This document shows positions 1 through 58,203 of a stretch of DNA of 58,203 bases, piece after piece. Position 1 is the stretch's first letter, and every line of letters starts with the position of its first letter. A program made the translations under genes and the position numbers. The notes beneath the pieces are model-generated. The model saw nothing but the letters and a program-made list of their open reading frames with translations, made no database searches and had not been told where the DNA came from. The stretch is from Terriglobales bacterium (lineage in GTDB: Bacteria; Acidobacteriota; Terriglobia; Terriglobales; Acidobacteriaceae). The stretch lies in NCBI GenBank assembly GCA_035624455.1, contig DASPRM010000036.1, positions 1 to 58,203 of the forward strand, read 5' to 3'.

Positions 1-1
1 G

Positions 2-1078
2 GTCAAAGTGGGCGTCCCGCCGAGAAGACTCACGTTTGTTTACTCGGGATTGAGCCTCCGCCATCCCGATCGGGTGCGATTCCGGTACGAGCTTGATGGT
101 TACGACAAGAACTGGAGCGACCCCACTGCCGCTCACGAGGCAACTTACACCCAGCTGGGGCCGGGTAGATACACCTTCCGAGTCGCTGCCAGCAATCCGG
201 ATGGCGCCTGGAATCCTGCCGCTGCGAGTGTTGGATTGGAGATCGCACCGCTTTATTGGCAAACCTGGTGGTTCCGCCTGAGTGTTGTTTCCTTTTGCGC
301 GCTTGGAATTCTGGCCCTCTATCGTATGCGGCTTCACCGGCTGGCAGCGCAGCTCAATCTGCGATTCGAGGATAGGTTGAATGAGCGCACGCGAATCGCA
401 CAAGACCTCCACGATACGTTGCTACAGGGATTTTTGAGCGTTTCCATGCGGCTGCACGTGGTGATGGAGAAATTGCCGCAAGATTCGCCCGCCCGGGAGT
501 CGATCTCGGTTGTTCTGGAGTTGATGAGGCAAGTTATCGACGAGGGCCGCAACGCCGTCAAAGGCTTGCGTTCATCGGACGGCCTTTCCTTGGATTTGCC
601 GCAGGCTTTTTCGAGAATTCGCAACGAAATGACGCTGCAGGGTGACGTTGAATTTCGTGTGATCGTCGAGGGGCATATACGCCCACTGCGTCCTGTGCTT
701 CGTGACGAAGTCTATCGCATTGGCCGGGAGGCGTTGATCAATGCGGTTCGTCACTCGCAGGCAAAGAGGATCGAAATCGAACTTGAATACACAAACAAGC
801 GGCTTCGCGTCCTGGTGCGCGACGATGGTTGCGGTATGGACCCCAGGGTGCTCCATTCGGGCCGGGAGGGGCATTGGGGAGTCATTGGCATGCGCGAGCG
901 GGCGGAGAAAATTGGCGGCCAGCTTCGAATTTGGAGCAATGTGTCAGCTGGAACAGAAGTCGAGCTGTCGGTGCCTGGTCAGGTCGCGTTCGAATCCAAG
1001 TCCCCGGGTGTTGTTCAGAGATGTCTTAACCGTTTGAGCCCTAGAAACGGCTCAGCGAGCCGACTGGAGCGCTCTTAA
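2..1078 (+). CDS. Sensor histidine kinase, C-terminal part (Y_Y_Y, TM, HisKA_3, HATPase), truncated by window start
   Basis: The reading frame is open from the first bases, so the 5' part lies outside the window. What is present matches the end of the full-length kinase at 10212-13361: a Y_Y_Y domain (FVYSGLSL, then GRYTFRV), one membrane segment (WWFRLSVVSFCALGILALY), a HisKA_3 box with the phospho-acceptor His in DLHDTLLQG, and an ATPase domain with the N-box (EALINAVRHS), G1 box (DDGCGMDP) and a GHWGVIGMRERAEKIGG stretch. This is the NarL/UhpB-type kinase class. The missing upstream part is probably a periplasmic beta-propeller, by analogy with the paralogue. No response regulator follows directly; the next gene is convergent. 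Family assignment is secure, ligand unknown. Confidence 0.93.
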   Translation, partial: VKVGVPPRRLTFVYSGLSLRHPDRVRFRYELDGYDKNWSDPTAAHEATYTQLGPGRYTFRVAASNPDGAWNPAAASVGLEIAPLYWQTWWFRLSVVSFCALGILALYRMRLHRLAAQLNLRFEDRLNERTRIAQDLHDTLLQGFLSVSMRLHVVMEKLPQDSPARESISVVLELMRQVIDEGRNAVKGLRSSDGLSLDLPQAFSRIRNEMTLQGDVEFRVIVEGHIRPLRPVLRDEVYRIGREALINAVRHSQAKRIEIELEYTNKRLRVLVRDDGCGMDPRVLHSGREGHWGVIGMRERAEKIGGQLRIWSNVSAGTEVELSVPGQVAFESKSPGVVQRCLNRLSPRNGSASRLERS

Positions 1079-1109
1079 GTGCCGGAGGCCAGTTTAGCCT
1101 TGGACCTCC

Positions 1110-4100
1110 CTAAAAGACTAATCGGAGTCCAAACTGCAACCGGCGCATGGGTTGAGCATTGCGCAGTTGTCCGAATAGCGCGGTACCAACTGTCTGACCG
1201 AAACCCGTCGCTCCAGTGCGCTGGCCGACAAGGCTCACCATGTTAAATGCGTTCGTGGCCTCCGCACGGAAAGTCAACCCGAATCGTTCTGTGAGCTTGA
1301 AGTCGCGTAAGATGGCTAGATCGATGTCCTGATAGCCGGGGTTGTCGAGGAAGTTGCGCGGCGAATTGCCATCGGTGGCAACTCCGGTAACCGCCTGATT
1401 CTGCACGAAGGCGTCGGTATTGAACCATCTTGCAGCCGTGGGATGGGAAACATGCGGATCCCCGATCAATTGGGCACGGTCTGTATTCGATACGCCATCC
1501 AGGTTCGCGTCAATGCCGTTGAGCACAGTAAAAGGCACGCCGCTTCGCCACCTTATTATTGATGAGATCGACCAACCGTTAAGGATTCCGCGTGCCAGGC
1601 CGCTGCTGCCGTTGTAGTAATTAGGTTGAAATACAAAAGAGGCCCCGAACACGTGGCGCTGATCGGTATCGGCGCGTCCCCGGTCTTCGCTCAAGTTGCT
1701 CATGTTCTGCGCCCCGCCTTGAGTTGTGTTGTTCTGCAGTTCCACGCTGTTCAGAGTCTTACTGTAGACATAGAAGGCACTCAAGCCGAAGTGATTGCCC
1801 ATTCTCTTGGACGCTTCCAGTTGCAATGCATGGTACGAAGCAGTCTGGTTTGACTGCAGCAGTAATATCTGGCCAAAGGCTGGATTCGGTCTGCGCGCCA
1901 GAACGTTTGCGCTGCTGGTCGTCGCGTTGGCAGTGACCACCGGGTAGTTGACGTCCTGCGCGAAAGGAAGATCGTGGCTTAGCGATCCAACGTAGGCAGC
2001 CGTAACCGCTAGACTGTTTGTGAGCTGGCGTGCGACTGAAAAATTCAATTGATACGTGTACGGCCATTGGAAGTTTGTGGACGCGCCGAAGATCGAGCCG
2101 CCCGCGACAAATGTTCCCTGGTAGGGAAAGGGATTACCCCCAGGGTAGGCGTTGTAGGGGTTGCTTAGAGTCGCCCCTAGCGGCGCTCCGCTGGGGGAGG
2201 TTTTCTGGTTAACGTTAGCGAATGACAGCCGGATGGAGAACGGCTCGAAATTTGTCGTCGTGTTCCACTCGTTTCCCGAAACACTGCCAAAGTAAACTCC
2301 AGCGCCAGCGCGCACGGCCGTCCTGCCGTCACCGAAAGGGTCCCAAGCCACGCCTACGCGCGGCGAGACGTGGTGCCACCGTATCGGCACAATCCCGCGC
2401 TCCACACCGGCATCTCCGGGGAACAGAATTCCCGTGGGCGCGCTCGGTCTTACCGTAGACTGCTCACCGGCAAGGTAGGTAGCTTCGCGGTCCAGCGGAT
2501 CGGTCGGCGGTGTCTGTACGTCCCAGCGCAGCCCGAGATTTAGGGTTACTCGGGGATGAACTCGAAAATCATCCTGCGCAAACAGCGCAATGTACCAGCT
2601 ATTCGTATACCCGGTGATCGGCGAGTCCTGGCTTACAGCACTGGGAATGCCGAGCTCGAAATCAGCGAGAGCGTTGCTCGCCTTGGTGACGCCGCCGTTA
2701 AAGGTGAAAACACCGTAATTGTTAAGCAATGTTTGCTGGATGTCCTTGTTCAACGAGAGTTCGGCCCCGAACTTGATGGTGTGCCGTCCCCGAGACCAGA
2801 GAAACACGTCGCGCAGAGAGTAAAAATTTGTGCCCGCGGTGGGGCCAGCGATAGCATTGGTCAGGTTGAAGTAGCCCTGGACGGTGATTTGTGGCAACGA
2901 GGGCACACCCTGCACCGTAAAGGTGGAACCGAGGTCACCGAGCGAGGTTGGCGGAAGGTTCAACCGCCCGCCAAAGTTGCGCGTATAGGTAAGCCAGGCT
3001 TGATTGACTTGATCGCCGCTGATCACCCAGACATCACTCAGGTTGACTTCGTGTTGCCGCCAGCTTAACTCCTGCACTCCCCACGGCAAGTTTCCGCCAC
3101 CAGCTTGAATGGTGTTGCTGCCGCCCGTCTCAAAGTAGCTGCCGGTGAAGCGGTGCGCAGTATTGATTTGGTGATCGACTTTGATGAGGAACTCGTCGCT
3201 GTTGTAAGGGCTGGGCACATAGCCCTGCCAGACATTCCCCGCCACGCCCGGCGTCGCTGACGGAACCAAGGTATTGAGAATGTTCATCGCCACCGGATCC
3301 AACCGGTTGGAGCAGATTTTGCCCACGACGCCGTCACACGTGAACACTTTTCCGGTTGCCGGATCAATGGGCTTGTGCGCCGACTGGGAAAAATCTCCTG
3401 TGCGTTCCAGCGGGGTCGGAACCACAGCACTGTTCAGAAATGTGCTGGTCGTTTGCCTCAGACCGGAGTAGGAAAAAAAGAAGAAGGTACTGTCTTTCCG
3501 GATGGGCCCACCAAATGTAGCGCCAAACTGGTGCCCGTGAAAAGGCGCCTTGGGCAGCGTGGAACCCCAGTCATTCGCGTTGAACACCGCATTGCGGACA
3601 AATTCAAATGCTGAGCCGTGAAAGCTATTGGTGCCGGACTTGGTCACCACGTCAATCACACCGCCGGCAAACCGGCCGTATTCGACACCGTAGTTATTCG
3701 TCTGAACCCGGAATTCCTGGATGGCTTCGGGATTGGGCAGCACATTCCCGGTGTTGCGGAGTCCGGTCATGTTGATGCCGCCGTCGAGATAGTAGCTTAC
3801 CGATCCCACGCCGCCATCAACGCCGCCGTTGATCAGTGTGCGCTGCTCGGGAAATCCCAGCACGATGTTGCTGGTCGCGCTACTCGCGGTCGCGAGGCCG
3901 GCGTTGTTCGACTGCACTCCAGGCGTCAGATCGAGAAGCCTGTAAGGATTTCTGTCGACCAGCGGCAGATTTGCAATTTCGAAGGCCCGCACCGTACGCC
4001 CCAGCGAGGCACTGCTAGTGTCCACCAGTGGCGGTGCCTCCGTTACCACGACGCTGTCGCTTCCCCTTCCCACCTCCATCTTGACATCAACCCGGACATT

Positions 4101-4397
4101 CTCGTTTAAGGCGAGAATGATGTCCTTACGAACGTAATCTCGAAACCCTGCCGCTCTGACGTCCAGCTTGTAATTGCCGACCGGCAGAAACTCCGCCCGA
4201 TAAGCGCCGTCGGCTGCGGATCGAATTTGTCGCACCATGTTGGTGTCGGTGTTGGTGAGGGTGATCTCCGCACCGGCGATGTAAGCGCCGTTCGGATCGA
4301 CAACTGTGCCCAACAGCTTCGTAGTGGTGATCTGCGCCTGCGACAATATCGCCCCGAAAATGATGGCTTCGAGCCAAATCGAGGATCTGCGGCGCAT
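1110..4397 (-). CDS. TonB-dependent receptor-like outer membrane protein with carboxypeptidase-regulatory domain
   Basis: This 1095-residue protein has the acidobacterial Oar-like layout: a signal peptide (about 1-22), a carboxypeptidase regulatory-like (CarbopepD_reg) Ig fold at about 28-115 (GTVVDPNGAYIAGAEITL), a plug-like region at about 120-260 (PLVDRNPYRLLDLTPGV, then GGVIDVVTKSGTNSFHGSAFEF), and a long beta-barrel ending in an aromatic residue (FGLRLVF). The family sits in the outer membrane and is thought to import or bind large substrates, often glycans. Length is typical (about 1000-1200). It converges on the truncated kinase gene with a 31-bp gap. Substrate cannot be told from sequence. 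Confidence 0.92.
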   Translation of the reverse strand: MRRRSSIWLEAIIFGAILSQAQITTTKLLGTVVDPNGAYIAGAEITLTNTDTNMVRQIRSAADGAYRAEFLPVGNYKLDVRAAGFRDYVRKDIILALNENVRVDVKMEVGRGSDSVVVTEAPPLVDTSSASLGRTVRAFEIANLPLVDRNPYRLLDLTPGVQSNNAGLATASSATSNIVLGFPEQRTLINGGVDGGVGSVSYYLDGGINMTGLRNTGNVLPNPEAIQEFRVQTNNYGVEYGRFAGGVIDVVTKSGTNSFHGSAFEFVRNAVFNANDWGSTLPKAPFHGHQFGATFGGPIRKDSTFFFFSYSGLRQTTSTFLNSAVVPTPLERTGDFSQSAHKPIDPATGKVFTCDGVVGKICSNRLDPVAMNILNTLVPSATPGVAGNVWQGYVPSPYNSDEFLIKVDHQINTAHRFTGSYFETGGSNTIQAGGGNLPWGVQELSWRQHEVNLSDVWVISGDQVNQAWLTYTRNFGGRLNLPPTSLGDLGSTFTVQGVPSLPQITVQGYFNLTNAIAGPTAGTNFYSLRDVFLWSRGRHTIKFGAELSLNKDIQQTLLNNYGVFTFNGGVTKASNALADFELGIPSAVSQDSPITGYTNSWYIALFAQDDFRVHPRVTLNLGLRWDVQTPPTDPLDREATYLAGEQSTVRPSAPTGILFPGDAGVERGIVPIRWHHVSPRVGVAWDPFGDGRTAVRAGAGVYFGSVSGNEWNTTTNFEPFSIRLSFANVNQKTSPSGAPLGATLSNPYNAYPGGNPFPYQGTFVAGGSIFGASTNFQWPYTYQLNFSVARQLTNSLAVTAAYVGSLSHDLPFAQDVNYPVVTANATTSSANVLARRPNPAFGQILLLQSNQTASYHALQLEASKRMGNHFGLSAFYVYSKTLNSVELQNNTTQGGAQNMSNLSEDRGRADTDQRHVFGASFVFQPNYYNGSSGLARGILNGWSISSIIRWRSGVPFTVLNGIDANLDGVSNTDRAQLIGDPHVSHPTAARWFNTDAFVQNQAVTGVATDGNSPRNFLDNPGYQDIDLAILRDFKLTERFGLTFRAEATNAFNMVSLVGQRTGATGFGQTVGTALFGQLRNAQPMRRLQFGLRLVF

Positions 4398-4741
4398 GGT
4401 GCTTGCTCCGGTGGCCTGGGGTGACGCCTATGATATTGCATGAGGGGATGGAGCGCTGTTTGCGTCGCAAAACGCGGACTTCATCGCGAACCATATTCCA
4501 GGCGGACCAGACCCGGCCGGATCGATTCAAAAACAGGAGCCATCGAAATCTTGGTGCGAGAAACACAGCCCCTGGCTGCTCTTGGAAACAAGTTGCGATG
4601 TGAAGGAGCAGGATTGGCTGTTGCCTGGCAAGTTCAATGAGCCAAGGAATTCGAGGAACTCGTTCAGTTCAAGAAGCTGGTCCAGCAACAATTTATGCTT
4701 GCAGTTTTGTGGTGCTCGAGGAAATGAAGTTGGGCAGACTT
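4398..4741. other. Gene-free stretch upstream of the receptor gene
   Basis: About 340 bp between the receptor start and the small minus-strand ORF at 4742-4927. It should hold the promoter of the receptor gene, but I see no clear -35/-10 pair, palindrome or coding signal in it. Confidence 0.4.
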
Positions 4742-4927
4742 TCAGCGCCTGGCACGCGCTGGCCGTAAGTTGGGATTTCGGATTCGTTTCGATTCATTTA
4801 CGGACGGGGGCTTCGCTTCCATAGACGATGGGGCGCCCGGGTTCACGTCGTCCCCATTGAGTAACAGCTCGATGAAGAGCTTGACGCATGGGCTTAGACC
4901 CCTAACCGATATTTTTGCGTCTTTCAT
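4742..4927 (-). CDS. Small hypothetical protein (61 aa)
   Basis: An ORF with a good ribosome-binding site (AAGGG, 7 nt before the ATG at 4927; a longer start at 4951 lacks one). The product is basic and Pro/Asn-rich at the C-terminus (RIRNPNLRPARARR) and I do not recognise it. Its main support is context: a copy of the NarL-type repeat element (5010-5064) lies about 80 bp upstream in the same orientation as the copy upstream of the small gene at 14760-14975. Coding status is uncertain. Confidence 0.3.
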   Translation of the reverse strand: MKDAKISVRGLSPCVKLFIELLLNGDDVNPGAPSSMEAKPPSVNESKRIRNPNLRPARARR

Positions 4928-4969
4928 AATGCGACCCTTCGTATTGACCATTCGAGTTCCGGCTGTTGA

Positions 4970-5572
4970 CTACTCTGCCCGCAAAAACGCAGAGGTGCAT
5001 CCCGAAAAGCAGTGTTTTTTTCCTACCACCGAAGAATTGTGGATGAGTACCACATTCGGGGTACGGGCGTTCGTCGTGTTAAGCGTCTGCAATAGACAGC
5101 TTCGAAAGTCAGTTGCTTGCCGGAATCGGGGATGGACCAACAGTGTGAGCCAGCCCGCCTTTCGGAACCGGTTCTTCCAATCTCCGAACCAGCGAAGAAA
5201 GGGAGGAAAGCGTACCTCCAGCAATTCTTTGATTGCAGAAATCAGCTGCCTCGGAGAACCAGTCTTGGACACGCACTGATCAACCGAGCCCAGCTCCCAA
5301 CCGCAGTAATCGCTCTCCGCGGAGTACATCAGGATGGGGACATGTATATTTATCTTCTTCATTCGTTCGGCGAGCCCAACCCCATTTTCGCCCGCTGTTT
5401 GATAATCGAGAATTACTGCATCCAGCGCCGCTGTCTCAAAGATATGGAGAGCCGCAGCTTCGTCGCGGGCCAGCAGCGTCTGATACCCTTGGCCTTGTAA
5501 GATGTCCCGCAGAGCAGCAACACCTTTCGGGTCACGACCAACGCACAGGATAAGTTCCTTCGATGTTTTCAT
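4970..5572 (-). CDS. Receiver-domain (CheY-like) protein with short C-terminal tail
   Basis: Residues 1-120 form a response-regulator receiver: a phospho-acceptor Asp in DAVILDYQ (D56), the Ser of MYSAESD and the conserved Lys in VSKTGSP. The N-terminal acidic pocket is incomplete (CVGRDP instead of V-D-D), so metal binding may be weaker. No DNA-binding or enzymatic domain follows. The last 80 residues are low in recognisable features and the final 18 or so overlap repeat copy A, so the true end of the domain may be older than this tail. The ATG at 5572 is chosen because GAGG lies 5 nt upstream; a GTG two codons earlier is possible. Probably a single-domain regulator or phosphorelay partner of the kinases nearby. 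Confidence 0.72.
   Translation of the reverse strand: MKTSKELILCVGRDPKGVAALRDILQGQGYQTLLARDEAAALHIFETAALDAVILDYQTAGENGVGLAERMKKINIHVPILMYSAESDYCGWELGSVDQCVSKTGSPRQLISAIKELLEVRFPPFLRWFGDWKNRFRKAGWLTLLVHPRFRQATDFRSCLLQTLNTTNARTPNVVLIHNSSVVGKKHCFSGCTSAFLRAE
5010..5064 (-). promoter_or_regulatory. NarL-type heptamer element, copy A
   Basis: On the plus strand: CAGTG, seven Ts, one base, CTACCAC, 18 bp, then TACCACA-TT-CGGGGTA. The last part is a 7-2-7 inverted pair of TACYYMT-like heptamers, the arrangement bound by NarL-family regulators; a third half-site sits 18 bp away. Same spacing as copies B (5744-5812) and C (15023-15090). This copy overlaps the 3' tail of the receiver gene and lies upstream of the minus-strand ORF at 4742-4927. 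Function is inferred. Confidence 0.5.
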
Positions 5573-6177
5573 AGGCACCTCGCAAGTAACGGGGCGGCCC
5601 TACCAGGACCATCCACACTGACAACGCACTGAGTCGCACAACCGGCTTTTTTGGAGAAGTGCTTTACAAATGGCGCATGCTCTCATCCACATGTCGTTTC
5701 TCCCTTCACCAATACGAACTTTCGCACGGCTGCTGCTGAGAGCACATCACGCGATGCAGTGTTTTTTTACTACCCCAAGAGATGTTCTGATGGCTACCTC
5801 GTTCGGGGTAGCAACTACGGATCGACCGCTGGTTGACTTTGAAGAAATCCCGGTAGTGATCGCGGTTTAAGCAGTCTGGGATTCGAGGATCCATGTCAAA
5901 AGTTTGGCGTTTGACGGTAAAGCGCAGGACGATGCGAGGGGCCGACGCCCAACATTTTCTTTAAGCACTAACGGCCTCAACGCTTTGCCACAGTTCCCAC
6001 AAGGACGCCGAATGGAAGACCGGTTGCAATTCAAGAACGCGGGCCGGTGTTTTATGTTGGTAACCCCCGTCAGCTTCGAGCCTTTGTCATTTCTTGACAC
6101 AGAGAGGCCAGCACGCAGAAGGATGCGCAGCTCAACATGAGTATGGGATTCAGCTCAGTGACAAGCGCCCGAGTTCT
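5573..6177. other. 600-bp gene-free stretch holding repeat copy B
   Basis: The region lies between divergent genes: the receiver gene (minus) and the Ser/Thr kinase gene (plus). Several open frames cross it but none has a good start site or plausible composition. Apart from repeat copy B at 5744-5812 I see no further structure. Confidence 0.4.
5744..5812 (-). promoter_or_regulatory. NarL-type heptamer element, copy B
   Basis: The best-preserved copy. Plus strand: ACATCAC, CAGTG, T7, ACTACCCC, 18 bp, TACCTCG-TT-CGGGGTAG. The distal CTACCCC and the final GGGGTAG are perfect complements, and the last 16 bp form a 7-2-7 inverted heptamer pair. It lies about 170 bp upstream of the receiver gene (minus strand) and about 370 bp upstream of the kinase gene (plus strand). 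Orientation is set by analogy with copies A and C, where the A-tract side faces a minus-strand gene. Confidence 0.55.
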
Positions 6178-9012
6178 ATGATTGGTAAAACCATTTCGCG
6201 TTACCGGGTCGTCGAGAAGGTCGGCGGCGGAGGTATGGGTGTGGTGTACAAAGCTGAGGATCAGCAGCTGCGCCGTCATGTCGCCCTGAAGTTCCTCTCG
6301 GAAGACCCGGCAAACGACAGCACGACTCTGGAGCGGTTCAAGCGTGAAGCGCAATGCGCCTCCACCTTGGACCACCCCAACATATGTACGATTTTCGAGG
6401 TTGGAGAGCACAGCGGCCAGCAGTTCCTGGTCATGCAGTTCCTGGAAGGCAAGACGCTGCAAGGTCACATCCAGGGTCGGCCACTCACAATCGAATTATT
6501 GCTCGACTTGGGGATTCAAATCACCGATGCGCTGGATGCTGCCCACACCCAGGGGATCATTCACCGCGACATCAAGCCGACCAACATTTTTGTTACCGAG
6601 CGCGGGCAGGTAAAGATGTTGGATTTCGGGCTAGCCAAGGTGGTGCAGTCCAAACGACAAGTCGTGGGCGCAAACTCAACAGCGGTGACGGTAGTCGATG
6701 AGAAATATCTGACCAGCGCCGGCAGGATGCTAGGCACGGTGGCTTATATGTCGCCCGAGCAAGTACGCGGGAAGGAAGTTGACGCCCGCACGGATCTATT
6801 CTCATTTGGCGTGGTGCTTTACGAGATGACAACGGGAATCTTACCCTTCCGCGGTGAGAGTTCAGGGGCGATATTCGACGCCATTCTGAATCGCGCTCCC
6901 GTCGCTCCCGCACGGCTGAATCCCGACCTGCCTTCGGAACTGGAGAACATCATCAACAAGGCGCTTGAGAAGGACCGGAAGCTGCGCTACCAGAGCGCGG
7001 CCGATATTCACGCAGATCTGCAGCGGCTGAAGCGGGATTCAGACTCAGCTCGAACGACTGTCGGACGCGCAAAGCGAGACCCGCAGACTGCCCGCCAATT
7101 CCGATGGATTGTGCCCGCAAGCGCGGCCATACTGGCCCTCCTCCTGATCGGCTGGCTGTTTTCCTTCCGCAAAGGCCGCGCACTGACGGAGAAGGACACC
7201 ATCGTCATCTCTGATTTCGTCAACACGACTAGGGAAGAGGTCTTCGATGACACCTTAAGGCAGGGACTCTCGGTACAACTTGGGCAGTCGCCCTTTTTTT
7301 CCCTGATTTCCGATAGCAAGGTGAATCAAACCTTGAAGCTGATGGGACACTCCGCCGGTGACCGGTTGACGCCCGAAATCACGCGGGAGGTCTGCCAGCG
7401 CACGGGCAGCAAGGCGTACCTGAGTGGGTCGATTGCGAATTTGGGCAGCCAATATGTAATCGGATTGAAAGCATTGAACTGTAGCACTGGCGACGTTCTG
7501 GCCGAAGCACAGGAACAGGCCGAGAGCAAAGAGGCCGTGCTTCGGGTCTTGGACATAGCGGCTGTGGATATGCGCAGTAAGCTCGGTGAGTCCTTGAGTT
7601 CGGTGCAGAAGCACGCCACGCCAGTCGAAGAAGCTACCACATCGTCGCTGGAGGCCCTGAAGGCATACAGCCTGGGACGCAAAGTGAAGTATTCCAGAGG
7701 GGAAGCCGCGGCGCTGCCCTTTTACAAGCGGGCGATTGAGCTCGATCCGAAGTTTGCTTTGGCCTACGCAGGGCTCGCAAACACCTACCAGAACCTGACT
7801 GAAGTTGGCCTGGCAGCGGAACATGCCCGGAAGGCATACGAGCTGCGGCAGAAGGTGAGTGAACGGGAGCGTTTCTACATAGAGGCATTCTATTACCACT
7901 ACGGTAGGGGAGAACTGGAGAAGGCGGCGCAAACTTACGAACTGTGGCAGCAGACCTATCCGAGAGACTTTGTGCCAATCGGTAATCTGGGAGTCATTTC
8001 CGCCAACTTGGGACACTATGAGAAGGCAGTGGATGTATTCCGCGATGCGCTGGGGTTGGAGCCCAATTACGGGGTCCTCTACAGTAACCTTGCCTACAAC
8101 TACACAGCTCTCAATCAGCTAGACGAGGCCGAGGCAGTGTACAGGCAGGCGGAGGAGCGAAAGATGAAGAGTGAAGGCTTGGTCTCGGATCGCTACGTGT
8201 TGGCCTTCCTGAAGGGCGATGCCGCGCAGATGGCGGAGTGCCTCTCGGCTGCTACTGGTAAGCCAGGCGTTGAAGATCTACTACTTGCTTCTCAAGCAGA
8301 CACTCAAGCCTGGTATGGAAAACTTAAGAGCGCTCGCGACCTGACCAGGCAAGCGATGGATTCCGCCCTGCGCAATGATGCCAAAGAGACCGCCGCTTCG
8401 TATCAGGCCGAGGCGGCATTGCGAGAGGTCGAATCTGGCTACGGGGATCGGGGGCGTGCCGAGGCGAACGCCGCCTTGAAACTGGGCGCAAACCGGGATG
8501 TCCGGGCTATAGCTGGCCTCGCCTTAGCACGTTCAGGCGACATTGCAGGAGCAGAGAAGCTGGCGGCAGAACTCGACAAAATGTTTCCACTCGACACGCT
8601 GGTGCAGGGTTACTGGTTGCCCAGCATTCGGGCGGCCCTTGCCCTGGATCGGAAAGACCCGAACCGGGCTCTTGATCTACTAAAGCAGGCGAGCGCGATA
8701 GAACTCGGCACCCCCACCAACATCTCGATCTACCTATGCCCCGTTTATTTGCGCGGGGAAGCATATCTCGCGTTGCACGACGGCGACCGAGCCGCAACTG
8801 AGTTTCAAAAGTTCCTCGACCACTGGGGTCTGGTGGGAAACTTTCCCTGGGGCGCGCTGGCCCGCCTGGGCCTGGCCCGCTCCTACACGATGCAAGGCGA
8901 CACAGTCAAAGCGAAAGCCTCCTACAAGGACTTCCTGACAATCTGGAAAGACGCGGATCCTGATGTTCCGGTCCTAAGGCAAGCTAGGGAAGAATATGCG
9001 AAACTCCAATAG
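6178..9012 (+). CDS. Ser/Thr protein kinase with TPR domain (PknB-type, membrane anchored)
   Basis: Residues 1-275 are a Hanks-type kinase: glycine loop [16 protein letters not shown]-type Lys in HVALKFL, catalytic loop [14 protein letters not shown], and the SPEQVRG activation segment. One membrane span follows at about 317-337 ([16 protein letters not shown]), then a FlgO/TolB-like region ([24 protein letters not shown]) and a long TPR array to the C-terminus. This architecture is abundant in Acidobacteria; the kinase is cytoplasmic and the TPR part probably periplasmic. The ATG at 6178 starts right at the kinase fold ([16 protein letters not shown]); a TTG at 6094 would add 28 unconserved residues. 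Neither has a strong ribosome site. Target proteins unknown. Confidence 0.93.
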
Positions 9013-9151
9013 CCGGCTCACGCACTTTCCCTGCCAACGTTCTCGGTGACGTGCAAGCTGATCTCGTGTCGTGTAGACTCTGTGTTCAAGTGCCCTGGAA
9101 GGTGTGCGAAGCGCCCGCTTTGTTCGTTCGGCAGGTAGTGTGGGGGCCTGC

Positions 9152-10237
9152 ATGAAGCTAAGGGTGTTCGTCCCCGTATTATTGCAATCAGCATTGCTGC
9201 TGATTCTCTGTTTCGCGCTAGACAGCTGCAAGTCGCATCGAGCCGACACCGGCCCCTCCATCGAGTTCACCAAAATTCCGCCCGCATCGCAGGGCGGGCG
9301 AGAGAAAGTCGATACCATCGCGGGGCGCGTCAGAAACGCGCGCCCAGGCCAGCAGATCATTGTCTATGCACACAGCGGGCCGTGGTGGGTGCAGCCGTGG
9401 CCGGACAAACCCTTCATTCCCATCCGTGCGGACTCAACCTGGAGCACCGAAACTCACCTGGGATTTGAGTATGCCGCACTGTTGGTAGAACCGGACTATC
9501 ACCCACTTCCAACCATGGACGTGGCGCCTACGCAAGGCGGTCCCGTGGTTCTGGTGAACATCGTTAAAGGCACTGGCACCCCAACCTATGCTCCGACTAA
9601 GCCACTGAAGTTTAGCGGTTACGATTGGGACGTTCGCACCATCGCGAGCGATCGCGGAGGCACGAACAATCTTTATGATCCCGACAACGCCTGGACAGAT
9701 GCGACTGGCGCACTTCATCTTCAAATAAAGAAGAAGATTGGCCGGTGGGCATGCGCAGAGATGGTGTTAAGCCGCAGCCTCGGGTATGGAACTTACGTTG
9801 TAACCGTCCGCGATACCTCTCACCTGGAACCCGCAACCGTGTTCGGCATGTTTACTTTCGAGGATTGGGGAGGAGACCAGTACTATCGCGAGATGGACCT
9901 CGAGGTGAGCCGCTGGGGGGATGCTGCAAATAAACATAACGCGCAGTATGTAATCCAACCTTTCTACATTCCCGGGAACGTATCGGCATTTGACGTGCCC
10001 GCAGGTACCCTCACGCATATGATGCGCTGGGAGTCAGGCCGCACAAGTTTTAAGACCTTCCGCGGCCGCTCAGCTGGTGCGGGAGCTCCGGTGGTGATGG
10101 AACATGAATTTGCCTCGGGCATACCTTCTCCGGGGCAATCAAAGATTCACCTGATTTTTTATGTCGTCGCGAGTGACAAGAACCCTCTGCAGCAACCCAG
10201 CGAGGTAGTGGTTGAAAAGTTTGAATACCTTCCGTAA
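9152..10237 (+). CDS. GH16-like (concanavalin-fold) lipoprotein
   Basis: The start at 9152 gives a hydrophobic signal sequence ending in LDSC, a lipobox-like site, so the protein is probably lipid-anchored. The C-terminal half looks like a glycoside hydrolase family 16 jelly roll: YREMDLEVSRWGD contains the E-x-D-x-E catalytic motif, preceded by a substrate-strand-like stretch (GTYVVTVRD..FGMFTFEDWGG). The N-terminal half (about 35-170) may be a carbohydrate-binding or Ig-like domain. It overlaps the start of the sensor kinase gene by 26 bp, so the two are probably co-expressed; a periplasmic hydrolase could supply the oligosaccharide the kinase senses. Family call is moderate, the operon inference is mine. 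Confidence 0.68.
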   Translation: MKLRVFVPVLLQSALLLILCFALDSCKSHRADTGPSIEFTKIPPASQGGREKVDTIAGRVRNARPGQQIIVYAHSGPWWVQPWPDKPFIPIRADSTWSTETHLGFEYAALLVEPDYHPLPTMDVAPTQGGPVVLVNIVKGTGTPTYAPTKPLKFSGYDWDVRTIASDRGGTNNLYDPDNAWTDATGALHLQIKKKIGRWACAEMVLSRSLGYGTYVVTVRDTSHLEPATVFGMFTFEDWGGDQYYREMDLEVSRWGDAANKHNAQYVIQPFYIPGNVSAFDVPAGTLTHMMRWESGRTSFKTFRGRSAGAGAPVVMEHEFASGIPSPGQSKIHLIFYVVASDKNPLQQPSEVVVEKFEYLP

Positions 10238-13200
10238 CCCCGGGATTGGAAAGTGGTGGCTCATTAGACGGGCTACCGCCGGGCTGGCCGCAGTGTGCTT
10301 GGCAGTGTCAGCATTCGCAATTGATCCAAACCGGCTAGTGTCGCAATACTTGGATGACTCGTGGGGAACGGAAAAAGGCTTTGCGGGCGGCTCGGTGTCG
10401 GCACTCGCGCAGACTCCCGATGGTTATCTTTGGATTGGGACGGAAAAGGGGCTGGTGCGTTTCGATGGATTGAATTTTCGTCAGTTTGAGCAAGCCAATC
10501 CTACTTCCTTCGTGATTGGTCCGGTACGATCTCTACTGGCGGACTCGCAAGCGAACCTCTGGGTGCTGTCGCAAAATACCAAGCTCTTTCGCTACCACAA
10601 TGGAAGCTTCGAGCTGATTCGTGGAGAGGCTGAGAACGGAATTACCGCGATAGGCCGCGGAAGTGCCGGCGCAATATTGCTTTCATCACTCGCCATGGGA
10701 ACTCTCAGATACGACGGCAAACGATTTCTGACCGTTTCCCCCCCGCCTCAATTCGCTGACTCCGCAAGCATCGCGCAGGGAGAGGCTCCTGACGAACGAT
10801 CCAGCCGTCTCAGTTGGTCCACTGGCATTATGCCCGACCGATTAGCGCAGCCAACGTCGGCGGTGATTTCGATGGCAGCGACGGAGGACGGCAGGATCTG
10901 GATGGGCACAGAGGATGGCGGGCTGTTCTATCTGCGCCAGGGGCGGGCGTCGGCAGTGGATGGTTTGCCCAAGGCGAGGATCAGCTACCTTCTGCCGGTG
11001 GAGAGCGCTGGCTTGTGGATCGGAACCGGCCAGGGAGTGTGGCGCTGGGACGGGAGCAGGCTGACGCGCGCGGGTGTGCCCGCGGCACTGCTGCATGCAG
11101 AAGTGCTGTCTATGATTCGCGACCGGGACGCAAACCTCTGGGTGGGCACGACCCAAGGACTGCTGCGCTTCAACGCCAAGGGAGTTTCCTCCGTAAGTAC
11201 GGTAGCCGGTGGTGGGGCGGTAACCGCGCTGCTGGAAGACCGGGAAGGAAACCTCTGGATTGGGAGTGAACGCGGGCTGGAGCGGTTGCGCGATAGCGCG
11301 TTTGTCACCTACTCGGTTGCCGGTCTGCCAGCGCAGAGCATGGGGCCGTTGTACGTGGACGCGGAGGAGCGCACCTGGGTTGCGCCGATCGCGGGTGGTC
11401 TGCGCTGGCTGCGGGGAGGCAAGGAGGGGAAGGTCACGGCCGCTGGACTGGCCGAGGACATCGTGTATTCGCTGGCTGGCGGCGGCAAGAATGAGTTGTG
11501 GATCGGAAGACAGCGGGGCGGGCTGACGCATCTGCGCTACCGGGACGGTGAGTTCACGGCTGAGATCTACACCCAGGCGGACGGCCTGGCGCAGAACAGC
11601 GTGTATGCGGTGTATGCGAGCCGGGAAGGCACGGTGTGGGCGGGAACGCTGAGTGGAGGAGTGAGTGCGTTTCGCAACGGCCACTTCACGACGTACACGA
11701 CGGCGAATGGCTTGGCGTCGAACACGGTGACGTCGATGGCTGAAGGCACGGACGGCACGATGTTCTTTGGCACGCCCAAAGGAGTGAGTGAGCTGACCAA
11801 GACTGGCTGGCGCAGCTATGGCGTGCGCGAGGGATTGTCGTCGGCGGATGTGAACTGTCTGCTGCGCGATGGGACAGGAGTGCTGTGGATTGGAACCTCC
11901 GAGGGAGTGGCATTTCTCCGTGCGGGCCAGGTTAAGGTGCCGCCAGCCGTACCGGACTCGCTGCACCAACCCGTATTAGGGATGGCGGAGGACAGAAACG
12001 GATGGCTGTGGATGGCGACTGCCAGTCACGTGCTGGAGGTGAAGCGCAGCGCCTTGTTGGGGGAGGGATTTCAGGAAGGCGACGTGCGGGAGTACGGGCT
12101 AGCGGACGGCTTGCAGGGCACGGAGGGAGTGAAGCGCTCGTCGTCGGTGATTGCCGATGGACAGGGGCAGGTTTGGTTTTCGACGAACCGCGGGCTGTCG
12201 GTGGTCAACCCGGCGCGCGCGACGGTGAGTTCCGCGCCCGCGCTGGTGCACATCGAGGCGGTTTCTGCCGACGGCAGCTCGCTCGATCTGCGGGGGCCCG
12301 TGCGGACTCCCCCGTCACCTCAGCGGACGACGTTTCGCTACGTGGGGCTGAGCTTGAGCAATGCGGAGCGGGTGCGCTACCGATATCGGCTGGAGGGATT
12401 TGATCGCGGCTGGAGTGAGCCGGTGACCAACCGCGAGGCCACCTACGGCAATCTGGGCGCGGGGCGCTACCGTTTCCGGGTGATGGCCAGCAATAGCGAG
12501 GGGCTGTGGAACGGGTCGGAGGCAGCGGTGGGGTTCGAAGTGGAGCCCACTTTGTGGCAGACGTGGTGGTTCCGGCTGGGCTGCGTGCTGAGCGCTGGGC
12601 TGCTGGTATTAGGCGTGTACCGGGTGCGCATGCATCAGTTGACGCGGCTGCTCAATGTGCGCTTTGAGGAGCGGCTGGCGGAACGAACCCGCATCGCGCA
12701 GGAACTGCATGATACCTTTCTGCAAGGGGTGCTGAGCGCCTCGATGCAGCTGCATGTGGCGGTGGACCAGTTGCCCCCGGATTCGCCGGTATTGCCGGCG
12801 ATGAAGCGGGTATTGCAGTTGACGGGGCAGGTGGTAGAAGAAGGGCGCAACACGCTGCGCGGGCTGCGCTCCTCGATCGAAAGCGCGCAGGATCTGAAGA
12901 ATTCCTTCTCGCGGATTCCCGAAGAACTGGGCGGGGGAAAGGGAATTGATTTTCGGGTGGTGGTAGAAGGAACCTCGTTGCCGTTGCGGCCCGCCATTCG
13001 CGATGAGGTTTACCGTGTTGGTCGGGAGGCGCTGGTGAATGCCTTCCAGCATTCTGGGGCGAGCAATATCGATGTGCACCTGGAGTATGCGGCGAATCAG
13101 TTGCGCATTCTGGTTGAAGACGACGGCCGCGGAATCGATCCTGAGGTTTTGCAATCGGGTCGCGACGGGCACTGGGGGATAGCGGGCATGCGCGAGCGCG

Positions 13201-13361
13201 CCGAGAGGATCGGAGGAAAATTGAGAGTCTGGAGCCGCCGCGGAGGTGGTACCGAGGTCGAACTTTGCCTGCCCAGCCAGGTTGCCTGGGACTGCCATCC
13301 CACCGGCCCCGCTCCCCGTTGGTTCGCGCGCCTGCAACAGCGAGAGAGGAAGGTCAAGTGA
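10212..13361 (+). CDS. Two-component sensor kinase with beta-propeller periplasmic sensor (hybrid-propeller type, no receiver)
   Basis: 1049 residues: a signal/anchor sequence (about 15-36), two-component propeller repeats to about residue 690 (recurrent [LV]W[IV]GT..GL.R[FL] motifs, such as GYLWIGTEKGLVRF and NLWVGTTQGLLRF), a Y_Y_Y domain (about 700-770), one membrane span (about 780-800), HisKA_3 with the phospho-His in ELHDTFLQG, and a HATPase_c domain (EALVNAFQHS, DDGRGIDP, GHWGIAGMRERAERIGG). The start is a TTG at 10212 with GAGG 6 nt upstream, inside the end of the GH16-like gene, suggesting translational coupling. The NarL-type regulator follows 149 bp later and is its likely partner. 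It is a paralogue of the truncated gene at the window start. Comparable propeller sensors detect oligosaccharides in Bacteroidetes. Confidence 0.95.
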   Translation: MKSLNTFRNPGIGKWWLIRRATAGLAAVCLAVSAFAIDPNRLVSQYLDDSWGTEKGFAGGSVSALAQTPDGYLWIGTEKGLVRFDGLNFRQFEQANPTSFVIGPVRSLLADSQANLWVLSQNTKLFRYHNGSFELIRGEAENGITAIGRGSAGAILLSSLAMGTLRYDGKRFLTVSPPPQFADSASIAQGEAPDERSSRLSWSTGIMPDRLAQPTSAVISMAATEDGRIWMGTEDGGLFYLRQGRASAVDGLPKARISYLLPVESAGLWIGTGQGVWRWDGSRLTRAGVPAALLHAEVLSMIRDRDANLWVGTTQGLLRFNAKGVSSVSTVAGGGAVTALLEDREGNLWIGSERGLERLRDSAFVTYSVAGLPAQSMGPLYVDAEERTWVAPIAGGLRWLRGGKEGKVTAAGLAEDIVYSLAGGGKNELWIGRQRGGLTHLRYRDGEFTAEIYTQADGLAQNSVYAVYASREGTVWAGTLSGGVSAFRNGHFTTYTTANGLASNTVTSMAEGTDGTMFFGTPKGVSELTKTGWRSYGVREGLSSADVNCLLRDGTGVLWIGTSEGVAFLRAGQVKVPPAVPDSLHQPVLGMAEDRNGWLWMATASHVLEVKRSALLGEGFQEGDVREYGLADGLQGTEGVKRSSSVIADGQGQVWFSTNRGLSVVNPARATVSSAPALVHIEAVSADGSSLDLRGPVRTPPSPQRTTFRYVGLSLSNAERVRYRYRLEGFDRGWSEPVTNREATYGNLGAGRYRFRVMASNSEGLWNGSEAAVGFEVEPTLWQTWWFRLGCVLSAGLLVLGVYRVRMHQLTRLLNVRFEERLAERTRIAQELHDTFLQGVLSASMQLHVAVDQLPPDSPVLPAMKRVLQLTGQVVEEGRNTLRGLRSSIESAQDLKNSFSRIPEELGGGKGIDFRVVVEGTSLPLRPAIRDEVYRVGREALVNAFQHSGASNIDVHLEYAANQLRILVEDDGRGIDPEVLQSGRDGHWGIAGMRERAERIGGKLRVWSRRGGGTEVELCLPSQVAWDCHPTGPAPRWFARLQQRERKVK

Positions 13362-13470
13362 GCTTGTACCCTATAGAATCCGACCTAGGGTTCCCGGCGT
13401 TCACCCGGACCGGTATATCCCAGTTCGAATCGCTTTTGCATCTCATGCGTCTAACAACGCGTCTAAGCGG

Positions 13471-13485
13471 CTGTTACAGTAACAG
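13471..13485. promoter_or_regulatory. Perfect 7-1-7 palindrome upstream of response regulator
   Basis: CTGTTACAGTAACAG is a perfect inverted repeat about an A/T centre, ending 25 bp before the regulator's ATG. A nearby GTCTAA direct repeat (about 13449 and 13461) adds to the impression of an operator. It does not resemble the NarL-type heptamers, so a different regulator would bind it. No experimental support. Confidence 0.4.
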
Positions 13486-13510
13486 GGGCGAAAGAACGTG
13501 GGCGGGATAA

Positions 13511-14140
13511 ATGGCTGAGGCCGCCAAAATACGAATCTTCTGCGTTGACGATCATCCTCTGGTGCACGAGGGCGTAGCTACCGTCATTAGGAGCCAGCCG
13601 GACATGGTGCTGGTGGCGGAGGCTGCCTGCGGGCGCGAAGCTATTCAGCGTTTTCGGGAACACAAACCTGACGTGACGCTGATGGACCTGCGGCTGCCTG
13701 ATATAAGCGGGATCGACGCGATGATTGCGATTCGCTCGGAATTTTCAGAAGCCCGAATCATCATCTTGACGACTTTTTCTGGCGACGTGGAGATTCAACG
13801 GGCGCTGGAAGCCGGAGCCCGAGCGTACGTGCTGAAGAGTATGCCTCCCAAGGAACTGGTGGAAGTTATCCGCCAAGTACATGCGGGTAAGAAGCGAATC
13901 CCGCCGGAGATCGCAGCCTACCTGGCTGAACATTACAGCGATGAGGCCCTCACCACTCGTGAGATAGAAGTCCTGCAGCAGATTGCTGGCGGCAGTCGGA
14001 ACCGTGATATCGCTGAAAAGCTTTTTATCACCGAAGAAACTGTCAAAGTGCACATCAAGCACATCATGGAGAAGCTTGGGGCTACCGATCGGACCCAGGC
14101 CGTGGCAATTGGAGTGCGGCGCGGAATCATCCAGCTCTAA
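13511..14140 (+). CDS. NarL/FixJ-family response regulator
   Basis: 209 residues. The receiver (about 7-122) has the acidic pair in VDDHP, the phospho-acceptor D59 in VTLMDLRLPD, and Lys in YVLKSMPP. The LuxR-type helix-turn-helix (about 143-207) is complete: LTTREIEVLQQIAGG, then NRDIAEKLFITEETVKVHIKHIMEKLG. Start ATG has GGGCGGG upstream. It follows the propeller kinase in the same direction and is the natural cognate regulator. It is the only complete LuxR-HTH regulator in the window, so it is the prime candidate for binding the three heptamer elements. A near-copy of its receiver without the HTH is at 38900-39274. Confidence 0.96.
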   Translation: MAEAAKIRIFCVDDHPLVHEGVATVIRSQPDMVLVAEAACGREAIQRFREHKPDVTLMDLRLPDISGIDAMIAIRSEFSEARIIILTTFSGDVEIQRALEAGARAYVLKSMPPKELVEVIRQVHAGKKRIPPEIAAYLAEHYSDEALTTREIEVLQQIAGGSRNRDIAEKLFITEETVKVHIKHIMEKLGATDRTQAVAIGVRRGIIQL

Positions 14141-14268
14141 TACATTTGCAGCCCAGCTCCGGATACCTCGAAAGTGGTAGAAAAAAACTCCAACCCCTAG
14201 GGATTCATCCCCTCAGCAAAACCTCTACTCTAGGTCCTGGCTGTAAAAGGGGATGTTCGCTGCAAACA

Positions 14269-14685
14269 ATGTTTTCCACGTTTCCGGATGGCTGGCCCGG
14301 CGCAGGTCTTCTGCTTCTGCGAGTGACCTGCGGGGCTGTTCTTGTTGCTCAGGGTATCGCCTACATGGGCGATAAGAGTCAACTGGGTTTTTTGGCGTTG
14401 GGTATTGCTGCTGCAATGATTGCAGCTGGGGTTTTCCTGCTGGTTGGGTTTTTGACCAAAGCTGCTGCAGTTATAGCGGCGGTCGCGGGCGTGACCGGGA
14501 TTCTTGGGTGGCTACCGGGTTTCCACCTCGGTTTGCTTCAAACTCAAATGACTGCCGCGTTGGTGGCAGTCATCGAAGTAGCCATTATTTGCCTGGGCCC
14601 GGGAGCAATATCCCTCGACTCACGATTGTTTGGGCGAAGGGAAATTATCATTCCCGCCCTTTCATCGAAACCCGACTCCACTTAA
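14269..14685 (+). CDS. DoxX-like membrane protein
   Basis: 138 residues with four hydrophobic segments (GLLLLRVTCGAVLVAQGI; FLALGIAAAMIAAGVFLLVGF; AAAVIAAVAGVTGILGW; MTAALVAVIEVAIICLGPGAISLD). The LR.. first helix and GPGAISLD end are typical of DoxX/DoxD-like proteins, small inner-membrane proteins of mostly unknown function, some linked to thiosulphate oxidation or redox protection. The internal ATG at 14269 is chosen because the preceding 41 residues are not conserved-looking. It stands alone 128 bp after the response regulator. Confidence 0.8.
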   Translation: MFSTFPDGWPGAGLLLLRVTCGAVLVAQGIAYMGDKSQLGFLALGIAAAMIAAGVFLLVGFLTKAAAVIAAVAGVTGILGWLPGFHLGLLQTQMTAALVAVIEVAIICLGPGAISLDSRLFGRREIIIPALSSKPDST

Positions 14686-14759
14686 GGAAGCGCGCGAATG
14701 AGTCACGCTCAGGCGATGAAAGATTCTTCCAGGCTCTGCGAGTGGTATTCATCGGTCAA

Positions 14760-14975
14760 TCACGCTGCCCGACCACCCACCACAATTTCCAAGTCTGATA
14801 GGGTCATCCAGTACCCCAGGCGTCCGTCATAAACGAACTCCTGCTGGATGTAGCAACGGGTCACAGGTTCGAAGCTGTGCCGCCGGCGATTAGTGCTTAC
14901 TGGATTGGGATTGCGCCATACGATTTCTAGCGAAGCCGTTTTCTCAGCATGACGTTCAGTTCTCAGCGTTGTCAT
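14760..14975 (-). CDS. Small hypothetical protein (71 aa)
   Basis: The ATG at 14975 has AGGTGG 6 nt upstream; longer ATG starts at 14990 and 14999 are less supported. The product is soluble, with a balanced composition (SFEPVTRCYIQQEFVYDGRLGYWMTLSDLEIVV) that looks like a folded domain, but I do not recognise it. Repeat copy C lies about 50-115 bp upstream in the promoter position, which suggests control by a NarL-type regulator. Confidence 0.5.
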   Translation of the reverse strand: MTTLRTERHAEKTASLEIVWRNPNPVSTNRRRHSFEPVTRCYIQQEFVYDGRLGYWMTLSDLEIVVGGRAA

Positions 14976-15022
14976 TGCCTGCCACCTCATGGATGGCATT
15001 CTGGCAAACTGCCGTTCTTAAC

Positions 15023-15090
15023 ACATCACGAGATACAGTGTTTTTTTGCTACCCCGAGTGGATGGTGAGCGCATACCTCGTTAGGGGTGG
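15023..15090 (-). promoter_or_regulatory. NarL-type heptamer element, copy C
   Basis: Plus strand: ACATCAC, CAGTG, T7, GCTACCCC, 18 bp, TACCTCG-TT-AGGGGTG. It aligns without gaps to copy B over 69 positions and with the same internal spacing to copy A. It sits between the small minus-strand gene (14760-14975) and the efflux operon, with its A-tract side facing the small gene. Likely a regulator binding site; inferred. Confidence 0.55.
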
Positions 15091-15189
15091 GGAGAGATAA
15101 CAGTGTGGGCGGTTATCGGGCTTTTTCGGGAAGAGAATTTCCGACGGCTCTAATGGACGAGAGTGATGGCAGGCAGATGTGGATAGCAA

Positions 15190-16527
15190 TCAGGGACTCG
15201 TACGTCCGAGGGTCCGATTGAGATCGTCTCGGGCCAGCAGATAAGCCAGGCTGGCGTCCAGCAACCCGGCGCGTGCTTTCATGGCTTGGGCCCGAGATGC
15301 ATCGCGCTGCGATGCCAGGGTGATACCCTGCTTGAACTGATCCTCGGAGAGCCGGGCATTCTCCACTCGCGCAGCCACATACTCTTTTCTCGTTTCCACC
15401 AAGGCACGGGCCACGTCCAGCCGGTTATAGATCGTGTTGACCCGAACTTCGATCTCGTCCTTTACTCGTTGCAGGTTCTCTTCCGCTTCCGAAACTTCAT
15501 CCCGGCGTTCTCGCACGAGCGCTCGGCGTTTGCCGGCATCGAAGACGTCATAAGTGAGATTGATGCCGAAGGTACCAAAATTCCGGTCCAAGAACGGTAC
15601 TCCATTTTGGTAGCTGTGCCGGGCGTAGGCAGTAATATCGGGTATGTATTCCGCCTTGGCCGCAGCGTGCGCCGCTCGTGCCTTTTCGAGGGCTTGGGTT
15701 GCTTCCTTGATTTCCGGGTTGTCATTGAGCGCGGCGCTAAGCGATTGTTCGCGTGGTTGTAAATCGAGCGCGACGTCAACATTAGGGTCGAGGATGAGCT
15801 TGGTGTTCAGAGGCAGTCCAAGCGCATCATTCAACTGAAGGGTCAGGTCAGCAATCTGCATGTCGGTAGCCAGCAGCGCCTGCCTGGCCTCGAGAAGATT
15901 GGCTTTGCTTTCGATCCGTGCCACTTCCAGCAGACTGCCGTTCTTGACCTGGTCTGTGTTCTCGTTCAAATTCTCGCTTCCTGACGTAATCAGGAGTTCT
16001 GCCGCTTCTTTCTGCAACTGGCTGGTGAGGATGCGATAGTAGAGCTCGTGCACACGGAAAACCACATCCGTCGATGCCTTGGTGAATGCGGCTTGGGAGC
16101 GGTTCAGGTCGGCTGTCGCCATTTTGTTCGCCTGATGGATCTTAATGAGCTGCGTTAATGGTTGGGCAAGCATGGTGCCGCTGGATTCAAATGTCTCCGT
16201 TCCCTGAGTAAGAAAAACGTTTGCGGCCGGAATCTCTGCACCGAAGGCGCCGGCGGGCACTTCGACCCGCTGCAGGTCCGTGATATGCAGGAAATTAGAC
16301 TCGTTGGTAATGGAGGGAAAGTAGCCAGACTTCGCCATGCGTTTTTTTTGCTCTTCTGCTGCGACATCATAGGACGCCGCTTTCAGCGCATGATTCTGGC
16401 GTTGTGCGAGAGCAATGGCCTCCTGGAGCGTAATCCTGCGCTCTTGAGCTGCTGCGGCAGACCCCCATACACACGCGCAGAGCATCAGCAAGATGCAGCG
16501 GATAATCGCGTTGTTGCGCTTTTTCAT
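15190..16527 (-). CDS. TolC-family outer membrane efflux protein
   Basis: 445 residues from the ATG at 16527 (GGAGGAAGG upstream): a signal peptide ending near AAAQE, then two TolC-type OEP repeats made of long helices, with the usual RITLQEAIALAQRQNH opening, an internal LNDALGLPLNT and a closing LLDASLAYLLARDDLNRTLG. It forms the outer-membrane exit duct of a tripartite pump. It is the last gene of the operon after the HlyD-like and MFS genes. Length fits the family. Confidence 0.93.
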   Translation of the reverse strand: MKKRNNAIIRCILLMLCACVWGSAAAAQERRITLQEAIALAQRQNHALKAASYDVAAEEQKKRMAKSGYFPSITNESNFLHITDLQRVEVPAGAFGAEIPAANVFLTQGTETFESSGTMLAQPLTQLIKIHQANKMATADLNRSQAAFTKASTDVVFRVHELYYRILTSQLQKEAAELLITSGSENLNENTDQVKNGSLLEVARIESKANLLEARQALLATDMQIADLTLQLNDALGLPLNTKLILDPNVDVALDLQPREQSLSAALNDNPEIKEATQALEKARAAHAAAKAEYIPDITAYARHSYQNGVPFLDRNFGTFGINLTYDVFDAGKRRALVRERRDEVSEAEENLQRVKDEIEVRVNTIYNRLDVARALVETRKEYVAARVENARLSEDQFKQGITLASQRDASRAQAMKARAGLLDASLAYLLARDDLNRTLGRTSP

Positions 16528-16627
16528 AGAACCTTCCTCCAGCAAGGTGCAGGGCACAATGGTTCAGCCTCCACGCAGGTGTGGTTACGGACAGACCGGC
16601 AGAAGAGTGAAAACCGATCGCCAGCAA

Positions 16628-18304
16628 TCATGAATTCGATTCCTTACGTTCGGACAATTGTTGCTGAATATCGCTGAGGTCCCCGTAGTTCATCGGCGAC
16701 TTGTGCAGTAACGCAGTCAATAAAAGGCCCAGGACGCAGGTCCAGGCAACCAACAGGAAACCCTCATTGAGGCTCAAGGCATAGGCCTGAAGACGCAGCC
16801 GGGCTCCGATCAGACTAGCGGCGCGGGCGGCCGCGTCGGCCACACCGGATGATTTGGCGTAAACGCCCGCAGCCATGGCGTGAAGATTCACATCTGTGAT
16901 CCAGGTGCCGCGGGCTACGTGCAGACCCAAAAGGTTCGAGTGCAGCTTCTCGCGCGTGGCGAGAAAGTGGCCCATGTAGATGGCCCCCGCTGTTCCACCA
17001 AATAAGCGAATGGTGTGAAACATCGCTGAGAATGTCAGGATCCAGGCAGGTTTCGCTAATCCTCCCGTGAACACTCCCTGCAGGATGATGCATCCCACCA
17101 GCCCGATGAGGGCAAACGATTGTCCGACGCCCATAAGCAGCTCGGTGCGATAGTAGTTCGCTGCCGACCAGGCCGTCGTGTACCCGGCGTTCAAGTAAAC
17201 GGCGAAGGCGGTGCAGGTCAGACCCGCAGCCAGCACCAGACGAGGGTCTAGTTTCCGATGCATCAAAAGCGCCGCAATAAACGTAGTCAGCAACAGCGGT
17301 GCAGCGCTCCAGATCACAGCCGGCCCGATCTGCTCCGGTTCAAAGCCGCGAATGGCCAGTGACTGAGGGATTAGGATGATGGTTCCGGTGAGAGTAAACC
17401 GAAACCAGAAGAGCAGACTTCCCAACAAAAAAGTGTTCCATCGCCAGAGATAGGGGAGGGCTACCAGCGGGTTGGGACCGCGTAGTCGCCGTATGAGCGC
17501 GCAAAGGGTGAAGAGAGCCCCGGACCAGAACAGCGCGTTGAATACACCAGAACGCCACCAGTCAAGCCTTTCGCCTTGTTGAAGAGCTGCCATCATCAGC
17601 GCCAATCCCAGGCTGAGGTACAGAAATCCGACGAAGCTGGGCACCGCACTGTCCTTCTTTCGCGGAGGGGCTTTGGGTATCCCGAGATAGATGCATATCA
17701 TCATCACCGGGGCAATTAAGGCCGAATTCCAGAACATCCAATGCCAGGAAAGATGCTCGCGGTACCAGCCATAGAGCGAGGGCGCCACATTGACGGACCC
17801 ATCGATAAACGTGGCGTAGAACGCCATCGTGAAAGGCAGGAATCGAAGAGGACTAATGCGAAGTGCAAAAGTGAGCGTGAGCGGATAAAACGTGCCCGAG
17901 GTTAGCCCGGCGACAATCAAAGCCGCAACCAGCAGACTATAACTGTGGATGAGTGGGAGAAAGGCGCAGGTCACCGTAAATACCCCAGCGGCAAAGAGAA
18001 GGATGCGCCGTGGCCCCAGCAAACCTCCGAGATAGACGCTAAAGGGTCCGATGAACACGAGTGTCGCGTTAAACGCGCTGTCCAGCCATGCACCCTGATC
18101 GTAACTAATGCCCACATGGCCCTTCAGATCGGCAAGCCCCAGACTAAGCAAGCGTCCCGTCAACGTGACAAGGCCGGCTCCGAGAAGCACTCCGAAGATC
18201 CCTATGACCTGACGTGCGGATAACTCTACGGGGATCGCCGCAGCCGTGGCACGCGCAATCTCCACAGGGGTAGGTGGGCGGGCTGGAATCGTCGTGGCGG
18301 CCAT
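16628..18304 (-). CDS. MFS multidrug transporter, DHA2 (EmrB/QacA) type
   Basis: 558 residues with about 14 membrane spans, as expected of the DHA2 subfamily. It starts right after the HlyD-like gene (8-bp gap) and precedes the TolC-like gene by 100 bp, so the three form an EmrA-EmrB-TolC-like pump. The N-terminal tail (about 1-30) is Ala/Pro-rich and cytoplasmic. First helices: QVIGIFGVLLGAGLVTLTGRLL, then an LDSAFNATLVFIGPFSVYLGG stretch (motif A-like G-x-L..G). Likely exports drugs or other amphiphiles with proton antiport; the substrate is unknown. Confidence 0.9.
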   Translation of the reverse strand: MAATTIPARPPTPVEIARATAAAIPVELSARQVIGIFGVLLGAGLVTLTGRLLSLGLADLKGHVGISYDQGAWLDSAFNATLVFIGPFSVYLGGLLGPRRILLFAAGVFTVTCAFLPLIHSYSLLVAALIVAGLTSGTFYPLTLTFALRISPLRFLPFTMAFYATFIDGSVNVAPSLYGWYREHLSWHWMFWNSALIAPVMMICIYLGIPKAPPRKKDSAVPSFVGFLYLSLGLALMMAALQQGERLDWWRSGVFNALFWSGALFTLCALIRRLRGPNPLVALPYLWRWNTFLLGSLLFWFRFTLTGTIILIPQSLAIRGFEPEQIGPAVIWSAAPLLLTTFIAALLMHRKLDPRLVLAAGLTCTAFAVYLNAGYTTAWSAANYYRTELLMGVGQSFALIGLVGCIILQGVFTGGLAKPAWILTFSAMFHTIRLFGGTAGAIYMGHFLATREKLHSNLLGLHVARGTWITDVNLHAMAAGVYAKSSGVADAAARAASLIGARLRLQAYALSLNEGFLLVAWTCVLGLLLTALLHKSPMNYGDLSDIQQQLSERKESNS

Positions 18305-18312
18305 GATTCGCG

Positions 18313-19530
18313 TTATCGTCTTGTGCGGACGGTGGCAGTTACAGAAAGACCTGGTCGCAGTTCGTCAGCCGTGCTGGCGTCATCCAGGGCGATCTTTACG
18401 GAAAGGCGCTGGACGACTTTCGTGTAATTACCGGTGGCATTGTCGGGCGGGAGCAGCGCAAATTGCGAACCACTGGCAGGCGCAATCTCGATTACTTTGC
18501 CGTGAAACGTCTTTCCCGGATACGCGTCAACACGGATCTCGGCTACATCGCCGATTTTCATGTTCGTAAGTTGTGTTTCGCGATAGTTCGCCTGGACCCA
18601 CTTACTTCGGCTGACAAATGGAATTACTTGTGTTCCGGGAGACACCAGCTGTCCAGGCCGAACCTGTCGCTCGCCCACGCTACCGTCGTTGGGTGCCTCA
18701 ATCCTGGTGTAGCCGAGGTTGACTTGCGCGACGGTGAGTGCGGCCTCTTTGGCGTGGAGATCGGCGATGAGCTGTGCCTCTTGCGAATCCAGCACAGCCA
18801 GGCCGCGACGTTCGGCATCCACGGATGACTCGCTACTCGCGAGTGCGGCTTTGGCCTGTTGCAGTCCGGCTTGCCGGCTGGTCAGTTGTGCGCGCGACTG
18901 CTCGTCCTGAGCCACGACTTGCTCAAGCTTTTGCCGCGTCGTTGAGTTGGTCTCCATGAGATTTTCCTGCCGGCGCCGCTCCGGAGCGGTTCGATCCACA
19001 TCCGCCTGCGCAGCCTCAATCCCAGCTTGCGCGGATGAGATTTCCGCTCGTGCCTGCGATACTCCTGCCAGCGCACGGTCGACCTTGGCCTGCTGCAGCT
19101 GCTTCTGGCGGCGATTGTTTTCGATTGCGCTTTTGGCAGCTTCCACCGCGGCCTTGGCCTGGGCGACTTGGGCCTGGTAATCGTCATCATCGAGCTGAAC
19201 CAGCAGATCTCCCTTGCGCACCGTTTGGTAGTCCGACACCTTTACGTCGCGAACGATTCCGGCCACTTTGGTACTTAGCGGCGTGAGATCACCTCGAACG
19301 TACGCGTCGTCTGTGACCTGCTCGATCCGGCCTCCCTCCCAGGCATTCCAGTTTCGTGTGATGGTGAAGATCACTGCAGCCGCCAGCAGCACCACCAAAG
19401 CCGGGGTTCCGTATTTCTGCCAATTCCGTCTGGTTTGCGCCGGGGGGTGCTCCGGTTCAGCCGTTCGCACCGGAGCCGGCGCCGGCTTCATGGTTTCACT
19501 TGGGATGGGACTTGCTTTTTCTGCAGCCAC
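18313..19530 (-). CDS. HlyD/EmrA-family membrane fusion protein
   Basis: 405 residues: a cytoplasmic Pro-rich N-terminus, one membrane anchor (about 41-60, TPALVVLLAAAVIFTIT), a biotinyl-lipoyl half (TDDAYVRGDLTPLSTKVAGIVRDVKV), a long periplasmic coiled coil (about 110-270, rich in Ala/Gln/Glu), the second lipoyl half (GYTRIEAPNDGSVGERQVRPGQLVSPG) and a beta-barrel. It links the inner-membrane MFS to the TolC-like duct. First gene of the efflux operon; a promoter is expected in the 390-bp region shared with the divergent exporter gene. Confidence 0.93.
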   Translation of the reverse strand: MAAEKASPIPSETMKPAPAPVRTAEPEHPPAQTRRNWQKYGTPALVVLLAAAVIFTITRNWNAWEGGRIEQVTDDAYVRGDLTPLSTKVAGIVRDVKVSDYQTVRKGDLLVQLDDDDYQAQVAQAKAAVEAAKSAIENNRRQKQLQQAKVDRALAGVSQARAEISSAQAGIEAAQADVDRTAPERRRQENLMETNSTTRQKLEQVVAQDEQSRAQLTSRQAGLQQAKAALASSESSVDAERRGLAVLDSQEAQLIADLHAKEAALTVAQVNLGYTRIEAPNDGSVGERQVRPGQLVSPGTQVIPFVSRSKWVQANYRETQLTNMKIGDVAEIRVDAYPGKTFHGKVIEIAPASGSQFALLPPDNATGNYTKVVQRLSVKIALDDASTADELRPGLSVTATVRTRR

Positions 19531-19922
19531 TCTCCACCTCTTTCCGCTGTGCGGGAGGCAATCGCGCAGTCCAACGCCACACTTAAAGCATTTTTATTCT
19601 GCAATCGTCATGCCAGACCACGTTACCGAGTATCGAACGGATTTCTTCCAGTTTGGCGGCATGACGTCGTCTGATTCCTGGGCAGATGTTTGTCTTGTGA
19701 CGAGGGTTCGTCACCCCAGCGTAGTGGGCAATGTTAGCAACTCGTGGCGGTTTCAGCCAGAGAAGCCCTGCAAGTATTAAGTTCCACGGCGCGTGGGCTG
19801 CTCGTGATGCACCGCAGTCCAGGCATTGTTGTCCGGGCGGAAGTGGCCCCCATATTGCATACCTCACATTGGTTCCAGGCAGTGCCAGAAATGCCGTCGC
19901 AGGTCGCACTGAGGCCATACAA
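19531..19922. other. Divergent intergenic region, efflux operon / AI-2E gene
   Basis: About 390 bp between divergent genes, so promoters for both are expected. No coding signal and no convincing -35/-10 pair or operator palindrome was seen. Confidence 0.4.
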
Positions 19923-21032
19923 ATGTCATTCCCCGAGCGTCGCACCGCAAACATTCTGATGACGATATTGTTCTTCGCTGTCTTGTGCGCAGCTGTTTAC
20001 AGCGCTCGGCGCATTATTCTTCTCTTTGTCCTGGCGATTTTTTTCGCCTACTTGCTTAATCCTGTGGTCAAGTTTTTACAGAGTCATTCCCTGTTCTTCA
20101 GGAATCTGAGAGGGCCAGCGGTCGTGGAGGTTTATCTTGCGTTCTTGATTCTGATCGGGGTGCTGGGATACTTGTTCGCGCCGGGTGCGGCAAGACGCAC
20201 CGTGAAGTTTATGGACCAGGTTCCAGTTGTGATGGATGGACTGGCAACGGGAAATATTGCCGGCGACCTGAGGCAAAAATACGATTGGAGCGAGGAACAG
20301 GAAATTCGCTTCAGAGCGTTTCTGGCGAGGCATAGAGAAGGAATTCAGAGCCTGGTGCCAACCGTAGACCGTTACATTTCCAATGCTGCGCAGATAATCG
20401 GCTGGTCACTTCTGATTCCTGTCCTGGCGATCTTCTTCTTGCGCGACGGGCAGCACATCGCCGATGTCCTCATCCGAATCTTGTTTCCTTCAAACCGGTA
20501 CGCAAGAGTCTGGACAGTAGCCAATGATCTTCACGAAATGCTCACACGATATGTGAGGGCGCAGCTGCTGCTCTGTGGTCTGTCCTTCCTGTTTTATTTG
20601 ATCGCCTTGCTGCTTCTGGGATTTCCGCACGCCATTTTGTTTGCCAGCCTGGGGGGAGTGCTGGAATTCATTCCTGTGGCGGGCTGGATCACGACATTCG
20701 CGACGATTGTCGGTGTCGGGCTGCTGAATCACTGCCACTGGCTCTGGATGGCAGCATTACTGCTCATTTGGAGAGTGATCCAAGACTATTTCGCGACGCC
20801 CCGGATTATGGGAAGTCACCTGAAGATCCACCCTCTGGCCGCAATTTTTGCGGTGCTGGTAGGAGCCGAAATCGGAGGGATCGTCGGAGTTTACCTAGCC
20901 GTACCTTTGATGGCGGCCCTGCGTCTGATCTTCAGTGCTTATGCTGGAGAGCGCACTAGCCGGGGCCACTATCATCATTTCGACGCTGCTCCGGAAGTGC
21001 CATCTAGCCTGGCGGAGACGGCTATCAGCTGA
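19923..21032 (+). CDS. AI-2E family transporter (PerM/YdiK-like)
   Basis: 369 residues from the ATG at 19923 (GAGG 8 nt upstream). Two N-terminal spans (ILMTILFFAVLCAAVYSAR; ILLFVLAIFFAYLLNP), a cytoplasmic/periplasmic middle, and a C-terminal bundle with the family-typical GGVLEFIPVAGWITTFATIVGVGLL, then WRVIQDYFATPRIMGSHLKIHPLAAIFAVLVGAEIGGIVGVYLAVPL. Members export autoinducer-2 or act as cation/proton antiporters, so the transported substrate is left open. The extension upstream to 19731 lacks conserved features. Confidence 0.92.
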   Translation: MSFPERRTANILMTILFFAVLCAAVYSARRIILLFVLAIFFAYLLNPVVKFLQSHSLFFRNLRGPAVVEVYLAFLILIGVLGYLFAPGAARRTVKFMDQVPVVMDGLATGNIAGDLRQKYDWSEEQEIRFRAFLARHREGIQSLVPTVDRYISNAAQIIGWSLLIPVLAIFFLRDGQHIADVLIRILFPSNRYARVWTVANDLHEMLTRYVRAQLLLCGLSFLFYLIALLLLGFPHAILFASLGGVLEFIPVAGWITTFATIVGVGLLNHCHWLWMAALLLIWRVIQDYFATPRIMGSHLKIHPLAAIFAVLVGAEIGGIVGVYLAVPLMAALRLIFSAYAGERTSRGHYHHFDAAPEVPSSLAETAIS

Positions 21033-21156
21033 CCTTGGTGCAATCCCCTCCGCGCCCCCATGCTCCCGGGGACATAACCTTCTGCGCGGCGACGCACTGG
21101 GGCCTTTGATCTGTTAGAGTTTCAGCCCAATCGACTCGCCCAGCAGCGGTTGGCAG

Positions 21157-21510
21157 CTACTTCGATTGCTTGGCCTCGGCAGCCGGTTTCTGGCTAATAA
21201 TTGGCACTTCTATCGACTCGCCCAGTATGTTGTTGTAGGTAATTGTCTTTTTTCCGACCAGCACCAGCACGTCACGGCCAGCCGCATATTTCACAGTGTC
21301 AGCACCCTGCGGCGGTGTGTATAGAACTACATAAATGGTATTGCCTGCTTTAAGCGAAACTTCGTAACCGCCGGCATTACGCTCACTGTCACCTGCAGGC
21401 TGATGAGGTTTGACAGCCGTAATTGTGGCCACTTGATAGTTCGACGCTGACTGGCAAAACATCGAAATGGTGACTAAGCAAATACAGAACAAACACATCA
21501 GTCTCAGCAT
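21157..21510 (-). CDS. Small secreted hypothetical protein (117 aa)
   Basis: The ATG at 21510 has GGAGAG upstream and opens a clear signal peptide (MLRLMCLFCICLVTISMFCQSAS). The mature part is a compact beta-rich domain (YEVSLKAGNTIYVVLYTPPQG..DVLVLVGKKTITYNNILGESIEVPII) resembling many short acidobacterial periplasmic proteins of unknown role. The perfect palindrome at 21649-21665 lies about 140 bp upstream. Confidence 0.75.
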   Translation of the reverse strand: MLRLMCLFCICLVTISMFCQSASNYQVATITAVKPHQPAGDSERNAGGYEVSLKAGNTIYVVLYTPPQGADTVKYAAGRDVLVLVGKKTITYNNILGESIEVPIISQKPAAEAKQSK

Positions 21511-21946
21511 TCGTCTCTCCTCGTGTTTCGTGAAGCATTTGACGCTCCAGTCCCCACCGGGCTGCGAGAAAGCGCGGGCATGCAGCGTGGTATGTCCCTT
21601 CTCGTAGAGCGAACAGATACTTGACGGAAATTTAGCACGTGATAGGACCTTGTTGTCACAACAAGTAAATCTCCGTGTCTCGGCGCTCGCCACTTGTTGA
21701 GAATCCCTGGCCTGACACTCGTCATTTGTGTCTTGCAGTTGGCATCCCGCTTGCAAGCTCATATACCTGCGAGGCGGCAGCCGGTTTACTTGGTCCCAAG
21801 ACGTCTCCGAAAGCCAACCAGCGCGGAGCGCTTGAGAGCGAGAGACTTCCGGCAGGTTTGTTCCTCATACGTAACCTGGCTGCTCCTCGCGTTGTAAATG
21901 ATCTGGAGCCAATCTCGGCGCAGAACTCCACCCTTAGGAGCAGAGC
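21511..21946. other. Divergent intergenic region with a 17-bp palindrome
   Basis: About 435 bp between the secreted-protein gene (minus) and the zinc-ribbon gene (plus). Open frames cross it but lack start sites. The notable feature is the palindrome at 21649-21665. Confidence 0.35.
21649..21665. promoter_or_regulatory. Perfect 8-1-8 palindrome
   Basis: CTTGTTGTCACAACAAG reads the same on both strands except for the centre base. Position between divergent genes fits an operator for a dimeric regulator; without a T-run it is a poor terminator. Unassigned. Confidence 0.4.
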
Positions 21947-22123
21947 ATGACGATTATTGAAACGCTACCCGGAACTACTAAGGACAGCATCATCTCTTCG
22001 CTTATCAATTTGGTCTGCCCACAGTGTGGCGGAGCCATGATGGAATTTCAATGTCGCGGTAAGTGTCGTAGGGACTGGTTTCCGGAATGGGTGTGGGCTA
22101 ATGCAGTCCTGAGCTCTGAATAA
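21947..22123 (+). CDS. 58-aa zinc-ribbon-like protein
   Basis: A short ORF with an excellent ribosome site (AGGAG, 6 nt before the ATG). Four cysteines are laid out as a zinc knuckle pair: CPQCGG at residues 24-29 and CRGKC at 36-40, followed by a Trp-rich end (RDWFPEWVW). The pattern suggests one bound zinc and a small nucleic-acid- or protein-binding role. It stands alone; product family not recognised. Confidence 0.6.
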   Translation: MTIIETLPGTTKDSIISSLINLVCPQCGGAMMEFQCRGKCRRDWFPEWVWANAVLSSE

Positions 22124-22371
22124 TCGGGCTACCGCAAACAGAGGCCAATCAGCTGCCACATGCCAATGGTTTGCCCGTATTTCGGCGGACGTGTATGAGG
22201 CCAATTGCTTAACAGGTACCGCTTGACGCTGTATGTCTCAGGGTTTGAGCCGCAACTCTTGCAGCTGGAAAGCAATTCGGTTTGGAATTCTGGTTGCACG
22301 TGGTTAGGTGAATTTTTGTTGCCCGCCCGAGGACGAAGAGGTTCCGTTTTGGGGTCGGGGCCGGAGAGAAC

Positions 22372-22956
22372 ATGAATCGTAAAGCTATTCAGAGGTATGG
22401 CACGTCGGACTTGCCGATCGCTCGTCTGACCCTCAGTTTCCTCATTTTGTTCGTCTTTTGCAACGCTGCGGCGTTTGCTCAGAGCACCAGCCAACCAAGC
22501 AGTTCGACTACCCCGTTCAGCGTTCAGGCTACCCATCTACTGGGTTTCGCAGGCGCTCGGGATAACGCAAACGGGACTGTCTCGCTCGACGGCGATGTTC
22601 TGAAGTTTGAGACGAACGGAAGTCCCGCCAAACAGATCAAAACCGCCTCCGTCCAGGATGTGTTTGTAGGCGATGAAAGCAAGCAAGTTGGCGGGTTGCC
22701 GATGACGTTAGGCAAAGCAGCCGCTCCCTATGGCGGCGGGCGAGTGGTTAGCCTCTTTGCCCACAAGAAGTACGACACTCTTGCTCTGGAATATGTTGAC
22801 GCCAATGGAGCGATCCATGGAGCGATCTTCCAGTTGAACCCAGGGCAAGGAGAGGTTCTGAAAAATGAACTCATCGCCCGAGGCGCGCATGCCAGTCACA
22901 AGGATGAAGAACCCTCAAAACAAAGCACTGCGGAGGTTACGCGTGAAAGCAAATAA
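22372..22956 (+). CDS. Secreted hypothetical protein (194 aa)
   Basis: A signal peptide (about 17-37, LTLSFLILFVFCNAAAFAQ) precedes a single domain. Its middle (FSVQATHLLGFAGARDNANGTVSLDGD..LKFETNG..) and KYDTLALEYVDANGAIHGAIFQLNPGQ stretch look like a small PH-like or beta-sandwich fold seen in acidobacterial hypotheticals. Ribosome site GGAGAG precedes the ATG. It overlaps the next gene by 14 bp, so they share an operon. Function unknown. Confidence 0.82.
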   Translation: MNRKAIQRYGTSDLPIARLTLSFLILFVFCNAAAFAQSTSQPSSSTTPFSVQATHLLGFAGARDNANGTVSLDGDVLKFETNGSPAKQIKTASVQDVFVGDESKQVGGLPMTLGKAAAPYGGGRVVSLFAHKKYDTLALEYVDANGAIHGAIFQLNPGQGEVLKNELIARGAHASHKDEEPSKQSTAEVTRESK

Positions 22957-23584
22957 ACGAATGTCATCGGTTCTGCTGGCCGCGGCGACGATCTTGATTA
23001 CGGCTACAGGCGCGCTTCAGCTCTTTGCCCAGAATGGGGGCACGAAAACGTCACCAGGAAACAACAGCTCCAATTCCAAGGAATGGAGCGTGCAGGTGGA
23101 CCAGGTTGACCCTGGCGATTCAGGCCTCTCATCTTCCTTCCAGCTTGCCATCTACGAGAGCCTTTTGCACGAGTTGGACAAGACGAAGGAATTCAAACAG
23201 GTATTTCGCGAAGGCGACCGGAATGCCAATGCCGTTCCTGACCTGCTGATCCTCAAAACCAGTGTGCAGAAGTACACACCCGGAAGCGAGACTAAACGTG
23301 CGGTAACCACTTTTGGCGGGGCAACAAAGCTAACCGTCCGCACTCAACTGTGCACGCCGGACGGCAGGGTCATCTGGGAACACGTGGTCGACGGCAATGT
23401 GCGTTTCATGGGCGGCAACTTGCGCGCTACTCATAACCTGGCTCGCAATGTAGCCAAGACCATCAAGGAATCGTCTGTGCCGGGCCCTTCGCACGCGGCC
23501 CCGGTGCAGGGTGGGCAAGGATCTGTGGTCTCGAGAGAGCGTGCGCCGTCAGTACCGCAGCACCCTGGAGCGTCGCAGGGATGA
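22943..23584 (+). CDS. Secreted hypothetical protein (213 aa)
   Basis: I place the start at the GTG at 22943, because GGAGG lies 6 nt upstream and the resulting N-terminus is a clean signal peptide (MSSVLLAAATILITATGALQLFAQ); longer ATG frames into the previous gene lack a site. The mature domain (IYESLLHELDKTKEFKQVFREGDRNANAVPDLLILKTSVQKYTPGSETKRAVTT..) resembles DUF4410-like periplasmic proteins that assemble beta-rich domains; this resemblance is weak. The C-terminus is a flexible Ser/Pro/Gln tail. Translationally coupled to the preceding gene. Confidence 0.8.
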   Translation: MKANKRMSSVLLAAATILITATGALQLFAQNGGTKTSPGNNSSNSKEWSVQVDQVDPGDSGLSSSFQLAIYESLLHELDKTKEFKQVFREGDRNANAVPDLLILKTSVQKYTPGSETKRAVTTFGGATKLTVRTQLCTPDGRVIWEHVVDGNVRFMGGNLRATHNLARNVAKTIKESSVPGPSHAAPVQGGQGSVVSRERAPSVPQHPGASQG

Positions 23585-23648
23585 TCCGGGCGCGCCAATC
23601 AAATCGCAAGATTGAACAACGATATTCGAACTTCTGGAGACACGAGAT

Positions 23649-24467
23649 ATGACAGCAGCGAACACGAAACTCAAACTCACTCTCTTAGCCGCTACATTTG
23701 CCGCAATAACAATATTTGCGGTGGCGGCAAGGGCGCAGTCTGATCAGGAAAACCGGAAGGAAATTACTTCTCCTCTCCACGCTTTGCGTTCCGGGATCAC
23801 CGAAAACCAGGTTCTCGCCGAAATAGATGCCCACAACGAGCTTCGAAAGTCGGCCCTGTTTGACTACACAGTCCTTAGGACCTATCAAGTCAGTGATTTG
23901 AAGGGCAAAGTGCATGCCGAGGAAGTTGGGCGGATGGAGTTCCGTGCACCTGACGAGAAGAGGTTTGTGCCAACGTCTGAAAAAGGATCGGAACTCGTTC
24001 GGCGAATGGCGCTGAATCCGCTAATCTCCAGCGAAATCGAAGCCGCTGCCGGTAAGAGTCATCATGACAGCGCCATCTCACCGGCAAACTACTCCCTGAA
24101 TTTGATCGGTGAGCAGCAGGTTGGATCTCACCTCTGTTTCGTAGCGCAGGCAATTCCCCGGCGGAAAGACAAGTACTTGTTCGAAGGCAAATTGTGGGTT
24201 GATGTTAATGATTACGCCGTAGTTCGCATCGAAGGCCATCCTGCGAAAAAACTGTCTTTCTGGATCGAACGAGCTGATTTCGTGCGCCAGTACCAGAAGA
24301 TCGATAATTTCTGGCTTCCTGAAAGAGATCAGACCTTTGTCCAGGTCAGGCTCTATGGCAAGAAAGTTCTGACTATCGAACACCAAAACTATGTTGTGAA
24401 TGCGGCTCAAAACAAAGAGGGATCAACCCAGGAGGCTCGCGCACGGCACCTCGTTGGCGCCGAGTAG
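23649..24467 (+). CDS. Secreted LolA-fold-like hypothetical protein (272 aa)
   Basis: A signal peptide (about 1-30, ending AARAQS) precedes a domain with the strand pattern of outer-membrane lipoprotein-sorting (LolA/LolB-like) proteins: DYTVLRTYQVSDLKGKVHAEEVGRMEFRAPDEKRF, LIGEQQVGSHLCFVAQAIPRRKDKYLFEGKLWVDVNDYAVVRIEGHPAKKLSFWIERADFVRQY. Such proteins carry lipids or lipoproteins across the periplasm, but the catalytic/transport residues are not diagnostic, so this is a fold-level guess. Same operon direction as its neighbours. Confidence 0.75.
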   Translation: MTAANTKLKLTLLAATFAAITIFAVAARAQSDQENRKEITSPLHALRSGITENQVLAEIDAHNELRKSALFDYTVLRTYQVSDLKGKVHAEEVGRMEFRAPDEKRFVPTSEKGSELVRRMALNPLISSEIEAAAGKSHHDSAISPANYSLNLIGEQQVGSHLCFVAQAIPRRKDKYLFEGKLWVDVNDYAVVRIEGHPAKKLSFWIERADFVRQYQKIDNFWLPERDQTFVQVRLYGKKVLTIEHQNYVVNAAQNKEGSTQEARARHLVGAE

Positions 24468-24493
24468 GTCCGACACGGCTTCGAGAGACAGAT

Positions 24494-25414
24494 ATGGCGA
24501 TGGCAGATCCGCAGGAAGGGATAGTACAACATTCATTCATCAGCCCGGATCAGCTGAGCGTGCGCAACATTCTAATGGCGACTGACCTCTCGGAATGCTC
24601 AGAACGAGCCCTCAGCTGTGCGTTGGGAGTCGCCAGCCGCTATCAATCGCGGTTGCATCTCTTTCACTGTATCGATCCGATACCTTACGACATGGTAGAC
24701 CCGGGCGCCGTCCAGACGACCCGCGATGACGCCAAGAGCGAGCTCGAACGGCTGATATCGGGGTTTCGCAAGCAAGACCGGCTCAAGAATGTCGAAGTCC
24801 ACATCAAAGTTGAGGCCGGAGACCTGGCCGGAATTTTTCCAGATATTGTTAAAGACCTTCATCCTGATCTGATCGTTGTTGGTACCCATGGTCGAACGGG
24901 ATGGCGGAAAATGGTTTTGGGATCGGTTGCCGAGATCATTGTGGACCAATCTTCGTGCCCGGTATTGACCGTAGGCCCCTCCGCCGATCGGCCGCGAATG
25001 CAGGAATTCGGACCTCAAAGCATTCTCTTGGCCAACGTAGCCCCAACCCGCTCCGCACTTGCAGAATCGTATGCCCTTTCACTGGCCCGCAAATATGGTT
25101 CCCAGCTCCACACTGTGGACGGTCGCGAAAAGGAGTGGAGCCGTGTGACCGCGAACGGGTTGGAGTATGAAGCGCCCGAAACCGAGCGAAGAGACGCGAC
25201 ATTCGATATTGCACTGAGCGGTCCTCAGCATTCGCCAGCGGACTCCGGCGTGCAAAGTGATCTCATTTTGTCAGTAGCTCATCAGATTGCCGCCGACCTG
25301 ATCGTGCTTTCCGTACCGGGGGGTCACAGGTTTGCTGACCGATTTCTGTCTACGAACCCATATCGAGTGCTCTGCGATTCCCCCTGTCCAGTATTAACCG
25401 TGCATGCGCGATAG
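24494..25414 (+). CDS. Tandem universal stress protein (UspA-UspA)
   Basis: 306 residues. The first Usp domain (about 22-165) is complete with the ATP-binding motif GTHGRTGWRKMVLGSVAEIIV and DLIVVGTHG. The second (about 175-306) keeps the fold (LIVLSVPGGHRFADRFLSTNPYRVLCDSPCPVLTV) but lacks the G-x2-G-x9-G(S/T) nucleotide signature, so it is probably non-binding. Cytoplasmic stress/adaptation protein. It closes the run of four plus-strand genes from 22372. Confidence 0.92.
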   Translation: MAMADPQEGIVQHSFISPDQLSVRNILMATDLSECSERALSCALGVASRYQSRLHLFHCIDPIPYDMVDPGAVQTTRDDAKSELERLISGFRKQDRLKNVEVHIKVEAGDLAGIFPDIVKDLHPDLIVVGTHGRTGWRKMVLGSVAEIIVDQSSCPVLTVGPSADRPRMQEFGPQSILLANVAPTRSALAESYALSLARKYGSQLHTVDGREKEWSRVTANGLEYEAPETERRDATFDIALSGPQHSPADSGVQSDLILSVAHQIAADLIVLSVPGGHRFADRFLSTNPYRVLCDSPCPVLTVHAR

Positions 25415-25424
25415 CCGCGCTACG

Positions 25425-25498
25425 GGATAGGCAGAGCGTCCCGCCTCGATGTCGTCCGATCCACAACTCATTCTTGCCGCCGCAGCCAGCGAATACAC
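25425..25498 (-). pseudogene. Relic of a propeller sensor kinase gene (inverted piece)
   Basis: On the minus strand this stretch repeats, almost base for base, the propeller kinase segment at about 11464-11535 (codons for VYSLAGGGKNELWIG), with one base lost that shifts the frame, then decays. No start, no continuing frame. Confidence 0.6.
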
Positions 25499-25507
25499 AT
25501 CTTTGGG

Positions 25508-25595
25508 AATATGGGCTGGCGGACGGCTTGCAGACGCGGGGGGAAGTCCGCTCGCCGTCGGTAATTGTTGATGGAACAGGGGCACGGGAATCACT
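25508..25595 (+). pseudogene. Relic of a propeller sensor kinase gene (forward piece)
   Basis: Plus-strand translation YGLADGLQTRGEVRSPSVIVDGTG matches YGLADGLQ..GVKRSSSVIADGQG in the propeller kinase (about 12091-12170). It directly abuts the inverted piece at 25425-25498 but comes from a different part of the gene, so the locus was rearranged. It touches the 3' end of the sigma-54 activator gene. Confidence 0.6.
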
Positions 25596-26772
25596 GTGGG
25601 CGACACTGGATCCCCAGCTTGCGGATGCGGTATGCCAGTGTTGTACGTTTCATCCCGAGGCGGGCTGCTGCGCCATTCGGCCCCCCAGTCACCCAGTTCG
25701 ATTCCCGTAAGGCGCGCAGCACATGTTCGCGTTGCATCTCCTCCAGGGTACTCAAGTCCGTGGGAGAAGGATGTTTTGTCTCCTGCTGTAGTTCGTCCAG
25801 CGGAGCGCGAAGGGAAGTTCCGGGTGAAAGAATAACCGCACGCTCGATAAAGTTCTGCAACTCCCGTACATTGCCTGGCCACGCATAGCTGGCAAGCATC
25901 TCCATGGTGCGAGCCGGGATGGTATCGATTCGCCGATTCATTCGTTGCGCATATTTGTCCACGTAGTGGCGGACAACAAGCGGTATATCCTCGCGGCGAT
26001 CGCGCAATGGAGGGACTACGAGGGGAAACACATGCAGCCGATAGTACAGGTCGCTGCGGAAGGTCCCCTCTTCTACCATCTTCTTCAGGTCACGGTGGGT
26101 AGCAGCGATTACGCGTACATCAACCTGCTGAGTATGAGTGCTGCCCAGGCGCTCAAACTCATGCTCCTGCAGGACTCGCAGCAGTTTGGATTGCAGCTCG
26201 AGCGGAATGTCACCGACTTCGTCTAAAAACAGGGTTCCCTTATCCGCTACTTCGAAGCGGCCGGGCTTTCGCGTAATGGCGCCAGTGAAGGCGCCTTTTT
26301 CGTGCCCGAACAGCTCGCTCTCCAACAGACCCGAGGGTATAGCGGCACAATTCACCTTCACAAAGGGCCGATCACGACGCGCACTACGGTTGTGAATGGC
26401 GCGAGCCACGAGCTCTTTGCCGGTGCCCGTCTCTCCTTGAATCAATACTCCAGAGTCGGTGGGGGCTACCACCTCTACTTGCTGCAACACTCGTCGGAGA
26501 GCGGGGCTGCGGCCGACGATCTCTTCAAAGTAGGCGTCGCCGGTCAGTTCATCCTCCGGGTAAATTCTCTCCTCGCTGAATTCGGATTTCAAATTTCGCA
26601 ATTCTGCCTGAAGTTGCGAGTTCTCGATGAGAATTGATCGGGAAAGGTGTGACAGTGCCTCAAATCGTGCTTCCAGCGGCTCCGAACCGGTCACCAGCTG
26701 TTCGAACGCCGCGTGCGATGCGTCATATACAAACGGAGTCTGCGATGTCGTTCCAGATTCGACTGTGTTCAT
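25591..26772 (-). CDS. Sigma-54-dependent transcriptional activator (FhlA/NtrC type, no sensor domain)
   Basis: 393 residues. A short N-terminus with a helical, possibly coiled-coil linker (about 45-75) leads to the AAA+ domain: Walker A GETGTGKE, the sigma-54-contacting loop GAFTGA, Walker [10 protein letters not shown], and the [10 protein letters not shown] sensor region. A Fis-type helix-turn-helix closes it ([23 protein letters not shown]). No receiver, GAF or PAS domain is present, so activity may be controlled by another protein or by level. It is divergent from the receptor/lipid operon at 27162, its best candidate target. Confidence 0.95.
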
Positions 26773-27161
26773 GGTCTCTCCCTCATCCCACTACACGATG
26801 ATGGATCTGAATCAATTCACCGACAACCCTAGATAGAGGTCTTTTTCGCTCACAGGATGAAGTGACAGTGCGATACCACTTTCGAGGAAGAGTGCAGTAA
26901 CCATCTTCCGGGTGAAGGAGATGCGGGCTTTCCACTCCCAAGCATTTCCATGCGCACGGTTGTACTCCAGGCGGCAAGCAATCTGCCAAGACTTCGACAA
27001 GTGTCAAGTCCCGGGCGCTTTCTGAAATGGGATTCGCGGCAAAAAGTATCCGCGTCAGTTTCTTTCAAATACCCAACCGCTCAAGACTTGGATCAATCCG
27101 CGCGGGCTGGTTGGCCGTTTGGACGCCTCATTGCATTCACCTTTGCTGAGAAGAAGCAGCC
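26773..27161. other. Divergent intergenic region, sigma-54 activator / receptor-lipid operon
   Basis: About 390 bp. I looked for a -24/-12 sigma-54 promoter (TGGCAC-N5-TTGC) and upstream activator repeats and did not find a convincing one by eye. No coding signal. Confidence 0.35.
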
Positions 27162-29612
27162 ATGCGAAGAATTTCACTCGTCGTTGCATTCACTGTACTG
27201 GTCCTGATGCCTTGCTTATCGCAAGACACTACCGTGGTACCCGGATCAATTCGCGGTGAGGTGATTACCAAGACCCAGAACGGAGAACCTGCCGTTTTGC
27301 CGAACGCGCACATCGTCCTCCAGGGGCCCAAAAACAAGGAAACCGAGTCGGACGCGCGGGGAGCATTCACTATCGATAACCTTCCCCCAGGAACGTACCA
27401 AATCGAAGCGAGTGCTCCTGGTCTTAACACCGCACTGGCAGTGGACGTGAAGCCGGGCGCAGCATCAGTACTGGTGATCGAGCTGAACGTCGCAGCGGTT
27501 GCGAGTAGCGTGACGGTCACCGCGAGCGACCCTCCTCCAATTGAAGAATCGGCTCAGAAGAACACTATCAGCCAATCGACCATTGAAGCAGCGCCCAACC
27601 AAAACGAGAAAATCGAGACTCTGTTGCCGCTTGTCCCAGGCGTTGTCCGTGGACCCGATGGCATGATCAATATGAAAGGCGCCCAGTCCACACAGGCAGG
27701 CTGGCTGGTGAATTCAGCGAACGTGACAGATCCAGCGACCGGCGGGCAAGCCATAAACCTGCCCATCGATGTGGTCTCTTCCGTTCAGGTTATTTCCAAT
27801 CCTTATGATCCCGAGTACGGAAAGTTCACGGGAGCAATCTCGAGTGTCGAGACCCGTAGCGGCAATCTCGACAAATTCCATTTCTCCATGCAGAACATCG
27901 TCCCGCGAGCTAGAGACCGCGACGGTCACATCGTTGGGATTGGGGCTTTCACGCCGCGGGCGACCCTCACCGGCCCAATCATAAAAGATAAGCTGGCCTT
28001 CACCCAGTCTCTCGAGTACCGCTACGTTCGCACTCCGGTAGAGAGTCTCCCTCCACTCCAACGCGACACGAAGCTCGAGAGCTTCGACTCATTCAGTCAA
28101 CTGGATTGGAAGATCAACGAAAAGCAGACAGCAACCCTGTCTGTCGCAGTTTTTCCTCAGAAACTCGACTACCTGGGTCTGAATACCTTCACTCCGCAAC
28201 CCTCCACTCCAGACCTCCATCAGCGTGGATATCAGCTCTCGGCGCAGCATCGTTACGCCTCAGAATCGGGCGGCCTGCTCAGCTCGCGCCTGGCCTACTC
28301 GCAGTTCGATGCAGACGTGCTTCCCAACAGTCAAGATCCTTATCGCCTGCTAGTCGAAACGACCGAAGGCGGATTCTTCAACCGTCAAGATCGGCGCACC
28401 CATCGGGTGGAATGGCAGGAAATCTACTCGGCCCCCAGGAAGCACTTCTTAGGCGAACATCAGCTGAAGGCGGGATTGGATTTTTCTCACAGCTCGTACG
28501 ATGGTCGCCAGCAGTTTCTGCCGGTAGACATTGTCGGTGTGGCCGGGTCGGCGTTGGAACGAATCGACTTTAGCCCGGCTACCAATTTCTCCGTCCGCCA
28601 AAACGAATTTGCCTGGTTTCTCGGAGATCAATGGACGCCTTGGTCCCGCCTGGCGTTGGACCTCGGCGCGCGATTCGACACCGATTCAATCACCGACTCG
28701 ACTCATCCTGCGCCCCGCGCCGGCTTGACGCTGGCCTTGACCCGCGATCGCAAGACCCTGCTGAGGGCAGGCGGCGGATTGTTTTACGATCGCGTTCCCC
28801 TGAACGTCCCAGCTTTCCCATCCTTCCCGAATCGCACAATTCTGACTCTGGATCCGGCGGGCGCGACGATTTCGTCGATTCCATATTCAAACGTCATCAA
28901 CGGGAGACTGGAAAATCCCCGAAGCGAAGCTTGGAATGTCGAGCTTGACCGGCAGGTTATCGACCACCTGCTGATTCGCGTCGCCTACCAGCAGAGAAAC
29001 ACCGTCCGTAATTTTGTCCTCACGCCGGCAACAACTGCGAACGGCAGCGTCTTATCGCTGGCCAGCAGCGGGCGAGACTTCTACCGCGAATTCCAGGTCA
29101 CCGGCCGCTACCAGATTCGCCAGCACACGCTGAATGCGTCCTACGTGCGATCCAAGGCAACCGGTGATCTCAACGACTTCAATCAGTTCTTCGGAAGTGA
29201 TCCTCAGCCAGTGATCCAGGCTAATGCCCGGGGACCATTGCCCTTCGATGCACCTAATCGCTTTCTGGCCTGGGGTGAGTTTTACGCACCCTGGAAGATC
29301 ACAGTGCTGCCGGTTCTCGACGTTCACACCGGTTTCCCCTACTCGGTTGTCGACCAGATGCGCGAGTTTGTGGGCCCGCGCAATGAACTGCGTTTCCGAC
29401 GCTTCAACTCGGTGGATGTTCAGGTGCTTAAGGGATTCACAGTGCCCTTCCGGGGTAAGGAGCGCAACATAAAAGTAGGCCTGGGAGTATTCAACGTTTT
29501 CGACCACTTTAATCCACGCGACGTGCAGAACAACCTGGACAGCTACCGCTACGGTGAATTCTTCAACTCTGCGCCTCGGACCTTCAGAGGCAAGTTCGTC
29601 TTTGCATTCTGA
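27162..29612 (+). CDS. TonB-dependent receptor-like protein with carboxypeptidase-regulatory domain
   Basis: 816 residues: signal peptide (about 1-21), CarbopepD_reg Ig domain (about 28-110, SDARGAFTIDNLPPGTYQIEASAPGLN), a plug region (IETLLPLVPGVVRGPDGMINMKGAQSTQAGWLVNSANVTDPATGG, then YDPEYGKFTGAISSVETRSG) and a beta-barrel ending in an aromatic (GKFVFAF). Shorter than the receptor at 1110-4397. The stop overlaps the next gene's ATG (TGATG), making it the first gene of the lipid-type operon; it may import or sense a substrate for that pathway. Confidence 0.92.
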   Translation: MRRISLVVAFTVLVLMPCLSQDTTVVPGSIRGEVITKTQNGEPAVLPNAHIVLQGPKNKETESDARGAFTIDNLPPGTYQIEASAPGLNTALAVDVKPGAASVLVIELNVAAVASSVTVTASDPPPIEESAQKNTISQSTIEAAPNQNEKIETLLPLVPGVVRGPDGMINMKGAQSTQAGWLVNSANVTDPATGGQAINLPIDVVSSVQVISNPYDPEYGKFTGAISSVETRSGNLDKFHFSMQNIVPRARDRDGHIVGIGAFTPRATLTGPIIKDKLAFTQSLEYRYVRTPVESLPPLQRDTKLESFDSFSQLDWKINEKQTATLSVAVFPQKLDYLGLNTFTPQPSTPDLHQRGYQLSAQHRYASESGGLLSSRLAYSQFDADVLPNSQDPYRLLVETTEGGFFNRQDRRTHRVEWQEIYSAPRKHFLGEHQLKAGLDFSHSSYDGRQQFLPVDIVGVAGSALERIDFSPATNFSVRQNEFAWFLGDQWTPWSRLALDLGARFDTDSITDSTHPAPRAGLTLALTRDRKTLLRAGGGLFYDRVPLNVPAFPSFPNRTILTLDPAGATISSIPYSNVINGRLENPRSEAWNVELDRQVIDHLLIRVAYQQRNTVRNFVLTPATTANGSVLSLASSGRDFYREFQVTGRYQIRQHTLNASYVRSKATGDLNDFNQFFGSDPQPVIQANARGPLPFDAPNRFLAWGEFYAPWKITVLPVLDVHTGFPYSVVDQMREFVGPRNELRFRRFNSVDVQVLKGFTVPFRGKERNIKVGLGVFNVFDHFNPRDVQNNLDSYRYGEFFNSAPRTFRGKFVFAF

Positions 29613-30658
29613 TGATGACGAAACTCAAATCAAATTCGAAATTGAGCCGCGCGCGCGGGAGCTGGCATGTGCGGAAAGCCAACTTGATTGCAGCAGTCAT
29701 CGGGGCAGCCCTTTTGGCATGGGTGATCATGCACTCAGGCAGGCTCGTAATCATTCAGCAACTGACGGCACTGCGAATTGCGCTGCCCATTGTGGTCGCG
29801 CTCAGTTTGGGCCGCCTCCTAATGCAGACCCTCAGCTGGTCGGCATCCCTCAAGAATGAAGGCCTCGAAGTTGGAGTGCTACGGCTGATGGGGATTCGGC
29901 TCGCGTCACAGGCAATGGGCTATCTCACCGTGTTCGGGCCTGTTGTTTCCGAGCCCATGAAGATCAATTTGCTGCGTACCCCTGTAGCCTCAACCGCCAC
30001 GGCAACATTTCTTGACAACGGAGTTTACTGGTTCACGTCTGCGCTTCTCGGCATTGCCGGCTGCTTCTGCCTCAGCCTGTTGAAGACCCGCGGGAATTCG
30101 GTTCTGGCGCTTTGCGCTGTGTTCGTGCTGGTGATTGCGTTCATGGCGAGACGCAAATCCGTTCTCTCAAGTATTGCCGGAGCACTCGGGAAGCGATCAC
30201 CGTCGTGGCTCAACCGGGCTGGAGAGATTGAATCTTCCATACGCAATCTGCGCACGGAGAAGCCAGAGCTGGTGAGTCGGATGTTTTGGCTCAGCATGGG
30301 ATGTCAGCTCCTGTTGGCTTCGGAGGTGGCGGTGGTGTTGTGGTCACTGCGTCTGCCTCTTCATCTGGTGACGGTGTTCGCCATCGAAGGCCTGACCCGC
30401 GCAGTCAAGATGATGTCGGGATGGGTTCCGGCGCGTCTCGGGGCTGACGAAAGTGGGGCGATGTCTGCATTCGCCGCGTCTGGGCTGTCTCCGGCGTTCG
30501 GCCTGACACTGGCCTTCACACGTCGCGCACGCGATCTTTCCTGGGCCCTGGTCGGCCTGGCATGGCTCGCCTGGCGATCGCGGGTTTCCAGAGAGAGCAA
30601 GACCGAGGGTGAAACCATGTTCACGGAAGGGGCACTGCCATGCAAGTCGTTGTCGTAG
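29612..30658 (+). CDS. LPG-synthase-TM / UPF0104-like integral membrane protein
   Basis: 348 residues with about 8 hydrophobic helices. The pattern (RLMGIRLASQAMGYLTVFGPVVSEPMKINLLR, LFAIEGLTR..MMSGWVPARLGADESGAMSAFAASGLSPAFGLTLAFTRRARDL) matches the lysylphosphatidylglycerol synthase transmembrane family, whose members flip or process lipid-linked substrates. The ATG overlaps the receptor's stop codon, so the two are coupled. The exact lipid is unknown. Its end overlaps the start of the CDP-alcohol phosphotransferase gene by 19 bp. Confidence 0.82.
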   Translation: MMTKLKSNSKLSRARGSWHVRKANLIAAVIGAALLAWVIMHSGRLVIIQQLTALRIALPIVVALSLGRLLMQTLSWSASLKNEGLEVGVLRLMGIRLASQAMGYLTVFGPVVSEPMKINLLRTPVASTATATFLDNGVYWFTSALLGIAGCFCLSLLKTRGNSVLALCAVFVLVIAFMARRKSVLSSIAGALGKRSPSWLNRAGEIESSIRNLRTEKPELVSRMFWLSMGCQLLLASEVAVVLWSLRLPLHLVTVFAIEGLTRAVKMMSGWVPARLGADESGAMSAFAASGLSPAFGLTLAFTRRARDLSWALVGLAWLAWRSRVSRESKTEGETMFTEGALPCKSLS

Positions 30659-31887
30659 TTCCCGAGACCACGTCGACTGCGGACCGCGCCAAGCTTACAC
30701 GAAGGATCTGCGGAGTCGGCCTCCTGGCAAGAAGTTTGGCCACTGCGCAACGCGCTGGAGCCAGGGATGTTCTTTTGATTTGGCCGCAGAGCATGCTTGT
30801 GCAGATGGCGGAGACGGTTCTCGGGTCTTCCCAGCTCCGGAAGAATGGCAAGGTCAGGCTCGTACCGATCAAGGATTTTGATCCGAATTCGCTTTCAAGT
30901 TGGGCAAGTCTCCAGGATCTCCTGGAGGACCGATTTGTCTGGTTGCCCTGGAACTGGGTCACGTATCCCCGAGCTCTCGCCGCCCTCCCAGAGTCGGAGC
31001 AGTCGCATACGAACTGGACTGTACCAGCGTGGGTCTCCAAAGCGACGGTGGCTTCTGAACCAAGCCTGGCGCCCCAGGGCAGAAGCTTGCCGGAGGGCAT
31101 CGCGGTCACTTCTGACGAGTCCGCTGAGGCCGCGGAACGCTTTCTTGTCGCAAACTCCGGAAAAATACTGGACGGAATCCACACTTCATTCAACCGTCGC
31201 CTGTGTCGTCCGATAGTCAGATGGCTCTCGCACACTCGCGTGACCCCGAACGCAGTCACCTTCGGAGGAGTGATGGTGTCGATTCTTTCCGCGATGGCCT
31301 TTGCACGTGGAAATTATTGGTCATATGTCGCCGGCGCCCTCCTGTTCTTCATTGCCGGCTTGTTCGACGAGATGGATGGAATGTTGGCTCGTATCAAGTT
31401 CGCCGATTCGCCCTTCGGAACCTGGCTGGAGGGCTTCGCGGATGGGCTCAGCTACTTGCTCTTATTCGGCGGCATCACCATTGGACTCTATCGCCAGTAC
31501 GGCAGCCGCGAACTCTGGGTGGGTGCAGCCCTGTTGGTTGGAACTGTCCTGTCAATTGCTATTACTTCACTCCAGCGAAAACGTGCCACCAGTGCCGACC
31601 GTCCCAGTGAATACCTGGGAACGTTCTACCGAAAGCTAGAGAAGGACTCCTCCAACTGGATTTCACGTGCGGTGCGGCACGCTCAAGCGTTCCAAAAGAG
31701 GGGCGTGGCCGTTCACTACGTCGTGATCTTTACCGTTCTTGGTGGACTGCCTGTGCTTTTCTATCTGGCAACATTGGGTAGCCATCTTACCTGGACACTC
31801 GCCCTTTATTTCAACCACAGGTTCTTCAAGCAGGCGACACCCAACCTTCCTCTGAGGGAAATCCAGGTGTCGCAGGAGGCATCATGA
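30640..31887 (+). CDS. CDP-alcohol phosphotransferase with degenerate N-terminal nucleotidyltransferase domain
   Basis: 415 residues. The C-terminal half (about 185-400) is an integral CDP-alcohol phosphotransferase: FDEMDGMLARIKFADSPFG, then TWLEGFAD fits D-x2-D-G-x2-A-R-x8-G-x3-D-x3-D except that the third Asp is Glu. The N-terminal half (about 1-160) looks like an IspD/MobA-type nucleotidyltransferase (VGLLARSLATAQRAGARDVLLIWP) but has lost the GxGTR-type loop, so it is probably inactive. The layout recalls archaeal/bacterial inositol-phosphate cytidylyltransferase-DIPP synthase fusions. ATG preceded by GGAAGGGG. It overlaps both neighbours and likely uses the CDP-alcohol made by the next protein. 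Confidence 0.85.
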   Translation: MQVVVVVPETTSTADRAKLTRRICGVGLLARSLATAQRAGARDVLLIWPQSMLVQMAETVLGSSQLRKNGKVRLVPIKDFDPNSLSSWASLQDLLEDRFVWLPWNWVTYPRALAALPESEQSHTNWTVPAWVSKATVASEPSLAPQGRSLPEGIAVTSDESAEAAERFLVANSGKILDGIHTSFNRRLCRPIVRWLSHTRVTPNAVTFGGVMVSILSAMAFARGNYWSYVAGALLFFIAGLFDEMDGMLARIKFADSPFGTWLEGFADGLSYLLLFGGITIGLYRQYGSRELWVGAALLVGTVLSIAITSLQRKRATSADRPSEYLGTFYRKLEKDSSNWISRAVRHAQAFQKRGVAVHYVVIFTVLGGLPVLFYLATLGSHLTWTLALYFNHRFFKQATPNLPLREIQVSQEAS

Positions 31888-32639
31888 AAGCAGTGATTCT
31901 GGCGGCCGGGCAAGGCACACGAATTCGTGCCGTCCACGGCGAACGCCCCAAGTGTCTGATTGAAGTTAATGGCAGGACCATACTCGACCACCAGATCGAA
32001 GCCCTGTGGGGAGCGGGAATCGAGGAGATCGCCATCGTGATCGGGTATGAGAAGCAGCAAATCGTTCGCCATGTGCGGCAGCGATTCGGGCATCGCAAAC
32101 CCAAGATTGACTTCATCGAAAACCCGGCTTTTGCCCTGACTAACAATATTTATTCGCTTTGGCTGGCACGCGAGTGGCTCAACGGGGATGGATTCGTTTG
32201 TCTCAACGCCGACGTTGTTTGCGACCCTCAGATTCTCAATTCCGCCCTGAAAGCAAATTCACTGGTCTCGATGATTGTGGATCCGGAATGGCGGGATGAG
32301 ACCATGAAGGTGATTGTCTCGCGCGGACGAGTAATTCGGATGAGCAAGAAGATATCGAAGCTGGAGTTTAGTGGAACTTATATCGGCATCACCCTGTTCG
32401 ATCGAGCAGTCAACGCCCGATTCTTCGCCAAAATGCAGGATCTGATCGAAGCCAGCCGGGTGAATGAGTTCTTCAATGTTGCTGTCCAGGAACTTGTAGA
32501 CGAGGGTCTCTGGGTGGGCTTCACCACGACAGCAGGAGCGCCTTGGGCAGAAATCGACGACCCGGTTGATTTAACATTTGCCCAGCAGAGTGTTTTTCCC
32601 CAGCTCGCTTCGTCCGCTACAGTAGAAACATGGCAATGA
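31884..32639 (+). CDS. Nucleotidyltransferase (LicC / sugar- or alcohol-phosphate cytidylyltransferase-like)
   Basis: 251 residues, a single Rossmann-like NTP-transferase domain: signature LAAGQGTRIR, the KCLIEVNG product-binding Lys/Pro segment (RPKCLIEVNGRTILDHQIEAL), and the metal Asp in LNADVV. Overall pattern is closest to choline-phosphate or aminoethylphosphonate cytidylyltransferases (LicC/PntC type), rather than RfbA-type sugar enzymes. It would activate a phospho-alcohol with CTP for the adjacent phosphotransferase. AGGAGG lies 4 nt before the ATG, whose first bases overlap the previous stop (ATGA). Substrate not determined. Confidence 0.88.
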   Translation: MKAVILAAGQGTRIRAVHGERPKCLIEVNGRTILDHQIEALWGAGIEEIAIVIGYEKQQIVRHVRQRFGHRKPKIDFIENPAFALTNNIYSLWLAREWLNGDGFVCLNADVVCDPQILNSALKANSLVSMIVDPEWRDETMKVIVSRGRVIRMSKKISKLEFSGTYIGITLFDRAVNARFFAKMQDLIEASRVNEFFNVAVQELVDEGLWVGFTTTAGAPWAEIDDPVDLTFAQQSVFPQLASSATVETWQ

Positions 32640-33463
32640 AGGAAATCATTAGCGGCAGCTATGTGCCTTTCCAGTGGGTAGTCTGGCCGCCGCGGGAGCT
32701 GCGCATTGTCGATTGGAACATCGATCGTGGCCTGCAGTTAGACGGGATCATCAATTTCCTGGCATCGGCAAATGCCGACATTCTCATCCTTCAGGAAGTG
32801 GATCTCAATGCGCGCCGTACGCGGCACCTGAACGTAGCCGAAGAGATTGCCCGGAAGCTGCAAATGGAGTATGTGTTCGGCCGGGAGTTTGAAGAGCTTG
32901 TCCAGGGATCCAAAACCTCTCCCGCGTACCATGGGCAAGCTATTCTCTCGAAATGGCCCATCTCTAATCCTCGCCTGATCCGTTTCTCGCAACAGTCTCA
33001 TTTCTGGCAACCCCGCTGGTTTCTGCCCCGGATCGAGCCCTTCCAGGAGAGACTCGGAGGAAGAATCGCGCTGGTGGCAGACATCGATATCGCGGGGAGC
33101 AAATTCATCGTCTACAACCTTCATCTGGAAAGCCGTGGAAATGACGAACTGCGTTTATCACAGGCGCAGGAAGTCTTGTCGGATGCGGCACGCCAGGACG
33201 TCCGCTGTCCCCTGGTGATCGCGGGCGACTTCAACCTGGATGCTTCCAAAAATAGTGCGGCTTTGGGATTTGCCAAGCAGGGGTTCCAAGATGCGATTGC
33301 GGTTCCACGCGCACCCACCACCCCGGGGCGTGGTTTGTTTGAATCCGGGCGCCGAATCGATTGGGCATTCATTCGTGGACCTATACAGGCTGGCTCCGGG
33401 CGCGTACATAGCCAGGTAAAGGCTTCGGACCATTACCCAATTTCTTTTACGCTGACTGCATAG
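32630..33463 (+). CDS. Endonuclease/exonuclease/phosphatase (EEP) family phosphodiesterase
   Basis: 277 residues with the full EEP catalytic set: DWNI, ILQEVD (metal Glu), YNLHLES, GDFNLD, RIDWAF and SDHYPI (general-base His). EEP enzymes include sphingomyelinases and nucleases. In this operon, next to headgroup-activation genes, a lipid or headgroup phosphodiester substrate is more likely than DNA, but this is inference. No signal peptide is visible, so it acts in the cytoplasm or at the membrane face. The start overlaps the previous stop by 10 bp; a second ATG at 32636 is possible. Last gene of the operon. Confidence 0.88.
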   Translation: MAMKEIISGSYVPFQWVVWPPRELRIVDWNIDRGLQLDGIINFLASANADILILQEVDLNARRTRHLNVAEEIARKLQMEYVFGREFEELVQGSKTSPAYHGQAILSKWPISNPRLIRFSQQSHFWQPRWFLPRIEPFQERLGGRIALVADIDIAGSKFIVYNLHLESRGNDELRLSQAQEVLSDAARQDVRCPLVIAGDFNLDASKNSAALGFAKQGFQDAIAVPRAPTTPGRGLFESGRRIDWAFIRGPIQAGSGRVHSQVKASDHYPISFTLTA

Positions 33464-33600
33464 TCCAATCGATCCCGGGGACCCCTGCTTGGCAGTATTG
33501 GTTCTACGCTCCGCGCGCGCCGTCCCAGGCTGAAGCAGATTCGTCAATATTATTCAGCAACCGGGATCGAGGTTGGTTGTATTTTCGCCTGTTCGCTTGT

Positions 33601-33655
33601 ACCCATGTGCAATCTAGACTGTGCCGCGCACCGGGCCAGGGCTATCCCACCGGGT
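33601..33655 (-). pseudogene. Relic of a lysophospholipase-like gene fragment
   Basis: On the minus strand this reads RWDSPGPVRGTV-stop-IAHG, matching residues 35-51 (RWDSRGPVRAVVQIAHG) of the hydrolase encoded just upstream at 33660-34604. Base identity is high over about 55 bp but an in-frame stop and divergence on both sides show it is dead. It lies directly downstream of the intact gene's stop codon, so it is the remnant of a tandem duplication. Confidence 0.6.
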
Positions 33656-33659
33656 TTAC

Positions 33660-34604
33660 CTACTGCCGACTTCTGTCCTGACCCGCCTCGCGGGTTGCCA
33701 GCACTCCAGACATCCAGCCAAGCAAGTTTTCCAGAACTTCGTGCCGGTTGATCTCATTGAGCATTTCGTGCCGTCCATCGAAATAGAAATGATGGGCGAT
33801 GTCGGACATGCCCGCTTTGCGATAGCGCTCTATCAGGGTTTTGACTCCTTCAAGCTGCTGACCCACGGGATCTTCGCTCCCCGAAAACAGGTAGATGGGT
33901 AGATCAACGCGTATGTTGCGAAGGTTAGCAGGGTCGGACAACCGAGGCGCAGCAGCGAGAAACGATGCAAAGGAAGGTGGCTGAAGCTGCGCAAAGCACA
34001 GAGGGTCGTTAATAAATGCATCTACTATTGCGCGATCGCGGCTTAACCAATCGACCGCGGTCCGCGCCGGTTCGAAGCGCGCATTCAAAATGTTTTTCCC
34101 CGCCGGCGCTGAGTTCGCCACATGAGCGAGTCCATCGAGAGCGCCCGATCCGGAGAGAACGAGTCCGTTGATTTCGCGGCTATGGTTGAGCACATATTCT
34201 TGCGCCGCAAAGGAACCCATGCTGTGTCCCAGCAGGAAGAATGGCTTATCACGATTTTCTTCCTTGGCGATACGGCTTAGCCGCACCATGTCCTCGACCA
34301 GCAGATCGAAGCCTCCCTCGCCGAAATCGCCCAGGTATTTGGCGGAGGGTGCGGTACGGCCGTGTCCGCGATGATCGTTTCCGTAGACGATGAAACCGGC
34401 GGATATCAGGACTTCAATCGTGCCGGCGTACCGCCCGATGTGTTCACCCATACCATGCGCAATCTGGACTACGGCGCGCACTGGGCCACGGCTATCCCAG
34501 CGGGCGCACGCTACTTGCAATCCATCAACGCTGGAAAATCGAAACTCGCTGGAAGGCATCGTTAAGGGAAGATTGCTGTGAACTGCCATAGCACCCTCGG
34601 TCAT
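33660..34604 (-). CDS. Alpha/beta hydrolase, lysophospholipase / monoacylglycerol lipase-like
   Basis: 314 residues. Catalytic Ser in GHSMGS (S128), acidic residue in SGSEDPVG and His in FDGRHEMLNE, with the HGMGEH..RY oxyanion region typical of serine aminopeptidase S33/lysophospholipase (YtpA-like) proteins. No signal peptide. The ATG overlaps the stop of the auxiliary lipoprotein gene (ATGA), so it is the last gene of the Mla-type operon and may process phospholipids delivered by that system. Confidence 0.9.
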   Translation of the reverse strand: MTEGAMAVHSNLPLTMPSSEFRFSSVDGLQVACARWDSRGPVRAVVQIAHGMGEHIGRYAGTIEVLISAGFIVYGNDHRGHGRTAPSAKYLGDFGEGGFDLLVEDMVRLSRIAKEENRDKPFFLLGHSMGSFAAQEYVLNHSREINGLVLSGSGALDGLAHVANSAPAGKNILNARFEPARTAVDWLSRDRAIVDAFINDPLCFAQLQPPSFASFLAAAPRLSDPANLRNIRVDLPIYLFSGSEDPVGQQLEGVKTLIERYRKAGMSDIAHHFYFDGRHEMLNEINRHEVLENLLGWMSGVLATREAGQDRSRQ

Positions 34605-35206
34605 TTCGAAACTGCGGCAGGAGGTGGCGTCAGCAATTTCTCAATCGCACGCTCCATGGTTTGATTCATCGCGGATACAACCCCGGGTACGTCGCGATTG
34701 GCGACCGTTCCGCTCTCGAGAACCGAGTTGGTCCACACCGTTGCACCGCTGGCAAGACTCGTCATTTGAGCAGAAATCGCGACCTCCACCCTGATTCCAC
34801 CGTCATAGTCGGTTTCCTCCAGCTTTTCCAGCCGCCCGCTCAGTATGTAATCGACATCCGCGCGTCCGTCGTACGACTTTACCTGGGTAAAGTTTCCGCT
34901 TGCGCGCAGACGATCGATCACCGCATTGGTAACGAGCTCGCGTGGATCCTCCGCCCAGCGGTGATAGTTATAGAAGCCGATCTGCTCGGGAGTGGTTTTA
35001 TAGACGATAGCGCCCTGTCGCAGGTAAGCCGGCGATCTAAACTCGCGTATCGCTAACGATGCACGGACGCCTTCCGGGGCCGGCGGATCCGGTGGCGGCG
35101 GCACTTGCAGAGTGTAGTACTTCGGGTATTTCACCCCACCTCCGCAGCCAGCCAAAACGATCGAGGCGACCAGCACAACCAGCGCGGCTATAGAATGCGT
35201 TTTCAT
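34601..35206 (-). CDS. ABC-type transport auxiliary lipoprotein (PqiC/DUF330-like)
   Basis: About 200 residues. The signal peptide ends in the lipobox VLAGC, so it is lipid-anchored, probably in the outer membrane. The domain (YYTLQVPPPPDPP..., LAIREFRSPAYLRQGAIVYKTTPEQIGFYNYHRWAEDPRELVTNAVIDRLRASGNF) is the ABC_trans_aux type found with MCE/Pqi/Mla systems. Start chosen at 35206 (GAGG 6 nt upstream); ATGs at 35212 and 35218 are alternatives. Sits between mlaD and the hydrolase. Confidence 0.9.
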   Translation of the reverse strand: MKTHSIAALVVLVASIVLAGCGGGVKYPKYYTLQVPPPPDPPAPEGVRASLAIREFRSPAYLRQGAIVYKTTPEQIGFYNYHRWAEDPRELVTNAVIDRLRASGNFTQVKSYDGRADVDYILSGRLEKLEETDYDGGIRVEVAISAQMTSLASGATVWTNSVLESGTVANRDVPGVVSAMNQTMERAIEKLLTPPPAAVSK

Positions 35207-35221
35207 ATCCATCCTCATTAT

Positions 35222-36145
35222 TTATTGCGGGATCTTGCGTTCTTTGGGTTGCTTGATTCGGATCAAGCTCCACGGACGCTGCTTCAGCGATTCGGTCAGT
35301 TGATCCAGGTTGTCTGTCGCGTCCCGCAGATTCTCCACTGTGTCGTCGATCTTGCTGTCATTCGCCCGCACCACCACCTGCATGTCCGCCAGCAGGCTCC
35401 TAGCTTGCAGCAAAGTAGCCTGCAAGTCAGCCAGGTCTTTGCGCATCGGTTCCCGCAGGTCGGTGACCGTGCCATTCACGTTTTGAACGGTGTCATCGGC
35501 ATGCTGGCTGAGCGCGATCACTTGATCGGAAATTCGATCGATCTTCGGCCCTTCGGTCGCCAGCATTCCATTAACCCGATCCAACACCGCTTGAATCCTC
35601 TGTTGATTGGGCGGCCCGGTCACCGTGTTCAAATTGGCTAGTAGATGTCGAGTGTCGCCGCTGATCCCTTCCAGTTCTCCCTGCACCTGCACGATCAAGG
35701 TGTTTGCGTTATCTGCGACCGTGGCCATCTTGCCGGCAATCTCATCCAGACTGGCGGCTTCCTGAGAGGAGATCGATGATCCGGGGGGAAGGCGTTTTGC
35801 CTCGTTGCTGCCGGTGGTAATCGATAGTGAAGCGCTGTTCATAATGCTGGTCATACCCAGCTTGGCCACGGATTTTTCATTCAGCGGCGTACCCCGGTTC
35901 ACTTCCAACAGAATCTCGATCCGGGTCGGGTCTTTCTCCCACGGCCGTACGGCTGTCACTTTGCCCGCGTTAATGCCGCCATAGAGGACTGACGCTCCCG
36001 GCTCCAGTCCGCCGGCATAACGCAGGTATGTCCGGTAAGGAACCGTATCCCGGTTGAACTGGGCGTTGATCAGACAAATGAGCGTAAACGCCAGGAGGGC
36101 AAAACATCCCAGCACGAACGCCCCGACCTTTGCTTCTGTTGTCAC
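35222..36145 (-). CDS. mlaD: MCE/MlaD-family substrate-binding protein
   Basis: 307 residues: one N-terminal membrane anchor (about 7-27, VGAFVLGCFALLAFTLICLI), an MCE domain (about 37-115, YRTYLRYAGGLEPGASVLYGGINAGKVTAVRPWEKDPTRIEILLEV), then a long helical/coiled-coil tail (about 130-290). MlaD forms hexameric rings that carry phospholipids through the periplasm. GTG start overlaps the ATPase stop (GTGA). The gene order STAS-permease-ATPase-MCE-lipoprotein is classic. Confidence 0.93.
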   Translation of the reverse strand: MTTEAKVGAFVLGCFALLAFTLICLINAQFNRDTVPYRTYLRYAGGLEPGASVLYGGINAGKVTAVRPWEKDPTRIEILLEVNRGTPLNEKSVAKLGMTSIMNSASLSITTGSNEAKRLPPGSSISSQEAASLDEIAGKMATVADNANTLIVQVQGELEGISGDTRHLLANLNTVTGPPNQQRIQAVLDRVNGMLATEGPKIDRISDQVIALSQHADDTVQNVNGTVTDLREPMRKDLADLQATLLQARSLLADMQVVVRANDSKIDDTVENLRDATDNLDQLTESLKQRPWSLIRIKQPKERKIPQ

Positions 36146-36945
36146 GAGTTTGCCTCCGAACTGCGCAAGTATTTGTCGAAGTAAGCGGCGACGGCGGGCG
36201 CTTTGGCGATATCTCCAGGCGTTCGGTCGAGGAATTGCCGGACACGCGGATCCTGGCTTGCCCTGACTTCGTCCTTAGTCCCAATCGTGCTAAACACTCC
36301 GTGGTACAGCATCGCGATCCGGTCAGCGATCCGGAATGCGCTTGGCAGTTCGTGCGTCACCACAACGACTGTCACCTGGAAGGTTTGCTTCAGGAGCAGA
36401 ATGAGTTCATCCAGCTCCGCTGCAACAATCGGGTCCAGTCCTGCCGAAGGCTCATCGAGCACGAGAATCTCGGGGTCAAGCGCGAGAGCACGCGCGACAG
36501 CGCCGCGTTTCTTCATGCCACCCGACAGCTCCTGCGGCAGCAACTTGCCGAAGTCTGCCAGCCCGACCACCGCCAATTTCATCCAGACCATCAGGTCGAT
36601 TATGGATGGCGCAAGCTTGGTATGTTCACGCAGCATCAGCGCGACATTGTCCTCAACCGAGAGCGAGTTGAACAAAGCCGCGCTCTGAAAAGCCACGCCG
36701 ATGGAGCGCCGCAGAGTTTTCAGTTCCGCCGGCGAGCAATGGGCAATGTCGGTCCCCTTTACCAGGACACTGCCTGACTTGGGACGCTCAAGCCCGATGA
36801 TGTGGCGCAGCAGCGTGCTCTTGCCCGAACCGCTGCCGCCCAGCAGGACCATGGTCTCTCCCTGTTCAATGTCGAGATTGAGCCCGTCCAGTACTCGCCG
36901 CCCGTCGTATTCGACCACCAGGTCGCGAACTGAAATGATTGGCAT
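36142..36945 (-). CDS. mlaF: MlaF-type ABC transporter ATPase
   Basis: 268 residues from the ATG at 36945 (GGGGAAA upstream). Walker A GGSGSGKST, Q-loop FQSAALFNSLSV, signature LSGGM, Walker B ILVLDEPSAGLDP, H-loop VVTHE. The LSGGM signature and the FQ-S-AALF stretch are typical of MlaF/Ttg2A. Powers phospholipid movement across the inner membrane. It overlaps the permease stop (TGATG). The longer frame up to 37266 is a shadow of the permease gene. Confidence 0.96.
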   Translation of the reverse strand: MPIISVRDLVVEYDGRRVLDGLNLDIEQGETMVLLGGSGSGKSTLLRHIIGLERPKSGSVLVKGTDIAHCSPAELKTLRRSIGVAFQSAALFNSLSVEDNVALMLREHTKLAPSIIDLMVWMKLAVVGLADFGKLLPQELSGGMKKRGAVARALALDPEILVLDEPSAGLDPIVAAELDELILLLKQTFQVTVVVVTHELPSAFRIADRIAMLYHGVFSTIGTKDEVRASQDPRVRQFLDRTPGDIAKAPAVAAYFDKYLRSSEANS

Positions 36946-37748
36946 CACGATTTCCCCGAGAGGTAGAAGATGGCCGTGAAAATGGCGTCGGCCACAATGA
37001 CGAGGAACGTTGACTTCACGACCGCGCTGGTGGTCGAGCGCCCAACGGAATCGGGTCCCCCACGAACCCGGAAACCCTCCAGGCAGCCAACATGAGCAAT
37101 AATCGTGGCGAAGGCCACGCTTTTGATCAGTCCCGTGATGACATCGCGCAACTGGATCGACTGCAACACGTATCGCAGGTACAGGAACGGCGACAGATGC
37201 GTGCTGAAGAACATGAACAGTCCGCCGGCCAGAATGCCGCAAAAGTTTGACACCACGCTGAGACAAGGAACCGCGATCAGCGCAGCCAGATACTTCGGCG
37301 CCAACACGAACTCCACGGGATCGAGCGCCATCACCCGCAGGGAATCGAGTTCTTCGGTCACCTTCATGGTTCCGATTTCAGCCGCGAAAGCCGAACCCGA
37401 CCTCCCACTGACGGCTACGGCGGTGAGCAGCGGGCCGAGCTCACGCGTGAAGCCGATCGCCACCAGATCGATAACGTAATGCAAGGCTCCGAAACGTCGC
37501 AGTTCGGAGGCTCCTTGCATGGCGAGAATGAATCCAGAGCAAAGCGCCATCAGGGACACCATCGACAGCGCATTCACCCCAATCTGCAGCATCTGGCGCA
37601 CCGCGGCCTGCCAGCGGTAGCGATTTCCCACAAATGGCAATGCGGTCCACATGGCGCGCAGCGTCGCCCACAACTGGATGTTCAGGCTCCCGACATAATC
37701 GAGGTGCGTGAGGGTATCTCTTCCGACGTCTTCGAGAATGGTTGCCAT
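36945..37748 (-). CDS. mlaE: MlaE-type ABC transporter permease
   Basis: 267 residues with five to six membrane spans and the MlaE signature region (FTRELGPLLTAVAVSGRSGSAFAAEIGTMKVTEELDSLRVMALDPVEFVLAPKYLAALIAVPCLSV). The core EELDSL..G motif is fully conserved. Pairs with the ATPase as a homodimeric permease. The ATG overlaps the STAS gene's stop (TGATG). Confidence 0.95.
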   Translation of the reverse strand: MATILEDVGRDTLTHLDYVGSLNIQLWATLRAMWTALPFVGNRYRWQAAVRQMLQIGVNALSMVSLMALCSGFILAMQGASELRRFGALHYVIDLVAIGFTRELGPLLTAVAVSGRSGSAFAAEIGTMKVTEELDSLRVMALDPVEFVLAPKYLAALIAVPCLSVVSNFCGILAGGLFMFFSTHLSPFLYLRYVLQSIQLRDVITGLIKSVAFATIIAHVGCLEGFRVRGGPDSVGRSTTSAVVKSTFLVIVADAIFTAIFYLSGKS

Positions 37749-38122
37749 CAGGAATTCTTCGAGGCTGACAAAGCGGTTTCACAGCCATTCGTTTCAAACA
37801 GAGACAGCAAGCCTGTGATCTCGAATAGGTGCAGCAGACGGCCCTGCATCCTCCGCAAGCACAGAGTGGTTTGTCGGTTACGCGCGACTTTCAGTCCCTC
37901 GACCAGGGTCGCAATGCCTGAGGAGTCAATGTAAGGAACTTCCGCTAAGTCAACGACGATGGGTTCGGCCGAAGGTTCTCCCAACATGGACAGAAGCTGA
38001 TCGCGAAGGGCTGGCGAGGTATCGATGCTCAGACGGCCACGCAACTTCACGAGGTCGCCTTCATCGCCGTGATTTACGATGATTTCAAGACTTTCGGCCG
38101 CAGTGACTATCACACGCGTCAA
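37748..38122 (-). CDS. STAS-domain protein (MlaB-like)
   Basis: About 124 residues. A STAS/anti-anti-sigma fold with the conserved Ser segment VPYIDSSGIATLVEGLKVARN and the LRGRLSIDTS opening. In Mla systems MlaB binds and activates the ATPase. First gene of the operon. The TTG at 38122 is chosen because GGGAG lies 7 nt upstream; a TTG at 38161 would add 13 residues. The position supports MlaB rather than a sigma-regulating protein. Confidence 0.88.
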   Translation of the reverse strand: MTRVIVTAAESLEIIVNHGDEGDLVKLRGRLSIDTSPALRDQLLSMLGEPSAEPIVVDLAEVPYIDSSGIATLVEGLKVARNRQTTLCLRRMQGRLLHLFEITGLLSLFETNGCETALSASKNS

Positions 38123-38899
38123 CGGAATTCTCCCTCTCGGATTTCCCCAATGGATCCGCAAGACCGCAGGCTACGCCTGCTCGATCTACCGATTTCAAAG
38201 CATGCAAGCTTCCAAACCAAGAGGTAGAGCTCCCAGGCGCGATCTCATTTCTTAACAGTCGATTACATGCCCATGCCTGAAGAATCGGGCAAGTTGTGGT
38301 GCAGGTCTGAGAGACGAGAGTGACGAGCTATTGGCAGGTGACGGAAGCAGAAGTTGCAGAAATCGCCATGGTCGTGCTGAAAACCGGCCGCCCGACGATC
38401 GTGGCCGCTGGGAGTATTCGATTGTCCATTGGTTGTAAGGTCACCAGATCAAATGGTTTTTGCAAGAGCGTGATCGAGCCGCAGGAGACAACCGCCGAAT
38501 CGGCTGGCCCGTGGTACAGAAAATGCTTGGTATGAGAATGCAAGACGTGGGCGAGATCGACTCGAACCACAAATGCGGCTCTAACATTCAGGGAAGTCGC
38601 CGTGGAGGCTCATCGGTTCCGGCGTGACTTTCTTCCATCCTCTCGCGCGGGTCTGGACCCACCGGCCCGGCCGGAACCCTCCTCCCCTCTTCGCAGGAAG
38701 ATCGACAGCATGAACGGCATGACCGTCCCCGATACCGTCGAATGTGATCAAGGTGGCATTCCCTTATTTATCAGCTCCGATCTGTGTAACCCCCTCTTTG
38801 TTGCTGGGGCAACCTTATCCCGAGTAGGATCGAGGTTCGACATCTGGTGATCCTTGGTCACCGATAGTTCGCTGGGTACTGGAAAGCACTTTCTCAACG
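38123..38899. other. 777-bp mostly non-coding region with decayed genes
   Basis: Between the Mla operon promoter (minus) and the truncated receiver gene (plus). It holds a receiver-like remnant on the minus strand (see 38420-38570) and a short hairpin (GGTGA/TCACC at 38845-38861). The remaining open frames lack starts and normal composition. Confidence 0.35.
38420..38570 (-). pseudogene. Possible receiver-domain remnant
   Basis: The minus-strand frame reads HFLYHGPADSAVVSCGSI, then TLLQKPFDLVTL, which looks like the end of a hybrid-kinase receiver (typical pattern: GY.DDAVV..G......FLQKPF..D.L). No start, no phospho-Asp region, and the frame continues into unrelated residues. Weak but specific match at the LQKPFDL motif. 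Confidence 0.3.
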
Positions 38900-39274
38900 A
38901 TGAGCAGCCAAATCCGTGTTTTCGGCGTTGATGATCATCCTCTGCTGCGCGAGGGGATTGCTCTCGTCATCAATTCCCAACCAGGAATGGTGATGGTGGC
39001 GCAAGCCTCCAGTGGGCGTGAGGCGATCGAACGCTTTCGTGAACACAGGCCCGATGTCACCCTCATGGACCTTAGACTTCCAGATATGAGCGGCATCGAC
39101 GCTATGATTGCAATTCGGACAGAATTTCCCGACGCGCGCATCATCATCTTGACGACTTTTGAAACGGACACCGAAATCAAGCGTGCTTTGGCAGCAGGAG
39201 CCAGCGCTTACCTGCTCAAGAGTGCTCCTCCCAGGGACCTGGCGGAAACAATCCGTCAGGTCCACACGGGCTGA
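38900..39274 (+). CDS. Receiver-only response regulator (lost LuxR HTH)
   Basis: 124 residues, a complete receiver: VDDHP acidic pair, phospho-acceptor D57 in VTLMDLRLPD, Lys in YLLKSAPP. It is closely similar throughout to the receiver of the NarL-type regulator at 13511 (shared runs VTLMDLRLPD, SGIDAMIAIR). A TGA stop right after IRQVHTG ends it where the other protein enters its linker and helix-turn-helix; no HTH is found in any frame downstream. It is either a truncated pseudogene or a phosphate sink for the kinase. No strong ribosome site. Confidence 0.75.
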   Translation: MSSQIRVFGVDDHPLLREGIALVINSQPGMVMVAQASSGREAIERFREHRPDVTLMDLRLPDMSGIDAMIAIRTEFPDARIIILTTFETDTEIKRALAAGASAYLLKSAPPRDLAETIRQVHTG

Positions 39275-39478
39275 GGGATCGTTTTTCTTACTTCTAAGCT
39301 CTGATTTTTCCGTAGCCGTTCGGGCCAAGCGTGTAGTCGTGCGAATTTGTCTCCCCTCCTGGCAGGACTTTGCCTTTCCTGATCAGGGAAATCATGTTCT
39401 GGCCCGATGGCATAGTGTCGCACCCAGTACGATTGCGGATAATGCTTATCTGCTACGCTCAGGTCTGTCGAATTAACT

Positions 39479-40270
39479 ATGTCTGATCAGCTCAGTGGAA
39501 GGGTTGCCGTAATTACCGGTGCCTCGATGGGAATTGGCGAGGCGCTGGCGCGCTTGTTGGCTGCGGAAGGCGCTACCGTCGTCCTGGCCTCCCGTGATCA
39601 GGCACGGTTGGAGGCGGCCCGCACCCGTATCGGCCATCCCGAGCGCACGTTGGCCCTCGCCTGCGACGTCCGCAACCGGGAAGACATCGACCGCGTGCTG
39701 TCACTGACGTTGCACAATTTCGGTCGTATCGACATTTGGGTCAATAACGCCGGTCTTGGCTTGCAAGACTCTGTAGAGATGATGGACCTCAATGCCTGTC
39801 GACGGATGTTCGAGACGAACCTCTTCGGCGCGATTGACGGGATGCAGGCGGCGACTCCTGTTATGAAGCGCCAGGGCGGTGGCACGATCATCAACATTTC
39901 TAGCGTCGCGGGACACATTCCCCTGCCGTTTCAGGCTGCCTATAGTGCAACAAAATTCGCTATGAACGCGATCGGCAAAGCGGCACGAGTTGAGTTGCTG
40001 GGCACGGGCGTGCACGTGCTGACGGTTTGCCCGGGATACATTGCGACAAACTTCCGTGCCAACAAAATCCCCGGCCGCGACCCTCGCCAACTGGACGACA
40101 GGCGTCGTGGCGCGAGTGCTGAAACCGTTGCCAGGGATATCCTCAACGGGTATTTGCATGGTAAGCGGGAAGTGTTCACCCCACATCGCTATTGGATCGC
40201 CGCCAAGGTGTACGGATTAGCCCCGCAACTGGTGGAATGGGTGCTGGCAAAGAAGATCAAGAACGGCTAG
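39479..40270 (+). CDS. Short-chain dehydrogenase/reductase (SDR)
   Basis: 263 residues. Classical SDR: cofactor loop TGASMGIG, NNAG motif (VNNAGLGL), catalytic Ser in INISSVAG and YSATK (Tyr/Lys). VLASRD after beta-2 suggests NADP(H) preference. The family oxidises or reduces alcohols/ketones; the substrate is not clear. It stands alone, with a 200-bp gap upstream after the receiver relic. Confidence 0.94.
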   Translation: MSDQLSGRVAVITGASMGIGEALARLLAAEGATVVLASRDQARLEAARTRIGHPERTLALACDVRNREDIDRVLSLTLHNFGRIDIWVNNAGLGLQDSVEMMDLNACRRMFETNLFGAIDGMQAATPVMKRQGGGTIINISSVAGHIPLPFQAAYSATKFAMNAIGKAARVELLGTGVHVLTVCPGYIATNFRANKIPGRDPRQLDDRRRGASAETVARDILNGYLHGKREVFTPHRYWIAAKVYGLAPQLVEWVLAKKIKNG

Positions 40271-40641
40271 ATAACTGGGGTGGAAGCAAAGACTGTTTCT
40301 TGGCTGTCAGAGCGCGATCCTGGCCCCGGCATGCGGATCACGATTTCCGTGACCAAAGAGTAGCGGCAGGTCTGGAAATTGGCGCGACCTTGTTTTCCAA
40401 TTTTATGATTACAAAGGACATTTAGCTTCTGCTGAGGAACGGTTCGCGATCGCTCGCCGACACACGGAATTGCCTGGCTGTGCACACTTTTGCAGCTCCC
40501 GTTTGAGGAATGTTGCTGTGCAGCGCGTGCAGCGCGTCCGATTGGGAGTAAAATTATTGGCGGAATAATCGGGTTTTTTTAACAAACAGCATTGCACAAA
40601 ACGGGGTAGCTGCTGATCAGCAAAAAGAACAGGAGCAGGCT
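40271..40641. other. 370-bp gene-free stretch upstream of the Tyr-rich protein
   Basis: Contains a tandem 9-bp repeat (GCAGCGCGT twice, about 40520-40537), a weak hairpin TCACG/CGTGA (40338-40352) after the SDR gene, and an AT-rich ATTATT/AATAAT dyad followed by a T7 run (about 40553-40580). No coding signal. Confidence 0.35.
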
Positions 40642-41940
40642 ATGAACCCGCTGGCTTTTGTAACCCGACACCAACAGATTTTTCCGCTTGGAATAATCCT
40701 GCTGTTGATCGCAGGCACGCCGATCCTGGCACAAACCTATCCAGCCAGTATTCCTTCTCCCTCTGATCCTGGCTTGCAGAGCCGCGTGGCGATGCCGCCT
40801 TTGACTCTTCGCCCGGGGACTATCTTGACGGTCCGCATCAACGAGGAGCTTTCTTCGGACCGCAACCAGCCCGGCGATCTCTTCTCCGCTACCCTCGCGC
40901 AACCGGTAGTCGTGCAGGGCATCGTGGTCGCACAAGGCGGCTCTTCTGTCGCAGGCCGAGTAGTGGAGGCAAAGAAGGCAGGCATGGTCGCCGGCGTTTC
41001 GCACCTGAAAATTACGCTGAGCAGTCTGAGTCTGGTGGACGGTCAGGACTTGCCGATCCAGTCGCAATTTGTGGTTCGCAGAGGTCCAACGTCCAACGTG
41101 CGGGATGTCGCGGCTGTCACAGGTACAACTGCACTGGGCGCGGCCATCGGCGGAGCCGCAGGTGGTGGCAAAGGAGCAGGGATCGGCGCAGGAGCGGGCG
41201 CTGCAACCGGTGCGCTCGGTGTTTTGCTCACTCGGGGCTACCCCACGGTACTTCCGCCGGAGACGTTGCTGACATTTCAAGTTACAGCTCCCGTGACCAT
41301 AGACACTGAATATGCGCCACAGGCATTTCGCGGAGTGGCTTCGCTCGATTATTCGCAGGCGGAGACACAGCCTCAGCAATCCCCTGCCACTCAGACGCCA
41401 CCTCCACCTGCGGCGGCTCCGCCTCCGGCAGTAGCCCCGCCTCCTCCGGCTTACCCGCCCCCTTACTACTTGTCCTACTGGCCGCCTTACTATCCTTACT
41501 ACTACGATTACGGCTATCCCTACTATGCGGGCTATCCGTACTACTACGGATCTTCGTTTAGCTTCTTCTTTGGCTATCCTGGCTATTACGGCTATCCCGG
41601 TTATTACCGTTATCCCTACTACTACGGATATCGCGGGTACTATCGCTACCCCACTCCGTACTATCACGGGTATGGCTATCGCAGCTCCTGGGGCGGTTAT
41701 CACGGATACTCTCCTGGGTATCGCGGGTACAGTGGAGGCCGCCCGGGTTATTACGGGGGCTATCGCGCGTATAGTGGAAGCCGCCCGGGTTATTACGCGG
41801 GCTATCGGGCGTACACTGGGGGCCAGCCGGGCTATTACGGGGGCTATCGCGGTTCCCCCGCTCATTCATATACTGCCGGATCATTTGCCTCCCACAGCGG
41901 CATGAGCGGTCACAGCTCGCACGGGGGCTTGCACCGCTGA
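40642..41940 (+). CDS. Secreted protein with glycine zipper and Tyr/Gly/Pro-rich C-terminal tail
   Basis: 432 residues. A signal peptide (about 15-31, GIILLLIAGTPILAQ) precedes a folded domain (about 50-215) that includes a Gly/Ala zipper (ALGAAIGGAAGGGKGAGIGAGAG), a likely membrane-inserting or packing segment. From about residue 235 a Pro-rich linker (APPPAVAPPPPAYPPPYY) leads to a Tyr-Gly repeat region with GYPYYYG, GYYGYPGYY-type motifs and three 14-residue repeats (41728-41853), ending in a His/Ser-rich tail. AGGAG lies 6 nt before the ATG. It is likely cell-surface or envelope-attached; function unknown. Confidence 0.8.
   Translation: MNPLAFVTRHQQIFPLGIILLLIAGTPILAQTYPASIPSPSDPGLQSRVAMPPLTLRPGTILTVRINEELSSDRNQPGDLFSATLAQPVVVQGIVVAQGGSSVAGRVVEAKKAGMVAGVSHLKITLSSLSLVDGQDLPIQSQFVVRRGPTSNVRDVAAVTGTTALGAAIGGAAGGGKGAGIGAGAGAATGALGVLLTRGYPTVLPPETLLTFQVTAPVTIDTEYAPQAFRGVASLDYSQAETQPQQSPATQTPPPPAAAPPPAVAPPPPAYPPPYYLSYWPPYYPYYYDYGYPYYAGYPYYYGSSFSFFFGYPGYYGYPGYYRYPYYYGYRGYYRYPTPYYHGYGYRSSWGGYHGYSPGYRGYSGGRPGYYGGYRAYSGSRPGYYAGYRAYTGGQPGYYGGYRGSPAHSYTAGSFASHSGMSGHSSHGGLHR
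41728..41853 (+). repeat. Three tandem 42-bp coding repeats
   Basis: Three in-frame copies of a 42-bp unit encode Y-S/T-G-G/S-R/Q-PGYY-G/A-GYR-A/G. Units are 41728-41769, 41770-41811 and 41812-41853. They extend the Tyr/Gly-rich tail and are the kind of repeat that varies in copy number between strains. Confidence 0.85.
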
Positions 41941-42236
41941 GTCTTGGCGAGTGGCACTGCTGAAGAGTCTTCTGGCGGCTCTCTACTGCACGACTGATCC
42001 CGCTCACTGCGCTGGAAATTCTCGAAACTTATCCACAACTTCTGAGCGCACAGCTGTCCTTCATGCCGTTTGAAGGCTCGGCATTGGAGTGTTGTCTCAA
42101 ATCCTATCCGCGCGAAATCTCATTGGCTGCTGCGGCAGGTACACGAGGATCCTTGTAATCAAAGATTAATTTGACTGGGTTCTCGTGCCTTCTTAGGATT
42201 TGCCCCGCTCTGATGTCAAATCCTGGGGGGACCCTG

Positions 42237-43667
42237 ATGTCTATGAAGCTGTCTGTCTGTCGCACTGCCTTATTGGCCTTCGCGCTCGGATTATTGACGG
42301 CGTCGCACTGCGGCGCACAAGTCACTTTGCTTGCGGTCGGCGAGCTTACGGACTCCCGCGCCGGTGACAATGTTGACCTCTCGGGGTTGACCTATAACCT
42401 GGAGAATGGTGCTCCGGCGAACCTGCTGGGAGGTCTGGGGTCAGGACTGGCGTACGCATCCGATAATACTTTTCTTGCTCTCCCAGATCGCGGCCCCAAC
42501 GCTGTTTCCTTTGACACGGCGATAGACGACACCGTCAGCTACATTAATCGCTTCCACACTGTCAAGATGGTGCTGAACTCGAAACCCGACGCCGCACGAG
42601 GCCTGCCGTTCACGCTGACCCCGCGGCTAAAGGGTACGACTTTGCTTTGGAGCCACACCGCCCTGGTGTATGGCACCGGGGACGGACTTGGCGTCCCCTC
42701 GGGCGTTCCCCCGGTTAACAATTTCTTTCAGCACTTCTTCACCGGACGCTCCGACAACTTCGATCCCGGCGAGAACTCCGGCAATCCCAAGAATGCCCGC
42801 TTGGACACGGAAAGCATTCGTGTTTCCAATGACGGATGGAGTGTATTCATTTCCGACGAGTACGGGCCCTACGTATATCAGTTCAACCGGTTCACGGGAG
42901 AACGCGTCCGGTCGTTCAAATTGCCGGATGATTTTTACGTAACTTCGTTGTCGCCGGTCGGCGCGACAGAAATTTCTCAAAACGCCGCTGGCCGAACTGC
43001 AAACAAGGGTATGGAAGGTCTCGCCATCACACCCGACGGCCATACCCTAGTCGGCATCATCCAGGCTGCGTTGCTCCAGGACGCCAAGCTAAAGGGAGAC
43101 GCTGCCAACCTGCTGCGCATCGTCACCATTGATGTTGCTTCCGGTAACGTCACCCACCAATACGCGTACAAGCTCACCACCGGCAGCGGGGTGAGTGAAA
43201 TTTTGGCGCTCAATAATCACGAATTCCTTGTCGACGAACGTGATGGCAGGGGACGCGAGGGGGGCAACAATCTGACCAGCAATGACGCGCGGGTAAAACA
43301 AATTTTCAAGATTGACCTGGACGGCGCAGTCGACGTGACCGGCATGAACGGCACCGACGCGGTCAAACTTGCAGTTCCCAAGACGCTGTTCCTGGATATC
43401 GTCCAGGTACTGAAGGCGAACGGCTTCGACGTTACGTTTGACATTCCCTCCAAGATTGAAGGCCTCACCTTCGGCCGGGACATCAAGCGTAAAGGCACAA
43501 AGCTTCACACCCTGTGGGTGGCTAATGATAACGACTTCGTGCTCGAAACCAACGACGTGCCTCCAGTTGCGAATCCCAACCAGTTTTTCGTGTTCGGCTT
43601 CAGTGACGCCGACTTGGGAGGCTCAACATTTGTGCCTCAGTTCCGGGAACACGACGAGGATGAGTAG
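42237..43667 (+). CDS. Secreted phytase-like esterase domain protein
   Basis: 476 residues from the ATG at 42237 (GGGGG 6-7 nt upstream). A signal peptide (about 1-25, ending CGAQ) leads to a phytase-like (esterase-like) beta-propeller domain: GGLGSGLAYASDNTFLALPDRGPN, DTESIRVSNDGWSVFISDEYGPYVYQFN, NKGMEGLAITPDGHTLVGI. Secreted hydrolases of this family are poorly characterised and the phosphatase activity is not proven. Stands alone; a strong hairpin follows. Confidence 0.88.
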   Translation: MSMKLSVCRTALLAFALGLLTASHCGAQVTLLAVGELTDSRAGDNVDLSGLTYNLENGAPANLLGGLGSGLAYASDNTFLALPDRGPNAVSFDTAIDDTVSYINRFHTVKMVLNSKPDAARGLPFTLTPRLKGTTLLWSHTALVYGTGDGLGVPSGVPPVNNFFQHFFTGRSDNFDPGENSGNPKNARLDTESIRVSNDGWSVFISDEYGPYVYQFNRFTGERVRSFKLPDDFYVTSLSPVGATEISQNAAGRTANKGMEGLAITPDGHTLVGIIQAALLQDAKLKGDAANLLRIVTIDVASGNVTHQYAYKLTTGSGVSEILALNNHEFLVDERDGRGREGGNNLTSNDARVKQIFKIDLDGAVDVTGMNGTDAVKLAVPKTLFLDIVQVLKANGFDVTFDIPSKIEGLTFGRDIKRKGTKLHTLWVANDNDFVLETNDVPPVANPNQFFVFGFSDADLGGSTFVPQFREHDEDE

Positions 43668-43686
43668 GGTCTTGTAGGCCGAATGC

Positions 43687-43735
43687 CCGAGGCGTGTTCG
43701 GTGATGACGTGGCATCACCACGTCTTCAGCCTCGG
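43687..43735. terminator. Two-tier hairpin between convergent genes
   Basis: Inner stem GACGTGG/CCACGTC (43706-43724, loop CATCA) nests inside outer stem CCGAGGC/GCCTCGG (43687-43735). It sits between convergent genes (phytase-like and carbonic anhydrase) and could stop transcription from both sides. There is no T-run, so it is not a textbook intrinsic terminator. Confidence 0.5.
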
Positions 43736-43808
43736 TCACTTGTGTTAACACCAGTCCTTAACCACCAGGCACTGGCAAGGGGAGCATTGCCGACAGCAAG
43801 ATTCGGCG

Positions 43809-44546
43809 CTAGCTGACAAACTCGACGACGCCGGTCGCCAGATCGTACATCGCGCCTGTGATCTTGATGCTCCCTTTTCTCTCCATCTCCTCCAGGATTG
43901 GACTACGCTTGCGGATTTCGGCCAGACCCAGCATGACATTGGATCGTGCGACTGCATTGACATAGCTCGCATTCTTGCTGGACTTTTCGCCATCAAACTT
44001 GGTCGCCGGTATGGCCGGCTTGATCCGCGCCAACAGCCCGGTGAGGTTACCCAACACGACGTCGTCGATCGCGCCCTTAATCGCTCCACAAGCTGTATGC
44101 CCTAATACCAGCACCACCTTAGCGCCGGAAACTGCACAGCCAAATTCCATGCTGCCGAGCATGTCATCGTTCACCACGTTTCCTGCCACCCTGCCGGTAA
44201 AGGTATCGCCGATCCCAGCGTCGAATACGATCTCGACTGGCACTCGGGAATCGAGGCACCCGAGCACGACTGCCGCCGGATATTGCCCCGCGGCGCTTGA
44301 TCGTTTCTCCGCCAGGTAATCCCGAGAAGCCATCTTTCCGGTGCGGAAGCGCTCGTTCCCCTTTTTCAGTTCATCAAGAACCTGCGCCGGGGTCATGCTG
44401 TCACGTTGCTCTTTCGTCAAAGAATCCCTCATGCTGGGCGCGAACTGCGCCGGTAATAAAGACAGGGCAGGACTGAGGAAACAAGTACCAAGCCCCACAC
44501 TGAGAAAGCTGCGACGATCCAGAGAGCCGTCACAGGTTCTTGTCAT
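43809..44546 (-). CDS. Beta-class carbonic anhydrase, Tat-exported
   Basis: 245 residues from the ATG at 44546 (GGAGG 7 nt upstream). The N-terminus is a twin-arginine signal (DRRSFLSVGLGTCFLSPALSLL). Zinc ligands and active site: C-x-D-S-R in GCLDSRVP and H-x2-C in GHTACGAI, so it should be active in CO2/bicarbonate conversion in the periplasm. It follows the small ORF at 44585-44740 by 38 bp on the same strand. Confidence 0.93.
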   Translation of the reverse strand: MTRTCDGSLDRRSFLSVGLGTCFLSPALSLLPAQFAPSMRDSLTKEQRDSMTPAQVLDELKKGNERFRTGKMASRDYLAEKRSSAAGQYPAAVVLGCLDSRVPVEIVFDAGIGDTFTGRVAGNVVNDDMLGSMEFGCAVSGAKVVLVLGHTACGAIKGAIDDVVLGNLTGLLARIKPAIPATKFDGEKSSKNASYVNAVARSNVMLGLAEIRKRSPILEEMERKGSIKITGAMYDLATGVVEFVS

Positions 44547-44584
44547 ATTTTTCCTCCATGGCCTTACGAGTATGAAGAGACCAG

Positions 44585-44740
44585 TCAGAGCCAAGCAGAA
44601 AATGGGCTGACGGTTCTCGCACGTCGTCCTTCTGGCGTTTGGATGGCGCACGATTTCGTTCCTCGATCTAGTGATCCCCTAAGGGCAGCGAGGATACCAC
44701 AGATGAAAACGAAGTCGGGTGTCAGTTGAGTTGGCGCCAT
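44585..44740 (-). CDS. Possible small leader ORF upstream of carbonic anhydrase (51 aa)
   Basis: An ATG at 44740 is preceded by GGGAGG at 7 nt, a near-perfect ribosome site, and the frame runs 51 codons to a TGA 38 bp before the carbonic anhydrase start. The product begins MAPTQLTPDFVFICGILAAL and becomes basic. I do not recognise it; it might be a regulatory upstream ORF or chance. Confidence 0.3.
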   Translation of the reverse strand: MAPTQLTPDFVFICGILAALRGSLDRGTKSCAIQTPEGRRARTVSPFSAWL

Positions 44741-44982
44741 ATTGAAACCTCCCTGGCTCACAAGTGATCCGGTCGCTGTGAAATCGACGTGATCTCAACG
44801 GCTGACTACCTGTGGTTCTGTCAAAAAACACCGTTCGCAAGATCACCGCCGTACAGACCGCAGTGGCTGTACAAGAGCGAGTACACGACAGGATCCGAGC
44901 ACGAGAGGCTTGGCAGGTCCGTGCTGAGTGCCGCTTAGTTCGGCGTTGCGTTAACGATTGGTTCAATAACAGGGAACCACAG

Positions 44983-45678
44983 ATGAACCCAAGAAATCTC
45001 TTATTATGCGCACTCCTGGCCCTTCTCTGTTCCCCCAGCGTTGCACAGCAGAAGGACATCAACCGATATGCCGTATTCACCGGCTTCGATTACTTGATAA
45101 GCCCCGCTCGCAACCTTACAGAGCGGGGATTCGAGGGCGACTTCGGTATGATCGTGAAACCTTGGCTGGGGATTGGCGCGGACTTCAGCGCCATGGGCGA
45201 CGACGTTTTGAGCGGCGCAGGGACCATCACCGGCACCGAAACTGTGTTCGCCCCCTTGCTGGCCGGGGCCGCAGGGTTAGGAGCGCCGCCGCCAAGTGCG
45301 GTTCATATTGCCTTCCGATCCACTACCTACACGTTTGCTGCCGGTACCCAATTTTACTTGCGCAAGTGGGACAAGATAACGCTGTTCGCCCGACCCGGCC
45401 TGGGCGGAATCCACGAATCAGCCGACTTTGATCTGCCCCCACAACTTGGAGCACTCCTGACCCTGCTGGGCGCTCCCGTCCCTGCCTCTCACCAAACCGA
45501 CACGGCGGTTTTCTTCGGCTTGGGTGGTGGGTTCGACGTGAATGTATCGCGAGCAGTCGGGGTGCGTTTCGCGACAGACTGGGTGAATACCCATTTGTTC
45601 TCGAATTTGCTGACCAGCCGGCAGAACTATGTGCGGTTTTCGGTTGGCCCGGTTTTTCGCTGGGGGCATCTGCGCTAA
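44983..45678 (+). CDS. Outer membrane beta-barrel protein (OmpA-like barrel)
   Basis: 231 residues from the ATG at 44983 (AGGGA upstream); the upstream frame to 44812 has no features. A signal peptide (about 1-21, ending SVAQQ) precedes eight or so amphipathic strands (YAVFTGFDYLISP, GDFGMIVKPWLGIGADFSAM, TYTFAAGTQFYLRKWDKITLFARPGLGG, FGLGGGFDVNVSRAVGVRFATDWVNTH, YVRFSVGPVFRWG), ending close to an aromatic. Function unknown; typical of small acidobacterial porin-like barrels. Confidence 0.85.
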   Translation: MNPRNLLLCALLALLCSPSVAQQKDINRYAVFTGFDYLISPARNLTERGFEGDFGMIVKPWLGIGADFSAMGDDVLSGAGTITGTETVFAPLLAGAAGLGAPPPSAVHIAFRSTTYTFAAGTQFYLRKWDKITLFARPGLGGIHESADFDLPPQLGALLTLLGAPVPASHQTDTAVFFGLGGGFDVNVSRAVGVRFATDWVNTHLFSNLLTSRQNYVRFSVGPVFRWGHLR

Positions 45679-45836
45679 GCAAAGCGCTCACAACCCCGAA
45701 CATCATCTAATTGCCTTGATTTCAACCCCTCACTCATTTTCTGCATACCAATTTTCTTACCCCTAGGGCGCACCGCACACGAGAATACCCGCTTTCCCGT
45801 AAATACCTTGGGCCAATTTACGCCATCCCACCATCG

Positions 45837-45986
45837 ATGAAACCTGAAGAAATCAAACGCATGTACCAGTTGTGCGCGCAGATTGAGTGTGAGAAGGATC
45901 ACCATCGATTCCTGGAACTGATTCGCGAGCTCAATGAATTGCTCGAGCGCAAGCAGCGCAGGCTGGACGAATCCCGCAAGTGTTGA
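45837..45986 (+). CDS. Small helical protein (49 aa)
   Basis: An ATG at 45837 opens a highly charged, entirely helical sequence (KPEEIKRMYQLCAQIECEKD, then RFLELIRELNELLERKQRR) with heptad Leu spacing, so probably a coiled-coil or helix hairpin. No strong ribosome site is visible, but the composition is far from random. I have an impression of similar short proteins in Acidobacteria but cannot name a family. Confidence 0.6.
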   Translation: MKPEEIKRMYQLCAQIECEKDHHRFLELIRELNELLERKQRRLDESRKC

Positions 45987-46115
45987 AGCGGGGAAAACAA
46001 CATCTCCAGGCAGATTAGAAGGATCGGCGCCCATTCGCCGGTCCCGGTGTGGGAATGCACTGGACTGCACATAGATCCGGGTCTGAGGTGCAAGCAAGCG
46101 CCGAAGACGAGTTTT

Positions 46116-47948
46116 CTACTGCAGCGCCGACTGCGTCAGCTTCACGGCACAGTAAGGAGTAGCGGCTCCCCCGCTTACTTTGCAGTTTCCTCCGTTCACC
46201 GAGCCGCCTACCAGGGTGGAAAAGTAGATGTTGGTACCGCCGTTGGTCACCTGATTATCCACCACAATGCCGCTGGTTCCTCCCAAGGCGCGCGGGGCGG
46301 CAACGCAACTCGAAGTCGGGGGATTGCTGCAGTTGGGCTGGGACGCCGTCCCAGTAAGAGTCGAACTCTCCAGAAAGCCGTCATTGACGCTGCCCACGCC
46401 AAAAAACATGCGGTCGGTGGTGCCGTTGTAGAACTCAGTCAAAGGTGAGCACTCATCTCCCACGCTATTGTTGACCACCCAGGTGGTTGCCGTGGACGCA
46501 GGCTTCTGCAAGGTGTGGTTCACGAAGCTATACATGTACATCTTGGGATTCGAGGGGATCAGCGGATTTCCCGTCGTACCTGATACAAAACCGCAGCCCA
46601 GGATATGCCCAGCAGTAGTTCCGCCGATCCAGAATTGATTGTCGAAGGCGCCGGCGTGGACGTTGCCGGTGGTGCAGTCGCCGGCGCCGCTGGCCGAGCC
46701 CAGGTCGACCGTATTGGAATTACTGGCTGTAAAGCTGGAGGTAAAGTTAGCGGGAAGCTGAGTGATGGCTCCTCCGGTGCCATTCACGTTGCTGCAGCCA
46801 GTGAAGGCAAATACCTGGTCAACAGCGGGATTGGCCGAATCATTGACCACAATCGGAGCGTCGATAACGCCCGTTCCCGCACCATGACCTACCCACCCGA
46901 TCGCGACGCGTGCCGACGTTCCGTGGTGGGGACTGGTCAGGCTGATAGCGTACAAATAGCCATTGCCGTCTCCCATGAAGATGCGGTCGGCATTGCTGTC
47001 CACAATTGCATCGGTTACCACTTTGCTCGCAAGGCCGTTGGCTACCACTGTCACCGGCCAATTGCTGTCATTGACCACCTGGGGCTGGCCGCCTCCGAAC
47101 ACCGGCGTGATCTTGTATAGCTTGCCGTCATCCGTTCCCACGTAAGCCGTGTCCGTGCTGTAGTCGATATAGGGCGAGGAATCTGTATTCGCGCCAGTCG
47201 AGATCTGCACCGTCGTCATGCAGTTGGGCGCTGTAGGTGTAGTGCACGACGATGGAGTTGATGGCGATAACACTGTTCCCGTCTGCAAGGGCGGAGCTGG
47301 AATCGGATTGGGCAGCACCAGGACGTGGAAGAAAGATCCCAGGGTTGCGCTCTCCACGAATGCCACCTTGGTGCCGTCGACAGAAATGGTAGGTGAGGTG
47401 CGAATGTGGCCGCCACCCTGGGTGAAAGTGTTATAGGCAAACGCGACCCAGGGGCTGCCGCTGTTGCAGGGCGGCGATTTTTCCGTGTACAGGTTGTTGA
47501 TGCCCACCAGATTCGCCTGGCCCGAAGGTGCATTTAGCCCAAAAACTACGTAGTCACCATTACAATCCTGCGCGGTCACATCGAATCTGTACTTTGCGGG
47601 ATACTGGTTGGCGGGTACGAAACCGTTTTCCAGCGAGACTGCCCAATCAATCCTGACGGCGTTCTTGCTGGAGATGACTGGCGCGCCGGCTTCATCAGCC
47701 ATCTGGCGCCTGACCATGTTGTAAACATGGCGAGGTTCTTTCCACCCAGCTGCAATCGCTTCGCTGGCGAGGTTGCCGGTCATGACTACGTGGCGCGAAC
47801 TCCAGTCCTCAGGAAATCCGAGGTGATGCGCGTGCTCCGCGGACTCATCGTCGACCCTGACATGCCCCGGGCCTGGCTGCCCCATGGCGGTAGATCCCAG
47901 CAATATAAGCAAGCTGAGCAGGCCGATACTTCCCCTAATTAGCTTCAT
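46116..47948 (-). CDS. Secreted beta-propeller-like hypothetical protein
   Basis: 610 residues from the ATG at 47948 (GAGG upstream). A signal peptide (about 1-25, ending AMGQPG) is followed by a His-rich segment and a large domain with propeller-type repeats (PYIDYSTDTAYVGTDDGKLYKITPVFGGG, ADRIFMGDGNGYLYAISL, GTTDRMFFGVGSVNDGFLE). Nine or more cysteines may form disulfides. It lies 100 bp downstream of, and on the same strand as, the candidate peptide precursor at 48049-48225, so co-transcription is possible. Function unknown. Confidence 0.8.
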   Translation of the reverse strand: MKLIRGSIGLLSLLILLGSTAMGQPGPGHVRVDDESAEHAHHLGFPEDWSSRHVVMTGNLASEAIAAGWKEPRHVYNMVRRQMADEAGAPVISSKNAVRIDWAVSLENGFVPANQYPAKYRFDVTAQDCNGDYVVFGLNAPSGQANLVGINNLYTEKSPPCNSGSPWVAFAYNTFTQGGGHIRTSPTISVDGTKVAFVESATLGSFFHVLVLPNPIPAPPLQTGTVLSPSTPSSCTTPTAPNCMTTVQISTGANTDSSPYIDYSTDTAYVGTDDGKLYKITPVFGGGQPQVVNDSNWPVTVVANGLASKVVTDAIVDSNADRIFMGDGNGYLYAISLTSPHHGTSARVAIGWVGHGAGTGVIDAPIVVNDSANPAVDQVFAFTGCSNVNGTGGAITQLPANFTSSFTASNSNTVDLGSASGAGDCTTGNVHAGAFDNQFWIGGTTAGHILGCGFVSGTTGNPLIPSNPKMYMYSFVNHTLQKPASTATTWVVNNSVGDECSPLTEFYNGTTDRMFFGVGSVNDGFLESSTLTGTASQPNCSNPPTSSCVAAPRALGGTSGIVVDNQVTNGGTNIYFSTLVGGSVNGGNCKVSGGAATPYCAVKLTQSALQ

Positions 47949-48048
47949 TGCCTGTAACCTCACCGAACTTCTGACTCATGAACACAGCCTCCCAATTTTG
48001 GGACCGCTTTGGCGCGGAGCCCAATTTATGGACATCGGCGCAGCCGTG

Positions 48049-48225
48049 CTATGAAGTCTTGCGATTGAAATGACAGTGCTTTTGGGTGGCATTAATTTTC
48101 CCGCAGGCCAAGGCCGTCGTTTCAAACACGCGCTCGAAGCGGAATTCCGGCTTGTGATAAGGCTTTCGAGCTGGCTTAGGATCCCCGGCGGGCTCTTGAT
48201 CGTCGCCTCTCTCGGCGTCACTCAT
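48049..48225 (-). CDS. Candidate RiPP precursor peptide (58 aa)
   Basis: A short ORF, easily missed because of its size. The ATG at 48225 has GGGAGGG upstream (12 nt, somewhat far). The first 20 residues are hydrophilic and acidic, as in leader peptides. Residues 21-30 (KPYHKPEFRF) carry the Y-x-x-P-x-[LF] motif that PqqD-type recognition elements bind in lasso-peptide and related leaders. The tail (about 37-58, TALACGKINATQKHCHFNR, then KTS) has Cys41, Cys51, two His and several Thr/Asn, a plausible modified core. The maturation operon (S26 peptidase, HPr-kinase-like, PqqD-like, radical SAM) begins 196 bp away, divergently. The role is inferred; the ORF and motif are directly seen. Confidence 0.7.
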   Translation of the reverse strand: MSDAERGDDQEPAGDPKPARKPYHKPEFRFERVFETTALACGKINATQKHCHFNRKTS

Positions 48226-48421
48226 GCAGCACTCGCACCCTCCCGAGACATTCTAAGGCTGCTTTTTCACGCTAGGACCCTCAGTGCTGGAAAGCATATG
48301 TACTAAGGGTGTACGCCAGGCTCAGAAAGACCGTATCAGGGGAGTTATTCCAAGCTCACTTTGAGCCTCACATACTATTCGAGATTGGCCGGCAAATCGA
48401 TCCGTCCGCAACGCCCAAAAG
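48226..48421. promoter_or_regulatory. Divergent promoter region, precursor / maturation operon
   Basis: 196 bp separate the precursor candidate (minus) from the peptidase gene (plus), so both promoters should lie here. A GTAC-N7-GTAC dyad (about 48299-48313) is present. No clear -35/-10 pair was identified by eye. Confidence 0.4.
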
Positions 48422-48913
48422 ATGTGTGCCAGTGCGCAATCTTCCGCCGCAACAAAAACCGAGCTGATCCGGCAGGCTCTTGTGGCGGGTAGGGTGATTC
48501 AGCTCCGGCTCAGCGGCACCAGCATGATGCCCACGCTCTGGCCCGGCGACCTGGTTTGGGTAAAGCCCGTCAAAGTGGAGAAACTTGCTCCTGGCGATGT
48601 GATTCTCTTTTTGCGCGAGAATCGCATTATGGCTCATCGCATCGTAGGAATGGATGCGCCTGCCGGTGAGCTTGTGATCCGTACGCGAGGCGATACTCTC
48701 CCAGCGGGCGATCTGCCGGTGCGTGGCTCAGAGGTTTTGGGGCTGGTAACTGCAGCTCAACGCTTTGGAACTGGATGGGCGATCTCTCGTACTCCGCGAC
48801 TCGCTTCTCGGATTCTTTCACGGATTGTGCGGCGCTCGGACCGCTTTCGCCACCTGCTTTTCACCCTGAACCTTAAGCTCTCTCACAATACCCGTGCCCG
48901 GAGGGCCTGGTGA
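48422..48913 (+). CDS. S26-family peptidase (signal-peptidase-like), soluble, SipW-type
   Basis: 163 residues. The catalytic Ser (S34) is in LSGTSMMPTLWPGD, and the second catalytic residue is His (H72 in IMAHRIVG), as in SipW/ER-type signal peptidases, rather than Lys. There is no N-terminal membrane anchor, unlike true leader peptidases, so the protein may be cytoplasmic. First gene of the candidate peptide-maturation operon; removal of a leader peptide is the likely job. The stop overlaps the next gene's GTG start. Ribosome site is weak. Confidence 0.87.
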   Translation: MCASAQSSAATKTELIRQALVAGRVIQLRLSGTSMMPTLWPGDLVWVKPVKVEKLAPGDVILFLRENRIMAHRIVGMDAPAGELVIRTRGDTLPAGDLPVRGSEVLGLVTAAQRFGTGWAISRTPRLASRILSRIVRRSDRFRHLLFTLNLKLSHNTRARRAW

Positions 48914-49734
48914 GTGCCGTTCTGGCATCCGTGTCTGCCGCAGCTGACGCGATCGCAATCAACATCGGCGGCATCGTCGGTACCGTACACACGGAGAGTC
49001 CTTTCTTTCGGCAGATGCTGCTACGCCACTATCACGATTTCATTTCTCTTCCTGCAAAACCTAGCTTCGAATTGGAGGTGGAGTTGCTGGAGTTTCCCGA
49101 TAACAGCGACTTGGATGCTGATCTGGAGGTTCGCTTCACGGGCGGGTGCTGGCATCTGCGCCGGGGAGACTTCAGCGTCGTCTGGGATCCGACGTCAGGC
49201 AGGGGGAAGGTTCGCCAGACGGCGAATCCTTATTCCATCGACACTGTGTTGCGCATTTTGCATAGCTTGCTGCTTGTGGGTCAGCGTGGATTTCTCCTCC
49301 ATGCTGCCAGCGCCATTCGCGGCGGGCGCGCTTACGTTTTCACCGGGCTTTCCGGCGCCGGCAAGACGACAATTTCACGACTGGCCCCGCCTCATGTCAC
49401 GCTGCTCAGCGATGAAGTTTCATATTTGCGTCCACTGGAAGGCGCCTTCCGGGCCTTTGGCACGCCTTTCTCCGGCGAGCTTCGCCAGGCTGGAAAGAAT
49501 TGTGCCGCACCCGTGGCGGCCATCTATCTTCTGGATAAAGGACCCCAGAATTGTGTCAGTCCGGTAACTCCTGCTGAAGCGCTGCATGCCCTGATGCGCA
49601 ACATTCTCTTCTTTGCAGATTCGGCGAATCTCGCGGGCTCGGTTTTTCAAATTGCGTGCGATTTTGTGATGCAGGTTCCGGTCAAGCGGCTCACGTTTGT
49701 CCCCGATGAACATGTCTGGGAAATGATTGGCTGA
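48910..49734 (+). CDS. HPr-kinase-like (HprK-type P-loop) protein
   Basis: 274 residues from a GTG at 48910 (GGAGGG just upstream). The C-terminal half has the HprK-like fold: FLLHAASAIRGGRAYVFTGLSGAGKTT (P-loop, G146-T154) and LLSDEVSYL (Walker-B-like Asp/Glu). Such proteins recur with PqqD and peptide-modifying genes (for example in lasso-peptide-type clusters) where they may phosphorylate a peptide or protein. The N-terminal half (about 1-115) is unassigned. Second gene of the maturation operon. Confidence 0.87.
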   Translation: MSAVLASVSAAADAIAINIGGIVGTVHTESPFFRQMLLRHYHDFISLPAKPSFELEVELLEFPDNSDLDADLEVRFTGGCWHLRRGDFSVVWDPTSGRGKVRQTANPYSIDTVLRILHSLLLVGQRGFLLHAASAIRGGRAYVFTGLSGAGKTTISRLAPPHVTLLSDEVSYLRPLEGAFRAFGTPFSGELRQAGKNCAAPVAAIYLLDKGPQNCVSPVTPAEALHALMRNILFFADSANLAGSVFQIACDFVMQVPVKRLTFVPDEHVWEMIG

Positions 49735-49745
49735 GGCCAGAGTTC

Positions 49746-50072
49746 ATGGAGAACAGGCAAATCAAGTATGTGGCGCGCAGCACGGCGATTGCTGCGCGCA
49801 TGCTGGACGGCGAAATGATGATCATGTCTCCCGTAGACTCCACCTTCTTTAGCCTGAACGAAGTTGCATCTGCGATTTGGCAGGCCGCCGATGGACAGAC
49901 TCTACTCGCTGATATCGTGGACAGCAGAATCTGTTCAGCTTTCGGGATCGATCGCGAAACTGCCCTGCGCGATGCCGAAGAGTTTGTGGAGCAGCTCGCG
50001 AAGCATGGAATTCTGCGGATCTGCACCACTCCGGTCGCGAATACACCCCCATCGGGGGTATTCCATCGATGA
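49746..50072 (+). CDS. PqqD-like RiPP recognition protein
   Basis: 108 residues. The PqqD/RRE winged-helix pattern is clear: IMSPVDSTFFSLNEVASAIWQAADGQTLLADIVDSRI, then a helical end (ALRDAEEFVEQLAKHGIL). These domains bind leader peptides and hand them to a radical SAM enzyme. It lies between the HprK-like gene and the radical SAM gene, whose ATG overlaps its stop (ATGA). The end of the ORF holds a hairpin that may mask the next gene's ribosome site. Confidence 0.9.
   Translation: MENRQIKYVARSTAIAARMLDGEMMIMSPVDSTFFSLNEVASAIWQAADGQTLLADIVDSRICSAFGIDRETALRDAEEFVEQLAKHGILRICTTPVANTPPSGVFHR
50045..50059 (+). promoter_or_regulatory. Hairpin over the radical SAM gene's ribosome site
   Basis: ACCCCC-ATC-GGGGGT is a perfect 6-bp stem. 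Its right arm, GGGGGT, lies 9 nt before the radical SAM ATG at 50069 and would be its Shine-Dalgarno sequence, so folding could make synthesis of the enzyme depend on ribosomes completing the PqqD-like ORF. Confidence 0.45.
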
Positions 50073-51181
50073 GTCTGCTGGAGGAAATCAACCAGCGGGC
50101 GATTGATCTTCGCGTGCCGCTCTCCGTCCAGCTTGATGTCACCTACCGCTGCAACGAGCGTTGCATACACTGCTATCTCGATCACCATGACCGCGGCGAA
50201 ATGACCACGGACGAGATCATCGGAGTGCTGGACCAACTCGCCGACGCCGGGACTTTCTTTCTAACTTTCAGTGGCGGCGAAGTTTTTTTGCGCCGCGACT
50301 TTCTGAAGCTGGTAGAGCATGCCCGTCAGCTGCTTTTCAATGTCAAGATCAAAACCAATGCAGTCCTCATCCGCGAAGCGCAAGCGGAGCAAATCCGGGA
50401 GCTGGGAGTGGATCGGGTACAGATCAGCGTCTATTCTCATCGCCCCGAAGTTCACGATGCCATAACCCACCTGCCCGGATCTCTAGAGCGCACTCTAAGA
50501 GGAGTACGCTTGCTGACGGCCCATGGAGTCCGCGTCTCAATCGCCAACGTGCTCATGAATCGGAATATAGGCGATCAGGCCGGGGTCCAGGAGCTGGCGC
50601 GTGAACTCGGCGTCCACTACACAGTTGACCCGACCATTACTCCGCATATGGATGGCGACCGCACCATCCTGAGTCTGCGCATTCCCAGCACGGATCTCGA
50701 GCGCATCCTGCATGACGAAACCCTGGTGGGCGACGTCCAGGAATTCTGTGCACCGCCTGCGCCGGTTGGAGCGGACATCCTGGACGGTTATCCTTGCAGC
50801 GCCGGCCACACATTCGCTTACATCTCGCCGTATGCTGAGGTCTTTCCCTGCGTGCAGTTCCCGCTCCCCTGCGGCAACCTTCGTCAGCAAAGATTCGCCG
50901 ACATTTGGAAGGCCTCCCAGGCATTGAACCAGGTGCGATCCATTCGCGCACGCGATCTCGAGGTCTGCTCCGAATGCTCCCACGTTGGAACCTGCACTCG
51001 CTGTCCGGGATTGGCCTACATGGAAGGCAATATGCGCGGACCGTCATCGGCGGACTGTGAAAAATCCTGGCTGAGAACTGGCATTCGTTCCGCCAACATG
51101 ATTCGCAAGACTGAATTCAGGCCCTCCGAGTTGGTTCAGATCCGATGCGCCTCGCCGCAGGAATCGTCCTTGGCCTCGTGA
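50069..51181 (+). CDS. Radical SAM/SPASM peptide-modifying enzyme
   Basis: 370 residues. The radical SAM cluster motif C-x3-C-x2-C is in YRCNERCIHCYLD (C28, C32, C35), followed by the GGE motif (FSGGEVFLR). The C-terminal SPASM region is Cys-rich (CSAGHTFAYISPYAEVFPC, VCSECSHVGTCTRCPG, ADCEKSW), so it carries auxiliary Fe-S clusters, as in PqqE, sactisynthases and mycofactocin MftC. With a PqqD-like partner and a Y-x-x-P-x-F precursor candidate nearby, it most likely forms a C-S or C-C cross-link on a peptide. Last gene of the operon; an intrinsic terminator follows. Confidence 0.95.
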   Translation: MSLLEEINQRAIDLRVPLSVQLDVTYRCNERCIHCYLDHHDRGEMTTDEIIGVLDQLADAGTFFLTFSGGEVFLRRDFLKLVEHARQLLFNVKIKTNAVLIREAQAEQIRELGVDRVQISVYSHRPEVHDAITHLPGSLERTLRGVRLLTAHGVRVSIANVLMNRNIGDQAGVQELARELGVHYTVDPTITPHMDGDRTILSLRIPSTDLERILHDETLVGDVQEFCAPPAPVGADILDGYPCSAGHTFAYISPYAEVFPCVQFPLPCGNLRQQRFADIWKASQALNQVRSIRARDLEVCSECSHVGTCTRCPGLAYMEGNMRGPSSADCEKSWLRTGIRSANMIRKTEFRPSELVQIRCASPQESSLAS

Positions 51182-51189
51182 GAAGCCTT

Positions 51190-51209
51190 GCCAGTTTGGA
51201 CTGGCTTTT
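51190..51209 (+). terminator. Intrinsic terminator of the radical SAM operon
   Basis: GCCAGT-TTGG-ACTGGC forms a perfect 6-bp stem with a 4-base loop directly followed by TTTT, 9 bp after the radical SAM stop codon. Flanking AAGCC/GGCTT can lengthen the stem. Confidence 0.75.
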
Positions 51210-51285
51210 CCCCAAGACTGCGCGTATACATTACGGCCTCCAGGAAAATCGGTAATCCTGACTATCTTTCCGAAGGGAGAGGATT

Positions 51286-52068
51286 ATGCACAGGAAATTG
51301 GGAAGAGAGTTCGCAGTAGTGTGCCTGCTCGCGATGGCTGCCCTGTGGGCACTACCCGCATGCGCGCAGACCTCAGAAGTCAAAGAAAAACCGCCGATGT
51401 ACTCCTATGTGGGGAATTGGAAGATTCCCCGCGCGCAGTGGGCCGACATGGAAAAGAACAACGCCGCTGATCAGAAAATCCTCGACGCGGCGCTCGCCAA
51501 AGGCACCATCGTGGCCTACGGTAACGATGTGACTCTGGTTCACCAACCGGAAGGTGAAACTCACGACGATTGGTGGTCGGCCATGTCCATGGCGGCCATA
51601 CTCAATGTGCTGGAGCAGTTTTACCAGTCCGGTGGCGCCACTACTCCGGTCCTGGGCAGTGCTACAAAACATTGGGACAGCCTTTACGTCAGCCGGTATT
51701 ACAACTGGCATGCCGGATCATTCAAGAACGCCTACACTCACGTTGGCACCTATAAATTGAAAGCCGACGCGCCCGACGACGCAGTAGACACCCTTAGCAA
51801 GAGCGCGATTGTGCCGCTACTGGAAAAACTGCTCGCCGACGGCACGCTCCATGAGTACGAAATCGATACCGAAGCCATCCACACCGAAGCGCCCGGCACG
51901 TTCGTGATTGTGTACATCGCAGCGAACGCGGAGGGACTGGATAAGGTCAATGCGGCGCTGCAAAATACGCTGAAAGCCAACCCGCTGACGGGTCCGGCAT
52001 TTGGTTCCATGGTGGACTTCAGCGCGCACCGCGATTCCCTGCTTCGCACCAACGCTACTTACAAATAG
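51286..52068 (+). CDS. Secreted hypothetical protein (260 aa)
   Basis: The ATG at 51286 follows GAAGGGAGAGG. A signal peptide (about 1-27, ending PACAQ) leads to an alpha/beta domain (YVGNWKIPRAQWADMEKNN..., KHWDSLYVSRYYNWHAGSFKNAYTHVGTYKLKADAPDD) that I do not recognise. It comes after the operon terminator, so it is probably a separate unit. Confidence 0.82.
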   Translation: MHRKLGREFAVVCLLAMAALWALPACAQTSEVKEKPPMYSYVGNWKIPRAQWADMEKNNAADQKILDAALAKGTIVAYGNDVTLVHQPEGETHDDWWSAMSMAAILNVLEQFYQSGGATTPVLGSATKHWDSLYVSRYYNWHAGSFKNAYTHVGTYKLKADAPDDAVDTLSKSAIVPLLEKLLADGTLHEYEIDTEAIHTEAPGTFVIVYIAANAEGLDKVNAALQNTLKANPLTGPAFGSMVDFSAHRDSLLRTNATYK

Positions 52069-52094
52069 TCACATTGACTTCCTGATCTGCGAGC

Positions 52095-52137
52095 GAGCGC
52101 CTGCTGGCGCCGCTCGTGGGCCAGGTTGCGCCCTGGC
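52095..52137. terminator. Two adjacent hairpins after the secreted protein gene
   Basis: GCGCC-TGCT-GGCGC (about 52098-52111, extendable with GAG/CTC) and GCCAGG-TTGCGC-CCTGGC (52120-52137) lie 30-70 bp after the stop. No T-run follows, so termination is only possible. Confidence 0.35.
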
Positions 52138-52305
52138 TGACCGCTGATTACTGAGTCCTGATTGCTTGCTCACTAACGCCGCTTCCCCTCCGTAATCTCG
52201 GTCTCCCGCGTTATGCCTTTCCCTTCGCGCCCGAGTGCGTCAGAATGAATACTGCACTCCCAAATTGCGGGCGCGCGCACATCGGGCCAAGAGGCGACTC
52301 TACCT

Positions 52306-55300
52306 ATGAGAAGTTTAATTTTGAGAAGTTCAGGCGTTGCCGTTTCTTTCACCGTCTTCTTCTTGGTTTTGCTGTTCTCGCTGAATGCTGCCTCAGCCCA
52401 GAACGCGTCAACACAGAATCCATCCGCCTCTAAGGACTCTTCAACCCCGGGCTCCCAAATCAAGGATCGGACGCAATCGCCCCCTGTGCCGAATAGCCTG
52501 CCGCAATCCAAGCCTCCGGCCACCGCCGAAGCCGAAAAGAAGCCGGATTTCTCTCAGGAGCCCTTCGTCATACAGGATCTGAAAAACCAGGTCTGGTTCG
52601 AGAGAAATGGTACCGGCCGGCGGGTGATGACCGCCGTCATTCTGGTCAATACCGAGCTGGGCGTGCGCCAACTCGGGCAATTGGTCTTCGGCTATAGCTC
52701 GGGCAATGAGAAGTTGGACGTCGATTACGTCCGCATACGCAAACCCGATGGCAGCGTCATCACCGCCGGCGCAGATGCCGTGCAGGACCTGGCGTCCGCC
52801 GTGGTGCATACGGCGCCCATGTATACCGACTTCCGCCAGAAGCACATTACTGTTCCGGGGCTGCGCCCTGGTGATCAGCTGGAATACAGCATCACCACGA
52901 CCATCGAAACCGCCCTGGCTCCCAATCAGTTCTGGTTCGAGTACGACTTCGACCGCGAAGTCATTGTGCTCAATGAAAAGCTGGAGATCACGGTTCCCAA
53001 AGACAAACCTATCAAGCTCAAGACCGAGCCCGGCCGCGATCCCGAGGTTCACGAATCCGGCGACTACCGCATTTATACCTGGGCCAATGCCAATCTGAAG
53101 CACAGGACACCGGAGGAAATCCGCGAAGACCGCCGCAAGCGGCGCCGCCACTTCCAGGAAGAGCAGCCTAGCGTGCAGCTCACCACTTTCCGCAGCTGGC
53201 AGGAGGTGGGCGCCTGGTACGCGCCTTTGCAGCGGGAGCGCATCCAGGCCACTCCTGTGCTTCGCGAAAAGACCGCCGAGCTGATCAAAGATAAGAAGAC
53301 CGACCTGGAAAAGATCAAAGCGATCTATGACTTCGTGGCACCGGAATATCGCTACGTGAGCCTTTCGTTTGGACTCGGCCGCTACCAGCCGCATGCCGCT
53401 GCCGACATCTTCACCAACCGCTACGGCGACTGCAAAGATAAGCACACGCTGCTGGAAGCGATGCTAGCCATCGCCGGCATTCATGCCGATCCCGTGCTCA
53501 TCAACTCGCGGCGCAGAATCGATCCCGACGTGCCTTCGCCGGGACAGTTCGACCACGTCATCACCCTGGTCACGCTGGGCAAACAGCGGGTCTGGCTCGA
53601 CAGCACCACCGAAGTAGCGCCCTTCCAGTTGCTCAGCTTCGGCCTGCGCCACAAGCAGGCGCTCTGGGTGCCGGCCGACGGCAACGGCACTCTCATCGAG
53701 ACGCCTTCCGATTCGCCCGTTCCCAATCAGCAGATCATCGATGTCGATGCGAAGATCGACGACATAGGCACGCTGATTGCCAACATGCACCTTACCTTGC
53801 GCGGCGACTCGGAGCTGATGTTCCGCTACGGCTTTCGCAGCCATCCGGAATCGGAGTGGAAAGACCTGGTGAAGTCCGCGGGCGGCATCAACGGCGAGAT
53901 TTCGAACTTGAACGTCGACAACCCCACCAACACGCAAAAGCCGTTTGAGCTTCGTTACACCGCTACCGTGGCGAATTATCTTGATTGGTCGAGCAAGAAC
54001 CCAACCTTTCCCGTGCCCCTACCCAAGCTGTCAGCTCCCGAAATCGAGGGCGACGAAGACGAGCAGCCTGAGCAGGTTGAACTCACAGGCGCTCCGATCG
54101 AGGCGGTGTACAGGTTGAAGCTGGAAGTGCCCGCACGTTACGCGGTCAGCATTCCTCTGCCTGCCCTGGTGTCGCGTGACTATGCCAGCTATGCCGTCAC
54201 TTACAAGAACGAGAAGAACGTCATCACCGCAGAGCGAACTCTGCGCCTGCTGCGGCGTGAGATTCCGCGCCAGCGGCTCGATGACTATGCCGCTTTTCGC
54301 CGCGTCATCGAATCCGACCAGGGACAGCTGGTCTCCCTCGAGACCTCACTGGCCGGCGCATCGCAACTGCCTCAAGGCCTCAAGGCGGATGACCTGATTG
54401 CCGCCGGCGCAGCGGCGATGCGCAACCGGAATTTCCCCGCTGCCATCGAGTCCTACAAACGTGCCACCGAGCTCGAGCCCAAGAACAAGAATGCCTGGAT
54501 CGGCTTGGGCACCGCCTATCTTTCCGAGCGCAAGACCGCCGACGCCATCGTCGCTTACCGAAAAGTTCTCGAGATGAATCCCTATGAGGCGCGAGTGAAC
54601 AATGGGATTGCCGCCGCTTACGCAGCCGATCACCGCTGGGATGAGTCAGCGGCTGCCTTTCGCAAGGAGCTGGAGATCAATCCCCTGGATTCTGCAGCCC
54701 ACACCGGACTGGCGCAGGTACTTCTCGAGCAGCGGAAATTTTCCGAGGCCCTGCCGGAACTCGAAAAAGCTGCATCCCTGGAGCCCCGCAATGCCGGAAC
54801 TCTCACCCAACTGGGCCGCACTTACCTGGAAGTTGGTCAGCAGGAAAAAGGTCTGGAGGCGCTGAACAAGGCGGTCGAGATCGCACCCAATTCCAGCACT
54901 TTTAACAACGTTGCCTATGAACTGGCACGCCACAAGATCGAACTGGATCGCGCGCAACAATATGCCGAGTCTGCCGTCAGCGAGGTCGCAGCTCAGCTAC
55001 GCAATGTGGATGTTTCCCGCCTCCGCCTGGAGGATTACTTCTATTCAGGCGCGATTGGTTCCTTCTGGGATACCCTGGGTTGGGTTCACTTCCAGCGCGG
55101 CAATCTGGAGCAGGCCGAAAAATACATCACTGCTGCCTGGTTGCTGACCGCGCACGGCGAGAGTGCCTATCACCTCGGCCGGATCTATGAAGCTGCCGGT
55201 CGCAAAGATGACGCCATCCGGCTTTACGCTTCCGCTCTGGCGGCAAAGAATTCTTATCCCGAAGCTCGCGAAGTCCTGACTGCCTTGCTCAAGAACCCTA

Positions 55301-55623
55301 AAAAAGTGGACGAGGCAATCCATAACGCCGCCCAGAATGGCCTGGGCATTCCCGCGCCCCGCTTTGACTCGACCGCCAACGGAAACGCGCAGGCCGACTT
55401 CGCCTTCGTTTTCGAGAACGGCCCCAAGATCGACGGCATCAAGTTTCTTTCTGGCGACGAAAAGCTGCGCAGCTTTGCTTCCAAGCTGGACAGCGGGAAA
55501 TATCCGGTGGCGTTCCCCGACGGCACCCCCACCAAACTGGTCCGCCGGGGAACGCTCTCTTGCGGCGATAAAGGTTGCGTCGTGCAGTTGCTCGATCCCG
55601 AAGCGGTCACCTCCGCCGATTGA
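52306..55623 (+). CDS. DUF3857 / transglutaminase-like / TPR protein
   Basis: 1105 residues, secreted (signal peptide about 1-32, ending ASAQN). Order: a DUF3857 domain (about 85-260), a transglutaminase-like core with a full Cys-His-Asp triad (Cys in RYGDCKDKHTLLEAML, His in QFDHVITLV, Asp in VWLDSTTE), a beta-rich region, then TPRs from about 700 (AAAMRNRNFPAAIESYKRATELEPKNKNAWIGLGTAYLSERK). This architecture is common in Bacteroidetes and Acidobacteria and may build or remodel envelope proteins. Function not established. Confidence 0.93.
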   Translation: MRSLILRSSGVAVSFTVFFLVLLFSLNAASAQNASTQNPSASKDSSTPGSQIKDRTQSPPVPNSLPQSKPPATAEAEKKPDFSQEPFVIQDLKNQVWFERNGTGRRVMTAVILVNTELGVRQLGQLVFGYSSGNEKLDVDYVRIRKPDGSVITAGADAVQDLASAVVHTAPMYTDFRQKHITVPGLRPGDQLEYSITTTIETALAPNQFWFEYDFDREVIVLNEKLEITVPKDKPIKLKTEPGRDPEVHESGDYRIYTWANANLKHRTPEEIREDRRKRRRHFQEEQPSVQLTTFRSWQEVGAWYAPLQRERIQATPVLREKTAELIKDKKTDLEKIKAIYDFVAPEYRYVSLSFGLGRYQPHAAADIFTNRYGDCKDKHTLLEAMLAIAGIHADPVLINSRRRIDPDVPSPGQFDHVITLVTLGKQRVWLDSTTEVAPFQLLSFGLRHKQALWVPADGNGTLIETPSDSPVPNQQIIDVDAKIDDIGTLIANMHLTLRGDSELMFRYGFRSHPESEWKDLVKSAGGINGEISNLNVDNPTNTQKPFELRYTATVANYLDWSSKNPTFPVPLPKLSAPEIEGDEDEQPEQVELTGAPIEAVYRLKLEVPARYAVSIPLPALVSRDYASYAVTYKNEKNVITAERTLRLLRREIPRQRLDDYAAFRRVIESDQGQLVSLETSLAGASQLPQGLKADDLIAAGAAAMRNRNFPAAIESYKRATELEPKNKNAWIGLGTAYLSERKTADAIVAYRKVLEMNPYEARVNNGIAAAYAADHRWDESAAAFRKELEINPLDSAAHTGLAQVLLEQRKFSEALPELEKAASLEPRNAGTLTQLGRTYLEVGQQEKGLEALNKAVEIAPNSSTFNNVAYELARHKIELDRAQQYAESAVSEVAAQLRNVDVSRLRLEDYFYSGAIGSFWDTLGWVHFQRGNLEQAEKYITAAWLLTAHGESAYHLGRIYEAAGRKDDAIRLYASALAAKNSYPEAREVLTALLKNPKKVDEAIHNAAQNGLGIPAPRFDSTANGNAQADFAFVFENGPKIDGIKFLSGDEKLRSFASKLDSGKYPVAFPDGTPTKLVRRGTLSCGDKGCVVQLLDPEAVTSAD

Positions 55624-55644
55624 TTTGCAACTGCCATCGCTTTC

Positions 55645-55740
55645 AGCCTGTCATCCTTAGCGAAGCCCCCGCCGTTCTTCTCGACCCCCGTCCCTTTTGG
55701 GGGTCGCGGCCGCTGAGGAAGGACCTTGCGGTTTCTTCAT
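55645..55740. repeat. REP-like imperfect palindrome
   Basis: Opens TGTCATCCTTAGCGAAG and closes CTGAGGAAGGACCTTGC, the ends of a widespread extragenic palindromic repeat, with a strong inner stem CGACCCCC/GGGGGTCG (55682-55706). It lies just past the 3' end of the DUF3857 gene and could also act as a terminator. Only one copy is in this window. Confidence 0.45.
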
Positions 55741-55784
55741 CACCCCACACACCCTTCGCTCCAGGACAATCGCCGCCTCTTCCC

Positions 55785-55907
55785 TCAAGCCGATTTCTTG
55801 GTCGCTGCTGCAGGAAACTCAATGATCTTTCCGGTTTCGGTTTCAGTTCTCCATTTCGGCGCCACTCTGTATCCCGCCGGAATGTAGAACTCAATTACTT
55901 TCGCCAT
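55785..55907 (-). CDS. Small conserved acidobacterial protein (40 aa)
   Basis: The ATG at 55907 has GGAAAG upstream. The sequence starts AKVIEFYIP and repeats a similar phrase near the end (GKIIEFPAA, ending TKKSA), a pattern I recall from very short proteins common in Acidobacteria. Probably a two-strand/loop peptide; function unknown. The ORF continues upstream but the added residues are Arg-rich and lack a start site. Confidence 0.65.
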   Translation of the reverse strand: MAKVIEFYIPAGYRVAPKWRTETETGKIIEFPAAATKKSA

Positions 55908-55981
55908 GACTACTTCTTTCCAAAAACGTTTGCCGAGACGCTTGCGCCATAACCTTGCCAAGCGCCTCGGCTCTCTATTCA

Positions 55982-56383
55982 TTATTGACCCAGCGCAGCA
56001 ACAATAGTTTCGGTTCCTTTGGTGCTGGCGCGGAGCTTCTTCTCAGCCTGTGAGCGGCCGAGTTCGTAACCGGCATCGCGCGTCGAGACGGACTCCAGGA
56101 AGTACGTCTCCCCGTAGCGATTGAAGCTCAGCTTGGTCTCGCCCGAGGAATCCCCGGAAAAAGTGTGGACGAAAATGGTGTCATTGTTTGCATCATTGCG
56201 AATGGCAAGTACCTTCGAGCCATCGGACATTTGCGATATGTAGTACCTTCCAGCCGCGAATTCGTGACCTTCAGCGGTGAAGTCAAACGGTACATTCGCA
56301 ACCATACGATCCTCGGCGTACCCGCTCGCTGCCAACAACGTCAGCACTCCCAGTGTGAACATCATTCGATTCATGATTTTCAT
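55982..56383 (-). CDS. Secreted hypothetical protein (133 aa)
   Basis: Start at 56383 (AGGAG upstream). A signal peptide (about 1-23, ending SGYAE) leads to a short beta-rich domain (MVANVPFDFTAEGHEFAAGRYYISQMSDGSKVLAIRNDANNDTIFVHTF), a pattern of small exported proteins frequent in Acidobacteria. Same strand as the 40-aa gene that follows. Function unknown. Confidence 0.8.
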   Translation of the reverse strand: MKIMNRMMFTLGVLTLLAASGYAEDRMVANVPFDFTAEGHEFAAGRYYISQMSDGSKVLAIRNDANNDTIFVHTFSGDSSGETKLSFNRYGETYFLESVSTRDAGYELGRSQAEKKLRASTKGTETIVAALGQ

Positions 56384-56757
56384 TTCTTCTCCTCTTTTCA
56401 CCTTTAGCTTCGGGCCTGGGTGAGCCATGGCGGTTGCCCGCTTGGTGCCCATGCATTCCCCAGAATCCCTGTGTTCACCTGGTTAGACTCATCCCAGAAG
56501 CGCAACGAATCAGCGCAAAGCCCGAAGTTACCAACGTTTGACAAGTCCGAGATGAGCGCGTGAAAAGCGGGGCAATCAAGGCCGGAATCAGCGATTTTTT
56601 CGCTGAGACAACCAATGTCTCTCCACGCCCTTTACAACCTGATGGTTTCGGTTTCCCGAACAATTTCTGGTTCCTGGGCCCCCACCCTACAAACCGTCAG
56701 TATGATCGTGACCCGCCCCTGCCAATTCGGGCGGTGTCTAATCCTGCAGGAGGACCT
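56384..56757. other. Divergent intergenic region
   Basis: About 370 bp between the secreted protein gene (minus) and the DUF4139-type gene (plus); no coding signal, palindrome or promoter recognised. Confidence 0.35.
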
Positions 56758-57255
56758 ATGTCTCGCCCCATCAGAATTCTCGTCGCGCTGTTTATCGCCA
56801 GCTTGGCCGCCATGACCGAACCCATTCCTTCGCGGCCAACCACTGCTTCAGCGGCTCCGGTGTCGCCAAACGGCCATCTCCCTATCAAGCGCGTAGTGCT
56901 TTACAAGAATGGTGTCGGATACTTCGAGCACTCCGGCCGCATCCGCGGCAATCAGCACCTCACCATCGACTTCACTTCGTCGCAACTGGATGACGTTCTG
57001 AAGTCGCTCACCGTGATGGACACCGGCGAAGGCCGTGTCACCGCCGTGCGCTACAACTCCATCGCTCCTCTGGATGAGCGACTGCGCTCGCTGCGCATCC
57101 CGCTTGGGCAGCAAGTGACTCGGGCGGACTTCCTCAATGCGCTGCGCGGAGCTCGCGTGGAGATGGCAGTGGATCGGCCACTGCAACGGGCAAGCTGCTC
57201 AGCGTGGAAACCAGGAAAAAGCAGACCGCCAAGGGCGATGAACTGGTGCCCGTGA
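56758..57255 (+). CDS. DUF4139-type protein, N-terminal part (reading frame broken)
   Basis: The ATG at 56758 follows AGGAGG, an excellent ribosome site. A signal peptide (about 1-32) leads to the DUF4139/DUF4140-like N-terminus (KRVVLYKNGVGYFEHSGRIRGNQHLTIDFTSSQLDDVLKSLTVMD). At about 57169-57170 the frame shifts: this frame continues only 28 codons of unrelated residues to a stop at 57255, while the protein clearly goes on in the frame of the next entry. Confidence 0.75.
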   Translation: MSRPIRILVALFIASLAAMTEPIPSRPTTASAAPVSPNGHLPIKRVVLYKNGVGYFEHSGRIRGNQHLTIDFTSSQLDDVLKSLTVMDTGEGRVTAVRYNSIAPLDERLRSLRIPLGQQVTRADFLNALRGARVEMAVDRPLQRASCSAWKPGKSRPPRAMNWCP

Positions 57256-58203
57256 CCGAGTGCACGCTCATGACCGAGAGCGGCGAGCTGCGCACTTTTG
57301 AGCTCACGCCCGGAACTACCGTGCGTCTCGCCGAACGCGACCTCAACGAAGAGGTGACCCGCTACCTGGACCTGCTCGGAAGTTCGCGCGCCCGCGATCT
57401 GCGGCGCATGGTGATCTCGACCTCAGGCGCGGGTGACCGCGACCTGGTGGTCAGCTACATCAGCGAGGTGCCGATCTGGAAGAGTACGTACCGCATCATC
57501 CTGCCCACGCAATCGGGTGCCAAACCGCTGCTGCAGGGCTGGGCCATCGTGGATAACACCATCGGTGAAGACTGGAAGAACGTTCAGCTCTCGCTGATCT
57601 CCGGCTCCCCACAATCGTTCATCGAGAAGATTTCCCAGCCGTACTATGCGCGGCGGCCGGTGGTCGCGCTACCGGAGACGGCGATGCTGACTCCGCAGAC
57701 GTTTGAGGGGACGATGAGTAGCGACCGCGACCGACTGGAAAGCTTCGATAAGTCCTCCCATGTTCCTGCGGCTGGTGAAGCCGGTGGTGGCCCATTCGGA
57801 ATCGCCGGAAAGGTCATAAGCCACTCGGGACAGAATGCGTTCACTGGCCCCGGCGTGGGCCCTGGTTTCGGAGGCGGAGTTGGAAGCACCATGTTCAAAG
57901 TTGGGCCCTCCAGCCCATCGGATTCGGTCTCAGTCACGGCAGAGCGCTTACCTGCCCCTTCAAACGCAGCTATCTCTACCACCATCGAACCTCAAGCCAG
58001 CGCCAAAGATCTCGGCGATCTCTTCGAATACAACCTGAAGCAGGCGATCACCATAGGCAAAGATCAATCAGCGCTGGTGCCCATCCTGCAGGAGCGTATC
58101 GAGGCCGATAAGGTCACGCTGTGGAGCGAGGATTCACCTCAGGCGCTCCGCGCCCTCTGGTTGAAGAACACCAGCGGGCTGACGCTCGATGGCGGCACCT
58201 TCA
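57171..58203 (+). CDS. DUF4139-type protein, C-terminal part (out of frame, cut by window end)
   Basis: After the frame break the sequence resumes GSATATGKLLSVETRKK and runs open to the window end, with the DUF4139 core (SYISEVPIWKSTYRIILP..LQGWAIVDNTIGEDWKNVQLSLISG). A single missing base near 57170 would join both parts. There is a Gly-rich insert around 57775-57890. The real 3' end is outside the window. Confidence 0.7.

Follow-up and report, generated by a model that had tools for sequence, protein, structure and literature searches.

HPr kinase homologues of lasso peptide clusters mostly phosphorylate a C-terminal Ser, as described in two reports (PMC8498205, PMC10368454). The latter gives H-G-G-G-K-S-D-D as the motif of BsfK and other lasso kinases, and assigns phosphorylation by BsfK to Ser3 of its core, not to the C-terminus. 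For mycofactocin and PQQ, factors derived from peptides and used by paralogous client enzymes, the presence of a client family was reported in PMC3023750 to track the cluster across genomes, often from unlinked positions, and for the QHNDH gamma subunit QhpC (QhpD, QhpE, QhpF) PMC7876137 describes radical SAM-dependent thioethers on a small polypeptide, cytoplasmic removal of the leader, ABC export and subsequent assembly with larger periplasmic subunits. In the open-access literature, as covered by partial texts, no paper was found in which one RiPP precursor is acted on by both an HPrK-like kinase and a radical SAM enzyme, and no description was found of a gene set combining S26, HPrK-like, PqqD and radical SAM genes with a precursor.

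Such a set is located in the window (the whole stretch of DNA that was analysed, 58,203 nucleotides). It is a conserved and apparently undescribed gene set of soil bacteria. Its products seem to act on a short peptide by cleavage, chemical cross-linking and phosphorylation, and the peptide seems to be matched with a propeller-shaped protein that is secreted. The interval 48049-51209, to which the initial annotation had confined the system, does hold the precursor gene and four maturation genes, but it stops short of a 615-codon ORF on the minus strand (46116-47963) that is also part of the system.

The precursor gene and its relatives

The 58-codon ORF at 48049-48225 (minus strand) has, as originally described, an acidic start, the stretch KPYHKPEFRF and a tail with two Cys and two His. 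Residues 1-40 form the leader, containing K-P-Y-x-K-P-x-F-R-x-E-x-V-F-E-T, and residues 41-58 (48052-48105, minus strand) the proposed core, CGKINATQKHCHFNRKTS, with two Cys and a C-terminal Ser, delimited by a predicted cleavage site. When 396 genomes of the phylum were searched with the single sequence, eight strong matches were obtained in six genomes, including the window's own, and four weak ones (a match in G097, a 261-codon frame without the motif, was dropped), and in five fetched loci the same four maturation genes adjoin the precursor; because of these relatives and neighbours, the ORF is not a chance reading frame. The first alignment, of seven members, had M1, K21, Y23, P26, E31, F34, A38, L39, C41, G42, K43, C51, K56 and S58 invariant. 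No NCBIfam or Pfam model scored above its cut-off on the window precursor, and assignment to a known precursor family was rejected.

A pattern scan revealed 79 related precursor loci, distributed over Acidobacteriota and a number of further groups, with all four maturation genes present in 52, one to three in 12 and none in 15. Among complete loci over a stricter score cut, the order precursor-S26-HPrK-PqqD-rSAM on one strand was found in 46 of 48 (exceptions, L031 and L098), and the divergent arrangement of precursor and operon is peculiar to the window. The initial annotation would have been refuted had no relatives of the ORF occurred next to related operons; such relatives do occur there. 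Y-x-x-P was kept in 80 of 81 precursors, and 79 of 81 have two core Cys, neither more nor fewer, in agreement with the initial annotation, which had looked to both features for support; the strongest signals are A-L-x-C-G-K and the C-terminal Ser. It was also noticed that L011/L018 and a second copy in L036 are decayed precursors, and that a distant peptide (L160) resembles an SSH-motif peptide model below cut-off (13.3 of 45 bits).

Among 120 genomes sampled from the family to which the window belongs, the precursor occurred in 26 and the kinase (a match above 300 bits) in 27, with 26 shared and a single genome having the kinase subfamily alone (Fisher p = 1.8e-25; this and all other co-occurrence statistics ignore the relatedness of the genomes). 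The 15 loci lacking all four genes, with L069 left out, gave a second set of 14 genomes, sharing at least one genome with the first (G485 and G502 have the same contig numbers and coordinates); here the kinase was located elsewhere in 12 of the 14, and none was found in G504 and G509. Taken together, we regard a RiPP system with the 58-codon ORF as its substrate, proposed at the outset by inference, as very highly probable: a conserved precursor family lies beside four maturation enzymes. The system is also present in two Thermomonas strains not labelled as MAG (L073 and L076), and is therefore testable.

Maturation enzymes, core and C-terminal Ser

The precursor and propeller genes are separated from the maturation genes by a divergent intergenic region (48226-48421), in which a scan detected no sigma-70-like site. 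The four plus-strand genes and their junctions are as first reported, with a 4-base overlap between S26 and HPrK, an 11-base gap between HPrK and PqqD, and a 4-base overlap between PqqD and rSAM. An intrinsic terminator had also been claimed; a hairpin, GCCAGT-TTGG-ACTGGC, followed by TTTT is visible by eye at 51190-51209 (plus strand), but it is a weak candidate and was not called by the scan. No Rfam match at the gathering threshold was obtained for 46000-53000. The 260-codon neighbour at 51286-52068 was dropped as a member, since none of the eleven loci fetched first carries a relative of it.

Alignments of selected members of complete loci, the window included (18 sequences each for kinase and PqqD, 17 each for S26 and rSAM), were used to examine the enzymes: 1) the product of 48422-48913 is a soluble S26/Sec11-like Ser-His peptidase, the putative leader peptidase, scoring barely over TIGR02228 (52.9 bits; cut-off, 51.85), with S34 and H72 invariant in 17/17 and SEC11C/SEC11A as nearest solved relatives, 2) that of 48910-49734 is an HPrK-like kinase matching known models only below cut-off (ScmC, 35 of 125 bits; HprK_rel_A and HprK_rel_B, 22.5 and 24 of 200), with H131, G146, G151, K152, D168 and E169 invariant in 18/18 and G149 and T153 kept in at least 90%, 3) that of 49746-50072 is a PqqD-type leader-binding chaperone (RRE; PF05402, 59.5 bits; cut-off, 23.4), and 4) that of 50069-51181 is a radical SAM/SPASM enzyme, the candidate core cross-linker (PF04055 Radical_SAM, 89.1 bits, cut-off 29.5; PF13186 SPASM, 38.5, cut-off 21.5), with C28, C32 and C35 and, in the SPASM part, seven Cys without variation in 17/17 and SkfB as best solved relative of its profile (88 bits). 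Aligned with the BsfK motif, H131-G146-G149-G151-K152-T153-D168-E169 of the kinase differ at two positions, with Thr replacing Ser and Glu in place of the final Asp; as judged from the alignment, the catalytic motif is complete and conserved.

The PqqD protein, the HPrK-like kinase, the Y-x-x-P leader and the C-terminal Ser are all known from lasso clusters, as is a nucleotidyltransferase, and a degenerate or variant lasso pathway could be imagined from them. We consider this very improbable. Both lasso PqqD models remained under cut-off (NF033536, 32.8 of 80 bits; NF033530, 23.5 of 70), and an rSAM/SPASM gene is present in every complete locus. The lasso ring pattern is Gly/Ala/Ser...Asp/Glu, which the two-Cys core does not have. 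The initial annotation had argued against a lasso peptide from missing genes; this holds for the B2-type gene, since the only PF13471 match of the genome lies on contig C141 and not on that of the window (C36), while the absence of an asparagine-synthetase-like cyclase applies to the seven window proteins scanned. A lasso peptide is thus unsupported by models, gene content or core sequence.

The core was 18 residues long in 67 of 81 precursors, with variable residues between fixed ones and abundant Ser and Thr. Of 99 distinct cores, 97 ended in Ser and the remaining two were from decayed copies, compared with a final Ser in 94 of 1,081 ORFs of at least 200 codons taken from all frames of the same loci. 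In more distant kinase plus rSAM clusters, a search with no filter on the last residue (an earlier run had filtered for final Ser or Thr) gave candidate peptides, picked by eye, of which 11 of 12 end in Ser. These results suggest that the precursor is probably phosphorylated at its C-terminus. Kinship of the kinase alone does not fix the site, because BsfK acts on Ser3, and together with the many Ser and Thr in the cores and the Asp that ends the candidate peptide of the distant kinase-bearing cluster L150, this leaves some room for a kinase that modifies another residue or is regulatory, the final Ser being kept, e.g., for recognition by an exporter or the propeller. We hold this to be unlikely in view of the near-constant final Ser, other positions being less fixed, and of its recurrence in the distant clusters. 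The C-terminal Ser rule also provides a sharp signature for mining.

An invariant Cys opens the proposed core, preceded by A-L-[A/S/T] in most copies, although A-L-[A/S/T]-C-G, as part of the pattern by which the loci were collected, is a selected stretch; in 21 precursors found by profile, some from the same loci, the residue before Cys was A or S in 19, R in one and H in one. The S26 peptidase could plausibly cleave at A-L-[A/S/T], and a cut before C41 is, by a small margin, the favoured prediction.

The secreted propeller and the proposed pathway

The 615-codon ORF, read from a GTG (an alternative ATG at 47948 would give 610 codons), lies on the same strand as the precursor and 85 bases downstream of it. 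Family matches and a structure model, its fold read on re-examination of the list given by Foldseek, identify its product as a secreted beta-propeller protein; the fold alone is uninformative on function. A propeller gene was counted as near when it started no more than 6.5 kb, or ended no more than 3.5 kb, from the precursor; by this definition, 38 of 52 complete loci had one nearby, whereas the other 14 had none. In the 120 genomes, precursor and propeller were common to 23 (p = 8e-17), the precursor being absent from 5 of 28 propeller genomes and the propeller from 3 of 26 precursor genomes. In the set of 14 genomes, where precursors lie apart from the maturases, a propeller match was at most 1 kb away for 15 of 33 precursor matches. 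Near neither kinase nor propeller were 7 of 30 precursor matches in the 120 genomes, where distances omit 12 of 56 propeller rows (fragments) and 16 of 44 kinase rows (under 300 bits), and 9 of 33 in the 14 genomes, where they omit 2 of 15 kinase rows. In L092, propeller and precursor might be taken for a natural fusion, but this was rejected: the propeller frame stops reading as family sequence near its end, and a frameshift therefore appears to join it to the precursor frame.

From this linkage and co-occurrence, a functional tie between the precursor system and the propeller appears highly likely. That the peptide is a subunit or cofactor of the propeller is a more tentative suggestion. The two conserved Cys, the SPASM enzyme with SkfB as its best solved match, the ABC pair that 6 of 52 complete loci carry and the variable core positions would also suit an antimicrobial or signalling secreted RiPP of the sactipeptide/ranthipeptide type, the propeller being an immunity, receptor or accessory protein and not a client; this parts from the reading preferred here only over what the product does. 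We regard it as rather unlikely, for the length and both ends of the core are very fixed, and in several genomes the propeller is multi-copy, often unlinked, and pairs with extra precursors.

The pathway that we consider probable as a whole is a RiPP pathway yielding a peptide of about 18 residues with two Cys, probably thioether-bridged and C-terminally phosphorylated, which would serve the secreted propeller. PqqD would grip the leader (Y-x-x-P ... E-x-V-F-E-T) and offer the precursor to three enzymes. One or two thioether bridges would most likely be formed from C41 and C51 by the radical SAM/SPASM enzyme, although a thioether in the core is by itself a slightly less than even proposition. 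The HPrK-like kinase would place a phosphate on the C-terminal Ser, on which a PF14907-type nucleotidyltransferase, found in about half of the complete loci, could build. The S26 peptidase would cut off the leader, probably after A-L-[A/S/T], freeing the peptide of about 18 residues with Cys at its N-terminus. The peptide would then be exported, perhaps by the ABC pair where present, and act with the neighbouring secreted propeller, most likely as a bound ligand, small subunit or cofactor.

The initial annotation had suggested that the set may make a new class of cross-linked or phosphorylated peptide, and a new class is still an inference. In its most specific form, which we put forward as a possibility short of even, this would be a C-terminally phosphorylated, rSAM-bridged subunit or cofactor of about 18 residues, not an antibiotic, of a new family of eight-bladed secreted propellers, with one maturase set serving several scattered precursor-propeller pairs, and a branch of a wider Acidobacteriota superfamily of kinase plus radical SAM peptides. 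This would extend the modified peptides of bacteria by a new kind, one whose partner can be tested, in a system widespread in the little-understood Acidobacteriota of soil; many orphan RiPPs have no partner as concrete as the linked propeller.

Relation to described systems

Assignment to a described radical SAM or HPrK-related system was rejected on model scores: SynChlorMet (ScmC, TIGR04249, 35/125; ScmD, TIGR04248, 26.5/100; ScmE, TIGR04250, 101.4/400 bits), the HPrK-related A system (TIGR04352, 22.5 of 200; TIGR04353, 13.3 of 35), GeoRSP (TIGR04302, 24.2 of 100; TIGR04303, 112.6 of 400), the mycofactocin maturase (TIGR03962, 117.7 of 265) and PQQ biosynthesis (PqqE, 105.4 of 381.35; PqqD, 24 of 46) were all below, and SynChlorMet far under, the cut-offs. 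Judged by model names, the SynChlorMet cassette likewise holds HPrK-like, PqqD-like and rSAM/SPASM genes together.

The phosphorylated lasso peptides (paeninodin, pseudomycoidin and the BsfA clusters) share with the window system the HPrK-like kinase motif, a PqqD-type chaperone and the Y-x-x-P leader, the C-terminal Ser except in BsfA, and in some clusters, as in some loci here, a nucleotidyltransferase. They have a lasso cyclase and a B2 peptidase where the window system has radical SAM/SPASM and S26 enzymes, and the latter adds a two-Cys core and a secreted propeller partner. For the sactipeptide maturases, the models for SkfB (70.6 of 300 bits) and the AlbA type (84 of 850) were under cut-off on the window rSAM, and kinase, S26 and propeller are extras of the window system. 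QHNDH, to which the system is likened by analogy alone, has no kinase, a different protease, and three thioethers plus a quinone. As in mycofactocin and PQQ, a small precursor is combined with a PqqD-like chaperone and a SPASM enzyme, and the propeller follows the cluster while often being unlinked, as do their clients; unlike them, the window system has a kinase, an S26 peptidase, a propeller as client and a core without a fixed aromatic residue.

Distribution of the precursor family and its gene neighborhood

The ORF list and domain scans of the window placed the small ORF (48049-48225, minus strand; referred to as the precursor) and the plus-strand genes for an S26 peptidase (48422-48913), an HPrK-like kinase (48910-49734), a PqqD protein (49746-50072) and a radical SAM/SPASM enzyme (rSAM, 50069-51181) where the initial annotation had them, with 4-base overlaps at the S26/HPrK and PqqD/rSAM junctions and an 11-base gap between HPrK and PqqD. 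The precursor is followed on the minus strand, after 85 bases, by a 615-codon ORF (46116-47963) for a secreted beta-propeller protein, the pair being divergent from the four enzyme genes. A 260-codon ORF 3' of the operon (51286-52068, plus strand), with a start resembling a signal peptide, had no match in Pfam or NCBIfam, and none of the first eleven loci retrieved contained a relative. An ORF at 43809-44651 (minus strand) resembled carbonic anhydrase by eye. A lasso-type B2 gene (PF13471, 78.4 bits) was located on another contig of the same genome (C141, 6851-7126).

Searching 396 genomes of the phylum with the single precursor sequence yielded eight strong matches in six genomes, including the window's own, and four weak ones, of which that in genome G097 was rejected as lacking the motif. 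In the fetched flanks, loci L013, L014, L015, L017 and L019 had the order precursor-S26-HPrK-PqqD-rSAM on a single strand, L016 and L018 had a precursor without the enzyme genes, and L020, L021 and L023 were more distant relatives. Pattern scanning of named genomes revealed at least 79 precursor loci, a lower bound because the scan retained 80 of 93 confirmed stretches. They were labeled as Acidobacteriota, Thermomonas and other Lysobacterales, Burkholderiales, Rhodoferax, Ramlibacter, Nevskia, Rokuibacteriota and others; since the majority are MAGs, individual labels may reflect binning errors, and two Thermomonas strains carried no MAG label. Based on gene models built on the first loci, all four enzyme genes were present in 52 of the 79 loci (complete loci), one to three in 12 and none in 15, so that homologues of the ORF do adjoin related operons. 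The order precursor-S26-HPrK-PqqD-rSAM was kept in 46 of the 48 loci above a stricter score cut; the window's divergent layout seems to reflect a joint inversion of the precursor and the propeller gene.

The whole genomes behind 14 of the 15 lone-precursor loci were searched; a kinase was found elsewhere in 12 (best match each at least 389.9 bits) and none in G504 and G509. A propeller gene was called automatically near eight of the 15, and was seen on inspection at another, L069. Among 120 genomes of the window's family (kinase counted above 300 bits), 26 carried the precursor, 27 the kinase and 28 the propeller; the precursor coincided with the kinase in 26 (p 1.8e-25) and with the propeller in 23 (p 8.1e-17), relatedness being ignored in both values. 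Only G402 had a kinase without a precursor, while three genomes had a precursor without a propeller and five the reverse. Of 30 precursor matches in this sample, 21 were within 2.5 kb of a kinase, seven within 1 kb of a propeller match and seven near neither. It is very likely that the ORF is, as proposed initially, the substrate of the operon's enzymes.

Precursor anatomy and proposed maturation enzymes

The leader motif claimed for the window, Y-x-x-P, was present in 80 of 81 precursors (the window's and 80 others from the 79 loci), the remaining one having an unread base there; PqqD-like domains are known to recognize leaders of the W/Y/L-x-x-P type, according to the available text of PMC12710340. 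A Glu lay three residues ahead of the Phe in F-[EV]-[TI] in 79 precursors, the core (residues 41-58 in the window) was 18 residues long in 67, exactly two core Cys were found in 79, bearing out the predicted conservation of the tail Cys, and the last residue was Ser in all 81. In the wider collection (all loci up to L142), 97 of 99 distinct cores were Ser-terminal, the other two being decayed copies that read on without the second Cys, compared with 94 of 1081 ORFs of at least 200 codons (same loci, all frames). A, S or T preceded the Cys in 93 of the 99 cores, A-L-[AST]-C-G itself being part of the scan pattern. Among 21 precursors found by profile, several of whose loci were also in the 79-locus scan, all were Ser-terminal and 19 had A or S before the Cys, the exceptions being L105 (R) and L115 (H).

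In the S26 peptidase, Ser34 and His72 were invariant in 17/17 aligned sequences and no Lys was; its closest solved relatives were SEC11C and SEC11A. Signal peptidases obey a small-x-small rule, which the A-L-[A/S/T] ahead of C41 fits. In the rSAM enzyme, C28, C32, C35 and seven SPASM Cys were invariant (17/17), and the best solved matches were SkfB, a sactipeptide maturase, and PqqE. The two fixed Cys of the core, and its lack of any fixed aromatic residue, would make a thioether the most probable product.

Kinase residues H131, G146, G151, K152, D168 and E169, invariant in 18/18 sequences, match the motif H148-G163-G166-G168-K169-S170-D186-D187 of the lasso-cluster kinase BsfK (PMC10368454). 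In the available part of that source, every lasso phosphorylation reported before BsfK was on a C-terminal Ser, BsfK targets Ser3, and a PqqD-like protein accelerates it. C-terminal phosphorylation of the precursor is likely. Of the 52 complete loci, 25 contained a relative of the PF14907 nucleotidyltransferase (the L013 copy scored 191.5 bits); a review, as far as available, describes hexoses being put on a phosphorylated lasso peptide by a nucleotidyltransferase (PMC8498205).

The probable propeller partner

Scanning of the window's propeller against NCBIfam and Pfam at E up to 1 gave no match; of two relatives scanned, one had none and the other was far below the Pfam cut-off (15.5 of 133 bits). 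A profile search of solved structures returned designed Cake propellers and BamB-type proteins, and an AlphaFold2 model built from 39 sequences (mean pLDDT 78.6, pTM 0.85) resembled eight-bladed propellers: Cake8 (Z 30.4, rmsd 2.2, 320 aligned), a YxaL mutant (Z 27.1, rmsd 2.5, 338 aligned) and BamB (Z 25.8, rmsd 3.0, 335 aligned). Its hydrophobic N-terminal stretch reads as a putative signal peptide.

A propeller gene lay near 38 of the 52 complete loci and could be on either flank of the operon. In the 14 lone-precursor genomes, 15 of 33 precursor matches were within 1 kb of a propeller match, in tandem and opposed orientations, 11 were within 2.5 kb of a kinase and nine near neither; conversely, 16 of 30 propeller matches had a precursor within 1 kb. 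Propellers outnumbered kinases in several genomes. A functional tie between peptide and propeller is likely. Decayed precursor copies (L018 near 7330, L036 near 7414) and a propeller frame apparently frameshifted into a precursor (L092, 4890-8117) were also noticed, suggesting turnover of precursor-propeller pairs.

Wider kinase family and comparison with known systems

Among 392 genomes of the phylum, 113 had kinase relatives at E 1e-12, some of which may sit outside rSAM clusters. Inspection of 23 such loci (L020, L021 and L023 plus 20 others) revealed an rSAM gene in 16, and a nearby small peptide of like build (Y/W-x-x-P, then two Cys) in 12 of these, picked by eye out of 38 listed frames; 11 of the 12 were Ser-terminal and that of L150 Asp-terminal. 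These clusters, Acidobacteriota-wide and often with PqqD, were L143, L144, L145, L147, L150, L153, L155, L159, L160, L020, L021 and L023; no such two-Cys peptide was seen among the listed frames of L152, L154, L157 and L162. None of the 23 loci had a propeller match, which suggests that the propeller belongs to the A-L-x-C-G-K branch, and the 12 clusters look like further subclasses without it. The L020 cluster (5649-11171) comprised nucleotidyltransferase, kinase, PqqD, rSAM, precursor, a 472-codon ORF resembling by eye a B12-type radical SAM gene, and S26. In L160 (1613-5635), G070 (contig C36) and G081 (contig C116), a single cluster contained the HPrK-like kinase in tandem copies.

The system is a real, widespread RiPP system, and its gene combination is new within the searchable literature. 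The scatter of precursors and propellers and the excess of propellers over kinases resemble the pattern of paralogous clients reported, in the available text, for mycofactocin and PQQ (PMC3023750). By analogy, the anatomy of the precursor-propeller system also resembles QhpC, described in the accessible part of PMC7876137 as an rSAM-bridged peptide that a protease releases and that is exported to join larger subunits in an assembly.
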